DNA from: Candidatus Saccharibacteria bacterium
Lineage (GTDB): Bacteria > Patescibacteriota > Saccharimonadia > Saccharimonadales > Saccharimonadaceae
NCBI GenBank assembly: GCA_016789455.1
Contig: JAEUQU010000002.1
Span: forward strand, 806,001-870,000
Direction of reading: 5' to 3'
Length of the DNA stretch: 64,000 bases
Shown: positions 1 through 64,000 of the stretch, piece after piece
How positions within the stretch are numbered: position 1 is the stretch's first letter
Layout of the letters: the number at the start of each line of letters is the position of its first letter
The notes under the pieces: generated by a model
Seen by the model: the letters and a program-made list of their open reading frames with translations, nothing else
Database searches by the model: none
What the model was told of the DNA's origin: nothing
Made by a program: the position numbers and the translations under genes

Positions 1-64
1 GGTGTCCGATAGGAGCTGGGAAACTTATTCTATCTCTTTCTTTATTATTTTGCAATGCTATGCG

Positions 65-1771
65 TCAGTGCTTCATGGGTGATCGTAGGCGCTTCTCTAG
101 TTCTTTGGTGGTCAGCAGTTCGGGTTCGGCCTTGGTACGGTGCTTGTATTCAACTTTTCCGGCTGCTACAAGCTTTTCGCTGATGACGACCCGGTGCGGG
201 ATACCGATGAGGTCGGCGTCGGCAAACTTCTCGCCGGCACGGGCGTCACGATCATCGTACAATACTGTGACGCCACTTGACTGTAATTTTTCATACAGCG
301 CGTCGGCTTCGGCTGTGACCTCGTCACTGGCGCCCAGCCGCACCAGCACCACTTGGTACGGCGCGACGTTCTCCGGCCAGACGATGCCGCGCTCGTCGGC
401 GAAATGCTCCACCAGCACGCCCATCAGCCGGGTGATGCCGATGCCGTACGATCCCAGCACGACCGGCCGCTCAGTGCCGTCCTCGTCCGAGAAGTACAGG
501 CCAAGCTGCTCGCTCTTGGTAGTGCCGAAACTGAAGATGTTGCCCACCTCTGCTGCCTTATGCACTTCGTAGACCTCGCCGGTCTCCGGGTGCAGGTCGC
601 CGCTTACCGCGATCTTGATGTCGTAGAACTGCTCGGGCTCGGGCAGGTCACGCCCCCAGTTGACGTTGCAGTTGTGGTAATTGGTCTTGTTGGCGCCCAT
701 CTCGAAGTTCGTCAGGCCGGCGCAGGAATCGTCAACGATGATGCGGACATCGCTAGGCAGGTTCAGCAGGCCGGCGTAGCCGATCTCGGCACCAGTCACC
801 CGCTTGACCGTGGCCTCGTCGGCCAGCTTGACTGATGAGCCGGCGATGGCCGCCAGTTTTTCTTCGTTGATCTTGCGGCCGCCACGGATAACCACGGCGA
901 TGACGGCGCCATCAGCGGCCTGATACAGCATGGTCTTGGTGGTCTTCTCAGGCGCGATGCCCATCTGCTTGGCCAGCGCCTCGACGCCGATGACGCCCTT
1001 GCCCTCGATTGACTGCATCGGCAACAATTCCTTGTCGGCCTTGACAGCCGCCGCTTTGGCGGGAGCAATTTCTTCGTTGAAGGTCTCGCCGGTGGACGGC
1101 ACGCGGAAAACGATATCTTCACCGGCTTCACTGAGTGTCTGGAACTCATGGCTGTACTGCGTGAAGGCGCCGCCGGAGGCAAAGGTGACGAAGGTGACGT
1201 CGCCCAGACCGACCCGCTCAAAGACGCGCAGGTACGCCTCAGTGATGGCGTCGTAGATCTTCTGGTGCTCTTCGTCGCTGCGTGAGTAGGTGTAGGCATC
1301 CTTCATGACGAATTCGCGCCCGCGCATAATGCCGCTCTTGGCACGCAGCTCGTTGCGCAGCTTGGTCTGGAACTGGTAGACGTTGGCGGGCAGGTCGCGG
1401 TAACTGGTGATGTAATTCTTCATCATTTCGGTGATCTGCTCTTCGTGCGACCAGCCAAAACCGACCTCGGTGCCGTTCTTCAGGCTGGACTTGAACCAGA
1501 CATCCACCTTCTCGTCATCCCAGCGGTCGGTGGTTTCCCATAGTTCTTTGCGCTGCAGGCTGGTCATTATCAGTTCCTGGCCGCCGGTAGCGTTCATCTC
1601 TTCGCGGACGATGGCTTTGATGTTCTCGATGACCTTCAGACCGAGCGGCAGGTAGGCATAGACGCCAGCCATCTCCTTGTGGATGTAGCCGGCCTTGATA
1701 AGCAGCTGAGCATTGCGGGCCACCTCGTCGGCAGGAGCCTGCTTGCGCGTCTTAGTAAATAAGCGTGACAT
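65..1771 (-). CDS. proS: Prolyl-tRNA synthetase
   Basis: Class II aminoacyl-tRNA synthetase that charges tRNA-Pro in the cytoplasm. The protein is about 568 aa, the length of the bacterial type, and keeps the central YbaK-like insertion (editing) region between motifs 2 and 3 (roughly residues 225-390). The C-terminal anticodon-binding domain is present. Two ATGs are possible; I chose the inner one (MSRLFTKTRK) because a TACAAT -10 box (1780-1785, minus strand) lies 8 nt upstream, the leaderless spacing seen at many genes here. The alternative start is 1777. Confidence 0.95.
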   Translation of the reverse strand: MSRLFTKTRKQAPADEVARNAQLLIKAGYIHKEMAGVYAYLPLGLKVIENIKAIVREEMNATGGQELIMTSLQRKELWETTDRWDDEKVDVWFKSSLKNGTEVGFGWSHEEQITEMMKNYITSYRDLPANVYQFQTKLRNELRAKSGIMRGREFVMKDAYTYSRSDEEHQKIYDAITEAYLRVFERVGLGDVTFVTFASGGAFTQYSHEFQTLSEAGEDIVFRVPSTGETFNEEIAPAKAAAVKADKELLPMQSIEGKGVIGVEALAKQMGIAPEKTTKTMLYQAADGAVIAVVIRGGRKINEEKLAAIAGSSVKLADEATVKRVTGAEIGYAGLLNLPSDVRIIVDDSCAGLTNFEMGANKTNYHNCNVNWGRDLPEPEQFYDIKIAVSGDLHPETGEVYEVHKAAEVGNIFSFGTTKSEQLGLYFSDEDGTERPVVLGSYGIGITRLMGVLVEHFADERGIVWPENVAPYQVVLVRLGASDEVTAEADALYEKLQSSGVTVLYDDRDARAGEKFADADLIGIPHRVVISEKLVAAGKVEYKHRTKAEPELLTTKELEKRLRSPMKH

Positions 1772-1930
1772 TTTCATAGATTGTATCCTTGGTTGTCTGG
1801 TTTGTAGAAAAAATGCGGTGAAAAAAGAATTACGGCCGGCAGGCCGGGATAGCCGGAATGATGGTCATTGCTGGTGGGGTGGTCATATCGCGCATGTGAT
1901 ACTTGCTCTATGCTTATCGCACGGGACTGG

Positions 1931-2674
1931 CTAGCCCGCGGATATGTTCACTATAAACAATAACACAAAAGCCACCAGATTTTTCAAACTATGCAGCAGG
2001 ACGCCGAACCAGATGTGGCCGCTGCGCTCCCGCAGCCAGCAGGCCGCCAGGCTCAGCGCCGCCGTATCGATCACCAGGGTCCAGGCGATATTACCGAAGT
2101 CCTGCACATGCACCAGGCCGAACAACAGGCTGACGATGATGGCCGCCGTCCGAAAGCTGACCGCCCGCCGCAGCAGCCCGAAGAAGTAGCCGCGGAAGAC
2201 GAATTCCTCCGCCAGCGGCGCCATCACTACTAACAGGAAGAATGTCAGTGCCAGGTCGGCAGTGCCTTGCGGATGGAAACCGATATCCTGCCCCGACCCT
2301 TCCGCCGACGGGACAAGCAGCAGCAATCCGGCGCTGACGAGAAACGAGAACAGGTAGTACAGCAGCAGTATGCCAGGCAAAAAGACCGCATAGCGCCAGC
2401 GGCGCACCCGCACCACTCCCACATGCTCCCGTCCAGCCTGGAATACCTGCCGGGCCAGCAACAGCAGGACGGCGGCCAGCAGACCGTAGAAGACCGCGCC
2501 CGCCACTACCGCATACGCCGTCCCGGAGAGCCATGGCAGACTCGAAGCCGGCGGCACCAGCCACCCCGCCAGTATCATACTGCCAAAGTAGGCAGCTACC
2601 ATCGACAGCATGACGGCCGTGGCCAGCCGCACCCGCTGCCAGGCGCCGCCCTGCTGCGTCCGGGCGGCTGGCAT
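1931..2674 (-). CDS. CPBP-family intramembrane metalloprotease
   Basis: Multi-pass membrane protein of the CPBP (Abi/CAAX protease) family, about 247 aa. The signature EEFVFRGYFFGLL (EExxxR motif) and a later FGLVHVQDF motif supply the expected catalytic Glu and His residues. Substrate unknown; family members process prenylated proteins or protect from peptides. The ATG overlaps the rseP stop codon (TAATG), so the two are translationally coupled and probably co-transcribed. No terminator is obvious other than a GC-rich stretch followed by T-rich sequence near 1815-1850. Confidence 0.85.
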   Translation of the reverse strand: MPAARTQQGGAWQRVRLATAVMLSMVAAYFGSMILAGWLVPPASSLPWLSGTAYAVVAGAVFYGLLAAVLLLLARQVFQAGREHVGVVRVRRWRYAVFLPGILLLYYLFSFLVSAGLLLLVPSAEGSGQDIGFHPQGTADLALTFFLLVVMAPLAEEFVFRGYFFGLLRRAVSFRTAAIIVSLLFGLVHVQDFGNIAWTLVIDTAALSLAACWLRERSGHIWFGVLLHSLKNLVAFVLLFIVNISAG

Positions 2675-3810
2675 TATCGGGCCAATCGCGAGACGTCGAG
2701 CACCGTAATGACGACAAAGAGCAGCATCAGTACGATGAAACCAGTGCCGTGGATCTTCTCTTCCGTCTCACGGCGCAGCGGCTTCTTAAGCCCACGGAAC
2801 AGCAGGGTGACAAACAGGCGGCCGCCGTCCAGCGCCGGTATCGGCAGGACGTTCATGACGGCCAGGGTCAGCGAGATGACCGCGATGATCAGCATCACGC
2901 CAGCCAGCCCCATGTTCTTGGCTACCTGTTGCAGCAGGTTGATGATACCCACCGGCCCGGCGACGCTGCCGCCAGCCTCCGTCAGGGCTTCGTTGGCCTG
3001 TTTCTGCACCTGCTCACTTGGAATGATCTTCTGGGCAAGGCCGGCTACCAGGTTCCACAGCGCCTTGCCGACGCCTTCGACCGTCATGGCGCTCAGCTGC
3101 GCCGTCAACCCCACGCCGACAAGCGGTGCCGACCAGGTGGAATACGTCATTTCCTGAAAGAACGGCGCTACGCCCAGCTGGCCGGTCTTCTGGTCGCGCA
3201 GGGCGACATCGACCGTCTTCTCGGCGCCGTCACGGGCATAGGTCAGCTTGACGGTCTGGCCGGTGTTGGCCTTCGTCGTATCGCGCAGCTGCTGGTCCGA
3301 GGCGATGGCCTGGCCGTTGATAGCCAGGATGGTGTCGCCATCCCGGATGCCCGCCTTGTCGGCCGGGCTGCCCTTCTCTACCGCCAGCGCCACCACCGGC
3401 TGGCTGACCACGCGCGTATCAGCCGCGACGGTGAACTGTCCCGGCACCAGGCGCGGCATGCCGGTGACCGCCAGGATCGTAAAGATAAGCACCGCCGTCA
3501 CCCAGTTCATGACCACGCCGGCAAGCAGGATCTTGGCCTTGACCGCCAGCGGTGCGGCGCCATAGGTGCCTTTGCCGCGGGCATCATCAGTCTCCCCTTT
3601 GAGCTTGACGAAACCACCGAGCGGCAGCCAGTTCAAGGTGAACAATACCCCGTTCTTCAGCTTTTTGCCCCAGGCCTTGGGCGGAAAGCCGATACCGAAC
3701 TCCTCCACCACCACCCCGTTGCGCTGCGCTGCAATGGCATGCCCCAGCTCGTGGATGACAACAAGCAGAATGAACAGGATGATCCCTACGATGAATAAGA
3801 TTGTTTCCAC
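2674..3810 (-). CDS. rseP: RIP metalloprotease RseP (site-2 protease)
   Basis: Membrane-embedded zinc protease. Near the N-terminus HELGH gives the zinc-binding and catalytic residues; a PDZ domain follows (about residues 130-210), and NVLPIPALDGG near the C-terminus is the conserved third-ligand segment. I chose a GTG start at 3810 (VETILFIVG) because GGGGAG lies 3-4 nt upstream and the longer frame adds 26 residues with no family similarity. Length about 378 aa, normal for the family. It sits downstream of uppS, as in many bacteria, and is coupled to the CPBP gene. Confidence 0.92.
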   Translation of the reverse strand: METILFIVGIILFILLVVIHELGHAIAAQRNGVVVEEFGIGFPPKAWGKKLKNGVLFTLNWLPLGGFVKLKGETDDARGKGTYGAAPLAVKAKILLAGVVMNWVTAVLIFTILAVTGMPRLVPGQFTVAADTRVVSQPVVALAVEKGSPADKAGIRDGDTILAINGQAIASDQQLRDTTKANTGQTVKLTYARDGAEKTVDVALRDQKTGQLGVAPFFQEMTYSTWSAPLVGVGLTAQLSAMTVEGVGKALWNLVAGLAQKIIPSEQVQKQANEALTEAGGSVAGPVGIINLLQQVAKNMGLAGVMLIIAVISLTLAVMNVLPIPALDGGRLFVTLLFRGLKKPLRRETEEKIHGTGFIVLMLLFVVITVLDVSRLAR

Positions 3811-3847
3811 TGACTCTCCCCTTACACTTTGCAGATTATTATAGCAG

Positions 3848-4549
3848 CTATGCGCCAAAACGGCGGTGTCGCCCGCCATAAGCATCAATGATGGCCTGTA
3901 CGTCCTCGCTGCGCAGGTCCGGCAAAAACTTATCGATGAACAGGAACTCGCTGTAGGCCGCCCGCCACAACATGAAATTGCTCAGCCGGTGTTCGCCGCT
4001 GGTGCGCACCACGATGTCTACCGGCGGCACATCCGGCGCGTACAGGTACTGCGCAAAGGACTCTTCGGTGACGGATTCGGGATCCACCCCTTCCGCCAGC
4101 AGCCGCCGCGTCGCATCGATGATCTCGCGCTGGCCGCCATAGTTAAAGCAGATACAGAGCGTCGCCTCGGCCAGGTGGGCACTCTTGGTCTCGGCATCAT
4201 TGATGGCACTCACCAGCTTGTCGCTGAGGCCGTCCTTTATGCCCAGCACCCGGATGCGGATGCCGCGGCGCATATACTCATCAAGGTCAGAGGTGAAGAT
4301 ACGCAGCGTGATCTCCATGATCTTGGCCACCTCGGGCCGCGGCCGCTGCCAGTTCTCGGTCGAGAAGATGTACGTGGAAATGTACGCCACGTCAGCATCC
4401 ACCAGCTGGAAAATGGCGTCCTTCAGGGCGTTGTACCCGGCGAGATGCCCTTCCCAGGCCGGCAGCCCGAACTGTTTGGCCCAGCGACGGTTGCCATCGG
4501 CAATGATGCCGACGTGACGCGGGACGGCTGGTGCAGATTCCTGGTCCAT
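3848..4549 (-). CDS. uppS: Undecaprenyl (polyprenyl) diphosphate synthase
   Basis: cis-Prenyltransferase making the C55 lipid carrier for cell-wall polymers. About 233 aa. The P-loop region HVGIIADGNRRWAKQ carries the catalytic Asp, and the C-terminal part has the RTSGEHRLSNFMLW substrate-binding block. Lies between frr and rseP on the same strand. No SD is visible; CATACT ends 7 nt before the ATG, so a leaderless transcript is possible in addition to read-through from frr. Confidence 0.94.
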   Translation of the reverse strand: MDQESAPAVPRHVGIIADGNRRWAKQFGLPAWEGHLAGYNALKDAIFQLVDADVAYISTYIFSTENWQRPRPEVAKIMEITLRIFTSDLDEYMRRGIRIRVLGIKDGLSDKLVSAINDAETKSAHLAEATLCICFNYGGQREIIDATRRLLAEGVDPESVTEESFAQYLYAPDVPPVDIVVRTSGEHRLSNFMLWRAAYSEFLFIDKFLPDLRSEDVQAIIDAYGGRHRRFGA

Positions 4550-4583
4550 AATCGTCAGTATGAAGGACTCGGCGAGCTGCCGC

Positions 4584-5138
4584 TTAGACCGTCATAATCT
4601 CCTGTTCCTTGGCCTTTGCGACGCCGTCGAGCTTGGATTGGACAGTGTTCATGGTGTCATCAAAACCTTTTTCGATGCGCTTGTAGTCGTCCTCGGTGAT
4701 TTCTTTGTTGTCCTTGGCGGCCTTGGCGGCCTTGAGGGCATCATGGCGGACATTACGCAGGGCGATGCGGCATTCCTCGACCTTCTCGCCCAGCTGCTTG
4801 ACCATTGCCTGGCGGCGCTCGGTGGTCAGGGCCGGAATCGGCACGCGGATGATACGGCCGTCGTCGGAGGGGTTAAGGCCCAGGCTCTGGTTGTCGCGGA
4901 TGGCGGCGGCGATAGCCTGCAGCGTGCCGGGGTCGAACGGCGTCACCTGCAGCATCTGGCTGTCAGCCACGGTGACGTTGCCAACCTGGTTCAGCGGCAT
5001 CGAAGCACCATAGGCGTTGACCATGACCCCATCCAGCATGCTGGGATGGGCCCGGCCGGTGCGCAGCTTCTTCAATTCTTCTTCAGTGTGGGCGACTGCC
5101 GTCTGGAGGCGGTCTTCGTATGGCTTGGTATCGAACAT
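4584..5138 (-). CDS. frr: Ribosome recycling factor
   Basis: Full-length RRF (184 aa), which with EF-G splits post-termination ribosomes. Recognisable blocks: the LRTGRAHPSMLDGV segment near the N-terminus, followed by the IRVPIPALTTERRQ and IRNVRHD-like helices. Start chosen at MFDTKPYED; TATACT ends 7 nt upstream and no SD is visible, so the mRNA is probably leaderless. Divergent from the 5232 gene. Confidence 0.95.
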   Translation of the reverse strand: MFDTKPYEDRLQTAVAHTEEELKKLRTGRAHPSMLDGVMVNAYGASMPLNQVGNVTVADSQMLQVTPFDPGTLQAIAAAIRDNQSLGLNPSDDGRIIRVPIPALTTERRQAMVKQLGEKVEECRIALRNVRHDALKAAKAAKDNKEITEDDYKRIEKGFDDTMNTVQSKLDGVAKAKEQEIMTV

Positions 5139-5191
5139 ATGTATCAGTATAGCATGGGGTACCTCTGTTTCACCAATGCATGATACCTGCG

Positions 5192-5231
5192 GTTATTTGA
5201 CTATTTTATTTAAATGTGCTATAATTAAAGT
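5192..5231 (+). promoter_or_regulatory. Promoter of the 5232 gene (leaderless)
   Basis: TTGACT, a 17-bp AT-rich spacer and a perfect TATAAT (5220-5225). The ATG begins 7 nt after the -10 box, where transcription should start, so no 5' UTR is expected. Confidence 0.7.
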
Positions 5232-5792
5232 ATGACTACTTCTGGAGTCGCTTTCGCTGCGCACGCCGGACAATCCGAGCGCCCAGCCCGCCTGCCCGGC
5301 GGTGAAGTTGACCGTGACCAGGAAATGCTTGTCGAATCCGGCGCCCTGGCCCATGCAGCCGAACATCTTGTACAGGCCGAAGCCGACCACATCTATCACG
5401 AGCCCGGCCAGCCGGAAACCAGCCTGGTCAGCGTTCTCACCCACGACATCGAGGGCAACGCCACCATCCTGACCATCGCCGAAACGCCGGACGACCTTGC
5501 CAAAGAAACCCACGTTCCGCCGCTGGTCATCACCCGGCAAGCCGAACACATGCAGTACGACGACGGCTCCGTCACCGTCACCGAGCAGTTCGTCCAGTTG
5601 GCCGGCCGCTGGCACAAGACGGTGCATGTCACCGAAAACGGCCGGCAATGGGCGCCGATCGAAGAACCGATCCAGGCCTTCGAGCTCTCCCAGCTGCGGC
5701 ACGGCCTCGAAGAGCCGGCACGCGTCTACCAGCCGCAGCGGCAGCAGTTTGCACCGCGCAGCACGGCTGACCAGTTTGAGCTGGCGGCGTAA
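5232..5792 (+). CDS. Hypothetical protein
   Basis: 186-aa soluble acidic protein that I do not recognise. No signal peptide, membrane segment or Cys motif. The middle (about residues 60-140) is rich in alternating Thr/Val segments and probably beta-stranded; the tail is Gln/Arg-rich. It has a consensus promoter and a leaderless start. It converges with the 5795 gene with only 2 nt between stop codons. Confidence 0.75.
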   Translation: MTTSGVAFAAHAGQSERPARLPGGEVDRDQEMLVESGALAHAAEHLVQAEADHIYHEPGQPETSLVSVLTHDIEGNATILTIAETPDDLAKETHVPPLVITRQAEHMQYDDGSVTVTEQFVQLAGRWHKTVHVTENGRQWAPIEEPIQAFELSQLRHGLEEPARVYQPQRQQFAPRSTADQFELAA

Positions 5793-5794
5793 GA

Positions 5795-6433
5795 CTAGCC
5801 GCGGTCTTTATCGAGGAATGACGGCCGGAAATCGTGGTAGACGCGGTTGGCGATGGTCTGGCCGGGCTTGTAGCCTGCACCTGTTTGCTGGCCGGAGATG
5901 GTCTGCGAACCGGCGTTATGGCCTTGGCCGGCACTGCTATTCTGGCCAGGTGCGGCGGCCGGCGCCTGCGGCTCGACGAACTCGCGCCGGGCGACGCCCT
6001 GGGCGGGCGCCTTGCTCTCGCCCGTGGCCGCTTTTTCACCCTGCGATTTGGCAATGGCCTGCAGCGCCTGCTCATGGCGCGATTCGGCCGGCTTGGCCTG
6101 CTTGTAGGCATCCGGCATGGCGTTGGCATTGGTCTGGTCGCCGCTCAGGCCGGCAAACTGGCCGTACTGGTGAAAACGGTTCTCAATGCTGCGCAGCTGA
6201 TCAGACTTACGGATATATGCATCTGACTGCACGGAATACAGCTGGCGCTGGCGGCCATGGCGCTTCTTCATCATGGCGTCGGACCGGTCGGGGTGCATGA
6301 ACGGCGGATCGGTCGGTGCACGGGACCCAGCCGGCGAATGGCCGGAGGCAAAGGCGGCGAAATACTCATCGCTATAGAGCGGCACGTGGTGCTGCGGGGT
6401 GTCGGAGGGTGGCTGGGATGAGGGTGGGACCAT
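5795..6433 (-). CDS. Hypothetical low-complexity protein
   Basis: 212-aa protein, not recognised. The first 60 residues are Pro/Ser/His-rich; residues about 60-150 look helical and charged; the tail is Gly/Gln/Ala-rich and probably disordered, ending in a conserved-looking aromatic segment (VYHDFRPSFLD). No membrane segment. A TATACA box lies 8 nt before the ATG, suggesting a near-leaderless transcript. Confidence 0.7.
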   Translation of the reverse strand: MVPPSSQPPSDTPQHHVPLYSDEYFAAFASGHSPAGSRAPTDPPFMHPDRSDAMMKKRHGRQRQLYSVQSDAYIRKSDQLRSIENRFHQYGQFAGLSGDQTNANAMPDAYKQAKPAESRHEQALQAIAKSQGEKAATGESKAPAQGVARREFVEPQAPAAAPGQNSSAGQGHNAGSQTISGQQTGAGYKPGQTIANRVYHDFRPSFLDKDRG

Positions 6434-6531
6434 GATCGTAGTGTATACCTACCTTTTTATATACCATAATGCTTATGTTTAGTCAATGTATGCACGCAAT
6501 GGAGACTGGCCGCTGTGGTATCATAAGCACA

Positions 6532-7146
6532 ATGCACACCAACAAAAACCGTGGCTTCACGATCGTGGAATTACTGATTGTCATCGTGGTGATCGGCATC
6601 CTGGCACTGATAGTCATCAGTAGCTTCCGCCAGATACAGCGCAACAGCCGCAACCAGTCACGGATCCAGTACGTCAAAACAATCGAAAAAGCCTTATATA
6701 GTGCGCGGCTGCAAGCGGGGCCGGTACCGAATTTCTGGGGTGTCGATACAAGTGCCTGTATCGGCGAAGGCATGATTGACGCCAACAGCGACAGCACCCC
6801 CGACTGCTATTACGAAGGCACTACCGTCTACCGTAGCAGCATACCAGTCGTCACGACATGGATGCGGAATGGCTCATCCATCTCGGGGGCGTACCCACTG
6901 CTGTATATCGGCCCTAATTCGAACTCCGCGCCCTTCCTGGTGTACGACGCCTCAGTCATAGACGGGGTGGCAAGCGACCTTTCGCTCCGTTACTTCCTGG
7001 AAGGCGAAGGCCTGAACTGCGGACTGAAGACCGCCGCTTCGACCGGCGGCAACACCTACACCATGACCAACCCGGCCAATAACTCCGGTAGTTTCTCCGG
7101 CGTGACAGCGTGCGTCGTGCCACTCATCAAGCTCGAGCGTTTGTGA
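6532..7146 (+). CDS. Type IV pilin-like prepilin
   Basis: 204-aa pseudopilin/pilin. A short charged leader (MHTNKNRG) is followed by FTIVELLIVIVVIGILALI, the class III prepilin signal with Glu5 and a single N-terminal helix; a prepilin peptidase would cut after the Gly. The C-terminal domain has Cys pairs that could form disulfides. Start chosen at 6532: TATCAT lies 7 nt before the ATG, and upstream ATGs would add residues before the charged leader. Stands alone; other pilus genes are not in the window. In Saccharibacteria type IV pili serve motility and host attachment (family knowledge). Confidence 0.88.
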   Translation: MHTNKNRGFTIVELLIVIVVIGILALIVISSFRQIQRNSRNQSRIQYVKTIEKALYSARLQAGPVPNFWGVDTSACIGEGMIDANSDSTPDCYYEGTTVYRSSIPVVTTWMRNGSSISGAYPLLYIGPNSNSAPFLVYDASVIDGVASDLSLRYFLEGEGLNCGLKTAASTGGNTYTMTNPANNSGSFSGVTACVVPLIKLERL

Positions 7147-7151
7147 GGTGC

Positions 7152-7288
7152 CGCCACGCCTAAATACCCACGCAGTGTGGGGGCACTTTTTAAAGAGACT
7201 TCCACTGGAAGTCTCTTTAAGCGTTAGGCTGAAATCGGTATAGACCGATTTCACATACCCCACACTGCGTGGGTATTTAGGCGTGGCG
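7152..7288. repeat. Cloverleaf-like inverted repeat (31-bp arms, two inner hairpins)
   Basis: The arms 7152-7182 and 7258-7288 are perfectly complementary over 31 bp. Between them lie two more perfect hairpins: AAAGAGACTTCC/GGAAGTCTCTTT with a 3-nt loop, and TGAAATCGGT/ACCGATTTCA with a 4-nt loop. Together they form a three-way junction in RNA or a cruciform in DNA. The element fills the whole gap between the convergent pilin-like and tsf genes and may act as a bidirectional terminator. Confidence 0.85.
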
Positions 7289-7292
7289 CGCG

Positions 7293-7889
7293 CTACTCAC
7301 TGACGCCCAGCTCAATGCGCTTGAACTGGCGGATGACGATGTTCTCACCGAGCTTGGCGTTGTATTCCTTTACGAGGGCGCCGACAGTCTGGTCAGGATT
7401 CTTGATGAACGGCTGCTCCAGCAGGGTCTTTTCAGCGAAGTACTTGGCCACCTGACCCTCGACGATCTTGTCGAGCATGTTCTCAGGCTTGCCTTCATTC
7501 GCACCCTTCTCACGGAACTCAGCGGTGACGCGCTCTTTTTCCTCAGCCGGTACGTCTTCGAGGCTGATGTAGCGCGGGGTGGAGGCGGAGATGTGCAGGG
7601 CGACATCGTGGACCAGGGTCTTGAAGTCGTCGGTCCGGGCGACAAAGTCGGTCTCGCAGTTGACCTCCACCACGACGCCGATACGGCCGCTGTGGACATA
7701 CGAGTCAACCAGGCCTTCGCGGGCTTCGCGCTCGCCGCGCTTCTCGGCCTTGGTCAGGCCCTTCTTGCGCATTTCTTCCAGTGCATTGTCAAAGTCACCG
7801 CCGGCTGCTGTCAGGGCGGTCTTGGCGTCGGTCAGGCCAACACCGGTCAGTTCCTTGAGTTTCTTTACGTCATCGAGAGAGATTGCCAT
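7293..7889 (-). CDS. tsf: Elongation factor Ts
   Basis: Nucleotide exchange factor for EF-Tu. N-terminal UBA-like domain with LKELTGVGLTDAKTAL and then the VEVNCETDFVAR core motif. At 198 aa it is the short form, lacking much of the second core subdomain, as in Thermus and many reduced genomes. SD AAGGGA upstream of the ATG. Downstream of rpsB in the usual order. Confidence 0.95.
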   Translation of the reverse strand: MAISLDDVKKLKELTGVGLTDAKTALTAAGGDFDNALEEMRKKGLTKAEKRGEREAREGLVDSYVHSGRIGVVVEVNCETDFVARTDDFKTLVHDVALHISASTPRYISLEDVPAEEKERVTAEFREKGANEGKPENMLDKIVEGQVAKYFAEKTLLEQPFIKNPDQTVGALVKEYNAKLGENIVIRQFKRIELGVSE

Positions 7890-7920
7890 GGTCGTATTCC
7901 CTTTTTAGTACTGTTACTGG

Positions 7921-8664
7921 TTATTTCTGAGCTGGAGCGGTCTTGGCGTCAGCAGCACGCACGTCGGCGGCGGCCTTGTCGTTCTTGCCTTCCTGGGCGG
8001 CTTCGGCGATGTAGCCGATGATCAGCTGGAGGGCGCGGATGGCGTCGTCGTTGGCTGGAATCGGGTAGTCGACCTCACCGGGGTTGGCATTGCTGTCAAC
8101 GATGGCGGCGACCGGTACGCCCAGCTTCTTGGCTTCGCGGACGGCGTTGCGGTCTTCGATGATGTCGGTGACAAAGACCAGGCCCGGCTTGCCGTTGAGT
8201 TCCTTGATGCCGCCGTACTTGAGGTTGAGGCTGTCGATCTCTTCCTGGAAGCGCTGGACTTCAAGCTTGTTGAAGCGCTTGGCCAGGTCGCCGCTTGCCA
8301 TGCGGTTCTCGAGCTGCTTCAGGTGGCGGATCTGGGTATTAACAGTGGCGCTGTTGGTCAGCATGCCGCCCATCCAGCGCTCGGTGACGAAGGGCTGGCC
8401 GATTTCTTCGGCAGCGGTGCGGACGATGTCCTTAGCCTGGCGCTTGGTGCCGACGAACAGGACGGCGCGGCCGCGGGCAGCAGTCTCGGTGACGACCGGC
8501 AGGACTTTTTCGAGCGCTTCGACCGTCTTGGTCAGGTCGATGATGTGAATGCCCTGGCGCTTAGAGTGGATATAGGGAGCCATGGCCGGGTGCCAGCGGC
8601 TGGTGTTGTGGCCGAAGTGCGCGCCAGCGGCGAGCAATGCTTTGATATCGACAGATACTGTCAT
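7921..8664 (-). CDS. rpsB: 30S ribosomal protein S2
   Basis: 247 aa, full length, with the GAHFGHNTSRWHP N-terminal block and the conserved VFVTDI...AIVDSNANPGEVDYPIP region. The C-terminal tail is extended and Ala/Lys/Asp-rich. SD AAAGGA upstream of the ATG. First gene of the rpsB-tsf operon. Confidence 0.97.
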   Translation of the reverse strand: MTVSVDIKALLAAGAHFGHNTSRWHPAMAPYIHSKRQGIHIIDLTKTVEALEKVLPVVTETAARGRAVLFVGTKRQAKDIVRTAAEEIGQPFVTERWMGGMLTNSATVNTQIRHLKQLENRMASGDLAKRFNKLEVQRFQEEIDSLNLKYGGIKELNGKPGLVFVTDIIEDRNAVREAKKLGVPVAAIVDSNANPGEVDYPIPANDDAIRALQLIIGYIAEAAQEGKNDKAAADVRAADAKTAPAQK

Positions 8665-8772
8665 TGGATTGATCCTTTCACCTCACAGGCTGCTCCCGGT
8701 AATCGCAGAAATGTATGCGCTCCGGAGGATATGTGCGACCTGTTGTGTCGTTACAACTTATTACAAGTCGGT

Positions 8773-8801
8773 ATTGTACAGGAAGCACCTCTGTTTGTCC
8801 A
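8773..8801 (-). promoter_or_regulatory. rpsB-tsf promoter
   Basis: On the minus strand TGGACA (8796-8801), 17-bp spacer, TACAAT (8773-8778). The about 105-nt leader to rpsB would be the usual place for S2 autoregulation, but I could not assign a known structure. Confidence 0.6.
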
Positions 8802-8841
8802 GGGGTAGTAACAATGAGCTTGGCGAGAGGGCCGGACGTGT

Positions 8842-8870
8842 TTGCTTTTTAGTGCAAATTGTGATATACT
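8842..8870 (+). promoter_or_regulatory. Promoter of the TerD-like gene series
   Basis: TTGCTT (8842-8847), 17 bp, TATACT (8865-8870), with TGTGA just before the -10. The same TTGCTT-17-TGTGATATAAT layout recurs before the 13491 gene, so this promoter type is shared by the gene family. Confidence 0.65.
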
Positions 8871-8916
8871 ATAAGGATACACTCTCGACTGTGTAGAGGC
8901 CGCACCTTGTCAGCTT

Positions 8917-8946
8917 GTTATCTCATGTCAGTTCAACGACGAACTG
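8917..8946 (+). promoter_or_regulatory. Leader element of gene 8985: 5' pairing arm plus hairpin
   Basis: 8917-8931 (GTTATCTCATGTCAG) is complementary at 14 of 15 positions to 9703-9717 downstream of the gene. It overlaps a local hairpin CAGTTC/GAACTG (8929-8934, 8941-8946) with loop AACGAC, which recurs before three sibling genes. Confidence 0.75.
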
Positions 8947-8984
8947 GCACCATCACCGTGACCCACTACCCCCGAGGAGTTGCC

Positions 8985-9617
8985 ATGCACCGCCCCGATT
9001 CCCACCCCACGCCGCCCGTGACCACCGAACAGGCCTGGGCACCGACCGGCGACACCGGACGGCTGACCATCACCGCTCTCGATGGCAGGCCGGCCGAGTG
9101 CCTGCTGCGCTTCACACTGCCCCAGAACGGACGGCCGTTCGCCGCGCCGGGACTGCCCGGACCGCGCCTGACCATGGTGCGGTTCGACAAGGGCCAGCAG
9201 CGGGTGGCGTTCATGAGCACCGGACGCACCAGTCCGGTCGCCGTCGACTGGCTCGGGTACTCGGCCGACGGCCGGACGCTGGAGCTGCGCCTGCAGGGCA
9301 ACGTCCTCGACCACCTGCTGGTCGTCCTGGACGGGGACATCTGCGACAACCTGTTGTCCGCCGAGATCCTGCAGCACCCCGGCGACGAGCAGCCCCGGCA
9401 GCTGTTCGTCCCCATCCAGCCCGGCTACGCGGCCATACTGTCCGTGCTCAGCCCCGATGAAGACGGGCGGACGCTGAGTGTCTGCCCGGTCTTCGACCGC
9501 GCGCACGACACCCTGGCGGCAGCCCTGCTGGCCTGCGGCTGGGACCTCTACTCCCCCGACCCCGATGGGGACGAGCAAGAAGAGGAAGCAGAAGACTGGC
9601 TGCCCGTGCGGCCCTGA
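8985..9617 (+). CDS. Diverged TerD-like protein, copy 1
   Basis: 210-aa soluble protein. It shares a layout with the next two genes: a beta-rich N-terminal half, a D/S-ADGRTLELRL segment at about residue 95, a hydrophobic strand (LLVVLDGD), a strand pair resembling the TerD V-R-x-x-x-G-x-E block, and a C-terminal helix ending in CGWDLYSP. The resemblance to TerD folds is inferred from motif order, not from strong identity. The tail is acidic (DGDEQEEEAED). Start fixed by GAGGAG 5 nt upstream of the ATG. Likely part of the expanded Ter system in 8.8-20.6 kb. Composition is GC-rich compared with rpsB-tsf next door. Confidence 0.8.
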   Translation: MHRPDSHPTPPVTTEQAWAPTGDTGRLTITALDGRPAECLLRFTLPQNGRPFAAPGLPGPRLTMVRFDKGQQRVAFMSTGRTSPVAVDWLGYSADGRTLELRLQGNVLDHLLVVLDGDICDNLLSAEILQHPGDEQPRQLFVPIQPGYAAILSVLSPDEDGRTLSVCPVFDRAHDTLAAALLACGWDLYSPDPDGDEQEEEAEDWLPVRP

Positions 9618-9632
9618 GGTCCGGCGATGGCA

Positions 9633-9669
9633 GCTGCACCCCGGCATCATGATGGTGCCGGGGTGCAGC
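9633..9669 (+). terminator. 3' hairpin of gene 8985
   Basis: Perfect 13-bp stem GCTGCACCCCGGC/GCCGGGGTGCAGC with an 11-nt loop and no U-run. It may stabilise the 3' end or pause polymerase instead of ending transcription, because the 3' pairing arm lies beyond it. Confidence 0.6.
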
Positions 9670-9702
9670 ACCCCGCCCCTGCGTTCTGACAAAGACCGTG
9701 AC

Positions 9703-9717
9703 CTGACATGAGACAAC
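9703..9717 (+). promoter_or_regulatory. 3' pairing arm of gene 8985
   Basis: CTGACATGAGACAAC, the partner of the leader arm at 8917-8931 (14 of 15 complementary). See the corresponding finding. Confidence 0.7.
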
Positions 9718-9752
9718 AAGCTGCAGTCGGCACAGTATTGTTCTTTGACACC

Positions 9753-9786
9753 TTTATGCATCCGTGCCAGCTCACTGACGAGCTGG
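9753..9786 (+). promoter_or_regulatory. Leader element of gene 9831: pairing arm plus hairpin
   Basis: 9754-9770 (TTATGCATCCGTGCCAG) is complementary at 16 of 17 positions to 10491-10507. The overlapping hairpin is CCAGCTC/GAGCTGG with loop ACTGAC; compared with its siblings it has a compensatory T-A to C-G change in the stem. Confidence 0.8.
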
Positions 9787-9830
9787 CCGGTATCACTACA
9801 CTGCTACACCCGACCCCGAGGAGGGCCCGC

Positions 9831-10424
9831 ATGTCCCGCTACATTGCCAACAGCACCACCCTGCCGTTGCAGGATCCTGACGGTACGCCGGTGTCATCGC
9901 AGCTCAGCTTCACCCTGCTGAGCACCGACGGCACCACCCTGCCCCAGCTGATCGTCGCCTACAAGGCGCCCCGCACCGACGGTGAACCGAAGCGGCGGGG
10001 CGGCCCGGAAATGGTCATGGGCCACCAGGCCGGCCACCGCCCCGGCTGGCTCGACTTCTCGGACGACGGCCGCCAGCTGCGCCTGAGCCCGGGGTCCGGG
10101 GACGTCACCGGCCTGCTGGTGATGGCGCTGGTCTACGCGGGCAACAGCGGCCTGCTGGAGGTCCGGCTCACCACCGGCAGCCAGGAGGTGGCGCAGCCCT
10201 ACGAGCTGCAGCTCCTGGACGGCACCCGTGCCGTACTGGTGGCTGCCGCGCTCCCCGACCAGGCACTCCACGTGGCGACGCTCAACGCGCCGCGCCGGCC
10301 CGGCCTGGGCATGGCCATGGCCGACGCGGGCTGGGAGATGCCAGAGTCGGAGTCGTGGCAGGCGCGGCCTGCTCCCGGCACCGGCGGCGACTGGAGCGGC
10401 ATGCTCCATCCCCGCCAGCTCTGA
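9831..10424 (+). CDS. Diverged TerD-like protein, copy 2
   Basis: 197-aa soluble protein and the copy most like canonical TerD: strand LSFTLLSTDG, then WLDFSDDGRQLRLS, a DVTGLLVMALVYAG strand, and VRLTTGSQEVAQPYEL, which parallels the TerD block VRVxDxxTGxEIARYxL. It ends in a helix with MADAGWEMPES, the family tail. TerD proteins bind calcium and form stress-response complexes with TerC and VWA partners (family knowledge); the Asp ligands of classic TerD are not obviously kept here. GAGGAGG lies 6 nt before the ATG. Confidence 0.8.
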   Translation: MSRYIANSTTLPLQDPDGTPVSSQLSFTLLSTDGTTLPQLIVAYKAPRTDGEPKRRGGPEMVMGHQAGHRPGWLDFSDDGRQLRLSPGSGDVTGLLVMALVYAGNSGLLEVRLTTGSQEVAQPYELQLLDGTRAVLVAAALPDQALHVATLNAPRRPGLGMAMADAGWEMPESESWQARPAPGTGGDWSGMLHPRQL

Positions 10425-10443
10425 GCCACAGTGACACCGGCTT

Positions 10444-10476
10444 CACCCCGGCCGCGCCACCAGGCCGGCCGGGGTG
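10444..10476 (+). terminator. 3' hairpin of gene 9831
   Basis: CACCCCGGCC/GGCCGGGGTG, 10-bp stem, no U-run. Same position relative to the stop codon as the hairpins of the sibling genes. Confidence 0.55.
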
Positions 10477-10490
10477 GATCCGCCCCTGAT

Positions 10491-10541
10491 CTGACACGGA
10501 TGCATAACTTATTCATCCATGCCAGTTCAACGACGAACTGG
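10491..10541 (+). promoter_or_regulatory. 3' arm of gene 9831 abutting 5' arm and hairpin of gene 10584
   Basis: 10491-10507 pairs with 9754-9770. Immediately after it, 10509-10525 (TTATTCATCCATGCCAG) pairs with 11376-11392 beyond the next gene, and CCAGTTC/GAACTGG (10522-10528, 10535-10541) forms the family hairpin. The two adjacent arms can also fold on each other (GGATGCATA with TATTCATCC, one mismatch), giving an alternative local hairpin. Confidence 0.8.
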
Positions 10542-10583
10542 TTGGTATCACCCCCTGCCCACTCGCACACTCGAGGAGTAACT

Positions 10584-11294
10584 ATGCTATTCACGTTCGG
10601 CCCTGACAAGCAGTCCACCGTGCTGCAGCTCGACGGACCGGAGCGCATCCGGCCACAGGTGCCCCGCACCACGCTCAGCCTGACGGGATCCCTGGCGTCG
10701 GAAGAGCGGCCGGTCTTCATCATCGCCCACCGGGGCTACGACGAGCTCAACCGCGACCGGCCCGCCCACGTTCAGCCCCGCTGCCGGACACACATCGCAA
10801 TGAGCCACCCGTCCACCGCACTGCCCGATTGGGCGGTGCTGGACAACGACGGTCTGCAGCTGACGCTGACGCTCAACCCCGGACAGGTCGGCGCCCTGCT
10901 GGTACTCGTCCAGACCACGCAGTCACACCTCTGGCTCGACATGGAGACCGTGCTCAACGGTCGCGACATAGAGCGCCAGCGGATCCAGCTCCACGACGGC
11001 TACCGGCCCGTGCTATATGCACTGGCCAACCTCAGTCGGAGCTGCTGGCTGCACGTGGGCTACCTGAACAGTCCCGTCCGGACACAGCTGGCAGAAGCCA
11101 TGCAGGACTGGGGCTGGGAGCGGCCCGGGCTACAGGCCCACGCCGACCCGTCCCAGCCCGACCCCGAGCTGGTCGCCCGGTTCAGTGAACAGCTGCCCGG
11201 TCTGGTCGCAGAACTGCGCGAGCGGGGCCTGCTGGCTCCTACCCCGCTGACACTGGTCACCTCGGACACCGAGCACGACCTCCACCCGGAGTGA
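10584..11294 (+). CDS. Diverged TerD-like protein, copy 3
   Basis: 236-aa soluble protein, paralog of the two preceding genes. Shared landmarks are DNDGLQLTLTLNPG, LLVLVQTT, a strand pair, and the C-terminal AMQDWGWERPG. A further about 40-residue helical, Glu/Leu-rich tail distinguishes it. GAGGAG lies 5 nt before the ATG. The TerD relation is inferred from order of motifs. No separate promoter was seen, so it is probably co-transcribed from 8842. Confidence 0.78.
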   Translation: MLFTFGPDKQSTVLQLDGPERIRPQVPRTTLSLTGSLASEERPVFIIAHRGYDELNRDRPAHVQPRCRTHIAMSHPSTALPDWAVLDNDGLQLTLTLNPGQVGALLVLVQTTQSHLWLDMETVLNGRDIERQRIQLHDGYRPVLYALANLSRSCWLHVGYLNSPVRTQLAEAMQDWGWERPGLQAHADPSQPDPELVARFSEQLPGLVAELRERGLLAPTPLTLVTSDTEHDLHPE

Positions 11295-11301
11295 TACCGG
11301 C

Positions 11302-11392
11302 ATCGCCCCGGCCGCCACACAGGCCGGCCGGGGCGATGACCCACTCCCCCGCGCCACCGTGGCGCTGACTTTGACCTGACATGGATGAATAA
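11302..11392 (+). promoter_or_regulatory. 3' hairpin and pairing arm of gene 10584
   Basis: ATCGCCCCGGCC/GGCCGGGGCGAT (11302-11313, 11326-11337) is a perfect 12-bp hairpin. Downstream, 11376-11392 (CTGACATGGATGAATAA) is complementary at 16 of 17 positions to the gene's own leader arm at 10509-10525. Confidence 0.75.
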
Positions 11393-11407
11393 CTGATGGA
11401 AACGAAA

Positions 11408-11456
11408 AACCCCAGCCGGCGGTACTCATGCTGAGATTTTCCGCGCCGCTGGGGCT
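11408..11456 (-). terminator. Rho-independent terminator of the 12461-11455 operon
   Basis: On the minus strand AGCCCCAGCGGCG pairs with CGCCGGCTGGGGT (one bulge) and is followed by TTTTTCG. A classic terminator with U-run, unlike most of the plus-strand genes around it. Confidence 0.75.
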
Positions 11457-11973
11457 ATGAAAGAAGGTCCGGCCGCAGCCGTGGCGTGTAGTTGGCCAGC
11501 AGGCGACGGGCCAAACGGCTGATGGCCCGCCGCTGGCTGGCCGTACAGTGGCAGACCACCCGGTGCCGCACGCCGTAGCCGGGCCACCACATACGGTAGT
11601 GGCGCGTCTGGTCGGACTGGCCGCGCGCAGCCTGGACGAGCTGCTTCACCCGGGCGGACCGGCCGAACGGCAGGCGGACCTGGATGATGAGCTTGACGGT
11701 GTCGTCGTCGTCCTCGTCCTCGTCGTCATCGACCAGGCAGAGGTCGTCGGCAGCGGTATTGGAACTGTCGTACTCCGGATGGCCGGACTCGTCGTGACGG
11801 CCGGTGGTGTCCGTGCCGCTGTCGCGGGAGCCCGAGGCGCTCTCGCTGCCGTCGTTGTCGCTGCTCCAGCTCCGCTCGCGGCGGTTGCTGTCGTCAGCAC
11901 GGCTTGGACTGGTGTCCGAGCCGCCCGAACCGCCAAAAATGCCGGCCACCAGATCGAACAGGTCGTCGATCAT
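11455..11973 (-). CDS. Hypothetical acidic/basic bipartite protein
   Basis: 172 aa, not recognised. A short hydrophobic start (MIDDLFDLVAGIFGG) leads to a long Ser/Asp/Gly-rich, strongly acidic, probably disordered region with an Asp run (DDDEDEDDDD), then a basic C-terminal domain of about 80 residues with Cys/His (VVCHCTASQRR) and many Arg. The start at 11973 lies 5 nt after the stop of the preceding gene, implying coupling. Could bind nucleic acid through the basic part (inference only). Confidence 0.65.
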   Translation of the reverse strand: MIDDLFDLVAGIFGGSGGSDTSPSRADDSNRRERSWSSDNDGSESASGSRDSGTDTTGRHDESGHPEYDSSNTAADDLCLVDDDEDEDDDDTVKLIIQVRLPFGRSARVKQLVQAARGQSDQTRHYRMWWPGYGVRHRVVCHCTASQRRAISRLARRLLANYTPRLRPDLLS

Positions 11974-11978
11974 CGGTC

Positions 11979-12461
11979 TTAGATTCCCTTCTGCTGCTCG
12001 CGCGGGCGCGAGGCGATCCAAGCGATGATGTACAGCGTGGCCGCACTGGCCACCCCGCCCATCAGGACAGTGAGCAGCGCCGGCAGCCACTGGGTACCCT
12101 GCACGATGCGCAGCCCCAGGATGCAGGCCGAGGCGCTGAGCAGGATGAGTGCCAACACCGACGTCCGCACCACGTGCGGCACCTCGACGCCGAGATGGCC
12201 GATGCCCTCCTCGCGCGTTAAGGCGAGTTCATCCGCTTTGTTGACGCGCCGGTGGCGGACTTCACCAGCCACCGCAGCCACCAGCAGCACCGCAACGATG
12301 AGCTGCAGTACGGCCAGGATGACGTAGTTGTTGGCCAGGCCGTTGGGCGGCAGGCCGTCGACATCGTTGCAGGCGGCAATCATGCCGCCGGACAGCAGGC
12401 CGAGCAGCCAGATCGGCATTGGCACACCGAAGGCACGGCGCAGGCGCGATGAGCGCGTCAT
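11979..12461 (-). CDS. Hypothetical four-helix membrane protein
   Basis: 160 aa, not recognised. Four predicted membrane helices in two pairs: about residues 15-33, 45-70, 95-115 and 125-150, with a basic N-terminus (TRSSRLRR). Start chosen at 12461 because AAGGAG lies 5 nt upstream; the longer frame has no SD. First gene of a two-gene operon. The paired-helix layout recalls the membrane-protein family at 46.4-50.2 kb but sequence similarity is not evident. Confidence 0.72.
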   Translation of the reverse strand: MTRSSRLRRAFGVPMPIWLLGLLSGGMIAACNDVDGLPPNGLANNYVILAVLQLIVAVLLVAAVAGEVRHRRVNKADELALTREEGIGHLGVEVPHVVRTSVLALILLSASACILGLRIVQGTQWLPALLTVLMGGVASAATLYIIAWIASRPREQQKGI

Positions 12462-12469
12462 GTCACTCC

Positions 12470-12566
12470 TTACTAGGACGGCCGGGCAATGGTGCCCGGC
12501 GTTGGATGATGGCAGTGGCACTGCCGGACGCAATTTAGAATAGCGTATCTATACGGATATTGACAA
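12470..12566 (-). promoter_or_regulatory. Promoter and double-hairpin leader of the 12461 operon
   Basis: Minus-strand TTGTCA (12561-12566) and TATTCT (12537-12542), 18-bp spacer. The leader folds into two perfect hairpins, GGCAGT/ACTGCC with a 3-nt loop and GCCGGGCA/TGCCCGGC with a 4-nt loop, before the SD. Confidence 0.6.
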
Positions 12567-12588
12567 TACTTTTACTTCATTTTATATT
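12560..12588 (+). promoter_or_regulatory. Promoter of gene 12647
   Basis: Consensus TTGACA (12560-12565), 17 bp, TATATT (12583-12588). It overlaps the -35 region of the divergent minus-strand operon, so the two promoters probably compete. Confidence 0.7.
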
Positions 12589-12646
12589 ATTACCGTTCCT
12601 TCCCCCCGCCCGCTATTTCGGGCATGAGCGAAAGAGAGCATCCGCG

Positions 12647-13291
12647 ATGCACCCCCACATGGAGCAGCCCGTGCCCCGTCAGCGCTTCTGGCGCCGGCGC
12701 CCCTGGCCCACCGCCGGCGCGGCGCTGGTGCTGGCGTACCTGTTGTCGTGCGGCCTGGTGTACCTGCTGGGGCCCAGCGGTGACACCGTCCAGTACGGTG
12801 CGCGGGACTACGCAGCCGTCTTCGGCATCGTCGATGGCCAGTCGTACCCGTCCGCATCCACTGGTGAAGCCGGGCCGAGCGCCCGGCCCATCCACCTCGA
12901 CCCGCACGCCGGAAACGACTACGGCGACGGGCAGAACTGGGCGCTGACCATCGAGTACACCGAGCGCGGCCGGGCCCACCTGATCACCCTGGACTACACC
13001 ACGCAGGTGCGGGTGATCCACACCGCGCCGGGCGAGCAGCCCAGCGTCACCTTCCGCCTGCACCAGAGCCTGCCCGCCTACTCGGGGTACGACGGCCCGC
13101 ATCGCGTCCAGCCCGGCAACTTCTGGCTGTGGCAGTCGGGAGCTGTCGTGGCTCCGCCGGACATCACCCGCTCGAGCATGTGGCGGGACACGGTGTCCCG
13201 AGGCGGCCCGGGCGAACTCATGCCCAAGCTGGTGGACGTCGCCGAGGTGCGCGTGCCGGCCGGCACGCTGGACAGCCTCATCCGGGCCTGA
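12647..13291 (+). CDS. Hypothetical membrane-anchored extracytoplasmic protein
   Basis: 214 aa, not recognised. A basic N-terminus (QRFWRRRPWP) is followed by one hydrophobic helix (about residues 20-42) and a soluble domain of about 165 residues, rich in beta-type segments, presumably outside the cell. No Cys and no lipobox. Start at 12647 chosen because the longer frame begins inside the promoter. The SD is weak (AAAGAGAG). Confidence 0.72.
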   Translation: MHPHMEQPVPRQRFWRRRPWPTAGAALVLAYLLSCGLVYLLGPSGDTVQYGARDYAAVFGIVDGQSYPSASTGEAGPSARPIHLDPHAGNDYGDGQNWALTIEYTERGRAHLITLDYTTQVRVIHTAPGEQPSVTFRLHQSLPAYSGYDGPHRVQPGNFWLWQSGAVVAPPDITRSSMWRDTVSRGGPGELMPKLVDVAEVRVPAGTLDSLIRA

Positions 13292-13305
13292 GCGGCCCAT
13301 CCGCG

Positions 13306-13341
13306 GCGGTCAGCATTCCTCTCTCGAGGAGTGCTGACCGC
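13306..13341 (+). terminator. 3' hairpin of gene 12647
   Basis: GCGGTCAGCATTCCT/AGGAGTGCTGACCGC, 15 bp with one G-U, loop CTCTCG, followed by an AT-rich stretch that is already the next promoter. Confidence 0.65.
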
Positions 13342-13346
13342 CACTA

Positions 13347-13375
13347 TTGCTTTTTTAAGGTATTTGTGATATAAT
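13347..13375 (+). promoter_or_regulatory. Promoter of gene 13491
   Basis: TTGCTT (13347-13352), 17 bp, TATAAT (13370-13375), preceded by TTTGTGA. Same type as the promoter at 8842. Confidence 0.7.
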
Positions 13376-13414
13376 TATATGATACACTGTGTGGCCCTTT
13401 CCCAACCATTACCT

Positions 13415-13447
13415 TTATTGACTCATGCCAGTTCACTGACGAACTGG
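13415..13447 (+). promoter_or_regulatory. Leader element of gene 13491: pairing arm plus hairpin
   Basis: 13415-13431 (TTATTGACTCATGCCAG) is complementary at 15 of 17 positions to 14066-14082. The hairpin CCAGTTC/GAACTGG (13428-13434, 13441-13447) has loop ACTGAC. Confidence 0.75.
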
Positions 13448-13490
13448 CCGGCACATCGCGTACCACACGGTACCTGTCCAAGGAGCACCT

Positions 13491-14003
13491 ATGAGTAAGC
13501 CCCGCATCCTGACCATCCGCGAGACCGGTACCAACCCGGAGTTCGGCGACCCCCGCGCGGACCCGGCGCGGGCCATCCACGACGTCGACCTGCTCTGCGC
13601 CTTCGTCCTGCCCGGTGGCGACACTGGCATGACGGCAGGCCGTCCGCAGGACAGCGACCCCGCCTGGCTGTTCTACCACGAGGGTGACGACTACGTCGTT
13701 GCCGAGGGCGAAGCGGTACGGAGCGGCCGCCAGGTGATCTCCATCACCTCGGGCATGACCATCGACCTCGACCGCTGCGACGCCACCCGCCTCATCCTGC
13801 TCATCGCGTCCAACGCCACCGGCGGACAGATCACCATGGTGATGGAGGGCTTCTCCGACTCCATCGACATCCGTCAGGGCGTCATCGTCCTCGGTGAAGT
13901 CATCGGCGGTGAACGGTTCGAGCGCCGTCCGCAGCAGATGCACTTCACCGACCTGCAGGCGGCCCTGGAGGCCTACGGCTTCACGGTGCAGAACCCCACG
14001 TAG
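13491..14003 (+). CDS. Diverged TerD-like protein, copy 4
   Basis: 170-aa soluble acidic protein. Motif order matches TerD: DVDLLCAFVLPGG (TerD DLDxSAFLL), WLFYHEGDD (TerD FIFYNN), then IDLDRCDATRLILLIAS (TerD xDLxxVPADVxKIVFxV). It ends in LEAYGFTVQ, the counterpart of the GW tail in the other copies. The Asp-rich calcium loop is only partly kept. AAGGAG lies 6 nt before the ATG. The relation to TerD is inference from these aligned blocks. Confidence 0.8.
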   Translation: MSKPRILTIRETGTNPEFGDPRADPARAIHDVDLLCAFVLPGGDTGMTAGRPQDSDPAWLFYHEGDDYVVAEGEAVRSGRQVISITSGMTIDLDRCDATRLILLIASNATGGQITMVMEGFSDSIDIRQGVIVLGEVIGGERFERRPQQMHFTDLQAALEAYGFTVQNPT

Positions 14004-14018
14004 CGCGACGTGCCGGTC

Positions 14019-14082
14019 CTGGCCCCCTCCTCTATTCGTTTCTGGGAGGGGGCCAGGATTGTGCACTGACATGAATCAATAA
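14019..14082 (+). promoter_or_regulatory. 3' hairpin and pairing arm of gene 13491
   Basis: CTGGCCCCCTCC/GGAGGGGGCCAG (14019-14030, 14045-14056) is a perfect 12-bp hairpin. It is followed by the arm CTGACATGAATCAATAA (14066-14082), complementary to the gene's own leader. Confidence 0.75.
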
Positions 14083-14087
14083 TAATA

Positions 14088-14116
14088 TTGCTTTTTTGTA
14101 CATTTGGTTGTAGAGT
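14088..14116 (+). promoter_or_regulatory. Promoter of gene 14137
   Basis: TTGCTT (14088-14093), 17 bp, TAGAGT (14111-14116). It starts 6 nt after the 3' pairing arm of the previous gene. Confidence 0.5.
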
Positions 14117-14136
14117 AGCTGTTTAGGAAAACTGAG

Positions 14137-15531
14137 ATGACAAGATTCGGCTACGGAGAACGACCAGACCCCGACGGTATTGAACGCGCCCCAATGGATG
14201 CGTCGCTTGAGGATTACCGTTACGGCAACACATGGAACCCCTACGCCATGCTGCATGACATGCAGGCCGTCGTCGTCGAGATCAGCCAGGACCGTGAACA
14301 CATCTGGGACGCCAGCGACCGGCACCAGATGTACTGCGCCGCCACCTGGATGGCCGCCAGCCGGCAGGTCATCGGCAATGCCATGCTGGTACAGGCGGGG
14401 AACGAGCGGAAAGACGGGCGGATTGCGACCGACATCCAGCAGATGGCAGCCCGCAATTACGAACAGGCCCTTACCTGGCTGCAGTACCGGGAAACCGTCA
14501 ATGCGGATGCCGATTTTACCTTGACGGATCCGCAGGTGGACGTGGCCGTCGGCTGGCCGCAGCCCAGCGCCCGGCAGCGTATCTCCCCCGACCTGGTCAA
14601 CGCCACTATCGCGGCGGCCCGGGAAATCATTTACGTACAACACCCCGGCATCAACGCCGTCGTTGATGCGCCATACCGCGCGGACTTTTATAATCCTTAT
14701 AAAGATGATGTCGAGCGGACTATTCATGAGCTGGAGCTGGCCTTTGACCGGCTGACCGATGAATGGGCGGCCACCAGCGACCCTAATGTCGAACCAGGCC
14801 GGACTATTTATGCCCAACTGACGGAGCTGCTTGAAGCCGCCGTCGAACTGGGCGTCAACAAGCTGGTGCCGCGCACTGGCGACCCGAACATGCGCCTGCC
14901 GCGCAAGAAGAAACCGGCACCAGGCCGGCTGGCGGAGCTTGATACTACAAACTTATACCGCGTGCCGGAACCTGCCGAGGTAGAGCGGGCCGCACGTGCG
15001 GCCTCCGCCCCCGCCCCCGTCATCCCGCTACTGCCAAGCTTTGACCCAGCCCTATTGGGTGGCCATGCCGACAGTGAGTATGACCCGTCCGCGGCACCTG
15101 GCCTCGCCGTGGAGATTACACCGGCCCGCTCACTTCCGGAGTTCGTATCGGTGCGCTTCACAGACGAGCCGGCACCTGACAGTGCCGCCAGCTTGCCGGA
15201 ATTTAAACCGGGCGCCCTTTATACCGGCATGACAGACAGTTCGGCAGAGGCTGCAACAGAGACCGTCGGAACACTTCCCCCGCTCCAGCCGATGTTTGAG
15301 AGTGAAGCGGCGGCAAACAGAGACGCCGGCGGCTCCCTGCCCACCTTCACCGGAATCGCTCCTGAAACCGACACTGCTTTGCCTGTCTTCACCGGACTTG
15401 CACCCGAAGCCACCCCTGCACTCCCCGTTTTCACCGGACTCGACCCTAAGAGCCCTGATGCCGTGGCGTCCACTAGCGAAGCTGGCGATGACGAAGACGG
15501 CAGCCTGCCTGAGTTCCGGCCGATACAATAG
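14137..15531 (+). CDS. Hypothetical protein with C-terminal LPxF repeats
   Basis: 464 aa, not recognised. Residues 1-250 are predicted helical and soluble. A basic linker (MRLPRKKKPAPGRL) follows, and the last about 180 residues are Pro/Ala/Glu-rich with seven spaced copies of a [ST/A]LPxF-type motif: SLPEFVS, SLPEFKP, TLPPLQP, SLPTFTG, ALPVFTG twice and SLPEFRP. Such regular hydrophobic motifs in a disordered tail suggest multivalent binding to a partner (inference). Not a sortase signal: the motif is internal and no membrane anchor follows. Base composition is closer to the backbone than to the Ter genes on both sides. Confidence 0.8.
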   Translation: MTRFGYGERPDPDGIERAPMDASLEDYRYGNTWNPYAMLHDMQAVVVEISQDREHIWDASDRHQMYCAATWMAASRQVIGNAMLVQAGNERKDGRIATDIQQMAARNYEQALTWLQYRETVNADADFTLTDPQVDVAVGWPQPSARQRISPDLVNATIAAAREIIYVQHPGINAVVDAPYRADFYNPYKDDVERTIHELELAFDRLTDEWAATSDPNVEPGRTIYAQLTELLEAAVELGVNKLVPRTGDPNMRLPRKKKPAPGRLAELDTTNLYRVPEPAEVERAARAASAPAPVIPLLPSFDPALLGGHADSEYDPSAAPGLAVEITPARSLPEFVSVRFTDEPAPDSAASLPEFKPGALYTGMTDSSAEAATETVGTLPPLQPMFESEAAANRDAGGSLPTFTGIAPETDTALPVFTGLAPEATPALPVFTGLDPKSPDAVASTSEAGDDEDGSLPEFRPIQ

Positions 15532-15564
15532 GCCGTCTTTCTGATTATTTCTTACATAAAAAAT

Positions 15565-15586
15565 ACAGCCCTGCGGCTGTCTTTCG
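15565..15586 (+). terminator. Terminator of gene 14137
   Basis: ACAGCC/GGCTGT hairpin with a 4-nt loop followed by CTTTC; small and of backbone style. Confidence 0.55.
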
Positions 15587-15599
15587 TGGAATAGTACTC

Positions 15600-15630
15600 G
15601 GGGTGCCGGCGGATTGACCGCCGGCACCCC
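15600..15630 (-). terminator. 3' hairpin of terD
   Basis: GGGGTGCCGGCGG/CCGCCGGCACCCC, perfect 13-bp stem, 5-nt loop, no clear U-run. Confidence 0.65.
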
Positions 15631-15668
15631 TTCTTGCAGGAGGCACCCTCAGGCGCCAGGCTCCACCA

Positions 15669-16358
15669 TCAGCTGGCGGGCCGCCGGATCTTCACCCCGA
15701 GCAGCTCGAGCGCGGTCTTGATGTCCGGGGCCGACTGCGGCTCCCGGCGGAAGATCCACTTCTTCTGGCCCGGCTTCTTGGGGTCGTCGACGTACTCGAG
15801 GAACCCGAAGATGACGCAGCGGACGCCCCGGGCCTCGGTGGTGAGCTGGATGACGCTCGCCGCCATCTTGTCGTGTTCACGACCCTTGGGGTAGATGCGG
15901 ACGTAGGCGCCGCCGATCTGGTCGTAGGTCAGCCCCGGCGTGTGCAGGTTGGCGAGGACCGCCACCCGCGTCGCACCGGTGCTGAGAACCAGGTCGGTGA
16001 CGATCAGGCCCTTCTCGTCGTCACCCTTGCGGCTGCCGCGACCCGAACGGTCGTCACCCAGGTACGACAGCGCACCGGAGGCGCTGTCGACGCGGGCGTG
16101 GCGGTCCTTGGGGTTGAACTTGACCATCTCGCGCGGACCGTTGGCGCCGATCGAGATCAGGTAGAGGTCCGAGTCGACGTCCTCACCCTCGTCGTCGCCG
16201 GCGGCGCCGACGGTCTCCGCGAAGTCCGTGGCGACACCCAGGGGGTTCCAGCCGTGGCCGACCTGCCAGGTGTCGACGTCCTTCTCGAGGTCGTCGAGGT
16301 CGATGCTGAGCACGTCGTCCTTGAGGAGGGTGCTCTCGTCGATCTCCACGTCGCCCAT
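15669..16358 (-). CDS. terD: TerD-family stress protein
   Basis: 229-aa protein with an acidic N-terminal extension of about 60 residues and one TerD domain: VGHGWNP, DSDLYLISI, YLGDDRSGRGSRKGDDEK (counterpart of GDNxTGxGxGDDE), a VAVLANLHTPG strand, and VRIYPKGREHDKMA. TerD domains bind calcium and build membrane-associated stress complexes (family knowledge). ATG at 16358 chosen because GAAGG lies 9 nt upstream; the longer frame has no support. It faces three VWA genes from a divergent promoter region and lies close to terC. Confidence 0.87.
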   Translation of the reverse strand: MGDVEIDESTLLKDDVLSIDLDDLEKDVDTWQVGHGWNPLGVATDFAETVGAAGDDEGEDVDSDLYLISIGANGPREMVKFNPKDRHARVDSASGALSYLGDDRSGRGSRKGDDEKGLIVTDLVLSTGATRVAVLANLHTPGLTYDQIGGAYVRIYPKGREHDKMAASVIQLTTEARGVRCVIFGFLEYVDDPKKPGQKKWIFRREPQSAPDIKTALELLGVKIRRPAS

Positions 16359-16439
16359 GATGGGCACCTTCTTTCCGTACTCGTGGCATTGCTGCCGTAG
16401 ACGTACTTCTGACGCGTCCAGTCTCCTGGAACATCCTGG

Positions 16440-16467
16440 AGTATAGCAGTCGCGGCTCAAAAGTCAA
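16440..16467 (-). promoter_or_regulatory. terD promoter
   Basis: Minus-strand TTGACT (16462-16467), 16 bp, TATACT (16440-16445). The leader of about 75 nt contains CCAG-repeats able to form a small hairpin (CCAGGAGACTGG). Confidence 0.6.
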
Positions 16468-16506
16468 TACTTTGAAACATTTTTTCTTTTATTACAACTT
16501 TGTTGC

Positions 16507-16535
16507 TTGACAATAATCTTGAGCACCCGTATACT
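16507..16535 (+). promoter_or_regulatory. Promoter of VWA gene 1
   Basis: TTGACA (16507-16512), 17 bp, TATACT (16530-16535). The leader starts with a GTCAC...GTGTGAC hairpin. Confidence 0.7.
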
Positions 16536-16611
16536 CTGCCTGTCACGTTGTGTGACGGAACCAACCGATGCCGCCTCCAAAGGGTGGCCCGATCCATACG
16601 GAGGAACCGCG

Positions 16612-17490
16612 ATGAGCGGTGTGACCGTCGACCTCGACGACATCCTGGAGAAGACCGACGGCGACAAGCAGTTCGTCGACCTGGTGGAGATTTCCGCCGA
16701 CGAGCTCGAGAAGGCCGGCTACGACGGTGAAGGCAAGGTCGAGACCATCATCGGTATCGACATCAGCCTGTCGATGCAGGACGAGTTCGACGACGGTTCG
16801 GTGGACAAGGCGCTGCAGCTGGGCCTGGCCTACGCTTCGGTGCTCGACCCCGACCACCGGGCCGGTGTGTTCTTCTTCGGAGAGGGTGTCTACCGTGCCC
16901 CGCACGTCGACCTCCTCAACTACAAGAACTGGCTGCGGCGGAACAAGCGACACCTAGAGAGCTACACCCACCTGGGCGCCGGCATGGAGCTGGCGGTTCG
17001 GATGGCGGCCGAGGAGGCCAAGTGCCCGCGCATGGCAGACGTGCTCAACTACCGCGTCGCCACGCCGGCACTGTCCAGCGCCCCCGCTCCGCGCCAGAGT
17101 CGCTGGAGGATGGGGCGATGGAGCACCCCGGCGGCTGCCGCACCGCAGCAGCCCGGCCTCGAGCCCATTCCGGGCAAGCCGGTGAAGACCCTCATCTTCA
17201 CCGACGGGCTGCCGCACGACAAGCCGAAGGCGGAGCGCACGCAGTTCGTGTCGTCCTGGACCACGAAGTTCTGGTCGTACGTCTACGTCAGCAACCAGCC
17301 GGGCGGCGCGGACTACCTGCGCACCCTGGACAACCAGCCGGGCCGCTACGCCGACAACTCCAACATGGCGTCGTTCCCGAGCTTCCAGGACCTGCAGCCC
17401 GACGCCTTCGCGGCCGCGGCCGCCAAGGACTTCGGCCCCTGGACGCAGTTCGTGCGTAACCCGCAGAACGGGCTGTACCTGGCCGCCTGA
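16612..17490 (+). CDS. TerF-type VWA domain protein with intact MIDAS
   Basis: 292 aa. After about 45 residues of acidic N-terminus, a VWA domain of the TerF/TerY type starts: IIGIDISLSMQDEF supplies DxSxS of the metal ion-dependent adhesion site, SYTHLGAGM the Thr, and LIFTDGLPHD the Asp. An Ala/Pro-rich insertion (about residues 165-195) lies inside the domain. Ends with LYLAA. VWA partners couple to TerD/TerC in Ter systems (family knowledge). GGAGGAA lies 6 nt before the ATG at 16612. First of three VWA genes in tandem. Confidence 0.87.
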   Translation: MSGVTVDLDDILEKTDGDKQFVDLVEISADELEKAGYDGEGKVETIIGIDISLSMQDEFDDGSVDKALQLGLAYASVLDPDHRAGVFFFGEGVYRAPHVDLLNYKNWLRRNKRHLESYTHLGAGMELAVRMAAEEAKCPRMADVLNYRVATPALSSAPAPRQSRWRMGRWSTPAAAAPQQPGLEPIPGKPVKTLIFTDGLPHDKPKAERTQFVSSWTTKFWSYVYVSNQPGGADYLRTLDNQPGRYADNSNMASFPSFQDLQPDAFAAAAAKDFGPWTQFVRNPQNGLYLAA

Positions 17491-17573
17491 CGCGGCAACA
17501 ACACAACCGAGGCGCTTCGCGCGCCACCTCCGGACTCGGATTCCTCAGGGACTCCCAGGGCCCGGAGCCACCT

Positions 17574-17625
17574 ACGGGGTGGCCCCTTCCCGGCTTCGGC
17601 TGGTGGAGGGGTCACCCCCTTCAAA
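17574..17625 (+). terminator. 3' hairpins of VWA gene 1
   Basis: GGGGTGGCCCCTTCC with GGAGGGGTCACCCCC forms a long stem followed by TTCAAATT. A preceding CTCCGG...CCGGAG hairpin (from 17529) carries TTCCTC in its loop, complementary to GAGGAA of the gene's SD (6 bp, may be chance). Confidence 0.6.
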
Positions 17626-17690
17626 TTCCAGCCGTTCTTATCACTCTTATCAGCTTATAGTAACTATATTTTAAATACTAAAAATAATTG

Positions 17691-17719
17691 TTGACATAAA
17701 ATCCAGTATGTAGTAATGT
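17691..17719 (+). promoter_or_regulatory. Promoter of VWA gene 2
   Basis: TTGACA (17691-17696), 17 bp, TAATGT (17714-17719). Confidence 0.65.
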
Positions 17720-17795
17720 CTTAAAGTCATCCGCGAACGTGTGGGGTGGCATCAACGCTCCGGGGCTACGGCTTCGGACCGACGGAAGGTATTCC

Positions 17796-18383
17796 ATGGG
17801 CAAGAGCAAGATCAACGTCGCCATCGTCATCGACGGCGGCGACACGCTGCAGGGCGAGCGCAAGAGCGGCCTCCTGCAGGAGATCGTCGCCGAGACGGGC
17901 CTGGCCCTGGCGGACCGCGACACCGACGGCATCGCGCCGGTGGTGCTCGCGGGCAGCCGGGTCATCCCGGCCGGCGACATCAACCTGCGCGAGCTGGAGA
18001 CCGACATCCTGCTCGACGGCATCAGCGGGGTGACCCGCCTGGCGCCGGCCATCGAGGCCGCGTCCCTGGCGCTCCCCGCCGGTGAGCCCGGCGCCATCGC
18101 CGTCGTCAGCGACTTCCAGGTCGCGGACGAGGACGAGGTCTGCGACCTGGTGCTGCGGCTCGGTCAGCAGGGCAACCGCTTCCTGCTCAACGTGCGCGTC
18201 AGCGACGCCGAGGGCGGCGCGGACTTCGCCCAGAAGCTGGACGACCTCGGCGAGGGCGAGAACGACGTGTGCGACACCGTGCACGCCACCGACGACACCG
18301 GCGCGCGCCTCGAGGACGTCCGCGGCGTCGTCGGGCGCGAGCTCGACGAGTGGGCCGCCAAGGTCACCAAGATCAGCGCGTGA
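17796..18383 (+). CDS. VWA-like protein with degenerate MIDAS, copy 2
   Basis: 195 aa. The TerF-type VWA fold is recognisable by order: INVAIVIDGGDTLQ in place of IDxSxS, a SGVTRLAPAIEAA helix in place of the Thr segment, and AIAVVSDFQVADED in place of the TDG strand. The Ser residues of DxSxS are replaced (DGGDT), so the metal site is probably altered. It lacks the N-terminal extension and the insertion of copy 1. ATG at 17796 with GGAAGG 7 nt upstream. Confidence 0.82.
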   Translation: MGKSKINVAIVIDGGDTLQGERKSGLLQEIVAETGLALADRDTDGIAPVVLAGSRVIPAGDINLRELETDILLDGISGVTRLAPAIEAASLALPAGEPGAIAVVSDFQVADEDEVCDLVLRLGQQGNRFLLNVRVSDAEGGADFAQKLDDLGEGENDVCDTVHATDDTGARLEDVRGVVGRELDEWAAKVTKISA

Positions 18384-18480
18384 CCCCCGGTCACCGTGCG
18401 CAGCCGCGCGCTGGTGACCACCATCCCAACAGGGGTGGCTCCTTTCCGGCTCCGGCCGTGGAAGGGGTCACCCCTCTTCT
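18384..18480 (+). terminator. 3' hairpins of VWA gene 2
   Basis: Two hairpins: GGTCACC...GGTGACC with an inner GCGC pair just after the stop, then GGGGTGGCTCCTTTCC with GGAAGGGGTCACCCC followed by TCTTCT. Confidence 0.6.
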
Positions 18481-18513
18481 AATTTCAGGGGGGGTAGCGC
18501 CACTTTTCAACAA

Positions 18514-18542
18514 TTGACAAAAACATATTATTATAGTAATAT
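18514..18542 (+). promoter_or_regulatory. Promoter of VWA gene 3
   Basis: TTGACA (18514-18519), 17 bp, TAATAT (18537-18542). The leader has three hairpins: GTCAC/GTGAC, GCAGCCGGCA/TGCTGGCTGC (one G-U) and CCTG/CAGG. Confidence 0.7.
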
Positions 18543-18633
18543 ACCGCGAGTCACCAACCGTGACGATGCAGCCGGCATCCATGCTGGCTGCGTAGGCGCC
18601 TGCTATCAGGCACGAGTTCAGGGAGTTTTTCCA

Positions 18634-19242
18634 GTGTCCACCCAGCGTATCTTCAACGCGGCAATCATCCTGCACGGCGGCGAGAGCTACGCCCGTGAGC
18701 TGCGCAGCGGCCTGCTGCAGCGGGTCTTCGGCGAGACCGTCGTGGCCCTTCGGGTCTACGACACCGACCAGATGGTGCCGCTGATCGTCGCCCGGGACCA
18801 GCCCATGGAGCACGGGCCCATCAACCTCGCCCAGCCGCCGACGGTGGCCACGTTGCTCGAGCGGCGGACCTACGGCCGGGTGGCCCTGGCCCCCGCCCTG
18901 CAGATGGCGCTCGACGAGCTGCCGGCGGACCAGCCGGGGATCGTCACCATCATCAGCGACTTCCAGATCACTGACGCCGAGCAGTTCATCGCCCTGATCG
19001 ATGAACTGGCCCTGTCGCCACGGCAGGTCTTCATCAAGCTGGTGTTCGCCACCGGCGACCAGGACGGCGACGACAAGCTGCCGCAGATGCTGGACGACCG
19101 CCATATGGGCGCCAGCGACAAGGTGGACGCCGTCTACGCCACCCACTTCGGGGGCGACGAGCACGAGCCGGTGCGCGAGCACTTCGGCCGCGAGGTCGAC
19201 GTGCTGGTCCGCCAGATCGAGCGGGCGGCACGCCGGCGCTGA
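18634..19242 (+). CDS. VWA-like protein with lost MIDAS, copy 3
   Basis: 202 aa, paralog of copy 2. FNAAIILHGGESYAREL replaces the MIDAS strand (first Asp changed to His), YGRVALAPALQMALDEL the middle helix, and VTIISDFQITDAEQF the third strand. With Asp1 lost it is unlikely to bind metal like a classic VWA. The start is a GTG at 18634, supported by AGGGAG upstream; no in-frame ATG fits. Ends in a basic helix (RQIERAARRR). Confidence 0.82.
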   Translation: MSTQRIFNAAIILHGGESYARELRSGLLQRVFGETVVALRVYDTDQMVPLIVARDQPMEHGPINLAQPPTVATLLERRTYGRVALAPALQMALDELPADQPGIVTIISDFQITDAEQFIALIDELALSPRQVFIKLVFATGDQDGDDKLPQMLDDRHMGASDKVDAVYATHFGGDEHEPVREHFGREVDVLVRQIERAARRR

Positions 19243-19248
19243 GCCAGC

Positions 19249-19337
19249 CTCGTCCGCAGGCCATGCGGACAGCCCACAGGGGCGACCCCTTCCCCGGACC
19301 ACATCCGGACGGAAGGGGTCGCCCCTCTTCCATTTTC
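19249..19337 (+). terminator. 3' hairpins of VWA gene 3
   Basis: GTCCGCA/TGCGGAC just after the stop, then GGGGCGACCCCTTCC with GGAAGGGGTCGCCCC followed by TCTTCC. Same two-hairpin plan as VWA genes 1 and 2. Confidence 0.6.
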
Positions 19338-19357
19338 ATACCAGACAATTACAACGA

Positions 19358-19470
19358 AAATACCCCCGGCCAGCGGGGCCAGGGGCATCTCCGCAGGTCG
19401 GGGGTTGGATGGCGGGCCGGCCCGCAGGATCCCAGCTGATGCCAGGACCCTGCGGGCACAGCCACAGGGA
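19358..19470 (-). terminator. Terminator region of terC
   Basis: On the minus strand a GCCCGCAGG/CCTGCGGGC hairpin directly after the stop is followed by CCCCTGGCC/GGCCGGGG and TATTTT, the likely terminator. Confidence 0.65.
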
Positions 19471-20571
19471 TCAGGAAGAGCGGTGCCTGGTCGGCTCGAC
19501 CGGCCGCTCGGCCACCGGGCCGGCGTGCTTCTCCTGCTTGGGCCGCTTGATACTGGCCACGACGCCCACCGTCAGGCACAGGCCGATGAAGCCCAGGCTG
19601 AGCCAGATCGGCAGGTGGTGCGATCCCTTGGTGAACAGCACCGGCACCTCGAAGCCGAAGACCGAGAAGCCGCCGAAGGTCACCTCCCAGGTCAGCGCCA
19701 GCTTGAAGGCGACGAAGGCCAGGATGACAGCCAGCGCCTCGTTGAGCCAGGACATCTTGGCCTTGAGCAGCGCGATGACGAAGAACAGGGCGCGGAGGCC
19801 CAGGATCGCCATGGCGTTGCTGCTGAAGACCAGGTAGGCGTTGCTGGTGATGCCCAGCGCCGCGGGGACGCTGTCGAACGCGAAGCCGATGTCCACGCCC
19901 TCGATGACCGCGACGGCCAGCGCCAGGTACGTGAACATGAAACTCGGCTTGGTGTGGCCGGGCTTCACGAGCCGGACGGTCAGGCGGCCGCCGTGGTTCC
20001 GCCCGGGGGCGATCGGCATGATGCGGGCGCAGATCCGGTAGACCAGCGAGTTCTCGATCTCGGGCTCGGTGTCGTCCTTCCAGACGACGTAGGCCGAGTA
20101 GGCCACCACGATCACCATGATCGGGATCACGTAGGCCGCGAACTTGCCGAGCAGGATGGCGCCCAGCCCGATGAAGATGAAGCGGAAGACCAGGGCGCCG
20201 AAGACGCCCAGGAACAACAGCTTGTGCCGGTACTGCCCGGGCACCTTGAACGTGTCCAGGATCACGATCCAGATGAACACGTTGTCGATGCTGAGGCTGT
20301 ACTCGATCACCCACGCCGCGTAGTACAGCGACGCGGCTTCACCGCCGTGGCGCATCAGGATGAACAGCCCGTAGGCCGCACCGATGGCCACGAAGACCCC
20401 CACCATGACGCCCGGCGACAGGTTCTTGAGCCGGTTGATGCGGTGCGCCAGCATGTCGGCCATGATGCAGGTCAGCACGATGCCGAACAGCATCCCCCAC
20501 TCCCACAAGGGGACGTTGAGGAGGATGTTGCCGGGCGCCTCGGATGAAGCGGCCATGAGTGTCGTCAACAT
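19471..20571 (-). CDS. terC: TerC-family integral membrane protein
   Basis: 366 aa with about nine membrane helices. TerC signatures: EYSLSIDNVFIWIVI (conserved SxDNxF) and EGVDIGFAFDSVPAALG (conserved ExxDxxFAxDSxPA). TerC proteins export or sense metals such as manganese and anchor TerD and VWA proteins at the membrane (family knowledge). The C-terminus is a basic cytoplasmic tail. The chosen ATG has no strong SD. It is the only membrane component of the 8.8-20.6 kb Ter gene set. Confidence 0.92.
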   Translation of the reverse strand: MLTTLMAASSEAPGNILLNVPLWEWGMLFGIVLTCIMADMLAHRINRLKNLSPGVMVGVFVAIGAAYGLFILMRHGGEAASLYYAAWVIEYSLSIDNVFIWIVILDTFKVPGQYRHKLLFLGVFGALVFRFIFIGLGAILLGKFAAYVIPIMVIVVAYSAYVVWKDDTEPEIENSLVYRICARIMPIAPGRNHGGRLTVRLVKPGHTKPSFMFTYLALAVAVIEGVDIGFAFDSVPAALGITSNAYLVFSSNAMAILGLRALFFVIALLKAKMSWLNEALAVILAFVAFKLALTWEVTFGGFSVFGFEVPVLFTKGSHHLPIWLSLGFIGLCLTVGVVASIKRPKQEKHAGPVAERPVEPTRHRSS

Positions 20572-20584
20572 ATGACGTGTCCCG

Positions 20585-20745
20585 ACTTGCCAGCGGGAGT
20601 CCTCTCTTCCTTTTGTATAGACTGGGCAAGCGCGACAGCCACCTCTGTTGGGTAGACTGATAGCCGTGGCGCTTGGCCAGTCAAACGTGTCCCACCTGCG
20701 TGAGACAATAGGTTTATTTATATCATATATACATCTTTAAGTCAA
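20585..20745 (-). promoter_or_regulatory. terC promoter and structured leader
   Basis: Minus-strand TTGACT (20740-20745), 17 bp, TATAAA (20717-20722). The about 135-nt leader contains a hairpin whose arms 20621-20632 and 20670-20681 pair over 11 of 12 positions, with an inner GCCAC/GTGGC stem. GGGACACGT occurs twice in the leader. TerC genes often carry a manganese riboswitch (yybP-ykoY), but its conserved loop sequences are not seen. Confidence 0.6.
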
Positions 20746-20812
20746 CTCGTGTTGCAACGCTTGCCGTCACCCTTTGACAATATAGAGAAAAACAGATACA
20801 ATATCGTCAATT

Positions 20813-21148
20813 ATGAAGAAAGACTTACACCCCACCAACTACCGCCCTGTCGTGTTCCAGGATGAAAGCGCGAAATTTTCTTTCCTGACCCGCTCGACGG
20901 CACCCACCAAGGACACCGTAAAATGGGAAGACGGCCAGGAATACCCGCTGATCAAGGTGCACATTTCCAGCGCCTCCCACCCTTTCTACACCGGTGAACA
21001 GAAGGTTCTGGACATTGAAGGCCGCGTCGACAAGTTCGCCGCCCGCGTCAAGGCCGCCGAAGAGCGCCGCCAGGCTCTGGCCAACAAGGCCAAGAAGACT
21101 GCAGAACGCACCGTCAAGAAGAACGACAAAGCTGCGAAAGCCGCGTAA
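20813..21148 (+). CDS. rpmE: 50S ribosomal protein L31 type B
   Basis: 111 aa. The first 80 residues match type B L31 (zinc-free form): [17 protein letters not shown] and [14 protein letters not shown] Lys/Ala-rich C-terminal tail of about 30 residues extends it. TACAAT ends 10 nt before the ATG, giving a very short leader. Followed by prfA, the common L31-RF1 order. Confidence 0.94.
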
Positions 21149-21187
21149 CTGCAGGCGGACGACGCCTACTCCGAGGGAAACGTATAA

Positions 21188-22261
21188 ATGGGCCTGATAC
21201 ACGTTGATGTTGCAGCACTCAAAGCTGAGCAAAACGAGCTTCAGGCCTTTTTGTCGTTGCCGGATGCCTACGCCAACAGCGAGTTTACCGCCAAGACCCG
21301 GCGGCTGAGCGAGCTGACTGATATCGTCGCCCTGGCCGAGGACCAGCAGCGGCTGCACGCCGACCTGACCGCCGCCCGCGAGCTGGCCGGCGGCAATGAT
21401 GAGCTGGCGGAGCTGGCCAAGCTGGAGATCGGTGAGATCGAGGAGAAGCTTGGGCAGCTTGACGCCCAACTGTTTGAAATGCTGGCGCCCAAGGATCCCA
21501 ACGACGGCAAGAACGTCATCGTCGAGATCCGGGCCGGCGCCGGCGGCGATGAGGCCAGCCTGTTTGCCAGCGAACTGCTGCGGATGTACCTGCGGTACTG
21601 CGAGCGCAGCGGCCTTAAGACCGAGCTTATTTCTGAAAGTCCCAACGAGGTCGGGGGTTACAAGGAAGTCATCGTCGGTATCCGCGGCGAATCACCCTAC
21701 TCCCGTCTGAAGTTCGAAAGCGGCGTCCACCGCGTACAGCGCGTGCCAGCCACGGAGAGCCAGGGACGCATCCACACCAGCACCGTCTCGGTAGCAGTGC
21801 TGCCCGAGGCCGAGGAGGTAGACGTGACCATCAACCCGAATGACCTGCGCATCGATGTCTACCGGGCCAGCGGCCACGGCGGCCAGAGCGTCAATACCAC
21901 GGATTCCGCCGTGCGCATCACTCACCTGCCCACCGGCATGGTCGTCACCTGCCAGGACGAAAAATCGCAGCTGAAGAACAAGGACAAGGCCATGGGCGTG
22001 CTGCGCAGCCGGCTTTTGCAGATGCGCATCGCCGAGGAACAGGCCAAGCAGACCGAGGCGCGGCGCAGCCTGATCGGCTCGGGCGACCGCAGCGAAAAGA
22101 TCCGCACGTACAACTTCCCCCAGGACCGCATCACTGACCACCGCATCGGCTACTCACGCAGTAATATTCCAGCGGCCCTGGGCGGCGACATCGACGATAT
22201 CATCGAACAGCTTCAGGCGTATGAACGCGAACTCCAGGCCAGCGGCGCCAGTAACGCTTAA
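21188..22261 (+). CDS. prfA: Peptide chain release factor 1
   Basis: 357 aa, full length. GGQ motif in the block [19 protein letters not shown], and the anticodon-like tripeptide region before it. Reads UAA and UAG. Upstream GAGGGAAACGTATAA gives a weak SD. Its 3' end overlaps prmC, its modification enzyme, by 41 nt. Confidence 0.96.
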
Positions 22262-23066
22262 GACCTGGTTGCGACAGGCCGCGGCACAGCTACAGGCGGC
22301 CGGCATCCGATCGGCCCGGTTAGATAGTGAGTTGTTACTGACCTATGTGCTGCAGGTTGATCGGCCGTATCTAATCAGTCATGATGATGAACCGCTTTCG
22401 CAGCCGGTCTTGGTGCAGTTGCAGGCATTGCTTGAGCGACGGCTGGAACGCGTTCCCCTTGCCTATCTGACCGGCTACAAGGAGTTTTATGGTCATCGTT
22501 TTGCCGTATCACCGGCGACATTGGTACCGCGTCCCGAGACGGAGGTACTGGTAGCGATGGCCGTCGACGCCATGACACCGGGCGCGGCCATGCTTGATAT
22601 CGGCACCGGATCCGGCTGTGTCGCCATCAGCGTGGGACTGGCAATGAAGGGACTGATACCCGCGCCCATCATCCGCGCCATCGACGTTTCCGAGGCCGCC
22701 TTGGCGATGGCGCGTGACAATGCACGGGCGCTTGGTGCCGATGTTGATTTTTATCTTGAGGATTTTCGGCAGCACCAGGGCATGCAGCATGATGTCGTGG
22801 CCGCCAACCTGCCATACGTAAACCCGGCGTGGCAGAACTCGCCAGAGCTGGCCCACGAGCCACCAGAAGCCCTGTACGCCGATGATGACGGCCTGGCGCT
22901 CATCAACGAGCTGCTGGCCATGACACCCGCCCTGCTGCGTCCTGGCGGCCAGCTGCTGCTTGAGGCTGATCCGCGCCAGCTTGACCGCATAACGGAAAAG
23001 GCCCTGGAATCGGGCCTTGTCTTGCGGCAGCGCCAGGGGTGCGTGGTGCATCTGGCGCGGCCCTAA
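22221..23066 (+). CDS. prmC: Release factor glutamine methyltransferase
   Basis: 281 aa. Methylates the Gln of the GGQ motif in release factors using SAM. N-terminal helical domain, then motif [14 protein letters not shown]. The catalytic NPPY tetrapeptide reads NLPY here (AANLPYVNP), a single change at the second position. The ATG lies inside prfA, so translation is coupled. Confidence 0.92.
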
Positions 23067-23088
23067 AGCTTATTTGTTCCGGTATCGT

Positions 23089-24327
23089 CTACTGCTCGGC
23101 TTCGGCCAGCGTGGCCTTGAGCGTTTCCTCTTTGCCGTCGCGCAGCACGGTAATGGCAATCTCATCGCCGACACCATGGCGGGCCACCAGGCTGCTGACC
23201 GGGTTGTTGGCATCGATGGCCTGGCCGTCTATCTTGGTAATGACATCGCCGCCGCGGATGCCAGCCTGCTCGGCCGGGCTGCCGCCGACGACGCCGTTCT
23301 CCGTAGTGACGTATGCTCCACTGGAGACAGAGAGGTTCAGCTGCTTGGCGGTGACCGGTGTCAGCGGGATGGTGCGGACACCCAGGAAGGGCCGTATGAG
23401 CCTGCCCTGCTCGGAGACGCTCTTGATAAGTCCTTTGGCATCATTGACCGGGATGGCAAAGCCGATACCCTGGGCGTCGGAAGCGACCGCCGTGTTCATG
23501 CCGATGACCTCGCCGGCCATGTTGACCAGCGGGCCGCCGGAGTTGCCGGGGTTGATGGCGGCGTCGGTCTGGAAGAGGTTGCTGAGCAACTCGGTGCCGC
23601 CGCCGCTCTCATCGCCGGCAGTGACCGGACGGCCCAAGCCCGAGATGACACCGGTAGTGACCGTGTTCTGGAACTGGCCCAGGGCGTTGCCGACGGCGAC
23701 GACCTTCTGGCCGACCTGTACTTTGGAGGAATCACCGATGGTGGCCACCGGCAGGTCACGGCCGGGATCATTAATCTTTAAAAAGGCGATATCGTTGAGA
23801 CGGTCGCGGCCGACGACGGTGACGTTATCGAACTGCGTGCCATCCGACATCGTCACCGAGACGTTCTGGGTGCCTTCGGGGATGACGTGGCGGTTGGTCA
23901 TGATATAGCCGTCCTTCGTCAGGATGATGCCGGTACCAGCCCCTTCCTGCACTGATGCCTGGCCGAAGTAATCCTGTGCCGAGAGGCTCTGGGTGGTGAT
24001 GGATACGGTGCTGGCGCCGACCTTCTTGGCGATGTCCGCCACCAGCTCGCCTTCACTGCTGACTACCTGTTTGGTCTCACTGACGGAAGGCGGCGCGGCA
24101 TCCTCGTCGAGCGCACGGCTGCCAGCGATGACCAGGCCGCTGCCCAGCATACTGACCAGGAAGCAGCCGGCAATCAGCGCCCCGGTGGGCAGACGGTGCG
24201 GCTGAGAGGCCGGCGGGCGGTTATCGGCAGGCGGCGCGTTACGGACCGGTGCCTGCGCGGGTAGTGGCGCGTCAGCGGGCGGTGTGGTCGCCTGCTGGTC
24301 CTGTTGAGTGGGTATTCTGTCTTCCAT
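23089..24327 (-). CDS. htrA: HtrA/DegP-like serine protease with PDZ domain
   Basis: 412 aa. Pro/Ala-rich cytoplasmic N-terminus, one membrane helix (about residues 48-70), trypsin-like domain with catalytic His (MTNRHVI), Asp (LNDIAFLKI) and Ser (NPGNSGGPL), then one C-terminal PDZ domain. Membrane-anchored quality-control protease acting outside the cytoplasmic membrane. SD AAAGG upstream of the ATG. Monocistronic, converges with prmC. Confidence 0.93.
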   Translation of the reverse strand: MEDRIPTQQDQQATTPPADAPLPAQAPVRNAPPADNRPPASQPHRLPTGALIAGCFLVSMLGSGLVIAGSRALDEDAAPPSVSETKQVVSSEGELVADIAKKVGASTVSITTQSLSAQDYFGQASVQEGAGTGIILTKDGYIMTNRHVIPEGTQNVSVTMSDGTQFDNVTVVGRDRLNDIAFLKINDPGRDLPVATIGDSSKVQVGQKVVAVGNALGQFQNTVTTGVISGLGRPVTAGDESGGGTELLSNLFQTDAAINPGNSGGPLVNMAGEVIGMNTAVASDAQGIGFAIPVNDAKGLIKSVSEQGRLIRPFLGVRTIPLTPVTAKQLNLSVSSGAYVTTENGVVGGSPAEQAGIRGGDVITKIDGQAIDANNPVSSLVARHGVGDEIAITVLRDGKEETLKATLAEAEQ

Positions 24328-24430
24328 ATACCTTTATTAACCCCCTTTTGACTTAATAATGGCTGAACACGCTGGTGTCCGCACTTATTACAATCTTACT
24401 ACACGTGCCGCCGCGGGAGACAGGAGCTGC

Positions 24431-25297
24431 CTACAGCGCGACGCTCCAACGGGTCGAGGCGATGACCACGAACAGGAAGATGCCGGTGAAGATAGCTGCG
24501 ACATAGAGATCGCGCAGGCTCTGGCGCGTCTTGACGCGGGCTATAGCCTTATCGTTATTCAGGTGACGCTGGAAACCATAGGCGCGGATGGCGCAGAATG
24601 ACAACAGCAGGACTATCAGGGCGAACTGGGGAATCTGCAGATCAGGCGTAATGATATAGACATGCATCCAATGGCCGTACAGCCACGCCAGTGACGCCAT
24701 CAGAAAGCCCCAGAGTTGCGCCAGGAAACTGATTTTCGGTTCGGCCTCGTAGCTGCTGATGGCGTGCCGGGCCGAAGCATATGCGATAAGCCAGGTGCCG
24801 GCAACCAGCATCATGAACACCAGCTGGTTGATGGTGTTCAGCTCGGGCGTCATGCCGGCATAGGTGCATAGCGCGACGATAGCCACGAACTGGGCGACGC
24901 CAGCCTGCAGTAGCACCATGGTCTGGGTGGTGCGCGGTTTCAGCCAGATCTGCCAGACGGCAAGCACTGCCAGCCAGAGCAGACTGGCGGCCTGCGATGA
25001 GGTCTGCAGCTCGTGGTTGGTAGCGCTGATAGGGATGACCCAGGGCTTGATGATCAGGGCAGTCACGCCGACCAGGAATAGCAGGTCGACGAGATTCGTC
25101 GTCAGATTAGCCCGCCAGTAGCGCGGACGGACGGCAAAGATACGCCACTTGCTGACGATGGCCAGCAGGAATGCGACCGCCGGCAGCTGGAAAATAAGCA
25201 CGAGCGCACCGATGAGGCCGACAAAGGCGACCTGTGCCGCGATGTGCAGCACGTCGCCAAAGTCGTTCGCCCGCCTACTGGTCTTGAGGAGTTCCAT
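24431..25297 (-). CDS. Hypothetical multi-pass membrane protein
   Basis: 288 aa with about eight predicted membrane helices spread over the whole length; both ends are cytoplasmic and basic. I do not recognise the family; there are no conserved polar motifs inside helices that suggest transport chemistry. The start overlaps the 3' end of the LCP gene by 23 nt, and a TATAAT lies 11 nt before the ATG, so it can have its own transcript. Confidence 0.75.
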   Translation of the reverse strand: MELLKTSRRANDFGDVLHIAAQVAFVGLIGALVLIFQLPAVAFLLAIVSKWRIFAVRPRYWRANLTTNLVDLLFLVGVTALIIKPWVIPISATNHELQTSSQAASLLWLAVLAVWQIWLKPRTTQTMVLLQAGVAQFVAIVALCTYAGMTPELNTINQLVFMMLVAGTWLIAYASARHAISSYEAEPKISFLAQLWGFLMASLAWLYGHWMHVYIITPDLQIPQFALIVLLLSFCAIRAYGFQRHLNNDKAIARVKTRQSLRDLYVAAIFTGIFLFVVIASTRWSVAL

Positions 25298-26939
25298 TGC
25301 TTCCGACGATTATAACAAAATCAGAGTTGCTGGTCACGCCCGCCGGCGCCGTCTGGACGGCTTTGCTGCCAAAGAGCATTTCAAGCTTCTTCAGGGTGGC
25401 CGGCTTCTGGCCTTCGGACAGGTCATAGATGCGCAGCGGCGCGGTGTTCAGCTCTGACGGAGCGTTGCCGACGACTTCCACGACGATACCGGCATCGGTC
25501 ACCTTCTCTGCCTGCTTGCCGGCAGCACCGGCCTCGCCGGAAGCGTTCAATACATCCACCTTGGCTTTCTCAAGCATGGCGGCGTCTCCGGAGACGACGG
25601 CCTTGACGTGGGCGGCTATCTGGTCGTAGTCGTACAGGCCGGCCATCGGACGGACGATGCTCTGGCCGCCGACGTCACCGGTGGTCACGAGCGGCTCCTC
25701 CGGGTCGTTCAGCGGAATGCTGACGATATCTTTGGTCTTGGTATCCTTGGCGACGCGCAGCACGGTCTTGATCTCTTCGGCGTCGATGTTGGTCCGGACG
25801 TTGTCCCCGAGGGCCGAGAGCAGCTTGTCGACGGCGACCGGGTTGGCCAGCGTACCGGCGCTGGTGGCCTTGTCCTTGAGGGCGACGATGATCTTGCGCT
25901 GGTTCTTCTCGCGGTCGAAGTTGGCATTGGGCAGGCCGTAGCCGCCGGCGGCACCACGGGCACGGGCCAGGGCCAGGGCGTGTTCGCCATCGAGGTTAAC
26001 CGGGCCGTTCTCGTACTTCACAAAGTAACAGGTGTAGTTGCAGCGCCAGTCAAAGTTGCGGTCCAGGATACCGCGGGGGTCATCACTTTCAATTGTGACA
26101 GTGATGCCACCGACGGCGTCAACCGCCTGGCGCAGGGCCGTGTAATTGACGTGGGCGCTGTACTGGACGTCCAGGCCGGTAACCTCGGAGACGGTCTTGC
26201 GGAAGGCGGACTGGCCGGCTTGCTCGTCGCCGTCCTGGCGGTCGCCCTTGCCGCACATATACACTTCGTTGATACGGCCTTCGTAGCCGGATATGCAAGC
26301 TTTGCCATATTTGACATACAGGTCGCGCGGAATGCTTATCAAAAAGACATTGTTTTTCTTCTGGTCGATGCTGGCTACCATGATAGAGTCCGAAAGTTCG
26401 GCGCCCTCATGCTCCGGGTCGTCCTCGGAGGTGCCGAACAGCAGGATATTGGAGCGGCCCATAGTGTCGGTCTTGAGCGGCTTGCCCTGCGACAGGATGG
26501 CGCTAAGGACATTCCCCTGGAAGACCTTGCCGGTCGTCATGAAGAAGCGATACACGAAATAGCCGCCAACCAGCAGCAACAGGATGACCAGGATGATGAT
26601 GCCGCGCTTGACGGCCTTGCGCGACGGCTTGCCAAAATGGAATCGGCCCTTGCCTTCACTGCTGTTCTTGCCACTATTGCCGCCAGCACCGTTCTTGGCG
26701 CTGCCACGGCGGCGCGGCTTGATGTCCGGCAGATCGGGCGAAGGAAGTGCATGGTCGGCGCTGCCGCCAAAGAAGTTCTGGATACTCTCGCCTTCGGCCT
26801 TGGCCGTCTGGTTCATAGTCGGGCGTGGCGCCGGTGCGGCACTGGGCTTAGGGCGGGCCTGCGGTTTGCTGGCGGTGATCTCGCGGCGTTCGCGCCGTGG
26901 GATGAAAAAGCCGTCAACAGAACTGCTATTATTACTCAC
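25275..26939 (-). CDS. LytR-CpsA-Psr family glycopolymer transferase
   Basis: 554 aa. Disordered, basic N-terminus of about 120 residues, one membrane helix (about 125-145), then the LCP domain with ISIPRDLYVKYGK and the Arg/Asp-containing VDAVGGITVTIE and ARARGAAGGYGLPNANFDREKNQ segments, and a C-terminal LytR_C-like domain (VDVLNASGEAGAAG...). LCP enzymes attach teichoic-acid-like or capsular polymers to peptidoglycan. SD AAGGAG upstream of the ATG. Confidence 0.9.
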   Translation of the reverse strand: MSNNSSSVDGFFIPRRERREITASKPQARPKPSAAPAPRPTMNQTAKAEGESIQNFFGGSADHALPSPDLPDIKPRRRGSAKNGAGGNSGKNSSEGKGRFHFGKPSRKAVKRGIIILVILLLLVGGYFVYRFFMTTGKVFQGNVLSAILSQGKPLKTDTMGRSNILLFGTSEDDPEHEGAELSDSIMVASIDQKKNNVFLISIPRDLYVKYGKACISGYEGRINEVYMCGKGDRQDGDEQAGQSAFRKTVSEVTGLDVQYSAHVNYTALRQAVDAVGGITVTIESDDPRGILDRNFDWRCNYTCYFVKYENGPVNLDGEHALALARARGAAGGYGLPNANFDREKNQRKIIVALKDKATSAGTLANPVAVDKLLSALGDNVRTNIDAEEIKTVLRVAKDTKTKDIVSIPLNDPEEPLVTTGDVGGQSIVRPMAGLYDYDQIAAHVKAVVSGDAAMLEKAKVDVLNASGEAGAAGKQAEKVTDAGIVVEVVGNAPSELNTAPLRIYDLSEGQKPATLKKLEMLFGSKAVQTAPAGVTSNSDFVIIVGSNGTPQDQ

Positions 26940-27211
26940 TACAGCTACTCCTTATCAACGATTAGTAGGACGCAGGCGACGCTTGTGCCACATACGCTTG
27001 TCGTGTGTCGCCCGGTATCATATCAGTCGGTCGGCACTGCGTCCATGCAGTGCAGGTTCTGGACGGGTTACGACACCACTATAGCGTTTTTAAGCTCGAG
27101 CGTAAAGAAAAAATGCGCTATAAAATTATTCACACCATGATGCAGTTTTTAATGATTGGTCTATAAAAAACACCCGAAAAATGCCCGGACAAGCTATACT
27201 AAGGGTAGCAT

Positions 27212-27964
27212 ATGAACATCAGATTGCGCCCCCAGCTTCCCGGTCGCCGGCCCGCCCCGCCCGCGGCCACTCCCCGCCCCTCGGCGGCGCGGTCTGATGC
27301 TGCCTCGATACGGCCGCTGCCCCTGGATGACGCCCCGGATCCGCTGCGTATCGGCCGGGGCGGCAGTGCGCCGCGGCTGCGCGGCGGGTCCTCACGGCTG
27401 CGCAGTGCCCTGGCAAACCTGGGCCTGATCGGCTGCGTCGTGGGAATTGCCCTGTTCATCAACACCTTCCTGCTGCAGTCATACTATGTGGAAGGCACCA
27501 GCATGGCACCGACGCTGCACAATAACGACCGGTTGATCGTCGACAAGGCTTCGGCTTCGGCCGCCCACATCACCGGCAAGCCATACCAGCCGCAACGCGG
27601 CGACATCGTCATCGTCGACAGCCGTATCCGCGACCAGAACGGCGAGTACGAACAGCTTATCAAACGGGTCGTCGGCCTGCCTGGGGAGCGGCTGGCCATC
27701 AGTGACGGCAAAATCATGGTCTACAACAAGGAGCATCCCGAAGGGTTCGACGTCGACAAGCAGCTCGGCCTCGAACTGGACCCCACCTTCACGCCAAGCC
27801 TTATCGACCTGACCATTCCAAAGGGCGAAGTCTTTGTGGTCGGCGACAACCGCCAGGCTGGTGGTTCGCTTGATTCGCGCATCTTCGGGCCGGTCAAGCT
27901 CGATACGCTGGACGGGCGGCTGATGGCGCGCATCTTCCCGCTTTCCGGCAAGACGTTCTTTTAG
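27212..27964 (+). CDS. lepB: Signal peptidase I, copy 1
   Basis: 250 aa. A Pro/Arg-rich cytoplasmic stretch of about 65 residues precedes one membrane helix. Catalytic Ser in YVEGTSMAPTL and Lys in LIKRVVGLPGE, plus GDNRQAGGSLDSR near the end. Cleaves secretory signal peptides outside the membrane. TATACT lies 11 nt before the ATG. Followed at 60 nt by a second copy. Confidence 0.92.
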   Translation: MNIRLRPQLPGRRPAPPAATPRPSAARSDAASIRPLPLDDAPDPLRIGRGGSAPRLRGGSSRLRSALANLGLIGCVVGIALFINTFLLQSYYVEGTSMAPTLHNNDRLIVDKASASAAHITGKPYQPQRGDIVIVDSRIRDQNGEYEQLIKRVVGLPGERLAISDGKIMVYNKEHPEGFDVDKQLGLELDPTFTPSLIDLTIPKGEVFVVGDNRQAGGSLDSRIFGPVKLDTLDGRLMARIFPLSGKTFF

Positions 27965-28024
27965 CCGGCCTGCACTATTCCACGGCAATGGCATTTCGGC
28001 CCAAGGCGCGATACAATAGTAGGA

Positions 28025-28651
28025 ATGCAACCAAACGACAATGACCGGATCATCGTGCCGGTTGAAAAATCAAGCAGTCATACCGTCCTGCGTGACCTGA
28101 TAGGTGTCGCCATCTTCATCCTGTCGGTCGTGCTGGGCGCCTTCCTTCTGAACACCTTCGTCTTCCAGACCTACTCGGTCCAGGGGCCAAGCATGCAGGA
28201 TACGCTGCATACCGGCGATCGCCTTCTGGTCAACAAGTTCGCCGTCTCCTCGGCCAAGATGAGTGGCAAACAGTACATGCCGGAGCGCGGCCAGGTGGTC
28301 GTCTTCAGCAATCCCCTGTTCCATGTCCAGCAGAGCGAAGAATACCTGGTCAAGCGCGTCATGGCCCTGCCAGGCGAGCACGTCGTCCTGAAGAAAGGCG
28401 TCCTGACCGTCTACAACAAGGAGAACCCCGACGGTTTTCAGCCCGACAAGCTGTACACCGGCCCCAAATCCCCGTCTTCGGGTACGGCGGACCTGCGCGT
28501 ACCGGCCGGTGAGGTCTTTGTGGCCGGCGACAACCGTGTCGGCGAGTACTCCTTCGACTCCCGCAACGGCCTGGGCACCGTACCGATCGAGTTCATACAG
28601 GGGCCGGTGGCCGCCCGTATCTTCCCGATCACGCAGTTCAAGACCTTCTAG
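28025..28651 (+). CDS. lepB: Signal peptidase I, copy 2
   Basis: 208 aa, paralog of the preceding gene without the long N-terminal extension. Ser in VQGPSMQDTLH, Lys in LVKRVMALPGEH, and VAGDNRVGEYSFDSR. TACAAT lies 7 nt before the ATG, so it should be expressed leaderless from its own promoter. Two tandem copies suggest different substrate sets. Confidence 0.92.
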   Translation: MQPNDNDRIIVPVEKSSSHTVLRDLIGVAIFILSVVLGAFLLNTFVFQTYSVQGPSMQDTLHTGDRLLVNKFAVSSAKMSGKQYMPERGQVVVFSNPLFHVQQSEEYLVKRVMALPGEHVVLKKGVLTVYNKENPDGFQPDKLYTGPKSPSSGTADLRVPAGEVFVAGDNRVGEYSFDSRNGLGTVPIEFIQGPVAARIFPITQFKTF

Positions 28652-28680
28652 CGACACCGTCGGCACAAGCCCGCACACGA

Positions 28681-28709
28681 AAAAACCGCGCCGATACAGC
28701 GCGGTTTTT
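28681..28709. terminator. Bidirectional terminator between lepB copy 2 and parB
   Basis: AAAAACCGCGC/GCGCGGTTTTT, U-runs on both strands, serving the two convergent genes. Confidence 0.85.
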
Positions 28710-28728
28710 CATATGAACGGAACGGCAG

Positions 28729-29604
28729 CTAGAGCAACTGCCCGTAAATCCGCTCCAGCTCGTCGTCCGAGGCGTAGCGGATAATCAGCTGGCCGCCTTT
28801 GGCCATGGCCTTGACCTGCACCGGAGCGCCCAGGCGCCGCGACAGCTGCTTGGTCTGCCTGGTCTCGGACTGGGTCTTCTTGACGGCACCGGCCTGGCTC
28901 TTGGCACCTTCACGGATAGCGACGACGAACTGCTCGGCCTTGCGGACCGACCAGCCGTGCGTCGTTATCAGTTCCAGCAGCTGCTGTTGCAGCTTGGGGT
29001 CTTCCAGGGCAAGAATCTGGCGGGCATGGCCCTCGCTGATAGCTCCCCGTACCAGCGCATCTTTGGCCGGCTCGGGCAGGTTGAGCAGCCGCAGGATGTT
29101 GCTGACGGTACTGAGGGCCTTGCCAACGCGCAGACCGATTTCATCGTATTTCATATTGAACTGCTGGTGCAGCTTCAGGTAGGCGGTGGCTTCTTCCAGG
29201 GGGTTGAGATTTTCGCGCTGCAGGTTCTCGATCAGGGCCAGCTCCAGACGCTGCTGGGCAGTGACCGTCCGGACGATGACCGGCACGGTGGCCAAGCCGG
29301 CCAAAGCCGACGCCCGCCAGCGCCGCTCACCGGCAATAAGACGGTACAGTCCGCTGCCGTGCTGCGTGACGACAAGCGGCTGCATGACGCCATGCGTCTT
29401 GATAGAGGCGGCCAGCTCGGCCAGGGCGGCCTCGTCAAAATGGCGGCGCGGCTGCTCCGGGTCAGGCTCGACGGCCGCGTGCGGCACTTCCTTAAGGCGT
29501 GACACCGCCGTATCTTCTGCGGCGGTCGGGTCAAACGCCTCGTCAACCAACTGGGTCGGAATCAGTGCATCGAACCCGCGGCCCAAGCCTTTTTTAATCG
29601 CCAT
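28729..29604 (-). CDS. parB: Chromosome partitioning protein ParB
   Basis: 291 aa. N-terminal CTPase/ParB domain with GERRWRASALAG, central helix-turn-helix (LRVGKALSTVSNILRLL), and a C-terminal dimerisation part (GGQLIIRYASDDELERIYGQL). Binds parS and loads the ParABS segregation system. No parS-like site was noticed in the window. Start near an AAGGGGAAGGGGCGAC SD region. Confidence 0.94.
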   Translation of the reverse strand: MAIKKGLGRGFDALIPTQLVDEAFDPTAAEDTAVSRLKEVPHAAVEPDPEQPRRHFDEAALAELAASIKTHGVMQPLVVTQHGSGLYRLIAGERRWRASALAGLATVPVIVRTVTAQQRLELALIENLQRENLNPLEEATAYLKLHQQFNMKYDEIGLRVGKALSTVSNILRLLNLPEPAKDALVRGAISEGHARQILALEDPKLQQQLLELITTHGWSVRKAEQFVVAIREGAKSQAGAVKKTQSETRQTKQLSRRLGAPVQVKAMAKGGQLIIRYASDDELERIYGQLL

Positions 29605-29631
29605 GTCGCCCCTTCCCCTTCCTTGTTATCA

Positions 29632-30441
29632 TTATTTCTTTGTATTTGTGCCTGGCGCATCAAGCCGTTTCAGTAATTCTTTCGCCAGTCCCTTGTATGC
29701 CCTGGCGCCCTTGCTCCAGCGGTCGTACATCCCCACTGGCAGGCCGTGGCTGGGTGCTTCGGCCAGCCGGACGTTGCGCGGAATCACCGTCTCGCAGACC
29801 TTGTCCGGGAAATACTTCTTTACCTCCTCGTACACCTGTTGGGAAAGCGTGGTGCGGCTGTCATACATAGTAAGAACGACGCCAAGGACATCGAGACCGG
29901 GGTTAAGGCGTTCACGGATAAGCTTCATGGTCTCCAGCAGCTGCCCCAGCCCCTCCAGGGCGTAGAACTCCGCCTGGACCGGCAGCAGCAGCTTGTCGGC
30001 TGCAATGAAAGCGTTGACGGTCAGCAGACTCAGGCTGGGCGGACAATCGATAAGGACGATATCAAAGGCCGGCAGTGCGGCATCGGCGGGACGCTCAGTG
30101 GTCAGGCCGGCCAGTGCTACGCGCAGTCGTGAGAATCGTTGGTCGGCATTGCCCAGCTGGGCTTCGGCGTCGGCCAGCTGCGGGGTGGTGGGCAGCAGCC
30201 AGACGTTCGCCACTTCGGTGGCGATGACCGTATCGGCGGCCATGCGCTCACCAAGCATGACATCGGCCAGCGTTCCCTTGAGCGCCCGTTTATCAACACC
30301 CAGACCGCTGGTAGCGTTGCCCTGCGGGTCGGCATCAACAAGCAGGACCGATTTGCCCGACTTGGCAAAATAGTAGGCCAGATTGACGGTGGTAGTCGTC
30401 TTGCCGACGCCACCTTTTTGGTTGGTTACTGCGATGATCAT
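29632..30441 (-). CDS. parA: Chromosome partitioning ATPase ParA/Soj
   Basis: 269 aa. Deviant Walker A motif QKGGVGKTTTTVNLA, Walker A' DADPQGNATSGLG and VLIDCPPSLSLL. Deposits on nucleoid DNA and moves ParB-parS complexes. Operon with parB, gap of 27 nt. Confidence 0.96.
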   Translation of the reverse strand: MIIAVTNQKGGVGKTTTTVNLAYYFAKSGKSVLLVDADPQGNATSGLGVDKRALKGTLADVMLGERMAADTVIATEVANVWLLPTTPQLADAEAQLGNADQRFSRLRVALAGLTTERPADAALPAFDIVLIDCPPSLSLLTVNAFIAADKLLLPVQAEFYALEGLGQLLETMKLIRERLNPGLDVLGVVLTMYDSRTTLSQQVYEEVKKYFPDKVCETVIPRNVRLAEAPSHGLPVGMYDRWSKGARAYKGLAKELLKRLDAPGTNTKK

Positions 30442-30540
30442 GTCTGTGTTGAGGTATCGCTACCTGTACCCTTATACCCTTGTATGGCCTTATTATACCA
30501 CCAATAGTGGCCGTGAAAAGAAAAAGTTTTCACGCTGCAC

Positions 30541-30569
30541 GAAAAAACGCCCCGAGTGAGGCGTTCTTC
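30541..30569 (-). terminator. rplU terminator
   Basis: On the minus strand AACGCC/GGCGTT with flanking pairs, followed by TTTTTCG. Confidence 0.8.
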
Positions 30570-30588
30570 CTGACTTGGCCCGTATTCC

Positions 30589-30894
30589 TTACTTGATCGA
30601 ACCGATCTGGATGCGGGAGTACTGCTGGCGGTGACCGGTCTGCGTATTGACGCGCTTCTTGGCCTTATAGCGGATGATACGGATCTTGTCGCCCTTCACC
30701 ACTTCTTCAAGCACCTTCGCGGTCACTTTCACGCCTCTTACCAGCGGGCTGCCTACGGTAGCCTTGTCGCCGTCGAGAGTCATCAAAGCGTCAAGCGAGA
30801 GCTCTTTTGTGCCATCCGGGAGGCGGTCCACCAGGAGGGTCTCATTTTCGGCCACAAGGTGTTGCTTGCCGCCGATGCTGACGATTGCTTTCAT
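30589..30894 (-). CDS. rplU: 50S ribosomal protein L21
   Basis: 101 aa, full length, with the N-terminal AIVSIGGKQHLV block and C-terminal RIIRYKAKKRVNTQTGHRQ motif. SD AAAGG upstream of the ATG. The usual partner rpmA (L27) is not adjacent. Confidence 0.96.
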   Translation of the reverse strand: MKAIVSIGGKQHLVAENETLLVDRLPDGTKELSLDALMTLDGDKATVGSPLVRGVKVTAKVLEEVVKGDKIRIIRYKAKKRVNTQTGHRQQYSRIQIGSIK

Positions 30895-30986
30895 GTCTTA
30901 CCTTTACGATTACACGTTTGACTTCGATAGATTGTAACAGATTATGTGACTTCTGTAAATAATCACTCGCATGCATAATGCGCATA

Positions 30987-31015
30987 TTGCAATAACTTAA
31001 TAATTATTATAAAAT
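30987..31015 (+). promoter_or_regulatory. Promoter of the 31.0-kb micro-ORF unit
   Basis: TTGCAA (30987-30992), 17 bp, TAAAAT (31010-31015), AT-rich throughout. Confidence 0.6.
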
Positions 31016-31057
31016 ATAATGGTCATATCCGCACAAGCGCGCTCAGATTGGAGCGTC

Positions 31058-31147
31058 ATGGCAGAACCGGTCGACCCGCGTCGCGCCGACGACGACAACG
31101 ACCCCGGCGACGGCGACTCGGGCGGCGAAGGCAGCCCGCACGTCTGA
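31058..31147 (+). CDS. Micro-ORF, 29-aa acidic peptide
   Basis: Starts MAEPVDPRRADDDNDPGDGD and ends GSPHV; Asp/Gly-rich. It has an SD (GGAG, 31050-31053), but most of that SD lies in a local stem CGCTC/GAGCG (31040-31044, 31051-31055), so initiation may be controlled. Not recognised. The reading frame shows the same GC-rich codon use as the Ter genes. Confidence 0.5.
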   Translation: MAEPVDPRRADDDNDPGDGDSGGEGSPHV

Positions 31148-31190
31148 CCCACCCGGCAGCTCCGGCTGCCCCATCAAAGGAGCTCCACTG

Positions 31191-31358
31191 ATGCAGCCCA
31201 TGGACGAGCAGGACGCGATACGCCTGCCGCACCCGGCGGACACGCACCGGCAGACGACCGCCACCGGTGCGAGCAGCAACGTTGCCGGCGCACACGACCC
31301 CGACGAGACCGAGCCGGTGTACCAGCGCGAGCAGTTCGAGGAGACCGGCGAGGAGTAG
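31191..31358 (+). CDS. Small ORF, 55-aa acidic protein
   Basis: Starts MQPMDEQDAIRLPHPADT and ends QREQFEETGEE. AAAGGAG lies 8 nt before the ATG. A leader hairpin GGCAGC/GCTGCC (31155-31160, 31165-31170) precedes it, and AGCTCC (31158-31163) can pair with GGAGCT (31179-31184), which covers the SD. Not recognised. Probably co-transcribed with the 29-aa ORF. Confidence 0.55.
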   Translation: MQPMDEQDAIRLPHPADTHRQTTATGASSNVAGAHDPDETEPVYQREQFEETGEE

Positions 31359-31378
31359 GCCCCTTCGGGCCGATTCAC

Positions 31379-31440
31379 CCACGGCCGCGAGGCCCCCTGC
31401 CCACCCACGAGGTGGCGTAGGGGGTCATTGCGGCCGTTCT
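31379..31440 (+). terminator. Nested terminator of the 31.0-kb unit
   Basis: ACGGCCGC pairs with GCGGCCGT and, inside, CCCCCT with AGGGGG and CCACC with GGTGG; followed by TCTTC. Confidence 0.7.
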
Positions 31441-31809
31441 TCATGCCTACCCCTGTGTTATCGGTGTGGAAACTATGTAACGCACTGTGGAAAACCTGTG
31501 CACAACAATAGTATTGCGCGCTTTTCCCGCTATGCTATTGTAGTAAGGTCGCCCACAGCAATTCGGGCGGCGAGCTGTACACCGCACCATCAGTTCCATC
31601 GGTTTCGCGTCACCCGGCTTCGGGGATGCACTGGCGAAGGATCACGCGCGTATGCAGGTAGTTCAGAACGGGGATGGCATCACGATGCCGCCCCATCCCT
31701 ACCCCGGTCATCCGACCGGGCGTTGCCGACCGCACGGCGGTCCTTGATCGACTCCGGCCGTGAAGACGGCCCCGGGAGACCGATCGGCGAGACCGAGGGC
31801 ACCGCCCTC

Positions 31810-31926
31810 ATGACACCGCAGGCACGGGCAGCACGTCAGCACCGCGGGGATCAAGCTCCCCACGACGTACCGCCCCCAAGACGGCCCCCGGAAGTTCATG
31901 AAGGAGGTGCCGTATGGATCCCCTGA
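31810..31926 (+). CDS. Micro-ORF, 38-aa basic peptide
   Basis: Starts MTPQARAARQHRGDQ; Pro/Arg-rich. The ATG follows the hairpin GAGGGC/GCCCTC, whose left arm is the only SD-like sequence. It overlaps the next micro-ORF by 13 nt. Weakly supported. Confidence 0.25.
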   Translation: MTPQARAARQHRGDQAPHDVPPPRRPPEVHEGGAVWIP

Positions 31927-31952
31927 CGGGAGAACCATACGACCCCGGCTGA
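31914..31952 (+). CDS. Micro-ORF, 12-aa peptide
   Basis: Encodes MDPLTGEPYDPG. It has the strongest SD of the region (AAGGAGG, 31901-31907), but the ATG itself is in a stem CGTATGG/CCATACG. It could be a leader peptide or sensor ORF. Weakly supported as a product. Confidence 0.3.
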   Translation: MDPLTGEPYDPG

Positions 31953-32116
31953 TCCGAGCCGGAAGACCCCTGTAGGCCCGAGCCAGCCCACCGCGTCCAT
32001 GCTTAACGGGCAGGCTCACGAGAGGCCGCGAGGCGGTCCCGGATGCGCACCAAGCGCGCTACCCGGGGCCCCTCGCGGTCATAAAAATTTACTACGCATC
32101 ATCCATACATCACATT

Positions 32117-32147
32117 AAAAAACGCCGGGCATTGCCCGGCGTTTTTT
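32117..32147. terminator. Bidirectional terminator upstream of ileS 3' end
   Basis: AAAAAACGCCGGGC/GCCCGGCGTTTTTT with a 3-nt loop, U-runs both ways; separates the structured region from ileS. Confidence 0.88.
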
Positions 32148-32190
32148 AATCGATTTGTTGCCAGCTGTGCGCCCGGCTGGCAACCCTTGC

Positions 32191-35115
32191 CTATCTGACC
32201 GGTACTTTCTCCAACGACACCCTCATAGCGGCGCCTTCAACTTTGACAGTCTCCGTGTGGACACACTCGGCGTCGACCATAGCCACCGCCAGCGTTTCGG
32301 CCATGATGGCCGCTTCGTGCTCGTCTATGGCCGCCTGCAATCCCCTGTCCTCCGTTGCCAGGTGGAGCCTGATACGGTCGTCAACGTTCAGACCGGCATT
32401 CTTGCGGGCGTTTTGCACATAGCGGATCACTTCGCGCATCAGGCCTTCGCGCTTCAGCTCGGGTGTTACTGCAAGCGACAGCTCACCGGCCAGAGCAGCT
32501 GCCCCGTCGGCGGCCTCATCGAACATGACCGCTTTGACGTTCAGCTCCTCCCTAAAGACTTCCTCATACCCCTTCAGTCCAGTGGCGCCCTGGCCGCGGA
32601 CCGTGAACGTCGAGAGCGGCTGGCGCACCTTCACCTGTGCACGGGCACGCTGGCTTAGGCCGCTGTTGATCAGCTCGCGGACGGTTTCCATTTCCGTCAC
32701 CAGCAGCTCATTGACCCGTCCGGCGACCGGCCAGTCCAGCAGGTGCACACTCTCACCTCCGGTCAGTTTCTGATACAGCTCCTCCGCCAAAAACGGCGTG
32801 AATGGCGCCATCACCATAGACAGGCGCACCAGCACATAGTGCAGCGTCCGGTAAGCGTTCTGCTTGTCATGGTCATCACCGCTCTTCCAGAACCGTCGCC
32901 GGCTGCGGCGCACGAACCAGTTGGAGGCGTCCTCGATGAACGGCAGGATCGGCTTCATGGCGTCAGGAATGTTATAGGCATCCATGTTGCGTTCGACTTC
33001 TGCCGTCAACTGGTGGACGCGGCTGACCACCCACTGGTCCAGCGGGTTCGTCAGTTCCTCCAGCGGGTCGGCCATCAGCTTGGCGTCGCCCTTGAACTCC
33101 CAGCCGTCAACCTCGGCGTACATGGTGAAGAAATCATACATGTTCCAGACCATGCTGAGCTTGCGGGCGACATCGCCCACCTCTTTGTCCTGCAGGCTGA
33201 AGTCCTCGCCGTTGAGCAGCGGGCTGGACAGGAGCAGGAAGCGCAGGCTGTCAGCCGAGTACTGATCCATTAACACGTTAGGGTCGGTAAAGTTGCCGTA
33301 GCTCTTGCTCATCTTGCGGCCGTCATTGCCGCCGACGTTACCGGTGACGATGACGTTCTTAAAGGCGTTCTTGCCGAACAGTCCCACGTTGACGGCATGC
33401 AGGTAATAGAACCAGGCACGCACCTGGCCGATGTACTCAACGATGAAATCGCCCGGGAAGTTGCTTTCGAACTTCTCGACGTTCTCGAATGGGTAATGGA
33501 ATTGTGCAAACGGCATACTGCCGCTCTCGAACCAACAATCGAGTACTTTTTCTATGCGACGGTATTCCACACCATCGATCGTGAAGGTGACATCGTCGAC
33601 CCACGGCCGGTGATAATCCTTCAGCTCGACGCCGCTCAGCTCCTTGAGCTCGGCATAACTGCCCACCACCCTGATGTGCTCCCGGCCATCCTTATCAACG
33701 CCTTTCCAGACTGGCATGGCCGTAGCCCAGAAGCGGTCGCGGCTCAGGTTCCAGTCGGGCGCGGTCTGGACGGTCTTCTCGAAGCGGCCGTGCTTGACGT
33801 GCTCCGGAAACCAGGTGATGTTCTCGGTATTTTCCACTAACATGCCCTTGCGCTGGCCCTCGATATCCATGAACCAGCTGGGGTGCGCCCGGTACATCAG
33901 CCGGTGGCCGGTGCGCGGGTTGTGCGGATACTGGTGGCGGTAATACTGGATCTTCCAGACCACGCCACGCTCATGCAGCGTCTTGGCTATCGGCTTATTG
34001 CTTTCCCAAACGTCCTGACCTTCCCATTCGGTCTCGGTGTACTTGCCATAATCGTCGAGAACATGGACCGACGGGAAGCCTTTTTCCTGCGCCAGCGCGA
34101 AGTCCTCCTCGCCGTATGGCGGCGCCAGATGGACAAGCCCCGAACCGCTTTCCAGCGACACGTAATCGGCATGCCAGACCAGATGGGCCTTTTTGCCGCG
34201 GTGCGCAAACAGCGGCTCATACGACTGGCCGACCAGCTCGCTCCCCTTTACTTCGCGGACGATACGGTACGGCAGCACCTGATGTTTCTCGTCCGTCAGT
34301 ACCGTATCAAGCAAATCTTTCGCCAAGATGAAATATTCACCAGGAGTGTTGTCTAATTCAACTTCCGCATACGTGAAGTTTTCATTAACCGCCACGGCGG
34401 TGTTGCCCGGCAGCGTCCAGGGCGTCGTCGTCCAGGCCAGCAGGAAGGTCGGCGTCTTGGCCTCCGTCAGCCGGAATTTTACGTAGACACTCGGGTCAGT
34501 CACATCCACATACGCGCCGGCGTCCATGGTCACCTCCGCTTTGGACAGCGGCGTGGCCCACTTGGTGTCGTACATCAGCACCCGCTCGCCCTCGTATATC
34601 TTGCCCTTTTCGTAGAGGGTCTTAAAGGCCCACCAGACGCTTTCCATGTAGTCGCGGTCCATCGTCTTGTAGGCGCCACGGAAATCAACCCAGCGGCCGA
34701 TGCGGTCAATGGTGTCTTCCCATAGGCCACTGGTCTGTACCATGCTCTCGCGGGCGGTCGTGATGTAATCCTCCAGGCTGATCTTGGTGCCGATGTCGCG
34801 CCGGTTGGTGATACCAAGCTTCTTCTCGACGAAGTTCTCGGCCGGCAGCCCGTGGCAATCCCAGCCCCAGACGCGTTCGACGCGCCGTCCCTTCATCGTC
34901 TGATAGCGCGGCACGGCATCCTTGACGATGGAGCTCAGCAAGGTGCCATGGTGCGGTACACCGGTGATGAACGGCGGCCCATCATAAAAAACATAGGCGC
35001 TGTCACGCGGGCGTTGCTCGATTGATTTCTCAAATGTCTTGTGCTCTTTCCAATAGCGCACCAGGTCCTTTTCGTACTCCAGGGCCCGGCGCCGGGTGTT
35101 CTTGTGAAACTTCAT
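32191..35115 (-). CDS. ileS: Isoleucyl-tRNA synthetase (type 2)
   Basis: 974 aa. Class I synthetase with HIGH-type motif FITGVPHHGTL and KMSKSYG. The PPF(I/A)TGxPHHG block and long C-terminal region are those of the eukaryote-like IleRS2 type, which is usually less sensitive to mupirocin (family knowledge). The CP1 editing domain is present (about residues 185-390). Charges tRNA-Ile. Followed upstream at 6 nt by the CYTH gene on the same strand. Confidence 0.95.
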   Translation of the reverse strand: MKFHKNTRRRALEYEKDLVRYWKEHKTFEKSIEQRPRDSAYVFYDGPPFITGVPHHGTLLSSIVKDAVPRYQTMKGRRVERVWGWDCHGLPAENFVEKKLGITNRRDIGTKISLEDYITTARESMVQTSGLWEDTIDRIGRWVDFRGAYKTMDRDYMESVWWAFKTLYEKGKIYEGERVLMYDTKWATPLSKAEVTMDAGAYVDVTDPSVYVKFRLTEAKTPTFLLAWTTTPWTLPGNTAVAVNENFTYAEVELDNTPGEYFILAKDLLDTVLTDEKHQVLPYRIVREVKGSELVGQSYEPLFAHRGKKAHLVWHADYVSLESGSGLVHLAPPYGEEDFALAQEKGFPSVHVLDDYGKYTETEWEGQDVWESNKPIAKTLHERGVVWKIQYYRHQYPHNPRTGHRLMYRAHPSWFMDIEGQRKGMLVENTENITWFPEHVKHGRFEKTVQTAPDWNLSRDRFWATAMPVWKGVDKDGREHIRVVGSYAELKELSGVELKDYHRPWVDDVTFTIDGVEYRRIEKVLDCWFESGSMPFAQFHYPFENVEKFESNFPGDFIVEYIGQVRAWFYYLHAVNVGLFGKNAFKNVIVTGNVGGNDGRKMSKSYGNFTDPNVLMDQYSADSLRFLLLSSPLLNGEDFSLQDKEVGDVARKLSMVWNMYDFFTMYAEVDGWEFKGDAKLMADPLEELTNPLDQWVVSRVHQLTAEVERNMDAYNIPDAMKPILPFIEDASNWFVRRSRRRFWKSGDDHDKQNAYRTLHYVLVRLSMVMAPFTPFLAEELYQKLTGGESVHLLDWPVAGRVNELLVTEMETVRELINSGLSQRARAQVKVRQPLSTFTVRGQGATGLKGYEEVFREELNVKAVMFDEAADGAAALAGELSLAVTPELKREGLMREVIRYVQNARKNAGLNVDDRIRLHLATEDRGLQAAIDEHEAAIMAETLAVAMVDAECVHTETVKVEGAAMRVSLEKVPVR

Positions 35116-35121
35116 AACGGT

Positions 35122-35661
35122 TTAATACTCCTTCTCAATAAACTGCGGCACATAGTCGAACCGCTCTAATTCATACTGGATCTGACCGTACGTCTTACCT
35201 GCCAGATAGCCGCCATCCGCCACCGGCTCCTGGGTGATATCCGCCAGACAGACCTCCGGCGGCTGGAACCCGCTCATCTCGGCCGCATCATTGAATGGGA
35301 AGTCGATAATCATCAGTCCGTCCAGCTCATCCAGGAACACGTCCACTTCAGCCGGCCGCCCGTAGATGGTGCAGTAGAACCGCCGCTTGCGCACCACTTT
35401 GGCCGTCAGGCTGCGGAAGGCGGCGTACTCCTCGCCGGTCAGTTCGATGGTCAGCTCGCTCAGCGTCGAGAAATCCGCCTGGTCGGTGGCAAAGCGCTTG
35501 GACAACTGGTAGCGATCGCCGCGATGACGCAGCCGCAGCCGTCCATGGTCGGCTGATTCGGGAATGTAGGCGTCCTCAATAATCTCCGACGCCGCCCCCT
35601 CGATCTGCGCCGGCACGTATCGCACCAGGTATGTCTTCTCGTGTCTGACCGCTGCACTCAT
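35122..35661 (-). CDS. CYTH-domain protein
   Basis: 179 aa. CYTH triphosphate-tunnel fold: starts with EKTYLVRYVP, then RLRLRHRGDRYQLSKR, ELTIELTGEEY, VVRKRRF and AEVDVFLDELDGLMIIDF. Alternating charged residues line the tunnel, as in triphosphatases acting on inorganic triphosphate, ThTP or related molecules. Start at 35661 chosen for AAGGAG 6 nt upstream. Probably co-transcribed with ileS. Confidence 0.85.
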   Translation of the reverse strand: MSAAVRHEKTYLVRYVPAQIEGAASEIIEDAYIPESADHGRLRLRHRGDRYQLSKRFATDQADFSTLSELTIELTGEEYAAFRSLTAKVVRKRRFYCTIYGRPAEVDVFLDELDGLMIIDFPFNDAAEMSGFQPPEVCLADITQEPVADGGYLAGKTYGQIQYELERFDYVPQFIEKEY

Positions 35662-35998
35662 GTCCGTCTCCTTCTCGTTATTGGTTGCATAAAATAAAAA
35701 CACTCCATAGAAACTGTTGGAATCCTGGCAGGCCAGGACGGTACCATCCAACTTCTAAAGAGTGTTCTTTAGCGCTCAGTTCATCGCTGTCACGGGCGGC
35801 CCGTCGGGTTCTACTCCCACCCGTTCGGCGGCAGTGCTGTCGCTTGGGGTGATTTCTTCCCGCTGCTTCGCGGCTGATAACCGCTCATTCCCGCCGCCGA
35901 GGCAGCCGGGAAACGCATATACCCTCAGTATACCCCGTTATCCTGCCCGGCTCAAGAGGTGGCCGGACGGACGCGGACTCAGGCCGCCGAACGCAGCC
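35662..35998. other. Intergenic region without evident gene
   Basis: About 340 nt between the CYTH gene and the DUF1295-like gene. No convincing ORF with SD. It holds the upstream region of the CYTH-ileS operon (AT-rich near 35690-35700) and GC-rich sequence with a short ATAC-rich stretch near 35920. Confidence 0.5.
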
Positions 35999-36706
35999 CT
36001 AGGCCGCCTTGCGTGCCGGCTTGGCCTCGTGCAAGGCCAGCCCAAGGAGCATCAGGATCAACGGGCTGACAATACCCAGCCATCCCATCGGCAAACCCAG
36101 GCCCATGACGAACAGACCCCACCATTCAATTGACAGCCCGAGCGCTTCGGGCCGCTGACCCAGCCGTCCCAGCAGGCCGCCGAAGATCTGCTTGCCGCGC
36201 CTGGCCGCACCCGCCGGCACAAAACCAGGCAACCGGCCCTGGGCCGCCATCTCCATCGCCAGCCCAATCAGCCAGATGGCAAAGCCGATGACCGTCGCCG
36301 CCACTGCCGGCGCCGCCGCCAGGTCATAGGCCGAAAGGTTGATGAGCAGCACCGGTGCTGCCACCACAACCGCCAGCGCGGTCTGCGCCAGATAGTCGCG
36401 CGCATAGACGGCAAGCGTCCGGCCAGACCGGTCGGCCTTCTGCCTGCCGGCGGCCGCCAGCACCCGGCTGACCGTCAGCATCCCCCAGACAATCACCATG
36501 ACCGTCACCAGAATACGTATGATGACGGTAAAAGAATCGGCCTCAGGCTGCAGCAAGAAGCTGACCAGCGCCGCCACTATCAGACTGCCCGCCCAGGACA
36601 ACCCTGCCAGGCCCGGCCGCCGCCAGGCATTCGCCACTAAGAATACCGCCGTTACGAATGCCAGGGCCGCAGCCGCCACCCAGGCCAAAGAAAATCCCTC
36701 AATCAT
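35999..36706 (-). CDS. DUF1295-like membrane protein
   Basis: 235 aa with about seven membrane helices. By position next to DUF2177 and by its layout of a cytoplasmic basic loop before the last two helices (FVPAGAARRGKQIFGG) it resembles DUF1295/isoprenylcysteine methyltransferase-like proteins, though the usual RHPNYxGE box is not kept. The ATG overlaps the upstream stop codon (ATGA), giving coupling. Assignment is tentative. Confidence 0.7.
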   Translation of the reverse strand: MIEGFSLAWVAAAALAFVTAVFLVANAWRRPGLAGLSWAGSLIVAALVSFLLQPEADSFTVIIRILVTVMVIVWGMLTVSRVLAAAGRQKADRSGRTLAVYARDYLAQTALAVVVAAPVLLINLSAYDLAAAPAVAATVIGFAIWLIGLAMEMAAQGRLPGFVPAGAARRGKQIFGGLLGRLGQRPEALGLSIEWWGLFVMGLGLPMGWLGIVSPLILMLLGLALHEAKPARKAA

Positions 36707-37110
36707 ACCACCACCCCTTTTAATACCATTACGCTCACGTATGCTGCCAGGCCGGTAGCCGCACCGCCCCATATAACATCCACTACGGCCACCCGCCGCG
36801 ACCAGTGCCTGAGCGCTGCCAGATTGGCCAGGTTATAGGTCGCATGGGTCACCACGCCAAAGAACACGCCCATTGCCAGCACCGGCCAGTATTCTATGGT
36901 CCAGGCCGGCTGCATGACAAAGACCGTCACGCCCACCATATACACCAGATACAGCAGCAGGATGACCCGGACATCCACCCGCTGAGCCAACTGTCCGCCC
37001 AGCTCCTGCTGATACATCCGCCGGCGGTACCCCGCCATCCACGCTGCCTCAAGCAGCCCGAATGCCAACCCGAACACCAAGAAATGTGCGAAGAACGTCG
37101 AAAGTCCCAT
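36703..37110 (-). CDS. DUF2177 family membrane protein
   Basis: 135 aa, four helices. Family landmarks: FGLLEAAWMAGYRR near the N-terminus, the LVYMVGVTVFVMQPAW helix, GVFFGVVTHATYNLANLAAL and VAVVDVIWGGAATG. DUF2177 genes often lie beside DUF1295 and lipid-modifying genes (family knowledge), so a membrane-lipid role is possible. Confidence 0.82.
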   Translation of the reverse strand: MGLSTFFAHFLVFGLAFGLLEAAWMAGYRRRMYQQELGGQLAQRVDVRVILLLYLVYMVGVTVFVMQPAWTIEYWPVLAMGVFFGVVTHATYNLANLAALRHWSRRVAVVDVIWGGAATGLAAYVSVMVLKGVVV

Positions 37111-37115
37111 ATTGC

Positions 37116-37745
37116 TTACAGCAGCCCTTCCCTGAATTTAGCCAATACCAATATCACCATCAGCAGCAGCCAGCCGGCCACCAGCAGTTTGTCGTAATCC
37201 GCCTTCAAAAACTGCAGCACGGTGGCATGCGCCTTCTTGCTCAGGCCGAAGGTATTTTCGCGCAGGTTGTAGCGCAGCAGCGTCTCAAAGATAAGCGTCG
37301 TCGAGAACGTCACGATCAGGCACCACGGGCACAGCACCTCGATCACATAGACGCTCTGAAAGAACAGCCAGTAGGCAAAGATCAGCCCCAGGCCATACCC
37401 GATCTGGGCGGCAATCAGGAACGGCCGCGGAAAACGCACTCCCGCCAGGCCCGCCATCGCCACCGTCACTACCACCGAATACCCCATCAGCCCGATGATC
37501 GGGTTGGGAAAGCCGAACAGGCTGGCCTGCCAGGTCTTCATGACCGTGGCACAGTTCAGCACCAGGTTGAAGTTGCAGCTGAGCGATGCGTCAGGGTTCT
37601 GCAGCAGGTGGATACGCTCTACCGTCAGCACGAAGGCCGATAACAGCCCGATCGCGCCGAATGCCAGCATCGTCCCAAAGATCCAACGGTCAGCCCGCCG
37701 CAGGTCCTGCCCGCCGCGCTTCCACGGCAACAGCCTAGCGAACAT
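37116..37745 (-). CDS. Vitamin K epoxide reductase family protein
   Basis: 209 aa. VKOR membrane domain with the redox Cys pair in CPWCLIV and the upstream loop Cys pair (SLSCNFNLVLNCATV). Bacterial VKORs reoxidise DsbA-like partners for disulfide formation in exported proteins. It overlaps the next gene by 11 nt; that neighbour has a thioredoxin fold but no CxxC. The C-terminal tail is basic and ends in one more helix. Confidence 0.9.
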   Translation of the reverse strand: MFARLLPWKRGGQDLRRADRWIFGTMLAFGAIGLLSAFVLTVERIHLLQNPDASLSCNFNLVLNCATVMKTWQASLFGFPNPIIGLMGYSVVVTVAMAGLAGVRFPRPFLIAAQIGYGLGLIFAYWLFFQSVYVIEVLCPWCLIVTFSTTLIFETLLRYNLRENTFGLSKKAHATVLQFLKADYDKLLVAGWLLLMVILVLAKFREGLL

Positions 37746-37995
37746 AGTACGACACCTCGCTGATGGTCGGCAGCGGCAGCCCGCGCCACAGCTGTTGCAT
37801 CTGGCCCTGGTCGTCCAGTGCTACGACAGTCGGATACTCAACGATGTCGTAGGTAGTGATAAACCCGCTGCCTTCCCGGCTGTCCGGGTCAAGCGACTCC
37901 AACTGACGGCCCGTCCGGCGCTCGAACTCCCGCATGAATTCCACCACGGGTCGCTCGACCTCCGTATTCGGCCGGTACACAATAATAGTTCTCAT
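37735..37995 (-). CDS. Cys-less thioredoxin-like protein
   Basis: 86 aa. Pattern of a minimal thioredoxin fold: strand RTIIVYRP, helix VVEFMREFERRTG, strand with ITTYDIVEYPTVVALDD (cis-Pro in YPT) and final WRGLPLPTISEVSYYV. The CxxC site is replaced by PNTEVERP, so it is not a redox enzyme itself. TATACT lies 6 nt before the ATG at 37995. Overlap with the VKOR gene suggests joint function, perhaps as an adaptor. Confidence 0.75.
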   Translation of the reverse strand: MRTIIVYRPNTEVERPVVEFMREFERRTGRQLESLDPDSREGSGFITTYDIVEYPTVVALDDQGQMQQLWRGLPLPTISEVSYYVR

Positions 37996-38044
37996 GCTTC
38001 TAGTATACGCCACCGCCGCCCTAGGACAACCGGCTTGCGGGCCG

Positions 38045-40294
38045 TTATTGCGCCGTTTTTACCAACCGGCTGCGCAGCAGTCGGGCGTAAGCCGCCTGCC
38101 CCTCTTCGTCCGGGAACATCACGACGGCTGGCAGATTGCCATTATCATTGAAGTAGCTGTCCGCCGTACACGGCAGATGGGTAGCGAACGGCGAGTCGGT
38201 ACCGGCCGCGTCCACGAACTCGAACGGCGCACCCGCCCGCTCCACTGCCGTCCTGACAGAGGCGTTCAGCGAAGCGGTGATGTGCATGGCTGCATTCCGC
38301 TCCGGATTAGTGAAGTCCGCACACAGCGTCTCCGTCCGCGGATCCGTCACCGCCGTCGGATACCCCACCACCAGCACTCTCGTCGCTCCGTTGACACCGG
38401 CCCGCGCCTTAATGGCCGCATACAGCGCGTCCAGCCGGCCCGGCAATTCCGATTCGATCTTGCGCATAGTGGCACCGTTCAGGCCTGCCTGCAGGCAATT
38501 TCCCGCCGAGACGCAGGTGCGCAGGAACTCACGGTACCCTACATCGCTGGCGCCGGCCGTCAGGGTCACCAGGCTGGTCGGCTCGTCCAGTGCCTTCAGC
38601 TGGCTCTCGCCTTCCTTCAGTCCACCGTTGATGATGTCGCTGGTCGTCGAACCGGAGCACGCCACGAAGGCCCGTAGCCCCAGACCCAGGCCACTGTCAT
38701 CCGCCAGCTGCCGCGCAAACGCCCGGTTGCTGCGGTGACAGCCGTTCTCGCCACTTGGCGGAATGAAGCCTGGTACGCCATCGCCCGCCGCATAGCCGTC
38801 ACCCAGCGCCGCATAGCGCGCCAGCGGCTTCATGAAATCTGATGCCGGATACTCCGCGCCCAGCCCCACTACCGGTATCGACGTCAGCGAGACATCCGCC
38901 GCCTCCGAACAACTGGTAAACGTCGGCTGGTTATAATGACAGGTAGCAATGTGCGCCCGCCCCGGTGTCAGCGCCAGCGAGAAGTTCATGCCGGTGCGGA
39001 AATTGTCGTACGCCTCAGTCGACCAATCAAGCGTCGTAAAGACGATGGTGCGGTCCGCACCCGTCGGATCAACCACGCTGACCACCACATGCTCATCGCC
39101 AGTGCTGCCGTGCTTGCCAGTACTCAGCAGTACCGTGTTGCCATGGCTGTCGACCCGCGGCCGGCCGACCTTGTGTTCGCTATACACGTCAAACCGGTTG
39201 AGACTGCGCGAGAAGACCTGTTTGCCCGCCGCATCATACTTGATCAGCCGGTCATCAAAGGTGTCGGGCCCGTCCCCGCGGCCACCCATCAGCACCAGGC
39301 CGTCTCCCGGCGCCGGCGCCATCGAGCCGGTCTTGAACACGCAGTTATCAGTCGTGATGGTGCCCGAACTGCCGTTGATGTCATAATAAATGATTTCCGT
39401 ATCGGCCTTGCAGTCATTCACCACCGGCGTCACCGGGTTCAGCCGCAGATAGATCCGCCCCTCGCCGTTACTCCGCGTCTCAACGATACGCGCCCCCTCC
39501 ACCGGCTTGCGGCTGTTGACCTGCTCGCTGCCATCCAGCCCAAAGAAGCGCAGCGTCGGGCCGTCCAGTACCGCGAAACCGCTCCGGCTCGGGAAGATAT
39601 GGGCGTACGGCTCACCCTGTCCGCCACCGCCAGCCAGCAGCGGCACCGTGAATTTCACCTCACCAGTATCAGTATTCAAAGCCACGAGCTTGGCCTGCGG
39701 CGCTTCGCAGCCCACATTGCCGCCGGCCAGGAAGTACAGGCTGTTGTCAGCCCCTTCGGTCGGGTACAGCAGTTCGCCCCAGCGGCCTGGTCCGGTCAGC
39801 CCTTCGCAGACTTCGACGGCCTGCGGCGCATGAATCAACTCGCCACCCCGGTACGCCGCCAGCCGGCGGTTCTGGGCGAGGCCAAGATCCTGGGCCTGAT
39901 AGACATATACCGTGCCGTCCCGGGCGACCGTCATGCCGCTCGGTCCGCAGATCGGCGCATACCAGTCCAGCATGCCCTGGCGCTTCACCTGGCCGCTGAC
40001 GATGCCATCCTCCACCGTCTTAAGGCTGGTCGCCACATGGTCGCCCGGGTTGCACGAACCCGCCGTCACCGAGGTATCGCCGGCCGCATACAGCGCCTCC
40101 ACGTTGAACGCCCCCAGCGAGGTCTGCACCGGCGCTTCAGCCGACGCCTCCACCGCCTTCACGGCCACCGGCCACGCCACTGCCGCCAGTAGCAGGATAA
40201 TCGCCGTCACGATGCCCAGCACCCGCCGCCGCATCGTGCGCACCCCCGTCCTCCCCATTACGGAACGTAGTGTGTAAGTCCTTGGCATCTGCAT
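38045..40294 (-). CDS. Secreted protein with beta-propeller-like and degenerate SGNH domains
   Basis: 749 aa. N-terminal membrane helix/signal (RRRVLGIVTAIILLLAAVAW). Residues about 50-490 have repeated short beta segments (for example TVYVYQAQDLG, LYFLAGGNVG, TVLLSTGKHG) resembling a propeller. From about 500 an SGNH/GDSL-type domain: YAALGDGYAAGDG where GDSY is expected, LVTLTAGASDVGY where GGND is expected, and MFPDEEGQAAYA where the FHPxxxG His is expected. The Ser, Asn and His are all replaced. Start at 40294 chosen for AAGGGG upstream. Confidence 0.8.
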   Translation of the reverse strand: MQMPRTYTLRSVMGRTGVRTMRRRVLGIVTAIILLLAAVAWPVAVKAVEASAEAPVQTSLGAFNVEALYAAGDTSVTAGSCNPGDHVATSLKTVEDGIVSGQVKRQGMLDWYAPICGPSGMTVARDGTVYVYQAQDLGLAQNRRLAAYRGGELIHAPQAVEVCEGLTGPGRWGELLYPTEGADNSLYFLAGGNVGCEAPQAKLVALNTDTGEVKFTVPLLAGGGGQGEPYAHIFPSRSGFAVLDGPTLRFFGLDGSEQVNSRKPVEGARIVETRSNGEGRIYLRLNPVTPVVNDCKADTEIIYYDINGSSGTITTDNCVFKTGSMAPAPGDGLVLMGGRGDGPDTFDDRLIKYDAAGKQVFSRSLNRFDVYSEHKVGRPRVDSHGNTVLLSTGKHGSTGDEHVVVSVVDPTGADRTIVFTTLDWSTEAYDNFRTGMNFSLALTPGRAHIATCHYNQPTFTSCSEAADVSLTSIPVVGLGAEYPASDFMKPLARYAALGDGYAAGDGVPGFIPPSGENGCHRSNRAFARQLADDSGLGLGLRAFVACSGSTTSDIINGGLKEGESQLKALDEPTSLVTLTAGASDVGYREFLRTCVSAGNCLQAGLNGATMRKIESELPGRLDALYAAIKARAGVNGATRVLVVGYPTAVTDPRTETLCADFTNPERNAAMHITASLNASVRTAVERAGAPFEFVDAAGTDSPFATHLPCTADSYFNDNGNLPAVVMFPDEEGQAAYARLLRSRLVKTAQ

Positions 40295-40404
40295 CGCTTG
40301 CCCCTTTTTTGTCTCCAGAAGCGCACGCCGTCGGCAGTCCGCCCCAGCCTCCCTTTGTTGTATATATCCCAGTATATGCAAAAGGCTTACGCTTGCAAAG
40401 CACA

Positions 40405-40441
40405 AAGCAAGAAGCCCGGTGGCGTACCGGGCTTCTTGCTT
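40405..40441 (-). terminator. Terminator of gene 40804
   Basis: AAGCAAGAAGCCCGGT/ACCGGGCTTCTTGCTT, perfect 16-bp stem, 5-nt loop, then a T-rich tail on the minus strand. Confidence 0.8.
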
Positions 40442-40465
40442 AATATCTTTGTTTTGCCAAGCGGC

Positions 40466-40804
40466 CTAGAGGTCGTCGTCCTCGTCGTCGTCAAGCTTAG
40501 TGGCGGCGACTTCCTTGTCATTCTCCGCCGCCAGCTCGCCCAGCACGATATCGACGTTATCCTCAATGACATCCTGGAGGTCGGGTACGTTGGCGGTCAG
40601 CCATTCGCCCAGCTGCTGGTCGGTGCCGTTTTCCTGGAGCTGCAGCAGCTCTTCGAGCTTGTCTTCGTCCAGAGATTCGGTAATCTCGGCGCCGATGCGC
40701 TCTTCAACCTGTTCATTAAGGCTGTCGAGTACGGCATCGATGTCCTGGCCGTCGATGACGATGCCGGCGGATTCCAGATCGTCCATGGTGATATAGTCTT
40801 GCAT
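40466..40804 (-). CDS. DUF5663-like small acidic protein
   Basis: 112 aa, very acidic, ending in DDDEDDDL. Helical; contains ITESLDEDKLEELLQLQENG, a segment like the one in the 62915 protein (LSEGLSEEQLTEFEKLTPSP), so the two are paralogs of a CPR-typical small-protein family. Function unknown. SD AAAGGAG, embedded in a TTTCATTAAAGGAG sequence that recurs elsewhere in the window. Confidence 0.75.
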   Translation of the reverse strand: MQDYITMDDLESAGIVIDGQDIDAVLDSLNEQVEERIGAEITESLDEDKLEELLQLQENGTDQQLGEWLTANVPDLQDVIEDNVDIVLGELAAENDKEVAATKLDDDEDDDL

Positions 40805-40893
40805 GAGTCTACTCCTTTAATGAAATGTTCGTTCGTATGTATTTCGGTACCAGTATAGTGCCTGTGGCGTACCGGCTGCTGTGATGATTCCAA

Positions 40894-42261
40894 CTAGGCG
40901 TGGTGACGGCCGGTCGGAGCAGTCGAGCGGTAGTGTGCCTTGGTAGCCGACTTGGCGGCCTTGGCGCCAAAGCGCAGGGCGCTGGCAACGCGGCCGATCT
41001 TACTGGTGCGGATACGGTTCTTGACGCTGTCGACGACTTCGCGGCCGGTGGCCTTGGCCTCAGAGACTACCTGCGTGCGGTAGGCCTTGCGGGCTTCGGC
41101 GCGGGCGCGCTTCTGGGCAGCGATGTGGCGCTTCTCGGCGGCCTCGACGGCAGCCTCGCGGGCGCGGCGGCGCTCCCTGAAGTGCAGCTCGCCAAGTTCG
41201 CGCATGGCGGCGGCGTCGCGTTCGGCCTGCTTGGCCTCGGCGCGCTGTTGGCGTTCGGCCTGCTTGTTTTCGGCTTTCTGGCGGTTGATGGCTTCATTTT
41301 CCTGGCGGATGTCGGCGCGGCGGGCGGCGCGCTCCTGGGCGCCAGCAGCCATCTGGCCGGCAATATCGGAGCCCAGTTCAGCAGACTGGCGGGCAGCGTT
41401 ATTGACAGCGGCGATGATACGGCGGCCAAGGGCGCGGCGGGCTTCACGGCGGGCGGTGCGGCGGTCGAACCGCTCGTTCATCTGCAGGGCGTCGCCGTGG
41501 AGATTGTCCATGGCTTCGCGGCGGGCGGTGGTGGTGATGTTTTCCTGGTAGGAATCGTAGGCCTCATCCTGGTTCTGGCGGGCTTCAGCCTGTTCGCGGC
41601 CGATCAGGTCAGCGACAGAGTGGGTACCTTCGCCACCGCGGCGGTGGCGGTTTTCGGTGTCGGGGCGGCGGTGGCGGCCGCCTGCCTGCTCGGCATCCAT
41701 CTGGTTGCGGGCAATGGTCTGCCACTCGGCTTCACGGGGCCACGGGCGCTGGGAGCGGCCGACGAAGATTTCGTCACCTTCGGGCGGCGTGTTGTCGAAC
41801 AGTGGCTGGCGGTTAATGGCTTCCTCGGCACGGGTGGCAGCGGCTGTGGCCTCATGGCCACGGGCTATGTCTTCACGGGCGGTGGCAGCACCGGCGCGGA
41901 AAGCACCGATACGGTCATTGCGATCGTTGAGACCAGGCACTATAGGAGTGGGCTCGTACTGGACGCCTTCGGCGCTGGCGTGGTCGGTGAAGAGACTACC
42001 TTCAGACTCAGTGGAAGTGCTCTCGCCTGTCGGGCGGGCAAACAGTTCCTGCGGTTGCACGATTTCGGCGCGGTGGCGGCCGCCGGGAGTTTCGTTGACG
42101 GCGATGATTTCGGCATCATCGATACCGTCGTCTTCGCCGTTGTCAGTTATTTCAGACCCGGCCAGGCGGTTGCGGGCTTCGGTCTCTTCGGCCCATGAGA
42201 ATTTTGCGAGTTCCTTGCCGGCGGGGCCGCCGCCGAGGCGTTCAGCTACTGGTGCTGACAT
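40894..42261 (-). CDS. Ala/Arg/Glu-rich coiled-coil protein
   Basis: 455 aa, not recognised. Residues 1-200 are acidic and mostly disordered; from about 200 to 430 long charged helices dominate, rich in Arg, Ala, Glu and Gln (for example ENKQAERQQRAEAKQAERD), typical of coiled coils. The basic tail has Lys/Ala repeats. Likely structural or nucleoid/RNA-binding (inference). SD AAGGAA upstream of the ATG. No membrane segment. Confidence 0.8.
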   Translation of the reverse strand: MSAPVAERLGGGPAGKELAKFSWAEETEARNRLAGSEITDNGEDDGIDDAEIIAVNETPGGRHRAEIVQPQELFARPTGESTSTESEGSLFTDHASAEGVQYEPTPIVPGLNDRNDRIGAFRAGAATAREDIARGHEATAAATRAEEAINRQPLFDNTPPEGDEIFVGRSQRPWPREAEWQTIARNQMDAEQAGGRHRRPDTENRHRRGGEGTHSVADLIGREQAEARQNQDEAYDSYQENITTTARREAMDNLHGDALQMNERFDRRTARREARRALGRRIIAAVNNAARQSAELGSDIAGQMAAGAQERAARRADIRQENEAINRQKAENKQAERQQRAEAKQAERDAAAMRELGELHFRERRRAREAAVEAAEKRHIAAQKRARAEARKAYRTQVVSEAKATGREVVDSVKNRIRTSKIGRVASALRFGAKAAKSATKAHYRSTAPTGRHHA

Positions 42262-42426
42262 AGTTGGTTTCCTTGTTTGTTTTAACTTTTGTAAGTGTGG
42301 TGCTTACGTCGTAGTCATATTATTAGCATAAGTTTGTTAAAAAGTCAATGAGTATACTATGATTTGGACGTATGAGCGAACTTAGTAAATAGCGCTTGCC
42401 GTGATGCTTCCCTGTTGTTTAACACC

Positions 42427-42457
42427 AAAAACCCGGAGACGGATCTCCGGGTTTTTG
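42427..42457. terminator. nrdJ terminator
   Basis: AACCCGGAG/CTCCGGGTT with a 6-nt loop, A- and T-runs on either side. Confidence 0.82.
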
Positions 42458-42507
42458 TAGCGGGTGGCCTGTGCGAGAGGCTGGTCTGCTATGTGGTCAG
42501 CGCCGGC

Positions 42508-45369
42508 TTACGAGCAACCGCTCGTACTGCCACAGGAGGTGCAGACATAGCAGCTGCCGGCACGCTGGGTCTGGTTGCCGCAGTTGCTGCAGAGTGGCGC
42601 TGAGCTTTCGGCGACGCTCTGGTGGGTCTGTACACCAGTGGCTTTTTGCGCAGCCAGGCTGGGGGCGACTGCCGGCTGGGCCTGGGCGACCGGGGCCTGA
42701 TCTGACTTTTTGGCCGGCTTCTGGGCGGCATCCGCCTCTGATTTGAGGTCGCCGGTGGTGCTTTCGGAAGGCTGATCCAGCAGGCTGGTTTGCGCCTTGG
42801 TCATCTCGGCTTCCAGGTCTTCGAGGCTGGCCAGGCCGAGCTCGAGGCGGTCATCGAGCGAGAGGTACTCGACGGCCATGCGGCGGAAGATATAGTCGAC
42901 GATGGAGCTGGCGGTACGGACCTCCGGGTCGTCGGTCAGGCCGGCCGGGGCGAAGGCGGTGTTGCTCATGCCGCGGACGTAGGCCTTAAGCGGCACGCCG
43001 TACTGCAGGCCGTAGCTGATGGAGCGGCCAAAGGCATCCATCAGGCCGGCCATGGTCGAGCCCATCTTGGCGACGGTGATGAAGATCTCACCAGGGGTGC
43101 CGTCCTCGTACTCACCGACGGTGAAGAAGCCGTGGAGTTCGCTGACGTGGAACTCGAAGGTCTTACTTGCGCGGGTACGCGGCATTTCGCGGCGGGCACC
43201 CATGGGCTTGGTGACGATCTCGGTGATCTCGGCGGCAACGGCTGCGGCAACCGATTCCTCACTGCCCTTCTTGACACCCTTGTCCTTTTTGCCCCCGCTC
43301 AGTGGCTGCCAGGCCTTGCAGTTGTCGCGGTAGATGGCAACGGCCTTGAGGCCGAGTTTCCAGGAATCGAGATGGAGCTGCTCGACGTCTTCGACGGTGA
43401 CGTTCTCGGGCATGTTGACGGTCTTACTGATGGCACCGGAGATGAACGGCTGGACGGCGCCCATCATCTTGATGTGGCCGTTGTAGTGGATGGCGTTTTC
43501 GCCGACGGCGCAGGCAAAGACGTCGTAGTGGTCTTTTTTGAGGTGCGGGGCGCCGATGACGTTGCCGTGCTCGTGGATGTGGGCCACGATGGCGTCAGCC
43601 TGCTGCTGGTCGTAGCCCAGGCGCTGCAGGGCACGCGGGATGGTCTGGTTGACGATGACCATCGAACCGCCGCCGACCAGGTTCTTGAACTTGGTCAGGG
43701 AGAAATCTGGCTCGATACCGGTGGTGTCGCAGTCCATCATGAAGCCGATGGTGCCGGTCGGGGCCAGGACGCTGGCCTGGGAGTTGCGGACGCCGTACTT
43801 GGTGCCAAGCTCAACGGCTTCGTCCCAGGCTTCGGCAGCGGCCTGGAGCAGGTCTTCGCTGACGAGGCTGGCATCGATGTCGCCGACGGCCTCACGATGC
43901 TTGCGCAGGACGCGCAGCATGCCATCGCGATCTTTTGCGTAGCCGTCGAACGGTTCGACCCGCTTGGCGGCCCGGGCGCTGGTGGCGTAGGAGTGGCCGG
44001 TAAGCAGCGCGGTGATGGCAGCAGCCTGGGCGCGGCCTTCGGCGCTGTCGTATGGCAGGCCCTGGGCCATCAGCAGTGCGCCGAGGTTGGCGTAGCCGAT
44101 ACCAAGTTCACGGTAGGCGCGGGCGTTCTTGGTGATGCCGGCGGTCGGGTATTCGGAGTAGCCAACCAGGATTTCCTGTGCCAGGAAGATGGTGGCGGTG
44201 GTGTGGCGGAAGGCGTCGACGTCGAAGCTGCCATCATCCCCAAGGAACTTGAGCAGATTGAGGCTGGCCAGGTTACAGGCTGAGTTGTCGAGGTGCATGT
44301 ACTCGGAGCATGGGTTACTGCCGTTAATGCGGCCGGCGTTAGGGGTGGTGTGCCAGTCGTTGATGGTGGTGTCGAACTGCATGCCGGGGTCGGCGCACTG
44401 CCAGGCAGCCTCGGCGATCTCGCGGAAGAGAGCACGGGCGCTGACAGTGTCGTGGACACGGCCGTCCTTGACGCCGACCAGGTCCCAGTCGCTATCGTTC
44501 TCGACGGCCTGCATGAAGTCGTCGGTGACGCGGACGGAGTTGTTGGCGTTCTGATACTGGATAGAAATGGAGTCCTCGCCGTTGAGGCCCATGTCGAAGC
44601 CGGCTTCCTGCAGGACGTGCGCCTTGCGCTCTTCGCGGGCCTTGCACCAGATGAACTCGCGGATGTCCGGGTGGTCGACATTAAGGATGACCATCTTGGC
44701 AGCACGGCGGGTCTTGCCGCCGCTCTTGATGGCGCCGGCGCTGGAGTCGGCACCGCGCATGAAGCTAAGCGGGCCTGAGGCGCGGCCGCCACTGGAGCTC
44801 AGCGGCTCTTTTGATGAACGGATGGAGCTGATGTTCAGGCCGGCACCGGAGCCACCCTTGAAGATGATGCCTTCCTCGGTGTACCAGTTGAGGATCGAGG
44901 GCATGGTGTCCTCAACCTTGAGGATGAAACAGGCGCTTGCCTGCTGGCTGCGGTCGGGCGTACCGATATTGAACCAAACCGGACTGTTGAAGGCGGCGCG
45001 CTGGGTGGCCAGGATGTATTTCAGCTCGGAATTGAAGACATCGGCCTCCTGCTCATCCAGAAAATAGCCGTGCTCGTATCCGTACTTGGTGATAGTGTCG
45101 GCCACGCGGTCGACGAGCTGGCGCAGCGAACCTTCACGGCCCTTGGTGCCGGGCGTGCCGTGGAAGTACTTCTGAGCGACGATGTTGATGGCGTTCTGAC
45201 TCCAGAAATCCGGGAATTCGACGCCTTTTTGCGAAAATACTGCCTTGCCCGTGCCGGGATTGATAATTTCTGAATCACGCTTGACCCAGGTGAGCATGTC
45301 GTACGGGTGGACCCCCTCTTTGGTGAAGAAGCGCTCTACCTCGAGCGCAGCTGCAGTATTTTGTGCCAT
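42508..45369 (-). CDS. nrdJ: Adenosylcobalamin-dependent ribonucleotide reductase (class II)
   Basis: 953 aa. Reduces ribonucleotides to deoxyribonucleotides with a B12 radical. Landmarks: early FNSPVWFNIG, central NPCSEYMHLDNSACNLASLN with the active-site Cys, and PTGTIGFMMDCDTTGIEPDF. The C-terminus has the swinging CxxC tail and zinc-type CSNCGNQTQRAGSCYVCTSC. Works without oxygen. Start at 45369 chosen for GGAGGG upstream. No B12 riboswitch was seen before it. Confidence 0.95.
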   Translation of the reverse strand: MAQNTAAALEVERFFTKEGVHPYDMLTWVKRDSEIINPGTGKAVFSQKGVEFPDFWSQNAINIVAQKYFHGTPGTKGREGSLRQLVDRVADTITKYGYEHGYFLDEQEADVFNSELKYILATQRAAFNSPVWFNIGTPDRSQQASACFILKVEDTMPSILNWYTEEGIIFKGGSGAGLNISSIRSSKEPLSSSGGRASGPLSFMRGADSSAGAIKSGGKTRRAAKMVILNVDHPDIREFIWCKAREERKAHVLQEAGFDMGLNGEDSISIQYQNANNSVRVTDDFMQAVENDSDWDLVGVKDGRVHDTVSARALFREIAEAAWQCADPGMQFDTTINDWHTTPNAGRINGSNPCSEYMHLDNSACNLASLNLLKFLGDDGSFDVDAFRHTTATIFLAQEILVGYSEYPTAGITKNARAYRELGIGYANLGALLMAQGLPYDSAEGRAQAAAITALLTGHSYATSARAAKRVEPFDGYAKDRDGMLRVLRKHREAVGDIDASLVSEDLLQAAAEAWDEAVELGTKYGVRNSQASVLAPTGTIGFMMDCDTTGIEPDFSLTKFKNLVGGGSMVIVNQTIPRALQRLGYDQQQADAIVAHIHEHGNVIGAPHLKKDHYDVFACAVGENAIHYNGHIKMMGAVQPFISGAISKTVNMPENVTVEDVEQLHLDSWKLGLKAVAIYRDNCKAWQPLSGGKKDKGVKKGSEESVAAAVAAEITEIVTKPMGARREMPRTRASKTFEFHVSELHGFFTVGEYEDGTPGEIFITVAKMGSTMAGLMDAFGRSISYGLQYGVPLKAYVRGMSNTAFAPAGLTDDPEVRTASSIVDYIFRRMAVEYLSLDDRLELGLASLEDLEAEMTKAQTSLLDQPSESTTGDLKSEADAAQKPAKKSDQAPVAQAQPAVAPSLAAQKATGVQTHQSVAESSAPLCSNCGNQTQRAGSCYVCTSCGSTSGCS

Positions 45370-45530
45370 TGAACCCTCCTTAATTATCAGCAAACAAGCA
45401 TATGGACTGCTCCGATACGCAGAAAGTCTGCCCTGATGATGTTAGTGTGATGTTTGTGTTATAACGTAACCCTTATACCCCGGCGACACTCCCTTTGCAG
45501 AGACAGTGCCGTATACTCCTGCAGAGACGG

Positions 45531-45983
45531 CTAGGCGGCGCGCAACTGGTGCAGCACGGCTTCGAATTCATCCAGGCTACGGAAATCCTTGTAGACACTG
45601 GCGAACCGGACGTACGCCACCTTGTTGCAGCCGGCCAGCTGGCCAAGTACCAGATCACCGATTTCTGACGAGACGACCTCTTGGCTCCCTCTGCCATAGA
45701 GTGTCTCTTCCACCCGGGCGACAATCGCTTCGATCTCCAACTCTGACTGGAAATACTTCCCCACCGAACGGTGGATGGCAGCCAGCAGCTTGTCGCGGTC
45801 GAACAGCTCCCGCTTGCCGTCTTTCTTTACGACGGCGAGATTCGGCCGCTCGATACGCTCGTAGGTCGTATAGCGGTAGTCGCACTTCAGGCATTCGCGG
45901 CGGCGCCGGATAGAGTCGCCATCGGCGACATCACGCGATTCAACCACTTTGGATGCGATGGTCTGACATTTTGGACATTTCAC
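45531..45983 (-). CDS. nrdR: Transcriptional repressor NrdR
   Basis: 150 aa with GTG start: KCPKCQTIASKVVESRDVADGD, a zinc ribbon (CPxC...CxxC), then an ATP-cone. Senses ATP/dATP and represses ribonucleotide reductase genes. The longer frame adds 28 residues before the zinc ribbon with no family match; AGGGCAG upstream supports the GTG at 45983. Next to nrdJ, its expected target. Confidence 0.93.
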   Translation of the reverse strand: MKCPKCQTIASKVVESRDVADGDSIRRRRECLKCDYRYTTYERIERPNLAVVKKDGKRELFDRDKLLAAIHRSVGKYFQSELEIEAIVARVEETLYGRGSQEVVSSEIGDLVLGQLAGCNKVAYVRFASVYKDFRSLDEFEAVLHQLRAA

Positions 45984-46311
45984 GTCGTCTGCCCTGCCCT
46001 CTGTTTCCGTAATTACGTTAATTGTTTCCCTTGCCCTGGATGCCTCTTCCAAGTCTGATACACACATATCATACCGGCTTCACGCGTCTGCCGCCACCGT
46101 ACAGGCGTTTTTTACATTGTTCGCCGCTGTATTTCCAGGGTGGCAGCCGGTGCGTTACCAGCCGGTCTGTGCCATATATAGCGTAGCAAGGTACCCCCTA
46201 CACCTCACAAATAGTGTAGCTGCTAATAAGCATAGCGCTATATGTGGGCTGGCGCAAGCATTTTTGGTGGTGTTTTCCGCAACGTGAAAACCGCCTGGAC
46301 GGGTTGATTGT
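45984..46311. other. Intergenic region between nrdR and the membrane-protein family
   Basis: About 330 nt. Contains the upstream region of nrdR and, at 46180-46320, AT-rich DNA leading to the promoter of gene 46399. No supported gene. Confidence 0.5.
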
Positions 46312-46340
46312 TTGACTAAATTATTGCCCGTTGGCATAAT
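46312..46340 (+). promoter_or_regulatory. Promoter of genes 46399-46682
   Basis: TTGACT (46312-46317), 17 bp, CATAAT (46335-46340). Leader hairpin GGCCGG/CCGGCC precedes GAGACGAAGGAG. Confidence 0.65.
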
Positions 46341-46398
46341 CTGGTGGCGCATGCGCGGCCGGACAGACCGGCCCGCTTGAGACGAAGGAGAAACCGCC

Positions 46399-46650
46399 AT
46401 GACTGCCGCATCAGGGGCAGGCCTGCCCCGGCGCCGCCGGCTCGGCGTCCGCATCCCCACCGTGGAGCAGTTCAACCTGGGCCGGGCCGTCTTCGTACTG
46501 GTCCTGCTGAACTGGGCATTCCCGCTGCCAGTGGCAATGCTGATGCTGGCACCGTTCGGTGGCGTGCCGGGCAGCCTCATCGCAGTCAGTGCTGCCACCG
46601 TACTGTTGTTCGCAGGCATCTGCCTGGCAATCAGCACCGAGACCTCGTAG
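46399..46650 (+). CDS. Small two-helix membrane protein
   Basis: 83 aa. Basic N-terminus (RRRRLGVRIP) and two membrane helices (about 28-50 and 55-78). Not recognised. AAGGAG 8 nt before the ATG. First gene of a pair; the second begins 32 nt after the stop codon. Confidence 0.72.
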   Translation: MTAASGAGLPRRRRLGVRIPTVEQFNLGRAVFVLVLLNWAFPLPVAMLMLAPFGGVPGSLIAVSAATVLLFAGICLAISTETS

Positions 46651-46667
46651 CGCACCTTCCAAAATGA

Positions 46668-46681
46668 GACAGGAGGCATGC
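46668..46681 (+). promoter_or_regulatory. SD region of gene 46682, complementary to its 3' UTR
   Basis: GACAGGAGGCATGC pairs with GCGTGCCTCCTGTC at 47149-47162: 14 contiguous pairs with one G-U. Confidence 0.8.
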
Positions 46682-47125
46682 ATGCACTCCCCCGGCTCCA
46701 CCCCCTTTCCCGCCCGGCCGGTTATCAGCCGCCGGGCCGGCTGGTGGCTCGGCGGACTGCTGATCGTGGCGGGTCTGGGCTATCTGTATGCCGGCACCGT
46801 GCCCGGCGCGATGGCCCTGGTCTGCCTGGGGTTGCTTTCGGCGGTGTGCGTCTCACGGCCCGCCGACATCAACCATCAGCCGGACGAACCCGACGCACCG
46901 CCATCCAGCACCGAACTCTCGGCGCCACACAGCCCGACTTCCCACATCGTGGCCTACATCATCGGCTGCGCGGTACTGCTGCTGCTTGGCATGGGCACGC
47001 TGCTGGGCGGTGCGCTGATACTGTCGGGCGTGCCCGGCGTCGACCAGAGTGCCATCGGCGGAGCGGCCGTCATCCTCATCGCCATCACCAGCATGGCCGT
47101 GGCTATCCGCAGCCTGATCCGCTGA
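46682..47125 (+). CDS. Small membrane protein, array family member B
   Basis: 147 aa with four predicted helices in two pairs separated by a polar loop (HQPDEPDAPPSSTELS). The C-terminal helix and tail (ILIAITSMAVAIRSLIR) match the end of the four downstream proteins. It lacks the N-terminal HDPxxCxxC motif. Start ATG at 46682, 5 nt after AGGAGG; another ATG at 46678 is out of frame and overlaps the SD spacer. Confidence 0.75.
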   Translation: MHSPGSTPFPARPVISRRAGWWLGGLLIVAGLGYLYAGTVPGAMALVCLGLLSAVCVSRPADINHQPDEPDAPPSSTELSAPHSPTSHIVAYIIGCAVLLLLGMGTLLGGALILSGVPGVDQSAIGGAAVILIAITSMAVAIRSLIR

Positions 47126-47128
47126 AGC

Positions 47129-47171
47129 GGTCGCGCGGACGGGCGGCCGCGTGCCTCCTGTCCGCGTGACC
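47129..47171 (+). terminator. 3' hairpin of gene 46682 with anti-SD loop
   Basis: GGTCGCGCGGAC/GTCCGCGTGACC stem (one G-U); the loop carries the segment complementary to the gene's own SD. Confidence 0.75.
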
Positions 47172-47180
47172 GTCTATATA

Positions 47181-47209
47181 TTGACAATGGCCGCATCTTT
47201 TTATGTAAT
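47181..47209 (+). promoter_or_regulatory. Promoter of gene 47272
   Basis: TTGACA (47181-47186), 17 bp, TGTAAT (47204-47209). The leader begins with hairpin AGAAGTG/CACTTCT (47219-47225, 47242-47248), shared in form with the next three genes. Confidence 0.7.
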
Positions 47210-47271
47210 ACAGCTTATAGAAGTGTGCAGGGACCTCCTCCCACTTCTGCACATCGAGACAGGGAGACCTT

Positions 47272-47856
47272 TTGTCCACCGCGAGTGACATGCCATCCGC
47301 CAGCCACAACCATCAGTGCGGCACGCCCGACTGCGCCACCTGCATCATCGCGGGTATCAAGGGCCTGCCGCCGGCCCGCGTCGACCGGCGCTCCAGGCCC
47401 GACCGGCATATCCGGCGGGCACTGGCGCGCCACAGCCGGCCCGGGCGGCCAAAGCGGTCCAAGCATACGGAGCGCCTTGGCTTCACCACCATGTTGGTCG
47501 TCCTGCTGGGTTTGGGCGGCCTGACCCTGCTGGGTCTTGGTGAGTACGTCTACGGCGGGCTGTGCCTGGCCGCACTGGCCGTCCGGGCCATGGAACAGTG
47601 CCTGCGGCCGGATGAAGCGTACCCGCCCACCGCCGAACAGCCGCCGTGGTCCAACAGCTTCGTCGCCAATCCGGCCAGCCGGCTGGAGCTGGCGGCCATC
47701 GTCATCGTGATCCTGGCGGCCTGCGCCCTGGCGCTGGTGGGCACGGCCGCACTGCAGATCGACAGCCCGATTGCCCTGATGCCGGGACATGGCATGGCCA
47801 TGATCGGCACCGCCGTCTTCATCATCTGGCGCTGCGCCAGGATGCTGCGGCGATAG
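47272..47856 (+). CDS. Membrane protein with N-terminal Cys/His motif, member C
   Basis: 194 aa with TTG start. Cytoplasmic N-terminus with HNHQCGTPDCATCII (Cys-x4-Cys-x2-Cys with nearby His), a basic Arg/Lys-rich linker, then four membrane helices in two pairs and a tail AVFIIWRCARMLRR. The motif could bind zinc or iron (inference). AGGGAG lies 5 nt before the TTG; no in-frame ATG is as well placed. Not recognised as a known family. Confidence 0.75.
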   Translation: MSTASDMPSASHNHQCGTPDCATCIIAGIKGLPPARVDRRSRPDRHIRRALARHSRPGRPKRSKHTERLGFTTMLVVLLGLGGLTLLGLGEYVYGGLCLAALAVRAMEQCLRPDEAYPPTAEQPPWSNSFVANPASRLELAAIVIVILAACALALVGTAALQIDSPIALMPGHGMAMIGTAVFIIWRCARMLRR

Positions 47857-47862
47857 CAGTGG

Positions 47863-47933
47863 CGCGTGCGGCCGGGATTCCCTGTCTCACGCGGCCAGAC
47901 CGCTTGATCGGATGATCGAGCTGCCTGGCCGCG
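47863..47933 (+). terminator. 3' structure of gene 47272
   Basis: CGCGTG/CACGCG hairpin (47863-47868, 47888-47893) whose loop holds TCCCTGTCTC (47879-47888), complementary to GAGACAGGGA at 47256-47265. Then GCGGCCAG pairs with CTGGCCGC (47925-47932). Confidence 0.75.
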
Positions 47934-47979
47934 TGGCGCTTCGCATGGGCGCCTTCAATGCCTGCTTATGCTTATTTTA

Positions 47980-48008
47980 TTGACAAAATAACATTTTTTT
48001 GATATAAT
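47980..48008 (+). promoter_or_regulatory. Promoter of gene 48080
   Basis: Fully consensus: TTGACA (47980-47985), 17 bp, TATAAT (48003-48008). Leader hairpin GAAGTG/CACTTC (48018-48023, 48046-48051) with inner GTGGGC/GCCCAC. Confidence 0.8.
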
Positions 48009-48079
48009 ATATTCACTGAAGTGTGTCTGTGGGCAGCCCGCCCACCACTTCCGTTCCTGAGACAGAGGAGCCACGCACT

Positions 48080-48565
48080 ATGCCGGTCACCGGCCAGCAC
48101 TACCCCGCCAGCCCCGCTGGCGAGCCTTCCCACGACCCCCGGGAGCTGATCGATCACATGCCGACCGAATCACGTGCCTACGGGCTGCCCTTCGTGGGCG
48201 CCTGCGTCAGCTTGACCGTCGGCATCGTCCTGCTGGTCATCGGCCAGACGTTCTACGCCCTGCTGATGACGACGCCGTTCGCCGCCTTCCTGTACGCGGG
48301 GCTCTGGACCCCCACGGGACAGCGGCGCACCGCCAATCACAGCAGTGAACAGATCGAGCCGGCACCGCCGACGTCGCCGATGCGGCGCACCATGCTCTTC
48401 GGGGCGTTCGGCCTGAGCGGTGTCTTCATGACGGGATCGGCGGTGTTCTGCCTGGCCTTCCTGAGCGTCGGACAGCCCGTCACTCTGGACTGGCCGCAGA
48501 GCGTCCTGCTGTGCCTCGCCGGCCTGTACCACATCTGGCGCGCCGTCCGACTGATGGCGCGCTGA
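48080..48565 (+). CDS. Membrane protein, member D (degenerate Cys motif)
   Basis: 161 aa. N-terminal SHDPRELIDHM sits where the sibling proteins have GHDPxxCxxC(I/L); the two Cys are replaced by Leu and His. Four membrane helices in two pairs follow, separated by a polar linker, and a tail LYHIWRAVRLMAR. GAGGAG 9 nt before the ATG at 48080. Confidence 0.76.
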   Translation: MPVTGQHYPASPAGEPSHDPRELIDHMPTESRAYGLPFVGACVSLTVGIVLLVIGQTFYALLMTTPFAAFLYAGLWTPTGQRRTANHSSEQIEPAPPTSPMRRTMLFGAFGLSGVFMTGSAVFCLAFLSVGQPVTLDWPQSVLLCLAGLYHIWRAVRLMAR

Positions 48566-48570
48566 GGTGG

Positions 48571-48645
48571 CGCGTGCGGCCGGGGGTCATGGCCCTCTGT
48601 CTCACGCGACCTGTGTCTTCAACGTGTTTGAAGGTGCGGGTCGCG
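48571..48645 (+). terminator. 3' structure of gene 48080
   Basis: CGCGTG/CACGCG hairpin with GGCCCTCTGTCTC in the loop (48591-48603), complementary to GAGACAGAGG(A)GCC at 48059-48072 (13 pairs, one bulged A). CGCGACC (48605-48611) then pairs with GGTCGCG (48639-48645). Confidence 0.78.
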
Positions 48646-48684
48646 TATTGCAGCTTTTTACAAACTGATTCTTCTCACGCTTAT

Positions 48685-48713
48685 TTGACAAAATAAGATA
48701 TTTTTGCTATAAT
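48685..48713 (+). promoter_or_regulatory. Promoter of gene 48780
   Basis: TTGACA (48685-48690), 17 bp, TATAAT (48708-48713). Leader hairpin GGAGTG/CACTTC with inner CGGG/CCCG. Confidence 0.8.
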
Positions 48714-48779
48714 ATAAGTATAGGAGTGTGTCAGCGGGACCAACCCGCCACTTCTGCAATTTGAGACAGAGGAGCCACT

Positions 48780-49367
48780 GTGCCTTCCATGACTGGACGC
48801 TGCCCCGGCGGCCACGATGACGAGCCGGGCCACGACCCCAACACCTGCGCCGACTGCATTCTGGGCAGCATGAACCCCGAGACGCCCATCGAACCGAGCC
48901 CGGCCATCAAGCGGCCGGTCCGGCCGGCGGATGACCAGACGACACCGGGCGTTCACGAGCGGACCCCCGCCCCGGCGGAGGACGTGCGCACCGGGCGCAG
49001 CGTCGGCCGCGTCATGCTGGGGTACGTCTCCTGGGCACCCTTCGCCATCCTGCTCGCCTTGGGCGAATGGATGTATGCGACCGTGGTCATCGTCGTCGGC
49101 ATCACCGTGCTGATCGACGGCCTGGACATCGGGCAGGCGCCGCTCGCGGGCCACCCCCGCAGTGAACGGCGGCCTGGCGCGCTACTCATCCGGACGGTGC
49201 CATGCGTGCTGCTCCTGTGCTGTGCCGGTGGCATGCTCTGGTTCGGCGCGGGCTACCTGACGGTGGGCTACAACCCGCTGGACCTGACCCCGGCCCAGGG
49301 CCTCACGCTGCTGATCAGCGGCGCCTTCGTGGCCATCCGCTGCGGCACACTGCTCGCCCGCAAGTGA
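48780..49367 (+). CDS. Membrane protein with HDPxxCxxC motif, member E
   Basis: 195 aa with GTG start. N-terminal RCPGGHDDEPGHDPNTCADC motif (three Cys, several His), Pro-rich linker, then four membrane helices in two pairs and a tail AIRCGTLLARK. GAGGAG lies 6 nt before the GTG. The motif is likely a metal site (inference). Confidence 0.77.
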   Translation: MPSMTGRCPGGHDDEPGHDPNTCADCILGSMNPETPIEPSPAIKRPVRPADDQTTPGVHERTPAPAEDVRTGRSVGRVMLGYVSWAPFAILLALGEWMYATVVIVVGITVLIDGLDIGQAPLAGHPRSERRPGALLIRTVPCVLLLCCAGGMLWFGAGYLTVGYNPLDLTPAQGLTLLISGAFVAIRCGTLLARK

Positions 49368-49373
49368 CGCACT

Positions 49374-49462
49374 CGCGTGCGACGGGGGCGGCCAGCCCTC
49401 TGTCTCACGCGACCTATGGTTTCAAATATGGCAAGTGCCGCCATTTGAAATCATGGGTCGCG
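49374..49462 (+). terminator. 3' structure of gene 48780
   Basis: CGCGTG/CACGCG hairpin with GCCCTCTGTCTC (49395-49406) in the loop, complementary to GAGACAGAGG(A)GC at 48763-48775. CGCGACC (49408-49414) pairs with GGTCGCG (49456-49462), enclosing ATTTGAAA/TTTCAAAT. Confidence 0.78.
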
Positions 49463-49496
49463 ATACAACTTATTAGTTTGAACGACTTGACTTTTA

Positions 49497-49525
49497 TTGA
49501 CAAAAATTTATTTTGTTATCAAGAT
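49497..49525 (+). promoter_or_regulatory. Promoter of gene 49593
   Basis: TTGACA (49497-49502), 17 bp, weak CAAGAT (49520-49525). Leader hairpin AGAAGTG/CACTTCT (49534-49540, 49561-49567) with inner CGGG/CCCG. Confidence 0.6.
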
Positions 49526-49592
49526 GATGCCATAGAAGTGTGCCTACGGGAAGTTCCCGCCACTTCTTGAGTATTCGAGACAGAGGAGCGCC

Positions 49593-50204
49593 ATGACCAG
49601 TACCGGTGATTTTGACATTCCCGAGAACCACGAGAGCCTGCCCGGCCATGACCCCGCTGAGTGTATCTGGTGCCTGATGAGGCAGGCCGGCCCTGCGCCG
49701 CAACCAGGAGGCAGTCCGGCCGGTCCGGGCCTGCGCCCGCCCGGCCGCCAACACGATGAGACCAGGCTGTTGCCCGGCAGCTTGGCGGGTCCCCGGACCC
49801 TGATAGGCAGGACCCGCATCGGGATGGGCGCGGTGGCCATAGTGGTCGCCATCGCCGTGTTCTTCGATGGGCAGGCGGGCTACAGCATCGCCTTACTGCT
49901 GTTCGGCATTACCTTCATCACCGATGGGTCACGCGTAGGGCTAGCCCCCTTCAACCGGACCCGTCGCCGCAATGAACGGGCAGCCAAGCACACCGATTGG
50001 CGCACGCTGTCACGGCGCCGGGAAGTGATACGGGGCATCATCTGCCTGGCGATCTTCGTCATGGCAGTGGGCGCCGGCGTGGCTGGCGGCATCATCTTTG
50101 CCGGTGACGATCAGCCGCCATTCCCCGCCGCCTCCGGTGCGGCCATGGTGGTCAGCGCCCTGGTGTCGCTCTATCGCCTCTCCGTCATCCTGTTCAAGGA
50201 CTAG
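49593..50204 (+). CDS. Membrane protein with HDPxxCxxC motif, member F
   Basis: 203 aa. N-terminal LPGHDPAECIWCLMRQ motif, a Gly/Pro-rich linker, two membrane helices, a basic loop (RTRRRNERAAKH), two more helices and a tail VSLYRLSVILFKD. GAGGAG 5 nt before the ATG. Last gene of the tandem array. Confidence 0.77.
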   Translation: MTSTGDFDIPENHESLPGHDPAECIWCLMRQAGPAPQPGGSPAGPGLRPPGRQHDETRLLPGSLAGPRTLIGRTRIGMGAVAIVVAIAVFFDGQAGYSIALLLFGITFITDGSRVGLAPFNRTRRRNERAAKHTDWRTLSRRREVIRGIICLAIFVMAVGAGVAGGIIFAGDDQPPFPAASGAAMVVSALVSLYRLSVILFKD

Positions 50205-50207
50205 GCG

Positions 50208-50285
50208 GGTCGCGCGCGGCAGGGGCGGCGCCCTCTGTCTCACGCGACCGAAGCATTGAATATTTCATTAAATGTTTCGGTCGCG
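50208..50285 (+). terminator. 3' structure of gene 49593
   Basis: GGTCGCG (50208-50214) and a downstream GGTCGCG (50279-50285) can each pair with CGCGACC (50243-50249). The loop of the first hairpin holds GGCGCCCTCTGTCTC (50227-50241), complementary to GAGACAGAGG(A)GCGCC at 49577-49592 (15 pairs, one bulged A). Confidence 0.8.
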
Positions 50286-50385
50286 TTTATTGCTAGTATT
50301 TCGCGAACATTTCATTACCCGTTCAGTTTGACCGGCCCGTGATGCCGTTCCGAACATTTAATGAAATAGAAATAAGGCCACGCTC

Positions 50386-50418
50386 GCAGGCCGGCCTTAT
50401 TTACGATGTCACAAGATA
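50386..50418. terminator. ftsZ terminator
   Basis: AAATAAGGCC/GGCCTTATTT hairpin, followed on the minus strand by a T-containing tail. Confidence 0.7.
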
Positions 50419-50450
50419 GGGCCAAGCCGGACGGCCAAGCGCCGGACGCA

Positions 50451-51686
50451 CTACTTCTTTTTGCGCCGCAGGAAGGCTGGCGTGTCAGCCTCGTCGTCGT
50501 AGTTCCAGATGTTACCCTTGGGGATGTCGTCTTCGTCGGTGATTTTCTTGACCGGCTCGGCATCGTGCTTGTCGATGTCCATGTCGATTTCTTCGATTTC
50601 TTCCTGGTCGAGCTGGGATTCGTCGATGGGCTGCGGCTCATCGGCAGTAGCGGCAGACACAGGTGCCGGCTCGGCGTGCGGTGCAGAGTGGGCGGTCGGA
50701 GCTGGTGTCTCCTCCTGCTGCTGGAAGTAGGCGGCATCAAAGCCGGTAGCGATGACGGTGATGATGACCTCATCTTCGAGTTCAGGCTTGAGGGTGGCGC
50801 CAAAGATGATATTGGCGTCGGGCGCGACGGCGTTGGTGATGACCTCGGCAGCTTCGTTGACCTCGTGCATGGACATGTCATAGCCGCCGGTGATGTTGAA
50901 GAGGACGCCGCGGGCACCATCGATGGATACTTCAAGCAGCGGTGACTCGATTGCCTGCTGGGCGGCCAGGGCGGCACGGTTGTCGCCGCTGGCGCGGCCG
51001 ATACCCATCAGGGCGGAGCCGGCGCGGCTCATGATGGTTTTGACGTCGGCGAAGTCGAGGTTGATCAGGCCGTGTTCGGTGATCAGCTCCGAGATGCCGG
51101 AAACACCCTGGCGCAGGACGTCATCAGCAATCTTGAAAGTCTCGAGCAGCGGCGTGCGGCGATCGATGGTCTGCAGCAGACGGTCATTGGGGATGGTAAT
51201 AAGCGTGTCGACCGAGTGGCCGAGGCGGGAGATGGCCCATTCGGCGTTGGTGCGGCGCTTCTCACCCTCGAAGCTGAAGGGCTTAGTGGCGACGCCGACG
51301 ACGAGAATGCCGAGTTCGCGGGCGATATCGGCCACTACATGACCGGCACCGGAACCGGTGCCACCGCCGGCACCGAGCGTAATGAAGAGCATATCAGCAC
51401 CATCGATAGCCTTTTTGATTTCTTCGCGTGATTCTTCGGCTGCGTGCTGGCCGACGCTTGGGTCGGCACCGGCACCCAGGCCCCGGGTGGTGCCGCGGCC
51501 GATGTGGATCTTGACGTCGGCTTTGGAGTTGTGCAGCGCCTGCGCGTCAGTATTGACGGCAATGAACTGGACGCCCTGGACGCCGGCTTCAACCATGCGG
51601 TTGATGGCGGAGCCGCCGGCGCCGCCGACACCGACGACTTTGATGGCGGCGAAGGTTTGGATATCGGATGGTGTTACTTCAGGCAT
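50451..51686 (-). CDS. ftsZ: Cell division protein FtsZ
   Basis: 411 aa tubulin-like GTPase forming the division ring. [13 protein letters not shown] near the N-terminus, tubulin signature [13 protein letters not shown], and the [12 protein letters not shown]7 loop. A long acidic linker and the C-terminal [13 protein letters not shown] peptide (FtsA-binding) are present. TATACT lies 7 nt before the ATG. Downstream of ftsA, separated by a large inverted repeat. Confidence 0.97.
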
Positions 51687-51832
51687 ATGCTCCAGTATAC
51701 ACTAATTTTATGCATGGCAAAACGGGAAGCTTGAGCGGGATGGGGGCAGGCTCGTAAAACGCCTCAATTGCCTCTTTAACAGATATGAATCTGTATACAT
51801 AAAGTGATAAAAGCTTATGATTCGCTATCTCA

Positions 51833-52009
51833 CCCGGCCCCGCCAGGCGGTCTTTTTGTGCCGCCTTTCGCGCGGGGCGGACTGATTTTGGTGAGCGGCT
51901 ACAGCCTGTTTGACCCCGAACACTTATTTTGCACTTAGGGCACGGCACTGACAGTCCGCTCCGGCTGCAGTCGCTTTACGGCACGAAAAGACCGCCTGGC
52001 GGGGCCGGG
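51833..52009. repeat. Long inverted repeat between ftsA and ftsZ
   Basis: Arms 51833-51863 and 51979-52009 are complementary at 30 of 31 positions, the remaining pair being G-U in one RNA strand. Inside, GCGGACTG (51877-51884) pairs with CAGTCCGC (51952-51959). On the minus strand the ftsA-proximal arm includes GACCGCC/GGCGGTC followed by TTTTCG, a terminator for ftsA. Confidence 0.8.
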
Positions 52010-52048
52010 CGGTCGGTGCAAAGTCGAAGGTTTTTGGCGCTTTGTGGA

Positions 52049-53320
52049 CTACGGCTTCAGCTTCTTCAAGAAGCCGCCGAGGGATTTGACGAGCCCGCCC
52101 CCACCGCCGCCGCTGGTCTTGCTGATCGGCTTGGCCTTGGCACCGCCGGCGGGCGTGAGGGTGCCACCGGATTCGCTGTCGAGGAGCATCAGACCGACGG
52201 CCACGGCGTAATCGGCCTGGTGGACGACGCCGCTGACATCGGTCAAACCGGCCTGGAGCGTGGCAATACGGGCCGACATGCGCAGGTGCTCACGGGCGGT
52301 CAGCTCGATACCCTTCATCAGGGCGCCACCGCCGGTCAGGACGGCACCGCCCGGCAGCTTGCCGGCGCGCTTGATGGTGGCCAGTTCGCCATCGATCATC
52401 TCGAAGATTTCTTCCAGGCGGGCGCCGACGATCATGTCAATCTCATCAATGTCAAACTCATGCTTTTCATTGTCGTGCGTGACGCCGACTTTCTTGCCCT
52501 GCTCTTTTTCCGGGCGGTGGCCGCCGATGGCGTGCTCAAGTTTGATCTGCTCAGCCACGGCCAGGTCGGTACGCAGGCCGATGGCCAGGTCGTTGGTGAT
52601 ATTGACGCTGCCGACCGGCAGGACAGCCACGTGCTGCAGGTCGCCGTCTTCAAAGACGGCGATGTTAGTAGTAGTGCCGCCAAGGTCGATCAGCACGACG
52701 CCATTTTCGATATGTTGCTCATTCAATACAGCCCGGGCGGCTGCCAGGCTCGAAACAGCCAGGCCCCGCGGACTAGTCTTCGTCATTTCAACTGCTTTTT
52801 CCAAGTTCCGGACATTCGGGGCCAACGCCGTAATTACATGGGCATCAACCTCAAGCCGCATGCCCTGCATACCGACGGGATCCTTGATGTTATCCTGGCC
52901 GTCCAGCTGGAAACTGCGCGGGGTGGTCTGGAGGATTTCCTGGTTGGCTGGCATCTGGACGATAGTGGCAGCATCCAGGACCCGCGCCAGGTCTTCTTCG
53001 GAAATTTCGTGGCCATGGGCCCCGGCGGCGACGACACCCCGGCTGCTCATGCCGGTGATGTGCGCACCGTTGATACTGACCGTCGCAGCATGGACTTCAA
53101 AACCGCTCATGCGTTCGGCGGCGTCAAGCGCCTTATCGATTGCCTGGGCAGTGTTGACGATATTGACGACGACGCCTTTGCGCATGCCGCCGCTGTTCCT
53201 GGCTTCCCCACTACCGATGACATTGATACCGGGAGTGCCCGGGTCTTCGTAGCCGACGACGCAGCGTACTTTGGTAGTGCCGACATCCAGGCCGACGATG
53301 TAGTGGCCATTTTCTTGCAT
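52049..53320 (-). CDS. ftsA: Cell division protein FtsA
   Basis: 423 aa, actin-like ATPase that tethers FtsZ to the membrane. VGLDVGTTKVRC phosphate 1 loop, VVLIDLGGTTTNIAVFEDG phosphate 2, and GAVLTGGGALMKGI adenosine motif; the C-terminus LVKSLGGFLKKLKP is the amphipathic membrane helix. Start at the second Met (MQENGHYIV) because TATACT lies 7 nt upstream of it; 53326 is the alternative. Confidence 0.94.
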   Translation of the reverse strand: MQENGHYIVGLDVGTTKVRCVVGYEDPGTPGINVIGSGEARNSGGMRKGVVVNIVNTAQAIDKALDAAERMSGFEVHAATVSINGAHITGMSSRGVVAAGAHGHEISEEDLARVLDAATIVQMPANQEILQTTPRSFQLDGQDNIKDPVGMQGMRLEVDAHVITALAPNVRNLEKAVEMTKTSPRGLAVSSLAAARAVLNEQHIENGVVLIDLGGTTTNIAVFEDGDLQHVAVLPVGSVNITNDLAIGLRTDLAVAEQIKLEHAIGGHRPEKEQGKKVGVTHDNEKHEFDIDEIDMIVGARLEEIFEMIDGELATIKRAGKLPGGAVLTGGGALMKGIELTAREHLRMSARIATLQAGLTDVSGVVHQADYAVAVGLMLLDSESGGTLTPAGGAKAKPISKTSGGGGGGLVKSLGGFLKKLKP

Positions 53321-53381
53321 GTTCATCAGTATAACGCTTGTGCTGTGAAAAGTGAATAAGGGGCGATGGTTCAGCTGGTCC

Positions 53382-54152
53382 CTACCCCAAGCGGGTTAGG
53401 ACTTCCGCGCCGGCCGGCGTGACAAGTACGGTATGTTCGAAATGGGCGGCCAGGCTGCCGTCGCGGGTACGGACGGTCCATTCGTCGGCATCAAGCAGGA
53501 CACGGCGGTCGCCGAGCGTTGCCATCGGTTCGATAGCGATGGTCATGCCGGCCTTGAGCTCCATGCCGGTACCTCCCCGTCCGTAATTTGGAATGTCGGG
53601 GTCCTCATGCACCTGATGCCCCACCCCATGACCGACCAGTTCGCGGACGATGCCATACCGGCCGGCGTCCAGCACTTCCTGGACGGCTGCGCCGATGTCG
53701 CCGATGCGTGCGCCGGCGCGAACAACTTCGATACCCGCGTCCAGCGAGGCTTCGGTTGCCTGCATCAGGGCGATTACCTGCTTGTTGTTCGGGTTGCTCA
53801 TGGCCTTCTTGCCGATGAGCATACTGAACGCCGAGTCGGTGATCATGCCCTGGTACGTCACGCCAAAATCAAAACTGACCAGGTCGTTCTCTTTGAACGG
53901 GATAGCGTTAGGAATACCGTGCACAACCTCGTCGTTCACCGAGATACAAATGACATCAGGGAAGCCGAGGTACCCCAGAAACGGCGCCGTGGCACCCATG
54001 CCTTTGAGCTCGCGTTTGCACAATTCGGAGACGTCCAGGCCACTGCAACCGGGCCGCACAAACTTTTTAATTTCAGCGTGGACGGTCGCGAGCATCCGCC
54101 CGCTTTCGCGCATGGCCGCGATTTCAGCCGCAGTCTTAACTCGCGTCAGCAT
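53382..54152 (-). CDS. map: Methionine aminopeptidase
   Basis: 256 aa type I enzyme removing N-terminal Met. Metal ligands in SFDFGVTYQGMITDSAF, GHGVGHQVHEDP, the AIEPMATLGD Glu and a final FEHTVLVT Glu. The ATG at MLTRVK overlaps adk by 17 nt; an in-frame ATG at 54167 is an alternative. Follows adk, as in many translation operons. Confidence 0.94.
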   Translation of the reverse strand: MLTRVKTAAEIAAMRESGRMLATVHAEIKKFVRPGCSGLDVSELCKRELKGMGATAPFLGYLGFPDVICISVNDEVVHGIPNAIPFKENDLVSFDFGVTYQGMITDSAFSMLIGKKAMSNPNNKQVIALMQATEASLDAGIEVVRAGARIGDIGAAVQEVLDAGRYGIVRELVGHGVGHQVHEDPDIPNYGRGGTGMELKAGMTIAIEPMATLGDRRVLLDADEWTVRTRDGSLAAHFEHTVLVTPAGAEVLTRLG

Positions 54153-54714
54153 CGTCGCTTTCGTCATCCTTCGTGCCGAAGACCGCCTCGACTTCGGCTT
54201 CGATCTTGTCGTGCACCTGGCCGACTGTGTCGTTGCCGTCGATATGGGCGATATGGATTTTCTGCTCGGTCAGATAGGTCAGGATCGGATAGATTTCGGT
54301 GCGGTAGATGTGAAGGCGCTCCTCGATGATGCTTTCTGTGTCGTCGGTCCGGCCGCGGAGCTTTAAGCGGCGGACCAGTTCATCCTTCGGCACTTCAAGG
54401 ATGATGACCAGGGCAATGGCCCGTTCATGCTCCGGCTGGTGATCAATCAGCCACTTGGCCTGCCCCAGCTGGCGTGGATAGCCGTCGACGATGACGTGTT
54501 CGATGTCGCGCGAGCGCTTCAGGGCTTCACCCACGACCTGGTTGACCGTTTCGGCATCGGTCAGCGTGCCTGTTGCCAGCTGGGCGGCCAGTTCGGGGTC
54601 ATGCTTGTCGCGCAGCAGCTGGCCGGAACTCAGCCAGCGCCAGCCGTGCCGGGCGGCCAGTAGCTGTCCTTGTACGCTCTTGCCGGCACCGGGCGGGCCA
54701 AAAAATAGAATCAT
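54136..54714 (-). CDS. adk: Adenylate kinase
   Basis: 192 aa. P-loop FFGPPGAGKSVQGQLLA, NMP-binding DGYPRQLGQ, and a short LID (RLKLRGRTDDTES) without zinc Cys. Interconverts AMP, ADP and ATP. AAAGGG upstream of the ATG. Operon with map. Confidence 0.95.
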   Translation of the reverse strand: MILFFGPPGAGKSVQGQLLAARHGWRWLSSGQLLRDKHDPELAAQLATGTLTDAETVNQVVGEALKRSRDIEHVIVDGYPRQLGQAKWLIDHQPEHERAIALVIILEVPKDELVRRLKLRGRTDDTESIIEERLHIYRTEIYPILTYLTEQKIHIAHIDGNDTVGQVHDKIEAEVEAVFGTKDDESDDADAS

Positions 54715-54794
54715 CGTTTCCCTTTCGTCATGCGGAGACCTGGCATTCGCACCGCTTGTTTTTACTCTTGTGAAATAACTCGTTGGTACCCGGC

Positions 54795-55244
54795 TTAGCC
54801 TTTCAGGGCGCGCTGGACTGCGGCGGCGATGCGGGCACCATCGGCACTGTTGCCGACGCGGGCCTTGACCGCTCCGATGAGCTTGCCGACGTGGGCATCC
54901 TGGCCCTGGTCGGCGATAGCGGCAGACACCTCGGCATCAAGTGCGGCGTCGTCAAGCTGGGCCGGCAGATATGCCGACAGAATGTCGCGCTCGCTGCGCT
55001 CCTTGGCGGCACGGTCAGGGCTACCACCCTTGTCATAAAGCGCAGCGGCTTCTTCGCGCTTCTTGCATTCGCGGGCCACTACTTTTTCGATGGCAGCATC
55101 ATCCAGGCCGGTGTCACGGCTCTTTTGGGCTACTTCTTCATAGAGGATGGCGCTTTTCAGTCCACGCAGAACATCAGCCTTGTCGCGCTCTCCGGCCAGC
55201 ATAGTTCGTTTGATGTCGGCGTCGAGACGTTCTTTAAGACTCAT
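54795..55244 (-). CDS. GatB/YqeY domain protein
   Basis: 149 aa YqeY-type protein: SLKERLDADIKRTMLAGE, VLRGLKSAILYEE, then Cys/Lys-rich ECKKREEAAALYDKGG and the LPAQLDDAALDAEV segment. Related to the tRNA-binding tail of GatB; role in tRNA transactions is presumed. GGGAGG just before the ATG. Downstream of rpsU, as commonly found. Confidence 0.92.
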   Translation of the reverse strand: MSLKERLDADIKRTMLAGERDKADVLRGLKSAILYEEVAQKSRDTGLDDAAIEKVVARECKKREEAAALYDKGGSPDRAAKERSERDILSAYLPAQLDDAALDAEVSAAIADQGQDAHVGKLIGAVKARVGNSADGARIAAAVQRALKG

Positions 55245-55318
55245 GTCCTCCCTTTCAATCGATTAGTTGCTTATTGCGCCAATGCGCCCGACCACGGTCG
55301 GTTGAAAGTCGGGTCGGC

Positions 55319-55534
55319 CTAGCGCAGACCAAGACGGATGCGGCGGGTCTTCTCGGCCTTGCGGGCACGACGCACAATCGCCTTTTTGCGGCGCTCGGTC
55401 TTGCTCATCGGTTTCTCGAAATATTGCAGGCTCTTAACGGTGGCGACGACGCCGGACTGCTGTACTTTGCGGCTGAAGCGGCGAATCAGGTTCTCGTTAG
55501 CCTCGTTACTGTCTTTTCTTGTCACTGTAATCAT
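55319..55534 (-). CDS. rpsU: 30S ribosomal protein S21
   Basis: 71 aa. Starts MITVTRKDSNEANENLIRRF and has the basic KTERRKKAIVRRARKAEK helix. TACAAT lies 10 nt before the ATG and no SD is visible, so the leader is minimal. The longer frame upstream is not supported. Confidence 0.92.
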   Translation of the reverse strand: MITVTRKDSNEANENLIRRFSRKVQQSGVVATVKSLQYFEKPMSKTERRKKAIVRRARKAEKTRRIRLGLR

Positions 55535-55603
55535 ATCGGGGCTTATTGTAACAGAACAGATGTAATCGTGCAACACTCGGACGCAGTCTGCTATGATAGG
55601 CGC

Positions 55604-56335
55604 ATGACACACGAAAAACATCCCGACCAGCAGGCGAACAACTACGCCTTCATCGACGCGCAAAACCTGCACGCCGGCGTCGACTCGCTTGGCTGGAAAC
55701 TTGATTATAAGAAATTCCGTGAGTACTTGCGCACCGAACATGATGTCAAGCGCGCCTATCTTTTCATCGGCTTCATGGAAGAGCACCAGCCACTATACAG
55801 CGCCTTGCAGGAGGCCGGCTTCATCCTGCACTTCAAACCGTTGGTGCGTCACGACGACAGCACCGTCAAGGGCAATGTCGATGCCGACATGGTCTTACAG
55901 ACCATGGTCGATTTCGAGCGCTACGAACAGGCGGTCATCATCAGCGGTGACGGCGACTTCGCCGGCCTGATCCGCCACCTGGCCGGCACCGGCAAGCTCA
56001 AGCAGGTAATCATCCCCAACCGCAATACCTACTCCTCCCTGTTCAAGCGCCTGGACGAGTTCGGCGACACCTACTTCACCTTCATGAACGACCTGCGCGG
56101 CAAATTGGCCTACCGTGATTTCAACAAGAAGCCACGCGGGAACCGCAGCAGCGGCAACCATGACAACGGCAACGAACGTGCCGCCAGCGCTCCGGCGCCT
56201 GAGGCCGAAGCTGCCCCACAACAGCCCACCACCAATGGCAAAGGCCGCCGTCCGCACCGCAGCAAGGGTGAGGGCAAATCAATCACCAAGACTGACAAGC
56301 TGGCCGACGACGGCCTTGATGTCGTCATCCACTAG
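55604..56335 (+). CDS. NYN-domain (LabA/PIN-like) nuclease
   Basis: 243 aa. NYN fold with acidic residues in YAFIDAQNLHAG, VKGNVDADMVLQ and IISGDGDFAGLI, expected for a metal-dependent RNase. Low-complexity basic C-terminal tail of about 80 residues (GRRPHRSKGEGK) probably binds RNA. TATGAT lies 6 nt before the ATG, leaderless. Overlaps recJ at the 3' ends by 4 nt. Confidence 0.9.
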   Translation: MTHEKHPDQQANNYAFIDAQNLHAGVDSLGWKLDYKKFREYLRTEHDVKRAYLFIGFMEEHQPLYSALQEAGFILHFKPLVRHDDSTVKGNVDADMVLQTMVDFERYEQAVIISGDGDFAGLIRHLAGTGKLKQVIIPNRNTYSSLFKRLDEFGDTYFTFMNDLRGKLAYRDFNKKPRGNRSSGNHDNGNERAASAPAPEAEAAPQQPTTNGKGRRPHRSKGEGKSITKTDKLADDGLDVVIH

Positions 56336-57975
56336 GCTTCGATCTTCAGCAGCCTGCCCTGTACGCTGCGCCGTCCGTTCCACTCGTTGATATCGAGCGT
56401 ACACCAGGCATCCACCTGATTTCCAGGCCGGGCGCCTATCTCCTGCGCCTTTCCAAAAGCGATGACATCGATGGGCCGTTCCGCTTCATCTCCCAGCGTC
56501 AACTTCAGGTGGGTCTTTTCGGCGCCCATCTCGCGCCGGGCCAGCACGCGCATACCCGCCAGCCGAAAGACGGGCTGCGGATTGCCGTTACCAAACGGCT
56601 CCATGCCGTCTATCATGTCCACCAAGCGCTCATCGACGCCGGTCAGCGACGTCAGGGTGAGGTCGGCCACCGGATCAAGCAGCTGCGCCTGCGGCCCCAG
56701 CTTGAGGGAGCGGAAGTAATCGTTGACCGCCTGGCGGAAGTCAGGAATCTTCTCAGGCCTCAGCGTCACGCCGGCCGCCAACTTGTGGCCTCCACCTTTG
56801 ATGATGTGCTCCTCGGCGGCACGGATGGCGTCAGCGGCACTGAAGTCGCCGTAGCTGCGGGCTGAACCTTTGGCCTGCCCTTCCATCTCCTGCAGCACAT
56901 AGGTCGGCTTCTTGTACAGCTCGAGTATCTTCGCTGCGACGATGCCGATGATACCGTGCGACCACTCTGCGTGCGACAGCACCAGTACCGGATCGTCGGC
57001 ATACTGCGCCGCCTGCTCGCGGGCCGCCTGGAAAATGATGTCCTGCTGGGCGCGGCGGTCCAGGTTCATCTGCCGCAGGACGCCGGCCGCTTCCATGCCG
57101 GCATCTATGTCCGGTGCGATCAGCACGTCCAGGCTGCGCTGCGCCGTCTCCAGCCGTCCGCTGGCATTCAGGTGCGGCCCCAGCACGAAACCCAGCTGCC
57201 GTGCATAGACGGCCGCAATATCAACACCCGCCACCGCCGCAAGCGCCCTGAGGCCAGGGCGGCGCGTCTTCTGCATGACTTTGAGTCCCCAGTGGACGTT
57301 CGCCCGGTTCTCATCTTTGAGCGTGACCACGTCACAGACCGTACCAAGCGCCACCAGGTCGAGCAGCCACTTCTCATGCCCTACCGGCAGACCGTCGATA
57401 CGGCTTTGCAGCGCCTGCACCAGTTTGAAGGCCACACCGACGCCGGCCAGGTCGATGAACGGATACGAGTGGTCGGGTCGTTTGGGATTGATCGTCGCCA
57501 CAGCCGGCGGCATGACCGGTGCGACGTTGTGGTGATCGGTAACGATGACATCGACGCCCGCCGCCCTGGCATGCTCAATCTCCTTGTGCGACAGGCTGCC
57601 GCAGTCCACCGTGATAATCAGCTGGGCGCCACGGTCGACCAGCTGCTGGACGGCCTCCTTCGTCAGGCCGTACCCCTCGACAAAGCGGTTAGGGATGAAG
57701 GCATGCAGGTCGGTGATGCCGAATCTGGGCAAAGCATCGAGCAGGACAGAGGTGGCGGTCAGACCATCGATATCATAGTCGCCGTATATGAACACCTTCT
57801 CGCCCTTATCGCGGGCAGTGATGATGCGCGCCACGGCCGGTTCCATATCCGGCAATAAAAAGGGATCGTGCCGGAAATCCTCGTACCCGGGATGCAGGTA
57901 TGCCTTCCGGGCAGCAGGGTCGGCAAGACCGCGCGCTGCGAGCAACTGTTCGAAAATGTCTTCCGCCCTCTTCAT
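56332..57975 (-). CDS. recJ: Single-stranded-DNA exonuclease RecJ
   Basis: 547 aa. DHH phosphoesterase: GDYDIDGLTATS, TVDCGS, VIVTDHHNV, then the DHHA1 domain with GGGHKLAAGVTL and a C-terminal OB-like domain (QGRLLKIEA). Degrades ssDNA 5'-3' in repair. Start at 57975 chosen for GGAGG 6 nt upstream. Confidence 0.94.
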   Translation of the reverse strand: MKRAEDIFEQLLAARGLADPAARKAYLHPGYEDFRHDPFLLPDMEPAVARIITARDKGEKVFIYGDYDIDGLTATSVLLDALPRFGITDLHAFIPNRFVEGYGLTKEAVQQLVDRGAQLIITVDCGSLSHKEIEHARAAGVDVIVTDHHNVAPVMPPAVATINPKRPDHSYPFIDLAGVGVAFKLVQALQSRIDGLPVGHEKWLLDLVALGTVCDVVTLKDENRANVHWGLKVMQKTRRPGLRALAAVAGVDIAAVYARQLGFVLGPHLNASGRLETAQRSLDVLIAPDIDAGMEAAGVLRQMNLDRRAQQDIIFQAAREQAAQYADDPVLVLSHAEWSHGIIGIVAAKILELYKKPTYVLQEMEGQAKGSARSYGDFSAADAIRAAEEHIIKGGGHKLAAGVTLRPEKIPDFRQAVNDYFRSLKLGPQAQLLDPVADLTLTSLTGVDERLVDMIDGMEPFGNGNPQPVFRLAGMRVLARREMGAEKTHLKLTLGDEAERPIDVIAFGKAQEIGARPGNQVDAWCTLDINEWNGRRSVQGRLLKIEA

Positions 57976-58029
57976 AACTGCCTCCAGCATACTGCATGGG
58001 CTGCCGCGGAGGCAAAGAAAAACGGGCGC

Positions 58030-58323
58030 CTACGCTGCCCGTTTCGTCTTTTTCTGAGACATCTGCTGGCTTTTGAGCACGATGCTCTGCAGCTCCTTGA
58101 AGATCGGGAAATGACGGTTCGTCGAGTAGATCTTTGTGTTGGCCTGCCGCTCACTCAGCAGGAAACCGGCTTTCTCCAAACGTTTGAGTTCGCGCTGGAT
58201 GTTGCCCGGATCCTCCTTGATAAGTTTGGCAAGCCCGCGGACATGCGTCTTAAAATCCGGGTATTTCGCGTACACCACTACGATCTTGCGACGGACGCGC
58301 GAGGTAATGAAAACGTCCAACAT
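58030..58323 (-). CDS. Winged-helix transcriptional regulator
   Basis: 97 aa. A winged helix like ArsR/nucleotidyltransferase-associated regulators: FKTHVRGLAKLIKEDPGNIQRELKRLEKAGFLLSE is the recognition region (stated in parts: LAKLIKEDPGNIQREL then KRLEKAGFLL). No Cys for metal sensing. Basic tail KKTKRAA. GGGAGG upstream of the ATG. Target unknown. Confidence 0.8.
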   Translation of the reverse strand: MLDVFITSRVRRKIVVVYAKYPDFKTHVRGLAKLIKEDPGNIQRELKRLEKAGFLLSERQANTKIYSTNRHFPIFKELQSIVLKSQQMSQKKTKRAA

Positions 58324-58570
58324 GCTATTTGCCTCCCTTCTGCTGGCACTATCCTGCTACCGGCTGCTTGGCGCCGGCCGGAATTAGCTTTTTATGTATC
58401 AGTTCTCCGCCCCGTCTGCCCTAGTACCGTCTGGGTGGCCACTGTGCGGACGCTAGCTGCCGGTATCAGGGGGCGTTGCTAATTATTCTACATTCTTTCC
58501 GCCCGCTCCGCAACCGCTCTCCCGCTTAAAATCGTATGAAAACCTGGATTGCAGTGTCCGTAGAGCGGCC

Positions 58571-59224
58571 CTAGCGCCAATACAGGACGTTGTGATTGAT
58601 CATGTCCACGACCGCTGCGTGGCCAGGCAGGACATTCTCATCATAGTAATGGTCGGTGTCCAGATAATTACTGGTAACGCTCAGGCAGACGATCTCATCG
58701 CTCAGTATATGCATCCGGTCCACCGCCCCAACTGATGCCAGTACCGTCGCCACCACCAGCTTCTCCAGCCGTACCGGCCGGAAAAAGCGCACAGCCGCCT
58801 CGATTATCGTTTCCGACTTGATACCGTCCGCCACCAGGATGACCGTCTGATGCCGCACCAGGTCGCGCTCCACGTAGCCGCCGTCACTCAGCAGCCGGTT
58901 CAGCTGCTGGAAGGACAGCCGTTGCTCTTCTTCGAGCGAGCCATGGAACTCGCTGTAATACTCGTCGCGTTGCCCCTCGGACATGCCCGGGTTATACGAC
59001 AGTTCGCCGACATGGTTGAGCGTGCCGAAGGTCAGGCTCTCGCCCGGCACCTCGATATTTTCAAGCGCCATCAGCAATAGCGTCGCGTGCAGCTCGGCGG
59101 CAATCTCACGGGCTACCAGCACTGACGGCTCACTGATAGCCACCACGACCACGTTCTCATAGCGATACTTCGCCAAACGGTCCGCCAATTGCTGACCAGC
59201 GGCCATCCGGTTCGTAAAATACAT
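58571..59224 (-). CDS. Phosphoribosyltransferase-like protein
   Basis: 217 aa. PRTase fold of the type found in predicted orphan phosphoribosyltransferases: NRMAAGQQLADRLAKY start block, ISEPSVLVAREIAAEL, and VILVADGIKSETIIEA in place of the PRPP loop (VDDGIATG type). The substitution of the loop Asp pair and Thr raises doubt about catalysis. TATACT 8 nt before the ATG. Confidence 0.78.
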   Translation of the reverse strand: MYFTNRMAAGQQLADRLAKYRYENVVVVAISEPSVLVAREIAAELHATLLLMALENIEVPGESLTFGTLNHVGELSYNPGMSEGQRDEYYSEFHGSLEEEQRLSFQQLNRLLSDGGYVERDLVRHQTVILVADGIKSETIIEAAVRFFRPVRLEKLVVATVLASVGAVDRMHILSDEIVCLSVTSNYLDTDHYYDENVLPGHAAVVDMINHNVLYWR

Positions 59225-59330
59225 ACAGCCCCAGTATAGTCACGACCCGTGCCGGGCAGCAAGCCGCCGGCAGCGTGATATAGACATCACCCGGAACCCG
59301 CCGGGAGCATTAGCCTATAATGAGACCATC

Positions 59331-61262
59331 ATGCAGTACTACGAAGTCGCTCCGACGCGCATCATCCGAGCCACCACCAGCGTCCTCACCTACCATAGTG
59401 AGTCGGCGCTTGCAGTCGGCACTATCGTCCGGGTCGGTGTCGGCTCGGCCGAATGCCTGGCCGTAGTCTGGCGCAAAGTAGCCCGTCCGGCCTACGACAC
59501 CAAGCCGGTGCTGGCTGTCATCGAGCCGACACCGCTGCCCGCGGCCCTGCTCAAAACCGCCAGCTGGATGGCGGATTATTATAGTGTTCACCTGGCAACC
59601 GTCCTGCAGACCATGCTGCCCGCCGGCTTGGATAAGAACCGCCGTGCCCTTAAAAACCAGCGCGCCACCCCTGTGAGAAAAAGAACAAACTTTGTGCTCA
59701 ACGACGGACAGCAAGCCGCATTGCAGGCCCTGCTTGCGGCTGGCGGGCGTACCGCCATGCTTCACGGCATCACCGGCAGCGGCAAGACGGCCGTCTACAT
59801 CGAGCTGACCCGCCACCTGCTGGAGCAGAACCTGTCAGTCATCGTACTGACACCGGAAATCTCGCTCACCCCCCAGCTGGTCGCAGAGTTCACCGCCCAT
59901 TTTCCAGACGTCATCACCACCCACTCGCAGATGAAGGAGACCGAGCGCCATCAAGCCTGGCGCCATGTACTGCATGCCGAGCGGCCGCAGGTCATCATCG
60001 GCCCGCGTTCCGCCCTGTTCATGCCGGTCGCCCGGCTTGGCGCCGTCATCATCGATGAATGCCACGAGCCTTCCTACAAACAGGAGCAGCAGCCGCGCTA
60101 CCAGACCGCCCGCGCCGCCAAGGTACTGACCATGGCAGCGCACGCCACCCTGCTGCTGGGCAGCGCCACGCCCAGCGTCCACGAGTATTACCTGGCCCGC
60201 CAGCACGGCACCATCATCACCTTGGATGTCCGGGCCAAAGCCGTCCACACGCCGTCCATCACCGTCATCAATGCCACCCGCCGCGACCAGTTCACCCGCA
60301 ATCCGGTGCTGGCGACGCCGCTTATCACCGCCATGCAGGAACACATCGCCGGCGGCCGCCAGGCACTGCTGTTCCATAACCGCCGCGGCACGGCCGGCTC
60401 GACGCTCTGTGAAGGCTGCGGCTGGCACGCCCAGTGCCAGGATTGTCACCTGCCCCTCACCCTGCACGCCGACGCCGCCCGCCTCATCTGCCACCTCTGC
60501 GGCGCGACCCAGACCATCCCACCCTGCTGTCCCGAGTGCCGCCGCGCCGACATCGTTTTCAAAGGCATCGGCACCAAGCGCATTGAAAGCGAAGTGAGCA
60601 AGCTGTTTCCACGGGCCCGCATCGCCCGCTTCGACGCCGACGCCACAAAGGGCGAGCAGCTGCACGAGCAATACCAGGCCATCTACGACGGTGACGTCGA
60701 CATCATCATCGGCACTCAACTGCTTGCCAAAGGCCTCGACCTGCCCCGCCTCGGCCTAGTCGGCATCGTCAGCGCCGATACCGGCCTGCTGATGCCCGAT
60801 TACGGCGCCCGCGAACGCACCTTCCAGCTCATCGCCCAGGCCTCCGGCCGCGTCGGCCGCCAGGACCATGCTACAGACGTCTTCGTTCAGACCTTCAATC
60901 CCGATGAATTGGCCATCGCCTGCGGCACCACCGAGGATTACGCCCGCTTCTACGAGGACGAGATCAGCCAGCGCCGCGCCGGCCACTACCCGCCCTTCAG
61001 TTATCTGCTCAAAGCCGTCTGCAGCTACAAGACCGAAGCCGGCGCCGTCCGCGCCAGCCGCGATCTGGCCCGCTCCCTGCGCCGCGACCACCCCGACGTC
61101 ACCGTCATCGGCCCCACCCCCGCCTTTTATGAACGGCTGCGCGGCCTCTACCGCTGGCAGGTCATCGTCCGCAGTGCCAGGCGCGACAGTCTGCAGCGCA
61201 TTGCCGCCGCCATGCCCAAAGCCTGGCAGGTCGAGCTCGATCCGCACAGCCTGCTCAGCTAA
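59331..61262 (+). CDS. priA: Primosomal protein N' (PriA helicase)
   Basis: 643 aa. Replication-restart helicase: Walker A GITGSGKTAVY, DEAH-type IIDECHEPSYK, zinc-binding Cys in CEGCGWHAQCQDC and CHLCG...CCPEC, and helicase motifs VI in AQASGRVGRQ. Slightly shorter than E. coli PriA, with a reduced N-terminal DNA-binding domain. TATAAT 9 nt before the ATG. First of priA-def-fmt. Confidence 0.95.
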   Translation: MQYYEVAPTRIIRATTSVLTYHSESALAVGTIVRVGVGSAECLAVVWRKVARPAYDTKPVLAVIEPTPLPAALLKTASWMADYYSVHLATVLQTMLPAGLDKNRRALKNQRATPVRKRTNFVLNDGQQAALQALLAAGGRTAMLHGITGSGKTAVYIELTRHLLEQNLSVIVLTPEISLTPQLVAEFTAHFPDVITTHSQMKETERHQAWRHVLHAERPQVIIGPRSALFMPVARLGAVIIDECHEPSYKQEQQPRYQTARAAKVLTMAAHATLLLGSATPSVHEYYLARQHGTIITLDVRAKAVHTPSITVINATRRDQFTRNPVLATPLITAMQEHIAGGRQALLFHNRRGTAGSTLCEGCGWHAQCQDCHLPLTLHADAARLICHLCGATQTIPPCCPECRRADIVFKGIGTKRIESEVSKLFPRARIARFDADATKGEQLHEQYQAIYDGDVDIIIGTQLLAKGLDLPRLGLVGIVSADTGLLMPDYGARERTFQLIAQASGRVGRQDHATDVFVQTFNPDELAIACGTTEDYARFYEDEISQRRAGHYPPFSYLLKAVCSYKTEAGAVRASRDLARSLRRDHPDVTVIGPTPAFYERLRGLYRWQVIVRSARRDSLQRIAAAMPKAWQVELDPHSLLS

Positions 61263-61350
61263 ACGCCATGCACTTAGGTTAGCCCGCCGCGCCTTCATCT
61301 GTTATAATTGCTTGCTGTAGAACACTGAAGTTATTTTGATTACTACGAAT

Positions 61351-61926
61351 ATGGCCACAAAAGACGCAATCATCACCCTCCCCCATCCCCACCTGCGCGA
61401 ACGCTCACGCAAAGTGAAGTCCATCAGCGACGGCATCCGCCAGCTGGTCGCCGACATGGAAGCCGCCACCCTCGATTGGGAAGCCAGCCGCAAGCACGAG
61501 CTGGGCGTGGCGCTGGCCGCCGTCCAGATCGACCGCCTGGAACGCGTAGTGGTCGTCCGCAACGACTTCGACAACAAGGACGACCGCACCTTCCTGGCCC
61601 TCATCAACCCCGAGGTCATCCAAACCAGCGGCAAACCCGAACTCGACCACGAGGGCTGCCTCAGCGTCCGCGACGTCTACGGCCTCGTCCCGCGCTACCC
61701 GGCCATCAAGGTCAAGGCTCTCAGCCTGGACGGCCAGGAGATCCGCGTCAAAGCCGAGGGCTTCCTTGCCCGCGTCCTCCAGCATGAGATCGACCACACC
61801 AACGGCATCCTGTTCGTCGACCATGTCCGCGGCCAGGACGGCTTCTTCCACCTCGACAAGAACGGCCACCTCGAACCAGTGCCACTCGAAACCGTCAAGC
61901 AGTCCGGCATCCTGTCCGAGGAGTAA
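61351..61926 (+). CDS. def: Peptide deformylase
   Basis: 191 aa. Motif 1 GVALAAVQID (variant of GxGLAAxQ with Ala for the second Gly), motif 2 EGCLSV with the metal Cys, motif 3 LQHEIDHTNG. Removes formyl from nascent peptides. ATG at 61351; an in-frame TTG upstream is unlikely. Confidence 0.95.
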   Translation: MATKDAIITLPHPHLRERSRKVKSISDGIRQLVADMEAATLDWEASRKHELGVALAAVQIDRLERVVVVRNDFDNKDDRTFLALINPEVIQTSGKPELDHEGCLSVRDVYGLVPRYPAIKVKALSLDGQEIRVKAEGFLARVLQHEIDHTNGILFVDHVRGQDGFFHLDKNGHLEPVPLETVKQSGILSEE

Positions 61927-61935
61927 TCACAAGCG

Positions 61936-62856
61936 ATGTCCATGCACACCACCATCCCGATTGTTTTCTTTGGCACGGGCCCGGTCGCGGCCGCCTCACT
62001 GGAACGTCTCCATGGCAGCTTCACCATCGAAGCCGTCGTCACCAAGCCTAACCCGCCGCATCACAAGCACGCCGCGCCGGTCATCGAGGTCGCCCGGCAA
62101 CACGGCCTGCCCCTGCTGCTGGCCGCCAACAAAGCCGAGCTCGACACCCTGATTGCCGCCCAGCGCTTCACCAGCCGCGTCGCCGTCCTGATCGACTATG
62201 GCATCATCGTCAGCCAGGCCGTCATCGACACCTTCCCGGCCGGCATCGTCAACAGCCACTTCTCGCTGCTGCCCCAGTGGCGCGGCGCCGACCCCATCAC
62301 CTTCGCCATCCTCTCGGGGCAGGCCCAGACCGGCGTCAGCCTGATGTTGCTCGTCCAAAAGATGGATGAAGGACCGCTGTTGGCCCGCATGACCTACGAC
62401 CTGCCTGCCACCATCACCACCCCCGAACTGACCGATACGCTCGTCGCCATCAGCGCCAGTCTCCTGCGCGACAGCCTGCCGCAATACCTGGCCGGCGACC
62501 TCACACCGCAACCCCAGGGCACCGATGGCGTATCCTACTCCCGCAAGCTCAGCAAAACCGACGGCCTGCTCGATGCCGCCAAGCCCGCCATCACCCTCGA
62601 GCGCGAAGTCCGCGCCTTCATCGGCTGGCCCGGCAGCCGTCTGCAGCTTTTCGGCCGCGACGCCACCGTCACCCGGGCGCATGCCGCCCACTATCCGCCC
62701 GAGCCCGACCATCAGCCCGGCGATATCAGTGTCTCCGACGACCGCACCTGCATCATCCTGCACACCAGCGATGGCCAGCTCATCATCGAGCGCCTCAAGC
62801 CCGCCGGCAAAAAAGAAATGGACGCCGCAGATTTTCTGCGCGGCGTCCGCATCTGA
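61936..62856 (+). CDS. fmt: Methionyl-tRNA formyltransferase
   Basis: 306 aa. Formylates initiator Met-tRNA. N-terminal VFFGTGPVAAASL, catalytic block VNSHFSLLPQWRGADPI (Asn, His, Asp), and a C-terminal OB-like domain. GAGGAG upstream of the ATG; 9 nt after def, forming the usual def-fmt pair. Confidence 0.95.
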   Translation: MSMHTTIPIVFFGTGPVAAASLERLHGSFTIEAVVTKPNPPHHKHAAPVIEVARQHGLPLLLAANKAELDTLIAAQRFTSRVAVLIDYGIIVSQAVIDTFPAGIVNSHFSLLPQWRGADPITFAILSGQAQTGVSLMLLVQKMDEGPLLARMTYDLPATITTPELTDTLVAISASLLRDSLPQYLAGDLTPQPQGTDGVSYSRKLSKTDGLLDAAKPAITLEREVRAFIGWPGSRLQLFGRDATVTRAHAAHYPPEPDHQPGDISVSDDRTCIILHTSDGQLIIERLKPAGKKEMDAADFLRGVRI

Positions 62857-62858
62857 AG

Positions 62859-62917
62859 AATTTAATGAAATGTTCGCCCGGCCTCGCCGGCCCGGGCGTA
62901 TTTAATGAAACGTTCTA
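62859..62917. terminator. Hairpin between fmt and gene 62915, flanked by TTTAATGAAAYGTTC repeats
   Basis: CGCCCGG/CCGGGCG hairpin with an identical-style motif on both sides (about 62862-62877 and 62900-62915). Serves two convergent genes. The motif TTTAATGAAATGTTC recurs at 40815 and 50254-50360. Confidence 0.65.
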
Positions 62918-63259
62918 GTTCGTCATGCCAAGAATAGCATTGCTATTGCGCTGGATCTCGCCCTTCAGCGCCTCCATCTCGTTTGCCACCACGTCCTTAT
63001 AGTCAGGACGGTTGGCCTCCAGCCAGGCCAGTGCCTGCTGCTGCTTCTCTACCTGCACTTCCGGTGTGTCCTCCGGGGATGGTGTCAGCTTCTCAAACTC
63101 CGTCAGCTGCTCTTCGCTCAGTCCCTCCGACAGTTTGGTGCCCACCCGCAGTTCCAGCGTCTCCAATACATGCCCCAAAAAAGCCTGTTTCTGATCATCC
63201 GGCAATCCACCTAGGCCCAGGTCGTTTAAGAAATTCTCGTCAAGTTGGAATGGTTGCAT
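62915..63259 (-). CDS. DUF5663-like small protein
   Basis: 114 aa, acidic and helical. Contains LGLGGLPDDQKQAFLGHVLE followed by LRVGTKLSEGLSEEQLTEF, the pattern of DUF5663 proteins found mainly in CPR bacteria. Paralog of the 40466 protein. Function unknown. Confidence 0.78.
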   Translation of the reverse strand: MQPFQLDENFLNDLGLGGLPDDQKQAFLGHVLETLELRVGTKLSEGLSEEQLTEFEKLTPSPEDTPEVQVEKQQQALAWLEANRPDYKDVVANEMEALKGEIQRNSNAILGMTN

Positions 63260-63347
63260 GGTGTGCCTCGTTTAGCTACTGGTATTGTAACACAAACAAA
63301 AGCGGCTTCATTGAGCCGCTTCTGCCATCCGTCGCCAGATGATTACA

Positions 63348-64000
63348 TTAACTTTTGGTTGCGTGCTTGTAGAGAATCTGCAAAGCTTCCTTCGGCAGCT
63401 TGCCGCCTTCAGGATAGCGCAGACCCCAGTTGCCACGGCTTTCGTCCCAGTAGGCATACCCCTGGTCCCGGAGTTCAGGACCAGCGTCCTGCAGTACCTG
63501 GGCGTACTGGCTGTGGTCGATACCGATATCGCCCATCAGCTCGTAGAAGCCCATGCCACGGTCAACGGTGTAGCTCGACAGTTCAGGCATCCTGAGCCTG
63601 TCGCCGCCATCGGTGCCAGTGCCTTCGCCGCCAGTACCGCCGTCGGCACCAGTATCAACATCCGTGTCAACGCCGGTGTCGGCATCAATCTCTGTCGAGT
63701 CGACAGCCGAGCTGATCTCAGGCGCCGCGTCGTGGCCAGAATCAATGTAGTCTTCCAGCTGATCAGGGGTGGTGCCGCCAGGCTGGTTTTCAGGGTTTGG
63801 CAGGCTGTCCATGTTGCTGTAGTTGTTGCCGCTGACCTCGCCCGGGGTAGAGTCATGGCCAAGGCCGCCAGGCAGGTTGAACTCAGTGTCAGGACCGCGT
63901 GAAGGTACGGCCTCATCGCCCAGCGGGGCGCTGTCGCCAGGAGCAGGAATGACGCGCGGAGCTTCTTCGGGTGGGCGCACCGGAATGTCGTTCCAGGCAT
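63348..64000 (-). CDS. Hypothetical protein, 5' end outside the window
   Basis: At least 217 aa; the frame is open to the window edge (WNDIPVRPPEEAPRV is still in frame). A long disordered acidic region rich in Gly, Asp and Thr (TDVDTGADGGTGG) precedes a compact C-terminal domain of about 70 residues with MGDIGIDHSQYAQVLQD and WDESRGNWGLRYPEGGK. Not recognised. Confidence 0.72.
   Translation of the reverse strand, partial: AWNDIPVRPPEEAPRVIPAPGDSAPLGDEAVPSRGPDTEFNLPGGLGHDSTPGEVSGNNYSNMDSLPNPENQPGGTTPDQLEDYIDSGHDAAPEISSAVDSTEIDADTGVDTDVDTGADGGTGGEGTGTDGGDRLRMPELSSYTVDRGMGFYELMGDIGIDHSQYAQVLQDAGPELRDQGYAYWDESRGNWGLRYPEGGKLPKEALQILYKHATKS

Follow-up and report, generated by a model that had tools for sequence, protein, structure and literature searches.

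What are the inverted sequence pairs that bracket single genes, each gene having a pair of its own? The question is raised by four genes in a window of 64,000 nucleotides from a Candidatus Saccharibacteria genome (contig JAEUQU010000002.1, positions 806,001 to 870,000), named here by their start positions in the window: 8985, 9831, 10584 and 13491. A preliminary description offered two readings of the pairs, gene-specific pairing between the 5' and 3' ends of each mRNA, and terminal repeats of single-gene cassettes. The first is favoured by the covariation, folding, genome-wide excess, second species and syntenic orthologue described below; the second is opposed by the privacy of the arms and by their presence at a fixed locus.

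All four pairs were found where they had been described, on the + strand, the 5' arm in the leader and the 3' arm beyond the 3' hairpin in every case; their length, put at 15-17 nt, proved to be greater, at 17-25 nt. The longest belongs to gene 8985 (8985..9617; 210 aa), whose 5' arm, CAGCTTGTTATCTCATGTCAGTTCA at 8911..8935, is complementary to the gene's own 3' flank at 9699..9723 (23/25 matches); the 17-mer in register with the other genes, TTGTTATCTCATGTCAG / CTGACATGAGACAACAA, matches at 16 of 17 positions, rather than the 14/15 given earlier. A local leader hairpin, TCAGTTC..GAACTGG (8928..8947), is conserved across the four leaders, and a strong hairpin without a T-run lies past the stop codon (9633..9669). 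Gene 9831 (9831..10424; 197 aa) has arms at 9754..9774 and 10487..10507 (19/21 matches), a leader hairpin at 9767..9786 and a hairpin past the stop codon at 10438..10482; for gene 10584 (10584..11294; 236 aa) the corresponding positions are 10509..10530 and 11371..11392 (about 19/22 matches), 10522..10541, and 11301..11338; and for gene 13491 (13491..14003; 170 aa), 13415..13436 and 14061..14082 (15/17 matches in the core, 13415-13431 / 14066-14082), 13428..13447, and 14017..14058. The 5' arms lie about 50-77 nt upstream of the start codon and run into the local hairpin; in none of the four do they overlap the Shine-Dalgarno sequence. A terminator scan of the four genes turned up nothing terminator-like in the interval from the stop codon to the 3' arm. 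A repeat element with private palindromes adjoins this array at 7152-7288.

We compared the complementarity of each gene's arms with that obtained from 2000 dinucleotide shuffles of its 3' flank. Ungapped own-pair scores were 19, 15, 16 and 13 for genes 8985, 9831, 10584 and 13491, against best shuffle scores of 13, 11, 13 and 12: the complementarity exceeds chance in all four. Nor was the own score reached by the 3' flank of any other gene in the genome, save for a single tie, between the gene 10584 leader and the flank of the adjacent gene 9831, a flank that physically contains that leader. In a 4x4 matrix of RNA duplexes the diagonal was best for every gene (-37.0, -27.7, -27.1 and -20.9 kcal/mol). 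The claim that the centres co-vary between the two sides holds: of the 17 aligned base pairs, 7 have changed in both arms and not one in a single arm alone, a degree of covariation seen in 0 of 500 shuffles. Predicted folds bring both arms together across the gene, with mean pair probabilities across the arms of 0.53-0.88 in the four genes and at least 0.85 in nearly all the other genes.

The constant C-A mismatch noted at the same position is real in three genes. It falls at the junction of the long helix with the local hairpin, CCAGYTC..GARCTGG, and in the predicted folds of the three genes the mismatched C pairs inside this hairpin, not across the gene. The leader motif itself, CAGYTCANYGACGARCTGG, gave only single-mismatch matches, at chance level, in 100 relatives, and its longer form was absent from viral contigs. 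Taken together, the helices of 28 high-scoring genes contain no G-U pairs and six A-C mismatches, three of which are accounted for by the local hairpin. A-C mismatches without G-U pairs are not what selection on a sense RNA is expected to leave, and they count against mRNA pairing. They would suit arms that act as DNA, either as the ends of an invertible segment or as paired sites of a DNA-looping protein; a single protein would need a shared site, yet the centres are private, and the 5' arms are found in leaders, where some overlap the Shine-Dalgarno sequence, while the 3' arms lie past the stop codon, often in terminator-like hairpins. We consider action at the DNA level very unlikely.

The genes had been called TerD-like, a label that our searches do not support. 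None of the four products matched the TerD profile (PF02342); Pfam, NCBIfam and PADLOC gave no match, hhalign set against genuine TerD proteins returned a probability of 0.2%, protein 13491, the one tested, had no sequence match in the PDB, and the AlphaFold2 fold model, with a pLDDT of 36, was unusable. The genuine ter genes of relatives are without such arms. Protein family searches yielded a single weak PHROG match, of unknown function, and no homologue of gene 13491 was found in 151 genomes, in phages or in viral contigs. The four products are orphans, gene 8985 having no family match. Rfam returned nothing at gathering score, only three chance microRNA matches below it.

The matching of a gene's own flanks can be scored across a whole genome, comparing own 5' flank x own 3' flank with other-gene controls; pairings of neighbouring genes were left out of the controls because adjacent flanks share hairpins, which inflates the counts. 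Own-gene matches were in clear excess: 30 against 9.2 expected at scores of at least 11, 11 against 0.84 at 13 or above, and 8 against 0.20 at 15 or above. Two-gene brackets showed nothing in the same test, and the unit is therefore one cistron. A genome of the same genus repeats the excess (6 against 0.38 at scores of at least 13); none was seen in core-gene regions of 79 other Saccharibacteria or in 250 kb of E. coli. Two high-scoring cases are artefacts, C2:123485 of a repeat element and C2:191488 of a promoter palindrome, and two more, C2:241626 and G001 C3:122687, are doubtful. Structured RNA was rejected as the cause of the other brackets, since an Rfam search of these regions gave two tRNAs and nothing else. 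In local folds, the accessibility of the arms showed a weak trend on the 5' side and none on the 3' side.

These results bear on whether the four genes are simply copies of one ancestral unit whose arms match by descent, or match by chance. The leaders do share a motif, and the proteins of genes 9831 and 10584 are homologous (37% identical across 119 aa). Descent alone does not produce matched double changes, though; neither shuffles nor other genes attain such scores, and the excess extends to unrelated genes and to a second genome. The controls refute chance and paralogy for most cases, and we regard the residual probability as negligible.

A second array, at 46.7-50.3 kb in the window, comprises five genes, again on the + strand. 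The 5' arms of genes a to e are GACAGGAGGCA (46668..46678), GAGACAGGGA (47256..47265), TGAGACAGAGG (48058..48068), TGAGACAGAGG (48762..48772) and GAGACAGAGG (49577..49586), with 3' arms at 47152-47162, 47879-47888, 48594-48604, 49397-49407 and 50232-50241. Individually these 10-11 nt arms are within the range of chance; the case for them rests on covariation in the family, in which all 8 pairs are kept, 4 of them with double changes. The mean long-range pair probability of gene 46682 is only 0.47. Here the 5' arm overlaps the Shine-Dalgarno sequence, as it does in G001 C5:72680, C12:6917 and C3:75424.

Several 3' arms are inside or directly before terminator-like hairpins, which counts for pairing within the mRNA but is also the anatomy of small RNAs derived from 3' UTRs. 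Such an RNA, released from the 3' end with the 3' arm as its seed, could act in trans to repress or protect its own mRNA and those of close paralogues, and since genes c, d and e of array 2 share arms, one RNA could reach all three; in the four genes, private arms would confine each RNA to its own mRNA. Sequence does not separate pairing in cis from pairing in trans, but we think the trans arrangement unlikely.

The preliminary description had set empty sites, as the mark of cassettes, against arms with covarying centres at fixed loci, as the mark of RNA pairing. The latter were found: an NlpC/P60 gene, syntenic in both species, has arms of 19-21 nt whose letters differ between the two but whose place in the leader is the same, the cognate duplexes being stronger (-40.2 and -44.5 kcal/mol) than the swapped ones (-18.0 and -29.5 kcal/mol), which makes mobile cassettes less likely than RNA pairing at fixed loci. 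C2:930370 and G001 C3:70880, which are homologous genes, each carry perfect arms of 15-16 nt, unrelated in sequence. The rpsB neighbourhood of the same genus, looked at for empty sites, has other genes in place of the array and no clean empty site; a membrane gene adjoining rpsB there has a 9-nt 5'-3' match by eye, which is within chance and was not used. Cassettes ending in terminal repeats would explain why inverted pairs bracket single genes within an array of fast-evolving orphans, with a genuine repeat element next door (7152-7288). Against this, the arms differ between copies and covary instead of being common to them, inspection by eye shows no flanking direct repeats, and the same excess occurs in unrelated genes without shared ends. 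Cassettes are highly improbable overall, though less firmly so for the four genes themselves, which are without orthologues (gene 13491 tested, 151 genomes).

Complementarity, covariation, genome-wide excess, replication in a second species and one conserved fixed locus thus support, at the level of sequence, intramolecular 5'-3' pairing of the mRNA, to which we give a probability of roughly 0.78. It is our inference that the sense mRNA forms this helix in cis, with an effect on translation or decay. A gene-private helix within one mRNA would join the 5' leader to the 3' untranslated region and loop each cistron, its private letters preventing cross-pairing between neighbouring cistrons of one transcript. 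The particular effects that we name are tentative. In genes 8985, 9831, 10584 and 13491 the helix probably either protects the leader and the 3' end against ribonucleases or provides a processing site; the genome has a gene for RNase III. The arrangement in array 2 and its relatives, with the 5' arm over the Shine-Dalgarno sequence, would have the finished transcript hide its own ribosome site for as long as the 3' arm was neither removed nor opened.

The 16S and 23S rRNAs are bracketed by processing stems, so that, as here, a long helix of its own encloses every unit of the transcript; the enclosed unit in our case is a protein-coding cistron. For the four genes the closest match is the hbs mRNA of Bacillus subtilis, in which a 14-nt interaction between the 5' and 3' UTRs, a helix of similar length, protects from RNase Y (reviewed in PMC7821165); hbs is a single gene, whereas here neighbouring genes have per-cistron pairs of private sequence. 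Array 2 resembles the icaR mRNA of Staphylococcus aureus, where UCCCCUG in the 3' UTR pairs with the mRNA's own Shine-Dalgarno sequence and RNase III cleaves (PMC3868564), in that part of the 3' UTR is complementary to a ribosome site carried by the same molecule; icaR is one gene with a short motif, while the present pairing, known from sequence, involves many genes and 8-25 nt and is conserved by covariation at one locus. The hok and aapA type I toxin mRNAs, which have a long-distance 5'-3' interaction and are activated by 3' trimming (PMC6733600, PMC3868564), are likewise closed at full length by both ends with the Shine-Dalgarno sequence masked, and aapA too has several chromosomal copies; they are toxin mRNAs with an antisense RNA, whereas the proteins here are of 59-346 aa with no antisense RNA known. 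The products of the four genes, of 170-236 aa, are not short toxin peptides of the type I kind.

Intramolecular pairing of 5' and 3' UTRs is already known in bacteria, but from a handful of single genes, and in icaR and hbs it is reported to be absent from close relatives (the icaR motif is lacking in S. epidermidis, and the hbs interaction is reported as not conserved among close relatives; PMC7821165). In the present case the pairing is shared by genes that are unrelated within one genome, is seen again in a second species, and shows covariation where the locus is fixed. Comparing a gene's own 5' and 3' flanks with those of other genes is a simple test that needs only a genome and can be applied to any. 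We suggest, with some reserve, a lineage-specific layer of control: dozens of fast-evolving genes, unrelated to one another, would each have a private 5'-3' pairing code that loops every cistron, even neighbours on one transcript, the letters drifting while complementarity is kept. If this is confirmed, a class of orphan proteins in this lineage, many of them membrane or secreted proteins, would regularly be encoded by mRNAs whose ends pair, and closing each cistron separately would be a testable way of regulating genes within one transcript.

All four genes of the first array (8985, 9831, 10584 and 13491, named by start position in the window) are bracketed, as the preliminary description held, by private inverted pairs, each found at its place in a genome of 1.44 Mb and 58% GC whose relatives by rpsB are Candidatus Saccharibacteria. 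On extension the arms match at 23/25 (8985), 19/21 (9831) and about 19/22 positions (10584), and at 15/17 in the core of 13491. Scored ungapped (match +1, mismatch -2), own arms reach 19, 15, 16 and 13, against at most 13, 11, 13 and 12 when the respective 3' flank was dinucleotide-shuffled 2000 times, and in a 4x4 table of RNA duplex energies the best values lie on the diagonal, where each 5' arm meets its own 3' arm. When the 17-nt arms are aligned, 92.6% of cells are paired; both sides have changed in 7 of the 17 pairs and one side only in none, and the covariation score was reached by 0 of 500 shuffles. The C-A mismatch common to three genes is likewise present: it marks the junction of the long helix with a local hairpin, CCAGYTC..GARCTGG, inside which predicted folds pair the mismatched C.

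The TerD-like label, on the other hand, did not pass any of the tests applied, one of them a comparison of profiles against authentic TerD proteins from relatives (single-sequence fold prediction was unusable); no known family was found for the four proteins, nor any orthologue, gene 13491 being searched in 151 genomes. Genuine TerD genes adjoin rpsB in two relatives, at 2000-10500 of stretch L140 (genome G014) and 14690-15274 of L138 (the same-genus genome G001). Those of G014 sit in an apparently canonical ter cluster, and this cluster beside rpsB has no such arms.

In each unit the 5' arm is followed by a local hairpin and the Shine-Dalgarno, then by the gene, and after it by a strong hairpin lacking a T-run and finally the 3' arm; in all four predicted folds the arms pair across the gene. 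Genes 8985, 9831 and 10584 may share one transcript, since on the plus strand our scan shows no promoter-like site in either of the two gaps, 8985 to 9831 and 9831 to 10584, and nothing resembling a terminator before 13305, though it also overlooks the presumed promoters of 8985 and 13491. A promoter-like block, TTGCTTTTT, recurs at window 8842-8883, 13347-13388 and 14088-14117, with TGTGATATAMT behind it at two of these places (direct repeats D3 and D6); a similar block lies near 10880-10920 of another stretch, L041. At 10487-10530 the 3' arm of 9831 abuts the 5' arm of 10584, and their partial complementarity (duplex -16.9 kcal/mol) is possibly a competing hairpin between adjoining units.

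Genome-wide, 1469 genes were called by a simple codon model (calls and starts approximate), and for each the best match of the 100 nt upstream to the reverse complement of the 150 nt downstream was compared with matches to 3' flanks of other genes. Own matches exceeded expectation at every threshold: 30 vs 9.2 at scores of at least 11, 17 vs 2.7 at 12, 11 vs 0.84 at 13 and 8 vs 0.20 at 15; brackets enclosing two adjacent genes gave no signal. Of the 11 genes at 13 or above, two are artefacts, one caused by a repeat element and one by a promoter palindrome, and a third is doubtful; the eight left include all four of the first array. Clean examples outside the window, numbered on the genome's own contig, are C2:350512, C2:930370 and C2:1278595 (15/15 each) and an NlpC/P60 gene at C2:1054848 (Pfam E 2e-24); C2:30216, 214750, 313227, 771066 and 771420 are weaker. 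Three related orphan genes (C2:28555, C2:30216 and G001 C10:12430) have a CAAGCA-type 5' arm in common, with matching 3' arms and varying flanking letters; the nearby paralogues C2:26427 and C2:29266 are without a clear pair. At scores of at least 13, 714 kb of G001 gave 6 vs 0.38 expected, the 1338 genes in 79 rpsB neighbourhoods from other Saccharibacteria 1 vs 1.3, and E. coli K-12 (250 kb) 0 vs 0.36; arm pairing is thus not universal.

The arms had been read either as gene-specific pairing of mRNA ends or as terminal repeats of single-gene cassettes, the former expected to keep arms with covarying letters at fixed loci. Loci outside the set of four genes show this pattern. The NlpC/P60 gene has a G001 orthologue between the same neighbours (80-93% identical, the protein itself about 50%), and in both species the leader has an arm at the same place in the alignment, CTCATGCACTAACTCAATCTT facing AAGATCGAGTTAGTGCAAGAG in one and AGCACTAGCGTCAACTCTC facing GAGAGTACACGCTAGTGCT in the other; the cognate duplexes reach -40.2 and -44.5 kcal/mol vs -18.0 and -29.5 when swapped; two more distant homologues with readable flanks have no such arms. 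Similarly, the homologues C2:930370 and G001 C3:70880 (E about 4e-6) both have perfect arms of 15-16 nt, unrelated in sequence. The helices of 28 high-scoring genes hold 385 Watson-Crick pairs, no G-U pairs and six A-C mismatches, which does not favour selection on sense RNA; a local explanation is available for three of the six.

Our scan of all genes located a second array, five orphan genes (a-e) at 46.7-50.3 kb, several with hydrophobic stretches, that follows the same logic with different sequence. Each gene has a GAGACAGnGGAG-like sequence at its Shine-Dalgarno and the complement of that sequence beyond the stop codon, mostly inside a local hairpin, and the variants GAGACAGAGG, GAGACAGGGA and GACAGGAGGCA are each matched by a complement of their own. 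Beyond the window, C2:790990 is a further copy. With three G001 genes (GACAAAGG, GACAGGAG, GACAGAGC) 8/8 pairs are kept, four with double changes, in an alignment whose members were chosen after the match had been seen; for arms this short it is covariation, not score, that argues for pairing. Genes c, d and e have one arm sequence in common and, by eye, apparently their own promoters. The five genes (46660-50290) also have leader hairpins GAAGTG..CACTTC, and in the 3' hairpins the CACGCGACC strand has two possible partners, one upstream and the other in the terminator-like stem that comes next.

Near the first array, at 7152-7288 (C2:813221), lies one of eight occurrences of a repeat about 95 nt long, in which two hairpins, their stems varying with compensation, surround GCGTTAGGCTGAAATC; the others are at C2:123156, 123403, 365364, 490201, 554889, 576416 and 577507. 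Each copy seems to be enclosed as the loop of an inverted repeat private to it, perfect over 31 nt in the window copy, and none was found within the 714 kb of G001.

Intramolecular pairing of mRNA ends is the best reading of these sequences; pairing in trans is a rival, and sequence alone does not separate the two. Among open-licence papers we found no genome-wide case of such pairing, weak evidence of novelty. The genome has an RNase III gene. Private arm letters would make sense if neighbouring cistrons occupy one transcript. Pairing of mRNA ends would act according to where the 5' arm lies: upstream of the Shine-Dalgarno, protection or decay timing would be likelier, resembling what is reported for hbs (in PMC7821165); over the Shine-Dalgarno, the finished message would stay silent until opened or trimmed, as has been demonstrated for icaR (PMC3868564) and aapA (PMC6733600).

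Follow-up and report, generated by a model that had tools for sequence, protein, structure and literature searches.

Pairing between the 5' and 3'UTRs of one mRNA has so far been described in bacteria for a handful of single genes. In the icaR mRNA of Staphylococcus aureus, a 7-nt anti-Shine-Dalgarno motif in the 3'UTR (UCCCCUG) pairs over a long range with the Shine-Dalgarno (SD) sequence of the same transcript (PMC3868564), and a 14-nt interaction between the 5'UTR and the 3'UTR is attributed to the hbs mRNA of Bacillus subtilis (Braun et al. 2017, as cited in PMC7821165). In the hok and aapA toxin mRNAs, pairing of the 5' and 3' ends masks the SD in the full-length mRNA, and competing structures are involved (PMC6733600). 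OppZ and CarZ are autoregulatory small RNAs derived from 3'UTRs (PMC7398697). A 2021 review stated that further study was needed on whether 5'-3'UTR pairing extends to other genes. Here we analyze a window of 64,000 nucleotides (the whole stretch of DNA under study; contig JAEUQU010000002.1) from a member of the Saccharibacteria, very small bacteria in which the mRNAs of the units described below probably clamp their two ends together, some of them covering their own ribosome-binding site (RBS), as judged from sequence. Coordinates are window positions, and all features lie on the + strand.

Complementary 5' and 3' boxes in a five-gene array

Five consecutive genes, denoted W2 to W6, carry a box in the 5' region (box5) and a complementary box in the 3'UTR (box3). 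A sequence-only reading of this DNA had pointed to these ten segments; each was found in its place, and the complementarity of the five pairs is far above that in shuffled sequences (in dinucleotide shuffles of both the 5' and 3' windows, the observed length was reached in 0–3 of 2000 replicates per gene). In W2, box5 GACAGGAGGCATGC (46668..46681) overlaps the RBS of an ORF for a membrane protein of 147 aa (46682..47125) and forms 14 pairs, one of them a U-G wobble, with box3 GCGTGCCTCCTGTC (47149..47162), which lies within a strong local hairpin. In W3, box5 GAGACAGGGA (47256..47265) and box3 TCCCTGTCTC (47879..47888) form 10 pairs around an ORF of 194 aa with a TTG start (47272..47856), whose product has a CxxC motif at the N-terminus and hydrophobic segments; the 3'UTR also contains a third arm, CGCGTG (47863..47868), complementary to the junction of box3 and a conserved 3' hairpin (47884..47933). 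This hairpin matches the covariance model R1, described below, with 54.1 bits, and the match takes in the GTCTC of box3.

The remaining three genes share this layout. W4 is preceded by a sigma70-like promoter, TTGACA-17-TATAAT (47980..48008), a 5' hairpin, GAAGTG...CACTTC (48018..48051), and box5 GAGACAGAGG(A)GCC (48059..48072), which overlaps the RBS; its ORF of 161 aa (48080..48565) is followed by the third arm CGCGTG (48571..48576), box3 GGCCCTCTGTCTC (48591..48603) and the conserved hairpin (48599..48645; R1, 60.5 bits). W5 consists of box5 GAGACAGAGG(A)GCC (48763..48776), an ORF of 195 aa with a GTG start (48780..49367), the third arm TCGCGTG (49373..49379), box3 GCCCTCTGTCTC (49395..49406) and the hairpin (49402..49462; R1, 53.4 bits). 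In W6, a paralogue of W5 with a CxxC motif at the N-terminus (203 aa, 49593..50204), box5 is GAGACAGAGG(A)GCGCC (49577..49592), and the third arm GGTCGCG (50208..50214), box3 GGCGCCCTCTGTCTC (50227..50241) and the hairpin (50237..50285; R1, 58.7 bits) follow the ORF. Each of these three pairs has 10–11 contiguous base pairs, and the helices reach 12–15 pairs beyond a bulged A in the 5' strand. W4, W5 and W6 have one core box and thus do not represent three independent changes.

Upstream of W2, the sequence-only reading had overlooked W1, a small membrane ORF of 83 aa (46399..46650) with a GAGAC 5' box at 46379 and a hairpin, and without a matching 3' box of its own; W1 is the probable first gene of an operon with W2. 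Pairing between neighbors, in which each box3 would bind the box5 of the gene that follows, was set aside, the cognate pairs being at least as strong.

To place the array against a background, 401 SD genes were sampled from ~60% of the source genome. The longest match between the RBS region (−25..0) and 60 nt of 3' sequence was 3–8 nt in all but nine of these genes; complementarity of at least 10 nt was found in six of the 401, namely, W2 to W6 and one GAGACAGAGG (GAGAC) unit in L094, an unrelated locus, and all six boxes are of the GACAG type. With a 90-nt 3' window, 8 real genes reached at least 10 nt vs. 1 in the reversed-sequence control. With wider windows and wobbles, the numbers were similar (30 real vs. 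22 reversed at a score of at least 12). Isolated pairs of 11–13 nt then turn up in reversed controls at about the same rate, so that a pair taken by itself does not settle the matter; the run of five, the fixed position and the covariation do. With greedy gene picks, there was no plain genome-wide excess of 5'/3' complementarity. When long boxes and an upstream promoter were demanded, 17 real cases vs. 1 control were obtained at a score of at least 12 in the first sample, and 3 vs. 2 in the second sample of genome G000. The scan matches L087u, L090u, L162u, L164u and L176 fell within coding sequence and were dropped as chance.

Covariation and spread across Saccharibacteria

The model R1 comprises GTCTC and the 3' hairpin and omits the variable part of the box, so that the units it recovers were discovered in part independently of box complementarity. 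A search with R1 identified homologues of these units in as many as 12 genera, all within a single Saccharibacteria family. Box sequences mostly vary from unit to unit, but in most cases the box matches the RBS or 5'UTR upstream of its own gene; for some R1 matches (in G009 and G190), a convincing partner box was not found. Among six distinct 10-nt boxes, both sides changed at 5 of 10 pairs, and 96.7% of the positions were paired vs. 88.6% in shuffles; among 15 distinct 11-nt boxes, both sides changed at 10 of 11 pairs, and 93.3% were paired vs. 66% in shuffled and 35–55% in slid boxes (score reached in 0/500), these shuffle-based values being inflated by sequence relatedness, and the units having been selected in part for complementarity. 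The mean duplex energy was −23.1 kcal/mol for cognate and −14.8 kcal/mol for non-cognate combinations, and 0 of 100,000 reassignments were as good. The homologous genes L098u (G000) and L133u (G001) each have perfect boxes of 15–16 nt, with wholly different sequences. The 3' hairpin covaries independently, at 11 of 17 pairs. The gene-specific covariation that the sequence-only reading had described is real, both inside the array and across genera, as indicated by the changes on both sides and the cognate duplex energies.

The products of the units range from 61 to 356 aa and vary in their properties, and the ORFs have an atypically high GC3. No product matched Pfam or NCBIfam above any cut-off, and no Rfam family matched in the window at the gathering threshold. 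The products look like orphans, given that a search of the genome contigs with the W6 protein yielded no relative. Genes for RNase III and RNase Y are present.

Predicted closure and boxes away from the RBS

Of 26 units folded, with transcript ends guessed from promoter-like and hairpin sequences, all except one were predicted to close 5' to 3'. With long-range pairing allowed, as the sequence-only reading had proposed, the box helix formed at P = 0.60–1.00 in all analyzed full-length units, W3 to W6 included, except W2, for which the 14-nt pair was not predicted as a long-range helix because the local hairpin holds its 3' side. Predicted RBS accessibility decreased from 0.48 with a scrambled box3 to 0.26 with the helix in W3, and from 0.29 to 0.15 in W6; in two homologues, it decreased from 0.47 in a transcript cut before box3 to 0.09 in the full-length one (G129C), and from 0.45 to 0.29 (G141C). 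Compared to a scrambled box3, accessibility did not change in W4 and W5. Thus, the suggestion that the mRNA hides its own SD agrees with the predicted closure of W3 and W6, but not with the predictions for W4, W5 and W2; clear masking of the RBS is, in these models, limited to some class I genes (W3, W6, G129C and G141C). A third arm able to pair with the junction of box3 and the hairpin is present in ~14 of 20 units, at a similar spacing of 19–28 nt.

A second set of genes, unreported in the sequence-only reading, occupies 8.9–14.1 kb of the window and is found elsewhere as well, with 5'/3' boxes of 11–21 nt that are clear of the RBS. X1 (210 aa, 8985..9617) has a 21-nt box5 (8911..8931) that stops 53 nt short of the start and off the RBS, with a single mismatch to box3 (9703..9723). 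The 17-nt boxes of X2 (box5 9754..9770, box3 10491..10507) and of X3 (box5 10509..10525, box3 11376..11392) each contain one mismatch and flank the paralogous ORFs of X2 (197 aa, 9831..10424) and X3 (236 aa, 10584..11294), and those of X4 (box5 13415..13431, box3 14066..14082; 17 nt, two mismatches) flank an ORF of 170 aa (13491..14003). Boxes upstream of the RBS also occur in other units of the source genome and in G001, G009 and G141, and one class I unit of G001 has its box 46 nt upstream of the start. The earlier restriction to SD regions and membrane genes was therefore too narrow. Folding predicted no effect on the RBS in units with box5 off the RBS, so that masking is not the common denominator: what the units share is end-to-end clamping, and masking of the SD is one special form of it. 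In the tricistronic G073 unit, the clamp would join the two ends of the whole mRNA, and only the RBS of its first gene could be masked.

A proposed cis-acting end clamp, its alternatives and known systems

Complementarity, fixed position, covariation across genera, a conserved 3' hairpin and predicted formation of the helix are the computed features of the proposed clamp. We consider it fairly probable that the boxes in Saccharibacteria are cis-acting mRNA end clamps, which in class I are able to close translation after release. The 3'UTR box would pair with the 5'UTR box of its own transcript and, in class I, with the 5' hairpin and the conserved 3' hairpin on the outer side of the helix, the transcript would be closed into a loop. 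With box5 over the RBS, a nascent transcript whose 3' end is still missing would be open to translation, and the finished, released mRNA would be closed; RNase III could also cut the box helix, and the third 3'UTR arm, by pairing with the junction of box3 and the hairpin, may provide a competing state in which the clamp is held open. We infer that the clamp forms in cells, that translation is reduced after release and that the third arm acts as a switch. A further, unlikely reading is a dedicated system in which many genes with atypical codon use are kept as closed, translationally silent loop mRNAs, their unit-specific 5'/3' sequences and third-arm switch serving storage and opening on a signal, e.g., contact with the host bacterium.

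A possible, though clearly less probable, alternative to the translational role is that the helix and its flanking hairpins keep RNase Y and exonucleases off the mRNA ends, as reported for hbs, the overlap with the RBS being incidental. Such a stability clamp would cover both classes, even units with box5 off the RBS, and is consistent with the RNase Y gene, the hairpins on both flanks, the end-to-end clamping of the tricistronic G073 mRNA and the hbs precedent of a 14-nt interaction; however, in one genus after another the class I box almost always sits at the RBS, a placement that stabilization alone would not call for. That the released 3'UTR (box3 and hairpin) is a small RNA repressing its own and sister mRNAs, as are OppZ and CarZ in Vibrio cholerae, seems distinctly unlikely: box3 followed by a hairpin resembles a small-RNA seed, and the boxes of W4 to W6 are interchangeable, but those of the neighboring paralogues W2, W3 and W4 diverge yet stay cognate, which favors action in cis, and most hairpins lack an obvious U-tract.

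We find it very doubtful that the boxes are DNA inverted repeats, such as operators or ends of invertible or mobile cassettes, with RNA pairing as a by-product. From species to species, the nrdR-ftsZ slot does hold unrelated ORFs framed by one type of UTR, the GC3 of the ORFs is atypically high, and the wobble type (G-U vs. A-C, by eye) has no clear preference for RNA pairing. Nevertheless, the ORFs are in promoter orientation in every unit examined, there is no target-site duplication around the boxes, the boxes are fixed relative to the promoter, RBS, stop and covarying hairpin, and 10–15 nt is short for homologous recombination. Type I toxin-antitoxin-like control, in which an inactive full-length mRNA becomes active once its 3' end is trimmed, shares the long-distance 5'-3' anti-SD logic, and the third arm could be a metastable element, but the size and variety of the products, unlike small toxic peptides, make it scarcely probable, and no antisense gene was noticed. 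Chance or SD constraint alone, to which the isolated pairs in reversed controls would lend themselves, is already disfavored by the covariation of the 11-nt boxes, and by the shuffles, the cognate reassignment, the 6 of 401 SD genes and the 8 vs. 1 reversed control; we regard its probability as negligible.

Read as cis-acting clamps, these units amount to a natural replicated experiment, in which a structured RNA family across the genera of one clade had both pairing sides rewritten repeatedly with complementarity kept. Together with class I, the second gene set, whose boxes avoid the RBS, makes a general role of bacterial mRNA closure directly testable, and the finding provides a way into post-transcriptional control in the Patescibacteria, a group that has received little study. 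As in icaR, a 3'UTR motif is complementary to the gene's own SD, and RNase III is encoded, but icaR is a single gene with a 7-nt motif, whereas the boxes here, 10–15 nt long and covarying, belong to an array and to a family found in multiple genera, and are accompanied by a conserved 3' hairpin. The pairing over ~14 nt of the 5'UTR and 3'UTR within a single mRNA, along with an encoded RNase Y, resembles hbs as cited; that is a single conserved gene, and the genes here are fast-evolving. hok and aapA involve small toxins and antisense RNAs, whereas the products here, by size and character, do not look like small hydrophobic toxic peptides. As with OppZ and CarZ, a 3'UTR sequence would act on the gene's own mRNA, but those are trans-acting small RNAs and the cognate specificity here points to cis. 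The family is thus known only as a kind, through icaR, hbs, hok and aapA, and a lineage-wide, fast-evolving clamp family appears to be undescribed so far.

The paired boxes between ftsZ and nrdR

The array of ORFs W1-W6 (46399-50204) lies between two minus-strand genes, nrdR and ftsZ, in a window covering positions 806001-870000 of its contig, from a genome of 1.44 Mb and about 59% GC whose FtsZ has its nearest records in Candidatus Saccharibacteria, at about 70% identity. The sequence-only reading had proposed that the Shine-Dalgarno (SD) regions of five membrane-array genes are complementary to segments 3' of the same genes; all five pairs are present as claimed, and for each of them no more than 3 dinucleotide shuffles in a set of 2000 did as well. 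Among 401 SD genes (~60% of the genome), exactly six show RBS/3' complementarity of at least 10 nt, namely W2-W6 and a gene with GAGACAGAGG in stretch L094 (about 4900-5350), which likewise has a promoter-like sequence, 5' hairpin, RBS box, small hydrophobic ORF, 3' box and hairpin. Once the windows are widened, chance alone yields isolated 11-13 nt pairs with some frequency, and weight is therefore placed on position, recurrence and covariation.

Each of W3-W6 appears to have a promoter-like sequence to itself, with a 5' hairpin and, at the RBS, a GAGAC-type box ahead of the ORF, and the 3' box and a long 3' hairpin behind it; W1 and W2 share one upstream promoter-like sequence. W5 and W6 are diverged paralogues, and searches of the W-array proteins against Pfam and NCBIfam gave no family that passed a cut-off. 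A GAGACGAAGGAG box accompanies the 5' hairpin of W1 (46379-46398), but nothing on the 3' side of the gene matches it. At 16594-19330 lie three more ORFs, each with a promoter-like sequence to itself and with GC-rich 3' hairpins of a similar kind.

Homologous units and covariation

Units of this kind (class I, nearly always with the 5' box at the RBS) recur in the ftsZ-nrdR slot of relatives, two in G001, of the same genus (boxes GAGACAGAAGA and GAGACGAGGG), and one in G023 (box GAGACAGAAGG), around an unrelated 93-aa ORF. The G073 unit, which is L220 (UBA6572) judging by score and model positions, adjoins ftsZ and spans an apparent three-gene operon, with the 5' box before the first gene and the 3' box after the third. 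Units in G129 and G141, added through a 3'-hairpin pattern search, have boxes that pair with G-U wobbles. The covariance model R1, built from GTCTC and the conserved 3' hairpin with the variable part of the box left out, had matches at E ≤ 0.01 in 22 of the 394 genomes of the family, spread over 12 genera, the weaker matches including some that lack a partner box; an order-level search (344 genomes) gave matches only in the same family. The new units found with R1 have other boxes (GAGACAGAGAG, AGGCAGGAGA, AGGCAGGAGAAAT, AGCAGGAGTGAT and GACAGCGCAA), and in each case the upstream gene has a matching sequence, located either at its RBS or within its 5'UTR. In L049 (reverse strand, at 2388), 46 nt separate the class I box from the ORF start downstream; the box may serve a leader peptide, since a short GTG ORF starts just after it and its end overlaps the main start as ATGA.

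The gene-specific covariation read from the window was borne out: across 15 distinct boxes, 93.3% of cells were paired, with double changes at 10 of 11 pairs and a score reached by none of 500 shuffles. Cognate duplexes were better than all of 100,000 reassignments. Measures of this kind are inflated by the relatedness of the sequences, and the box alignments were put together by hand, centred on the boxes and joined through an artificial linker. The 3' elements can be aligned with one another, and their hairpin shows covariation, both partners having changed at 11 of 17 pairs. Class I 3'UTRs also contain a putative third arm of 5-9 nt, which in most cases precedes the end of the 3' box by 19-28 nt and is complementary to the box/hairpin junction (CGCGTG with CACGCG, TGCGAGAGA with TCTCTCGCA, CGCGAG with CTCGCG), a pairing that cannot coexist with the outer pairs of the box helix or with the lowest part of the 3' hairpin. 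Because its individual p-values run from below 0.005 to 0.47 (≤0.07 in 12 of 20), this arm is suggestive rather than established.

Box units away from the RBS

A second array of orphan genes, X1-X4 (8911-14082), has boxes of 17-21 nt whose 5' copies stop 53-60 nt short of the start codon, with double changes at 7 of 17 pairs among the four units. A CCAGTTC..GAACTGG-type hairpin is repeated downstream of these 5' boxes. Comparable units occur elsewhere in this genome (L088, L098, L093, L165), in G001 (L133, L130), in G009 (L121) and in G141, there as a dprA-topA array with CTTTTGA-type boxes. Units in L098 and L133, from sister species, encode homologous proteins; their boxes are wholly different, with perfect pairing in each. 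One gene (L093:6003-5283) has two nested box pairs, TCCTGACTATTTACTG (two wobbles) and GACAAGGTAGC. With an upstream promoter required, 17 real pairs against 1 control pair had a score of at least 12 in the first ~1.5 Mb sampled, and 3 against 2 in another 400 kb of this genome; the units are thus clustered, not evenly distributed.

Unit ORFs in L049, L050, L130 and L133 have GC3 far above their own genomes. GC3 is 0.71-0.81 in G001 unit ORFs vs. a median of 0.46, and 0.78 vs. 0.50 (few genes) in G023, which suggests that these ORFs are of foreign origin or that selection on their codons is unusual. Among the remaining high-GC3 genes of G001, most have no convincing box.

Predicted folding and proposed mode of action

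In folded transcripts with estimated ends, the box helix was predicted (P 0.60-1.00) in every analysed unit but W2, in which the 3' box prefers a local hairpin. The proposal that full-length mRNA hides its own SD stood in part: predicted RBS accessibility drops clearly in W3 and W6 and in the homologues G129C and G141C, but W4 and W5 show no drop relative to scrambled 3' boxes. A clear drop is limited to units with the 5' box over the RBS, and to some of those. The property shared by the units would be end-to-end mRNA clamping, to which class I adds RBS overlap. We favour a cis clamp that could close the completed mRNA, the nascent mRNA being open. The main rival is that the clamp controls mRNA stability, as for hbs. 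The genome carries a gene for RNase III and one for RNase Y. A limited search of open-licence literature found no Saccharibacteria papers on such elements; this kind of 5'/3' pairing is established by icaR, hbs, RNAIII, hok and aapA (PMC3868564, PMC7821165, PMC6733600).
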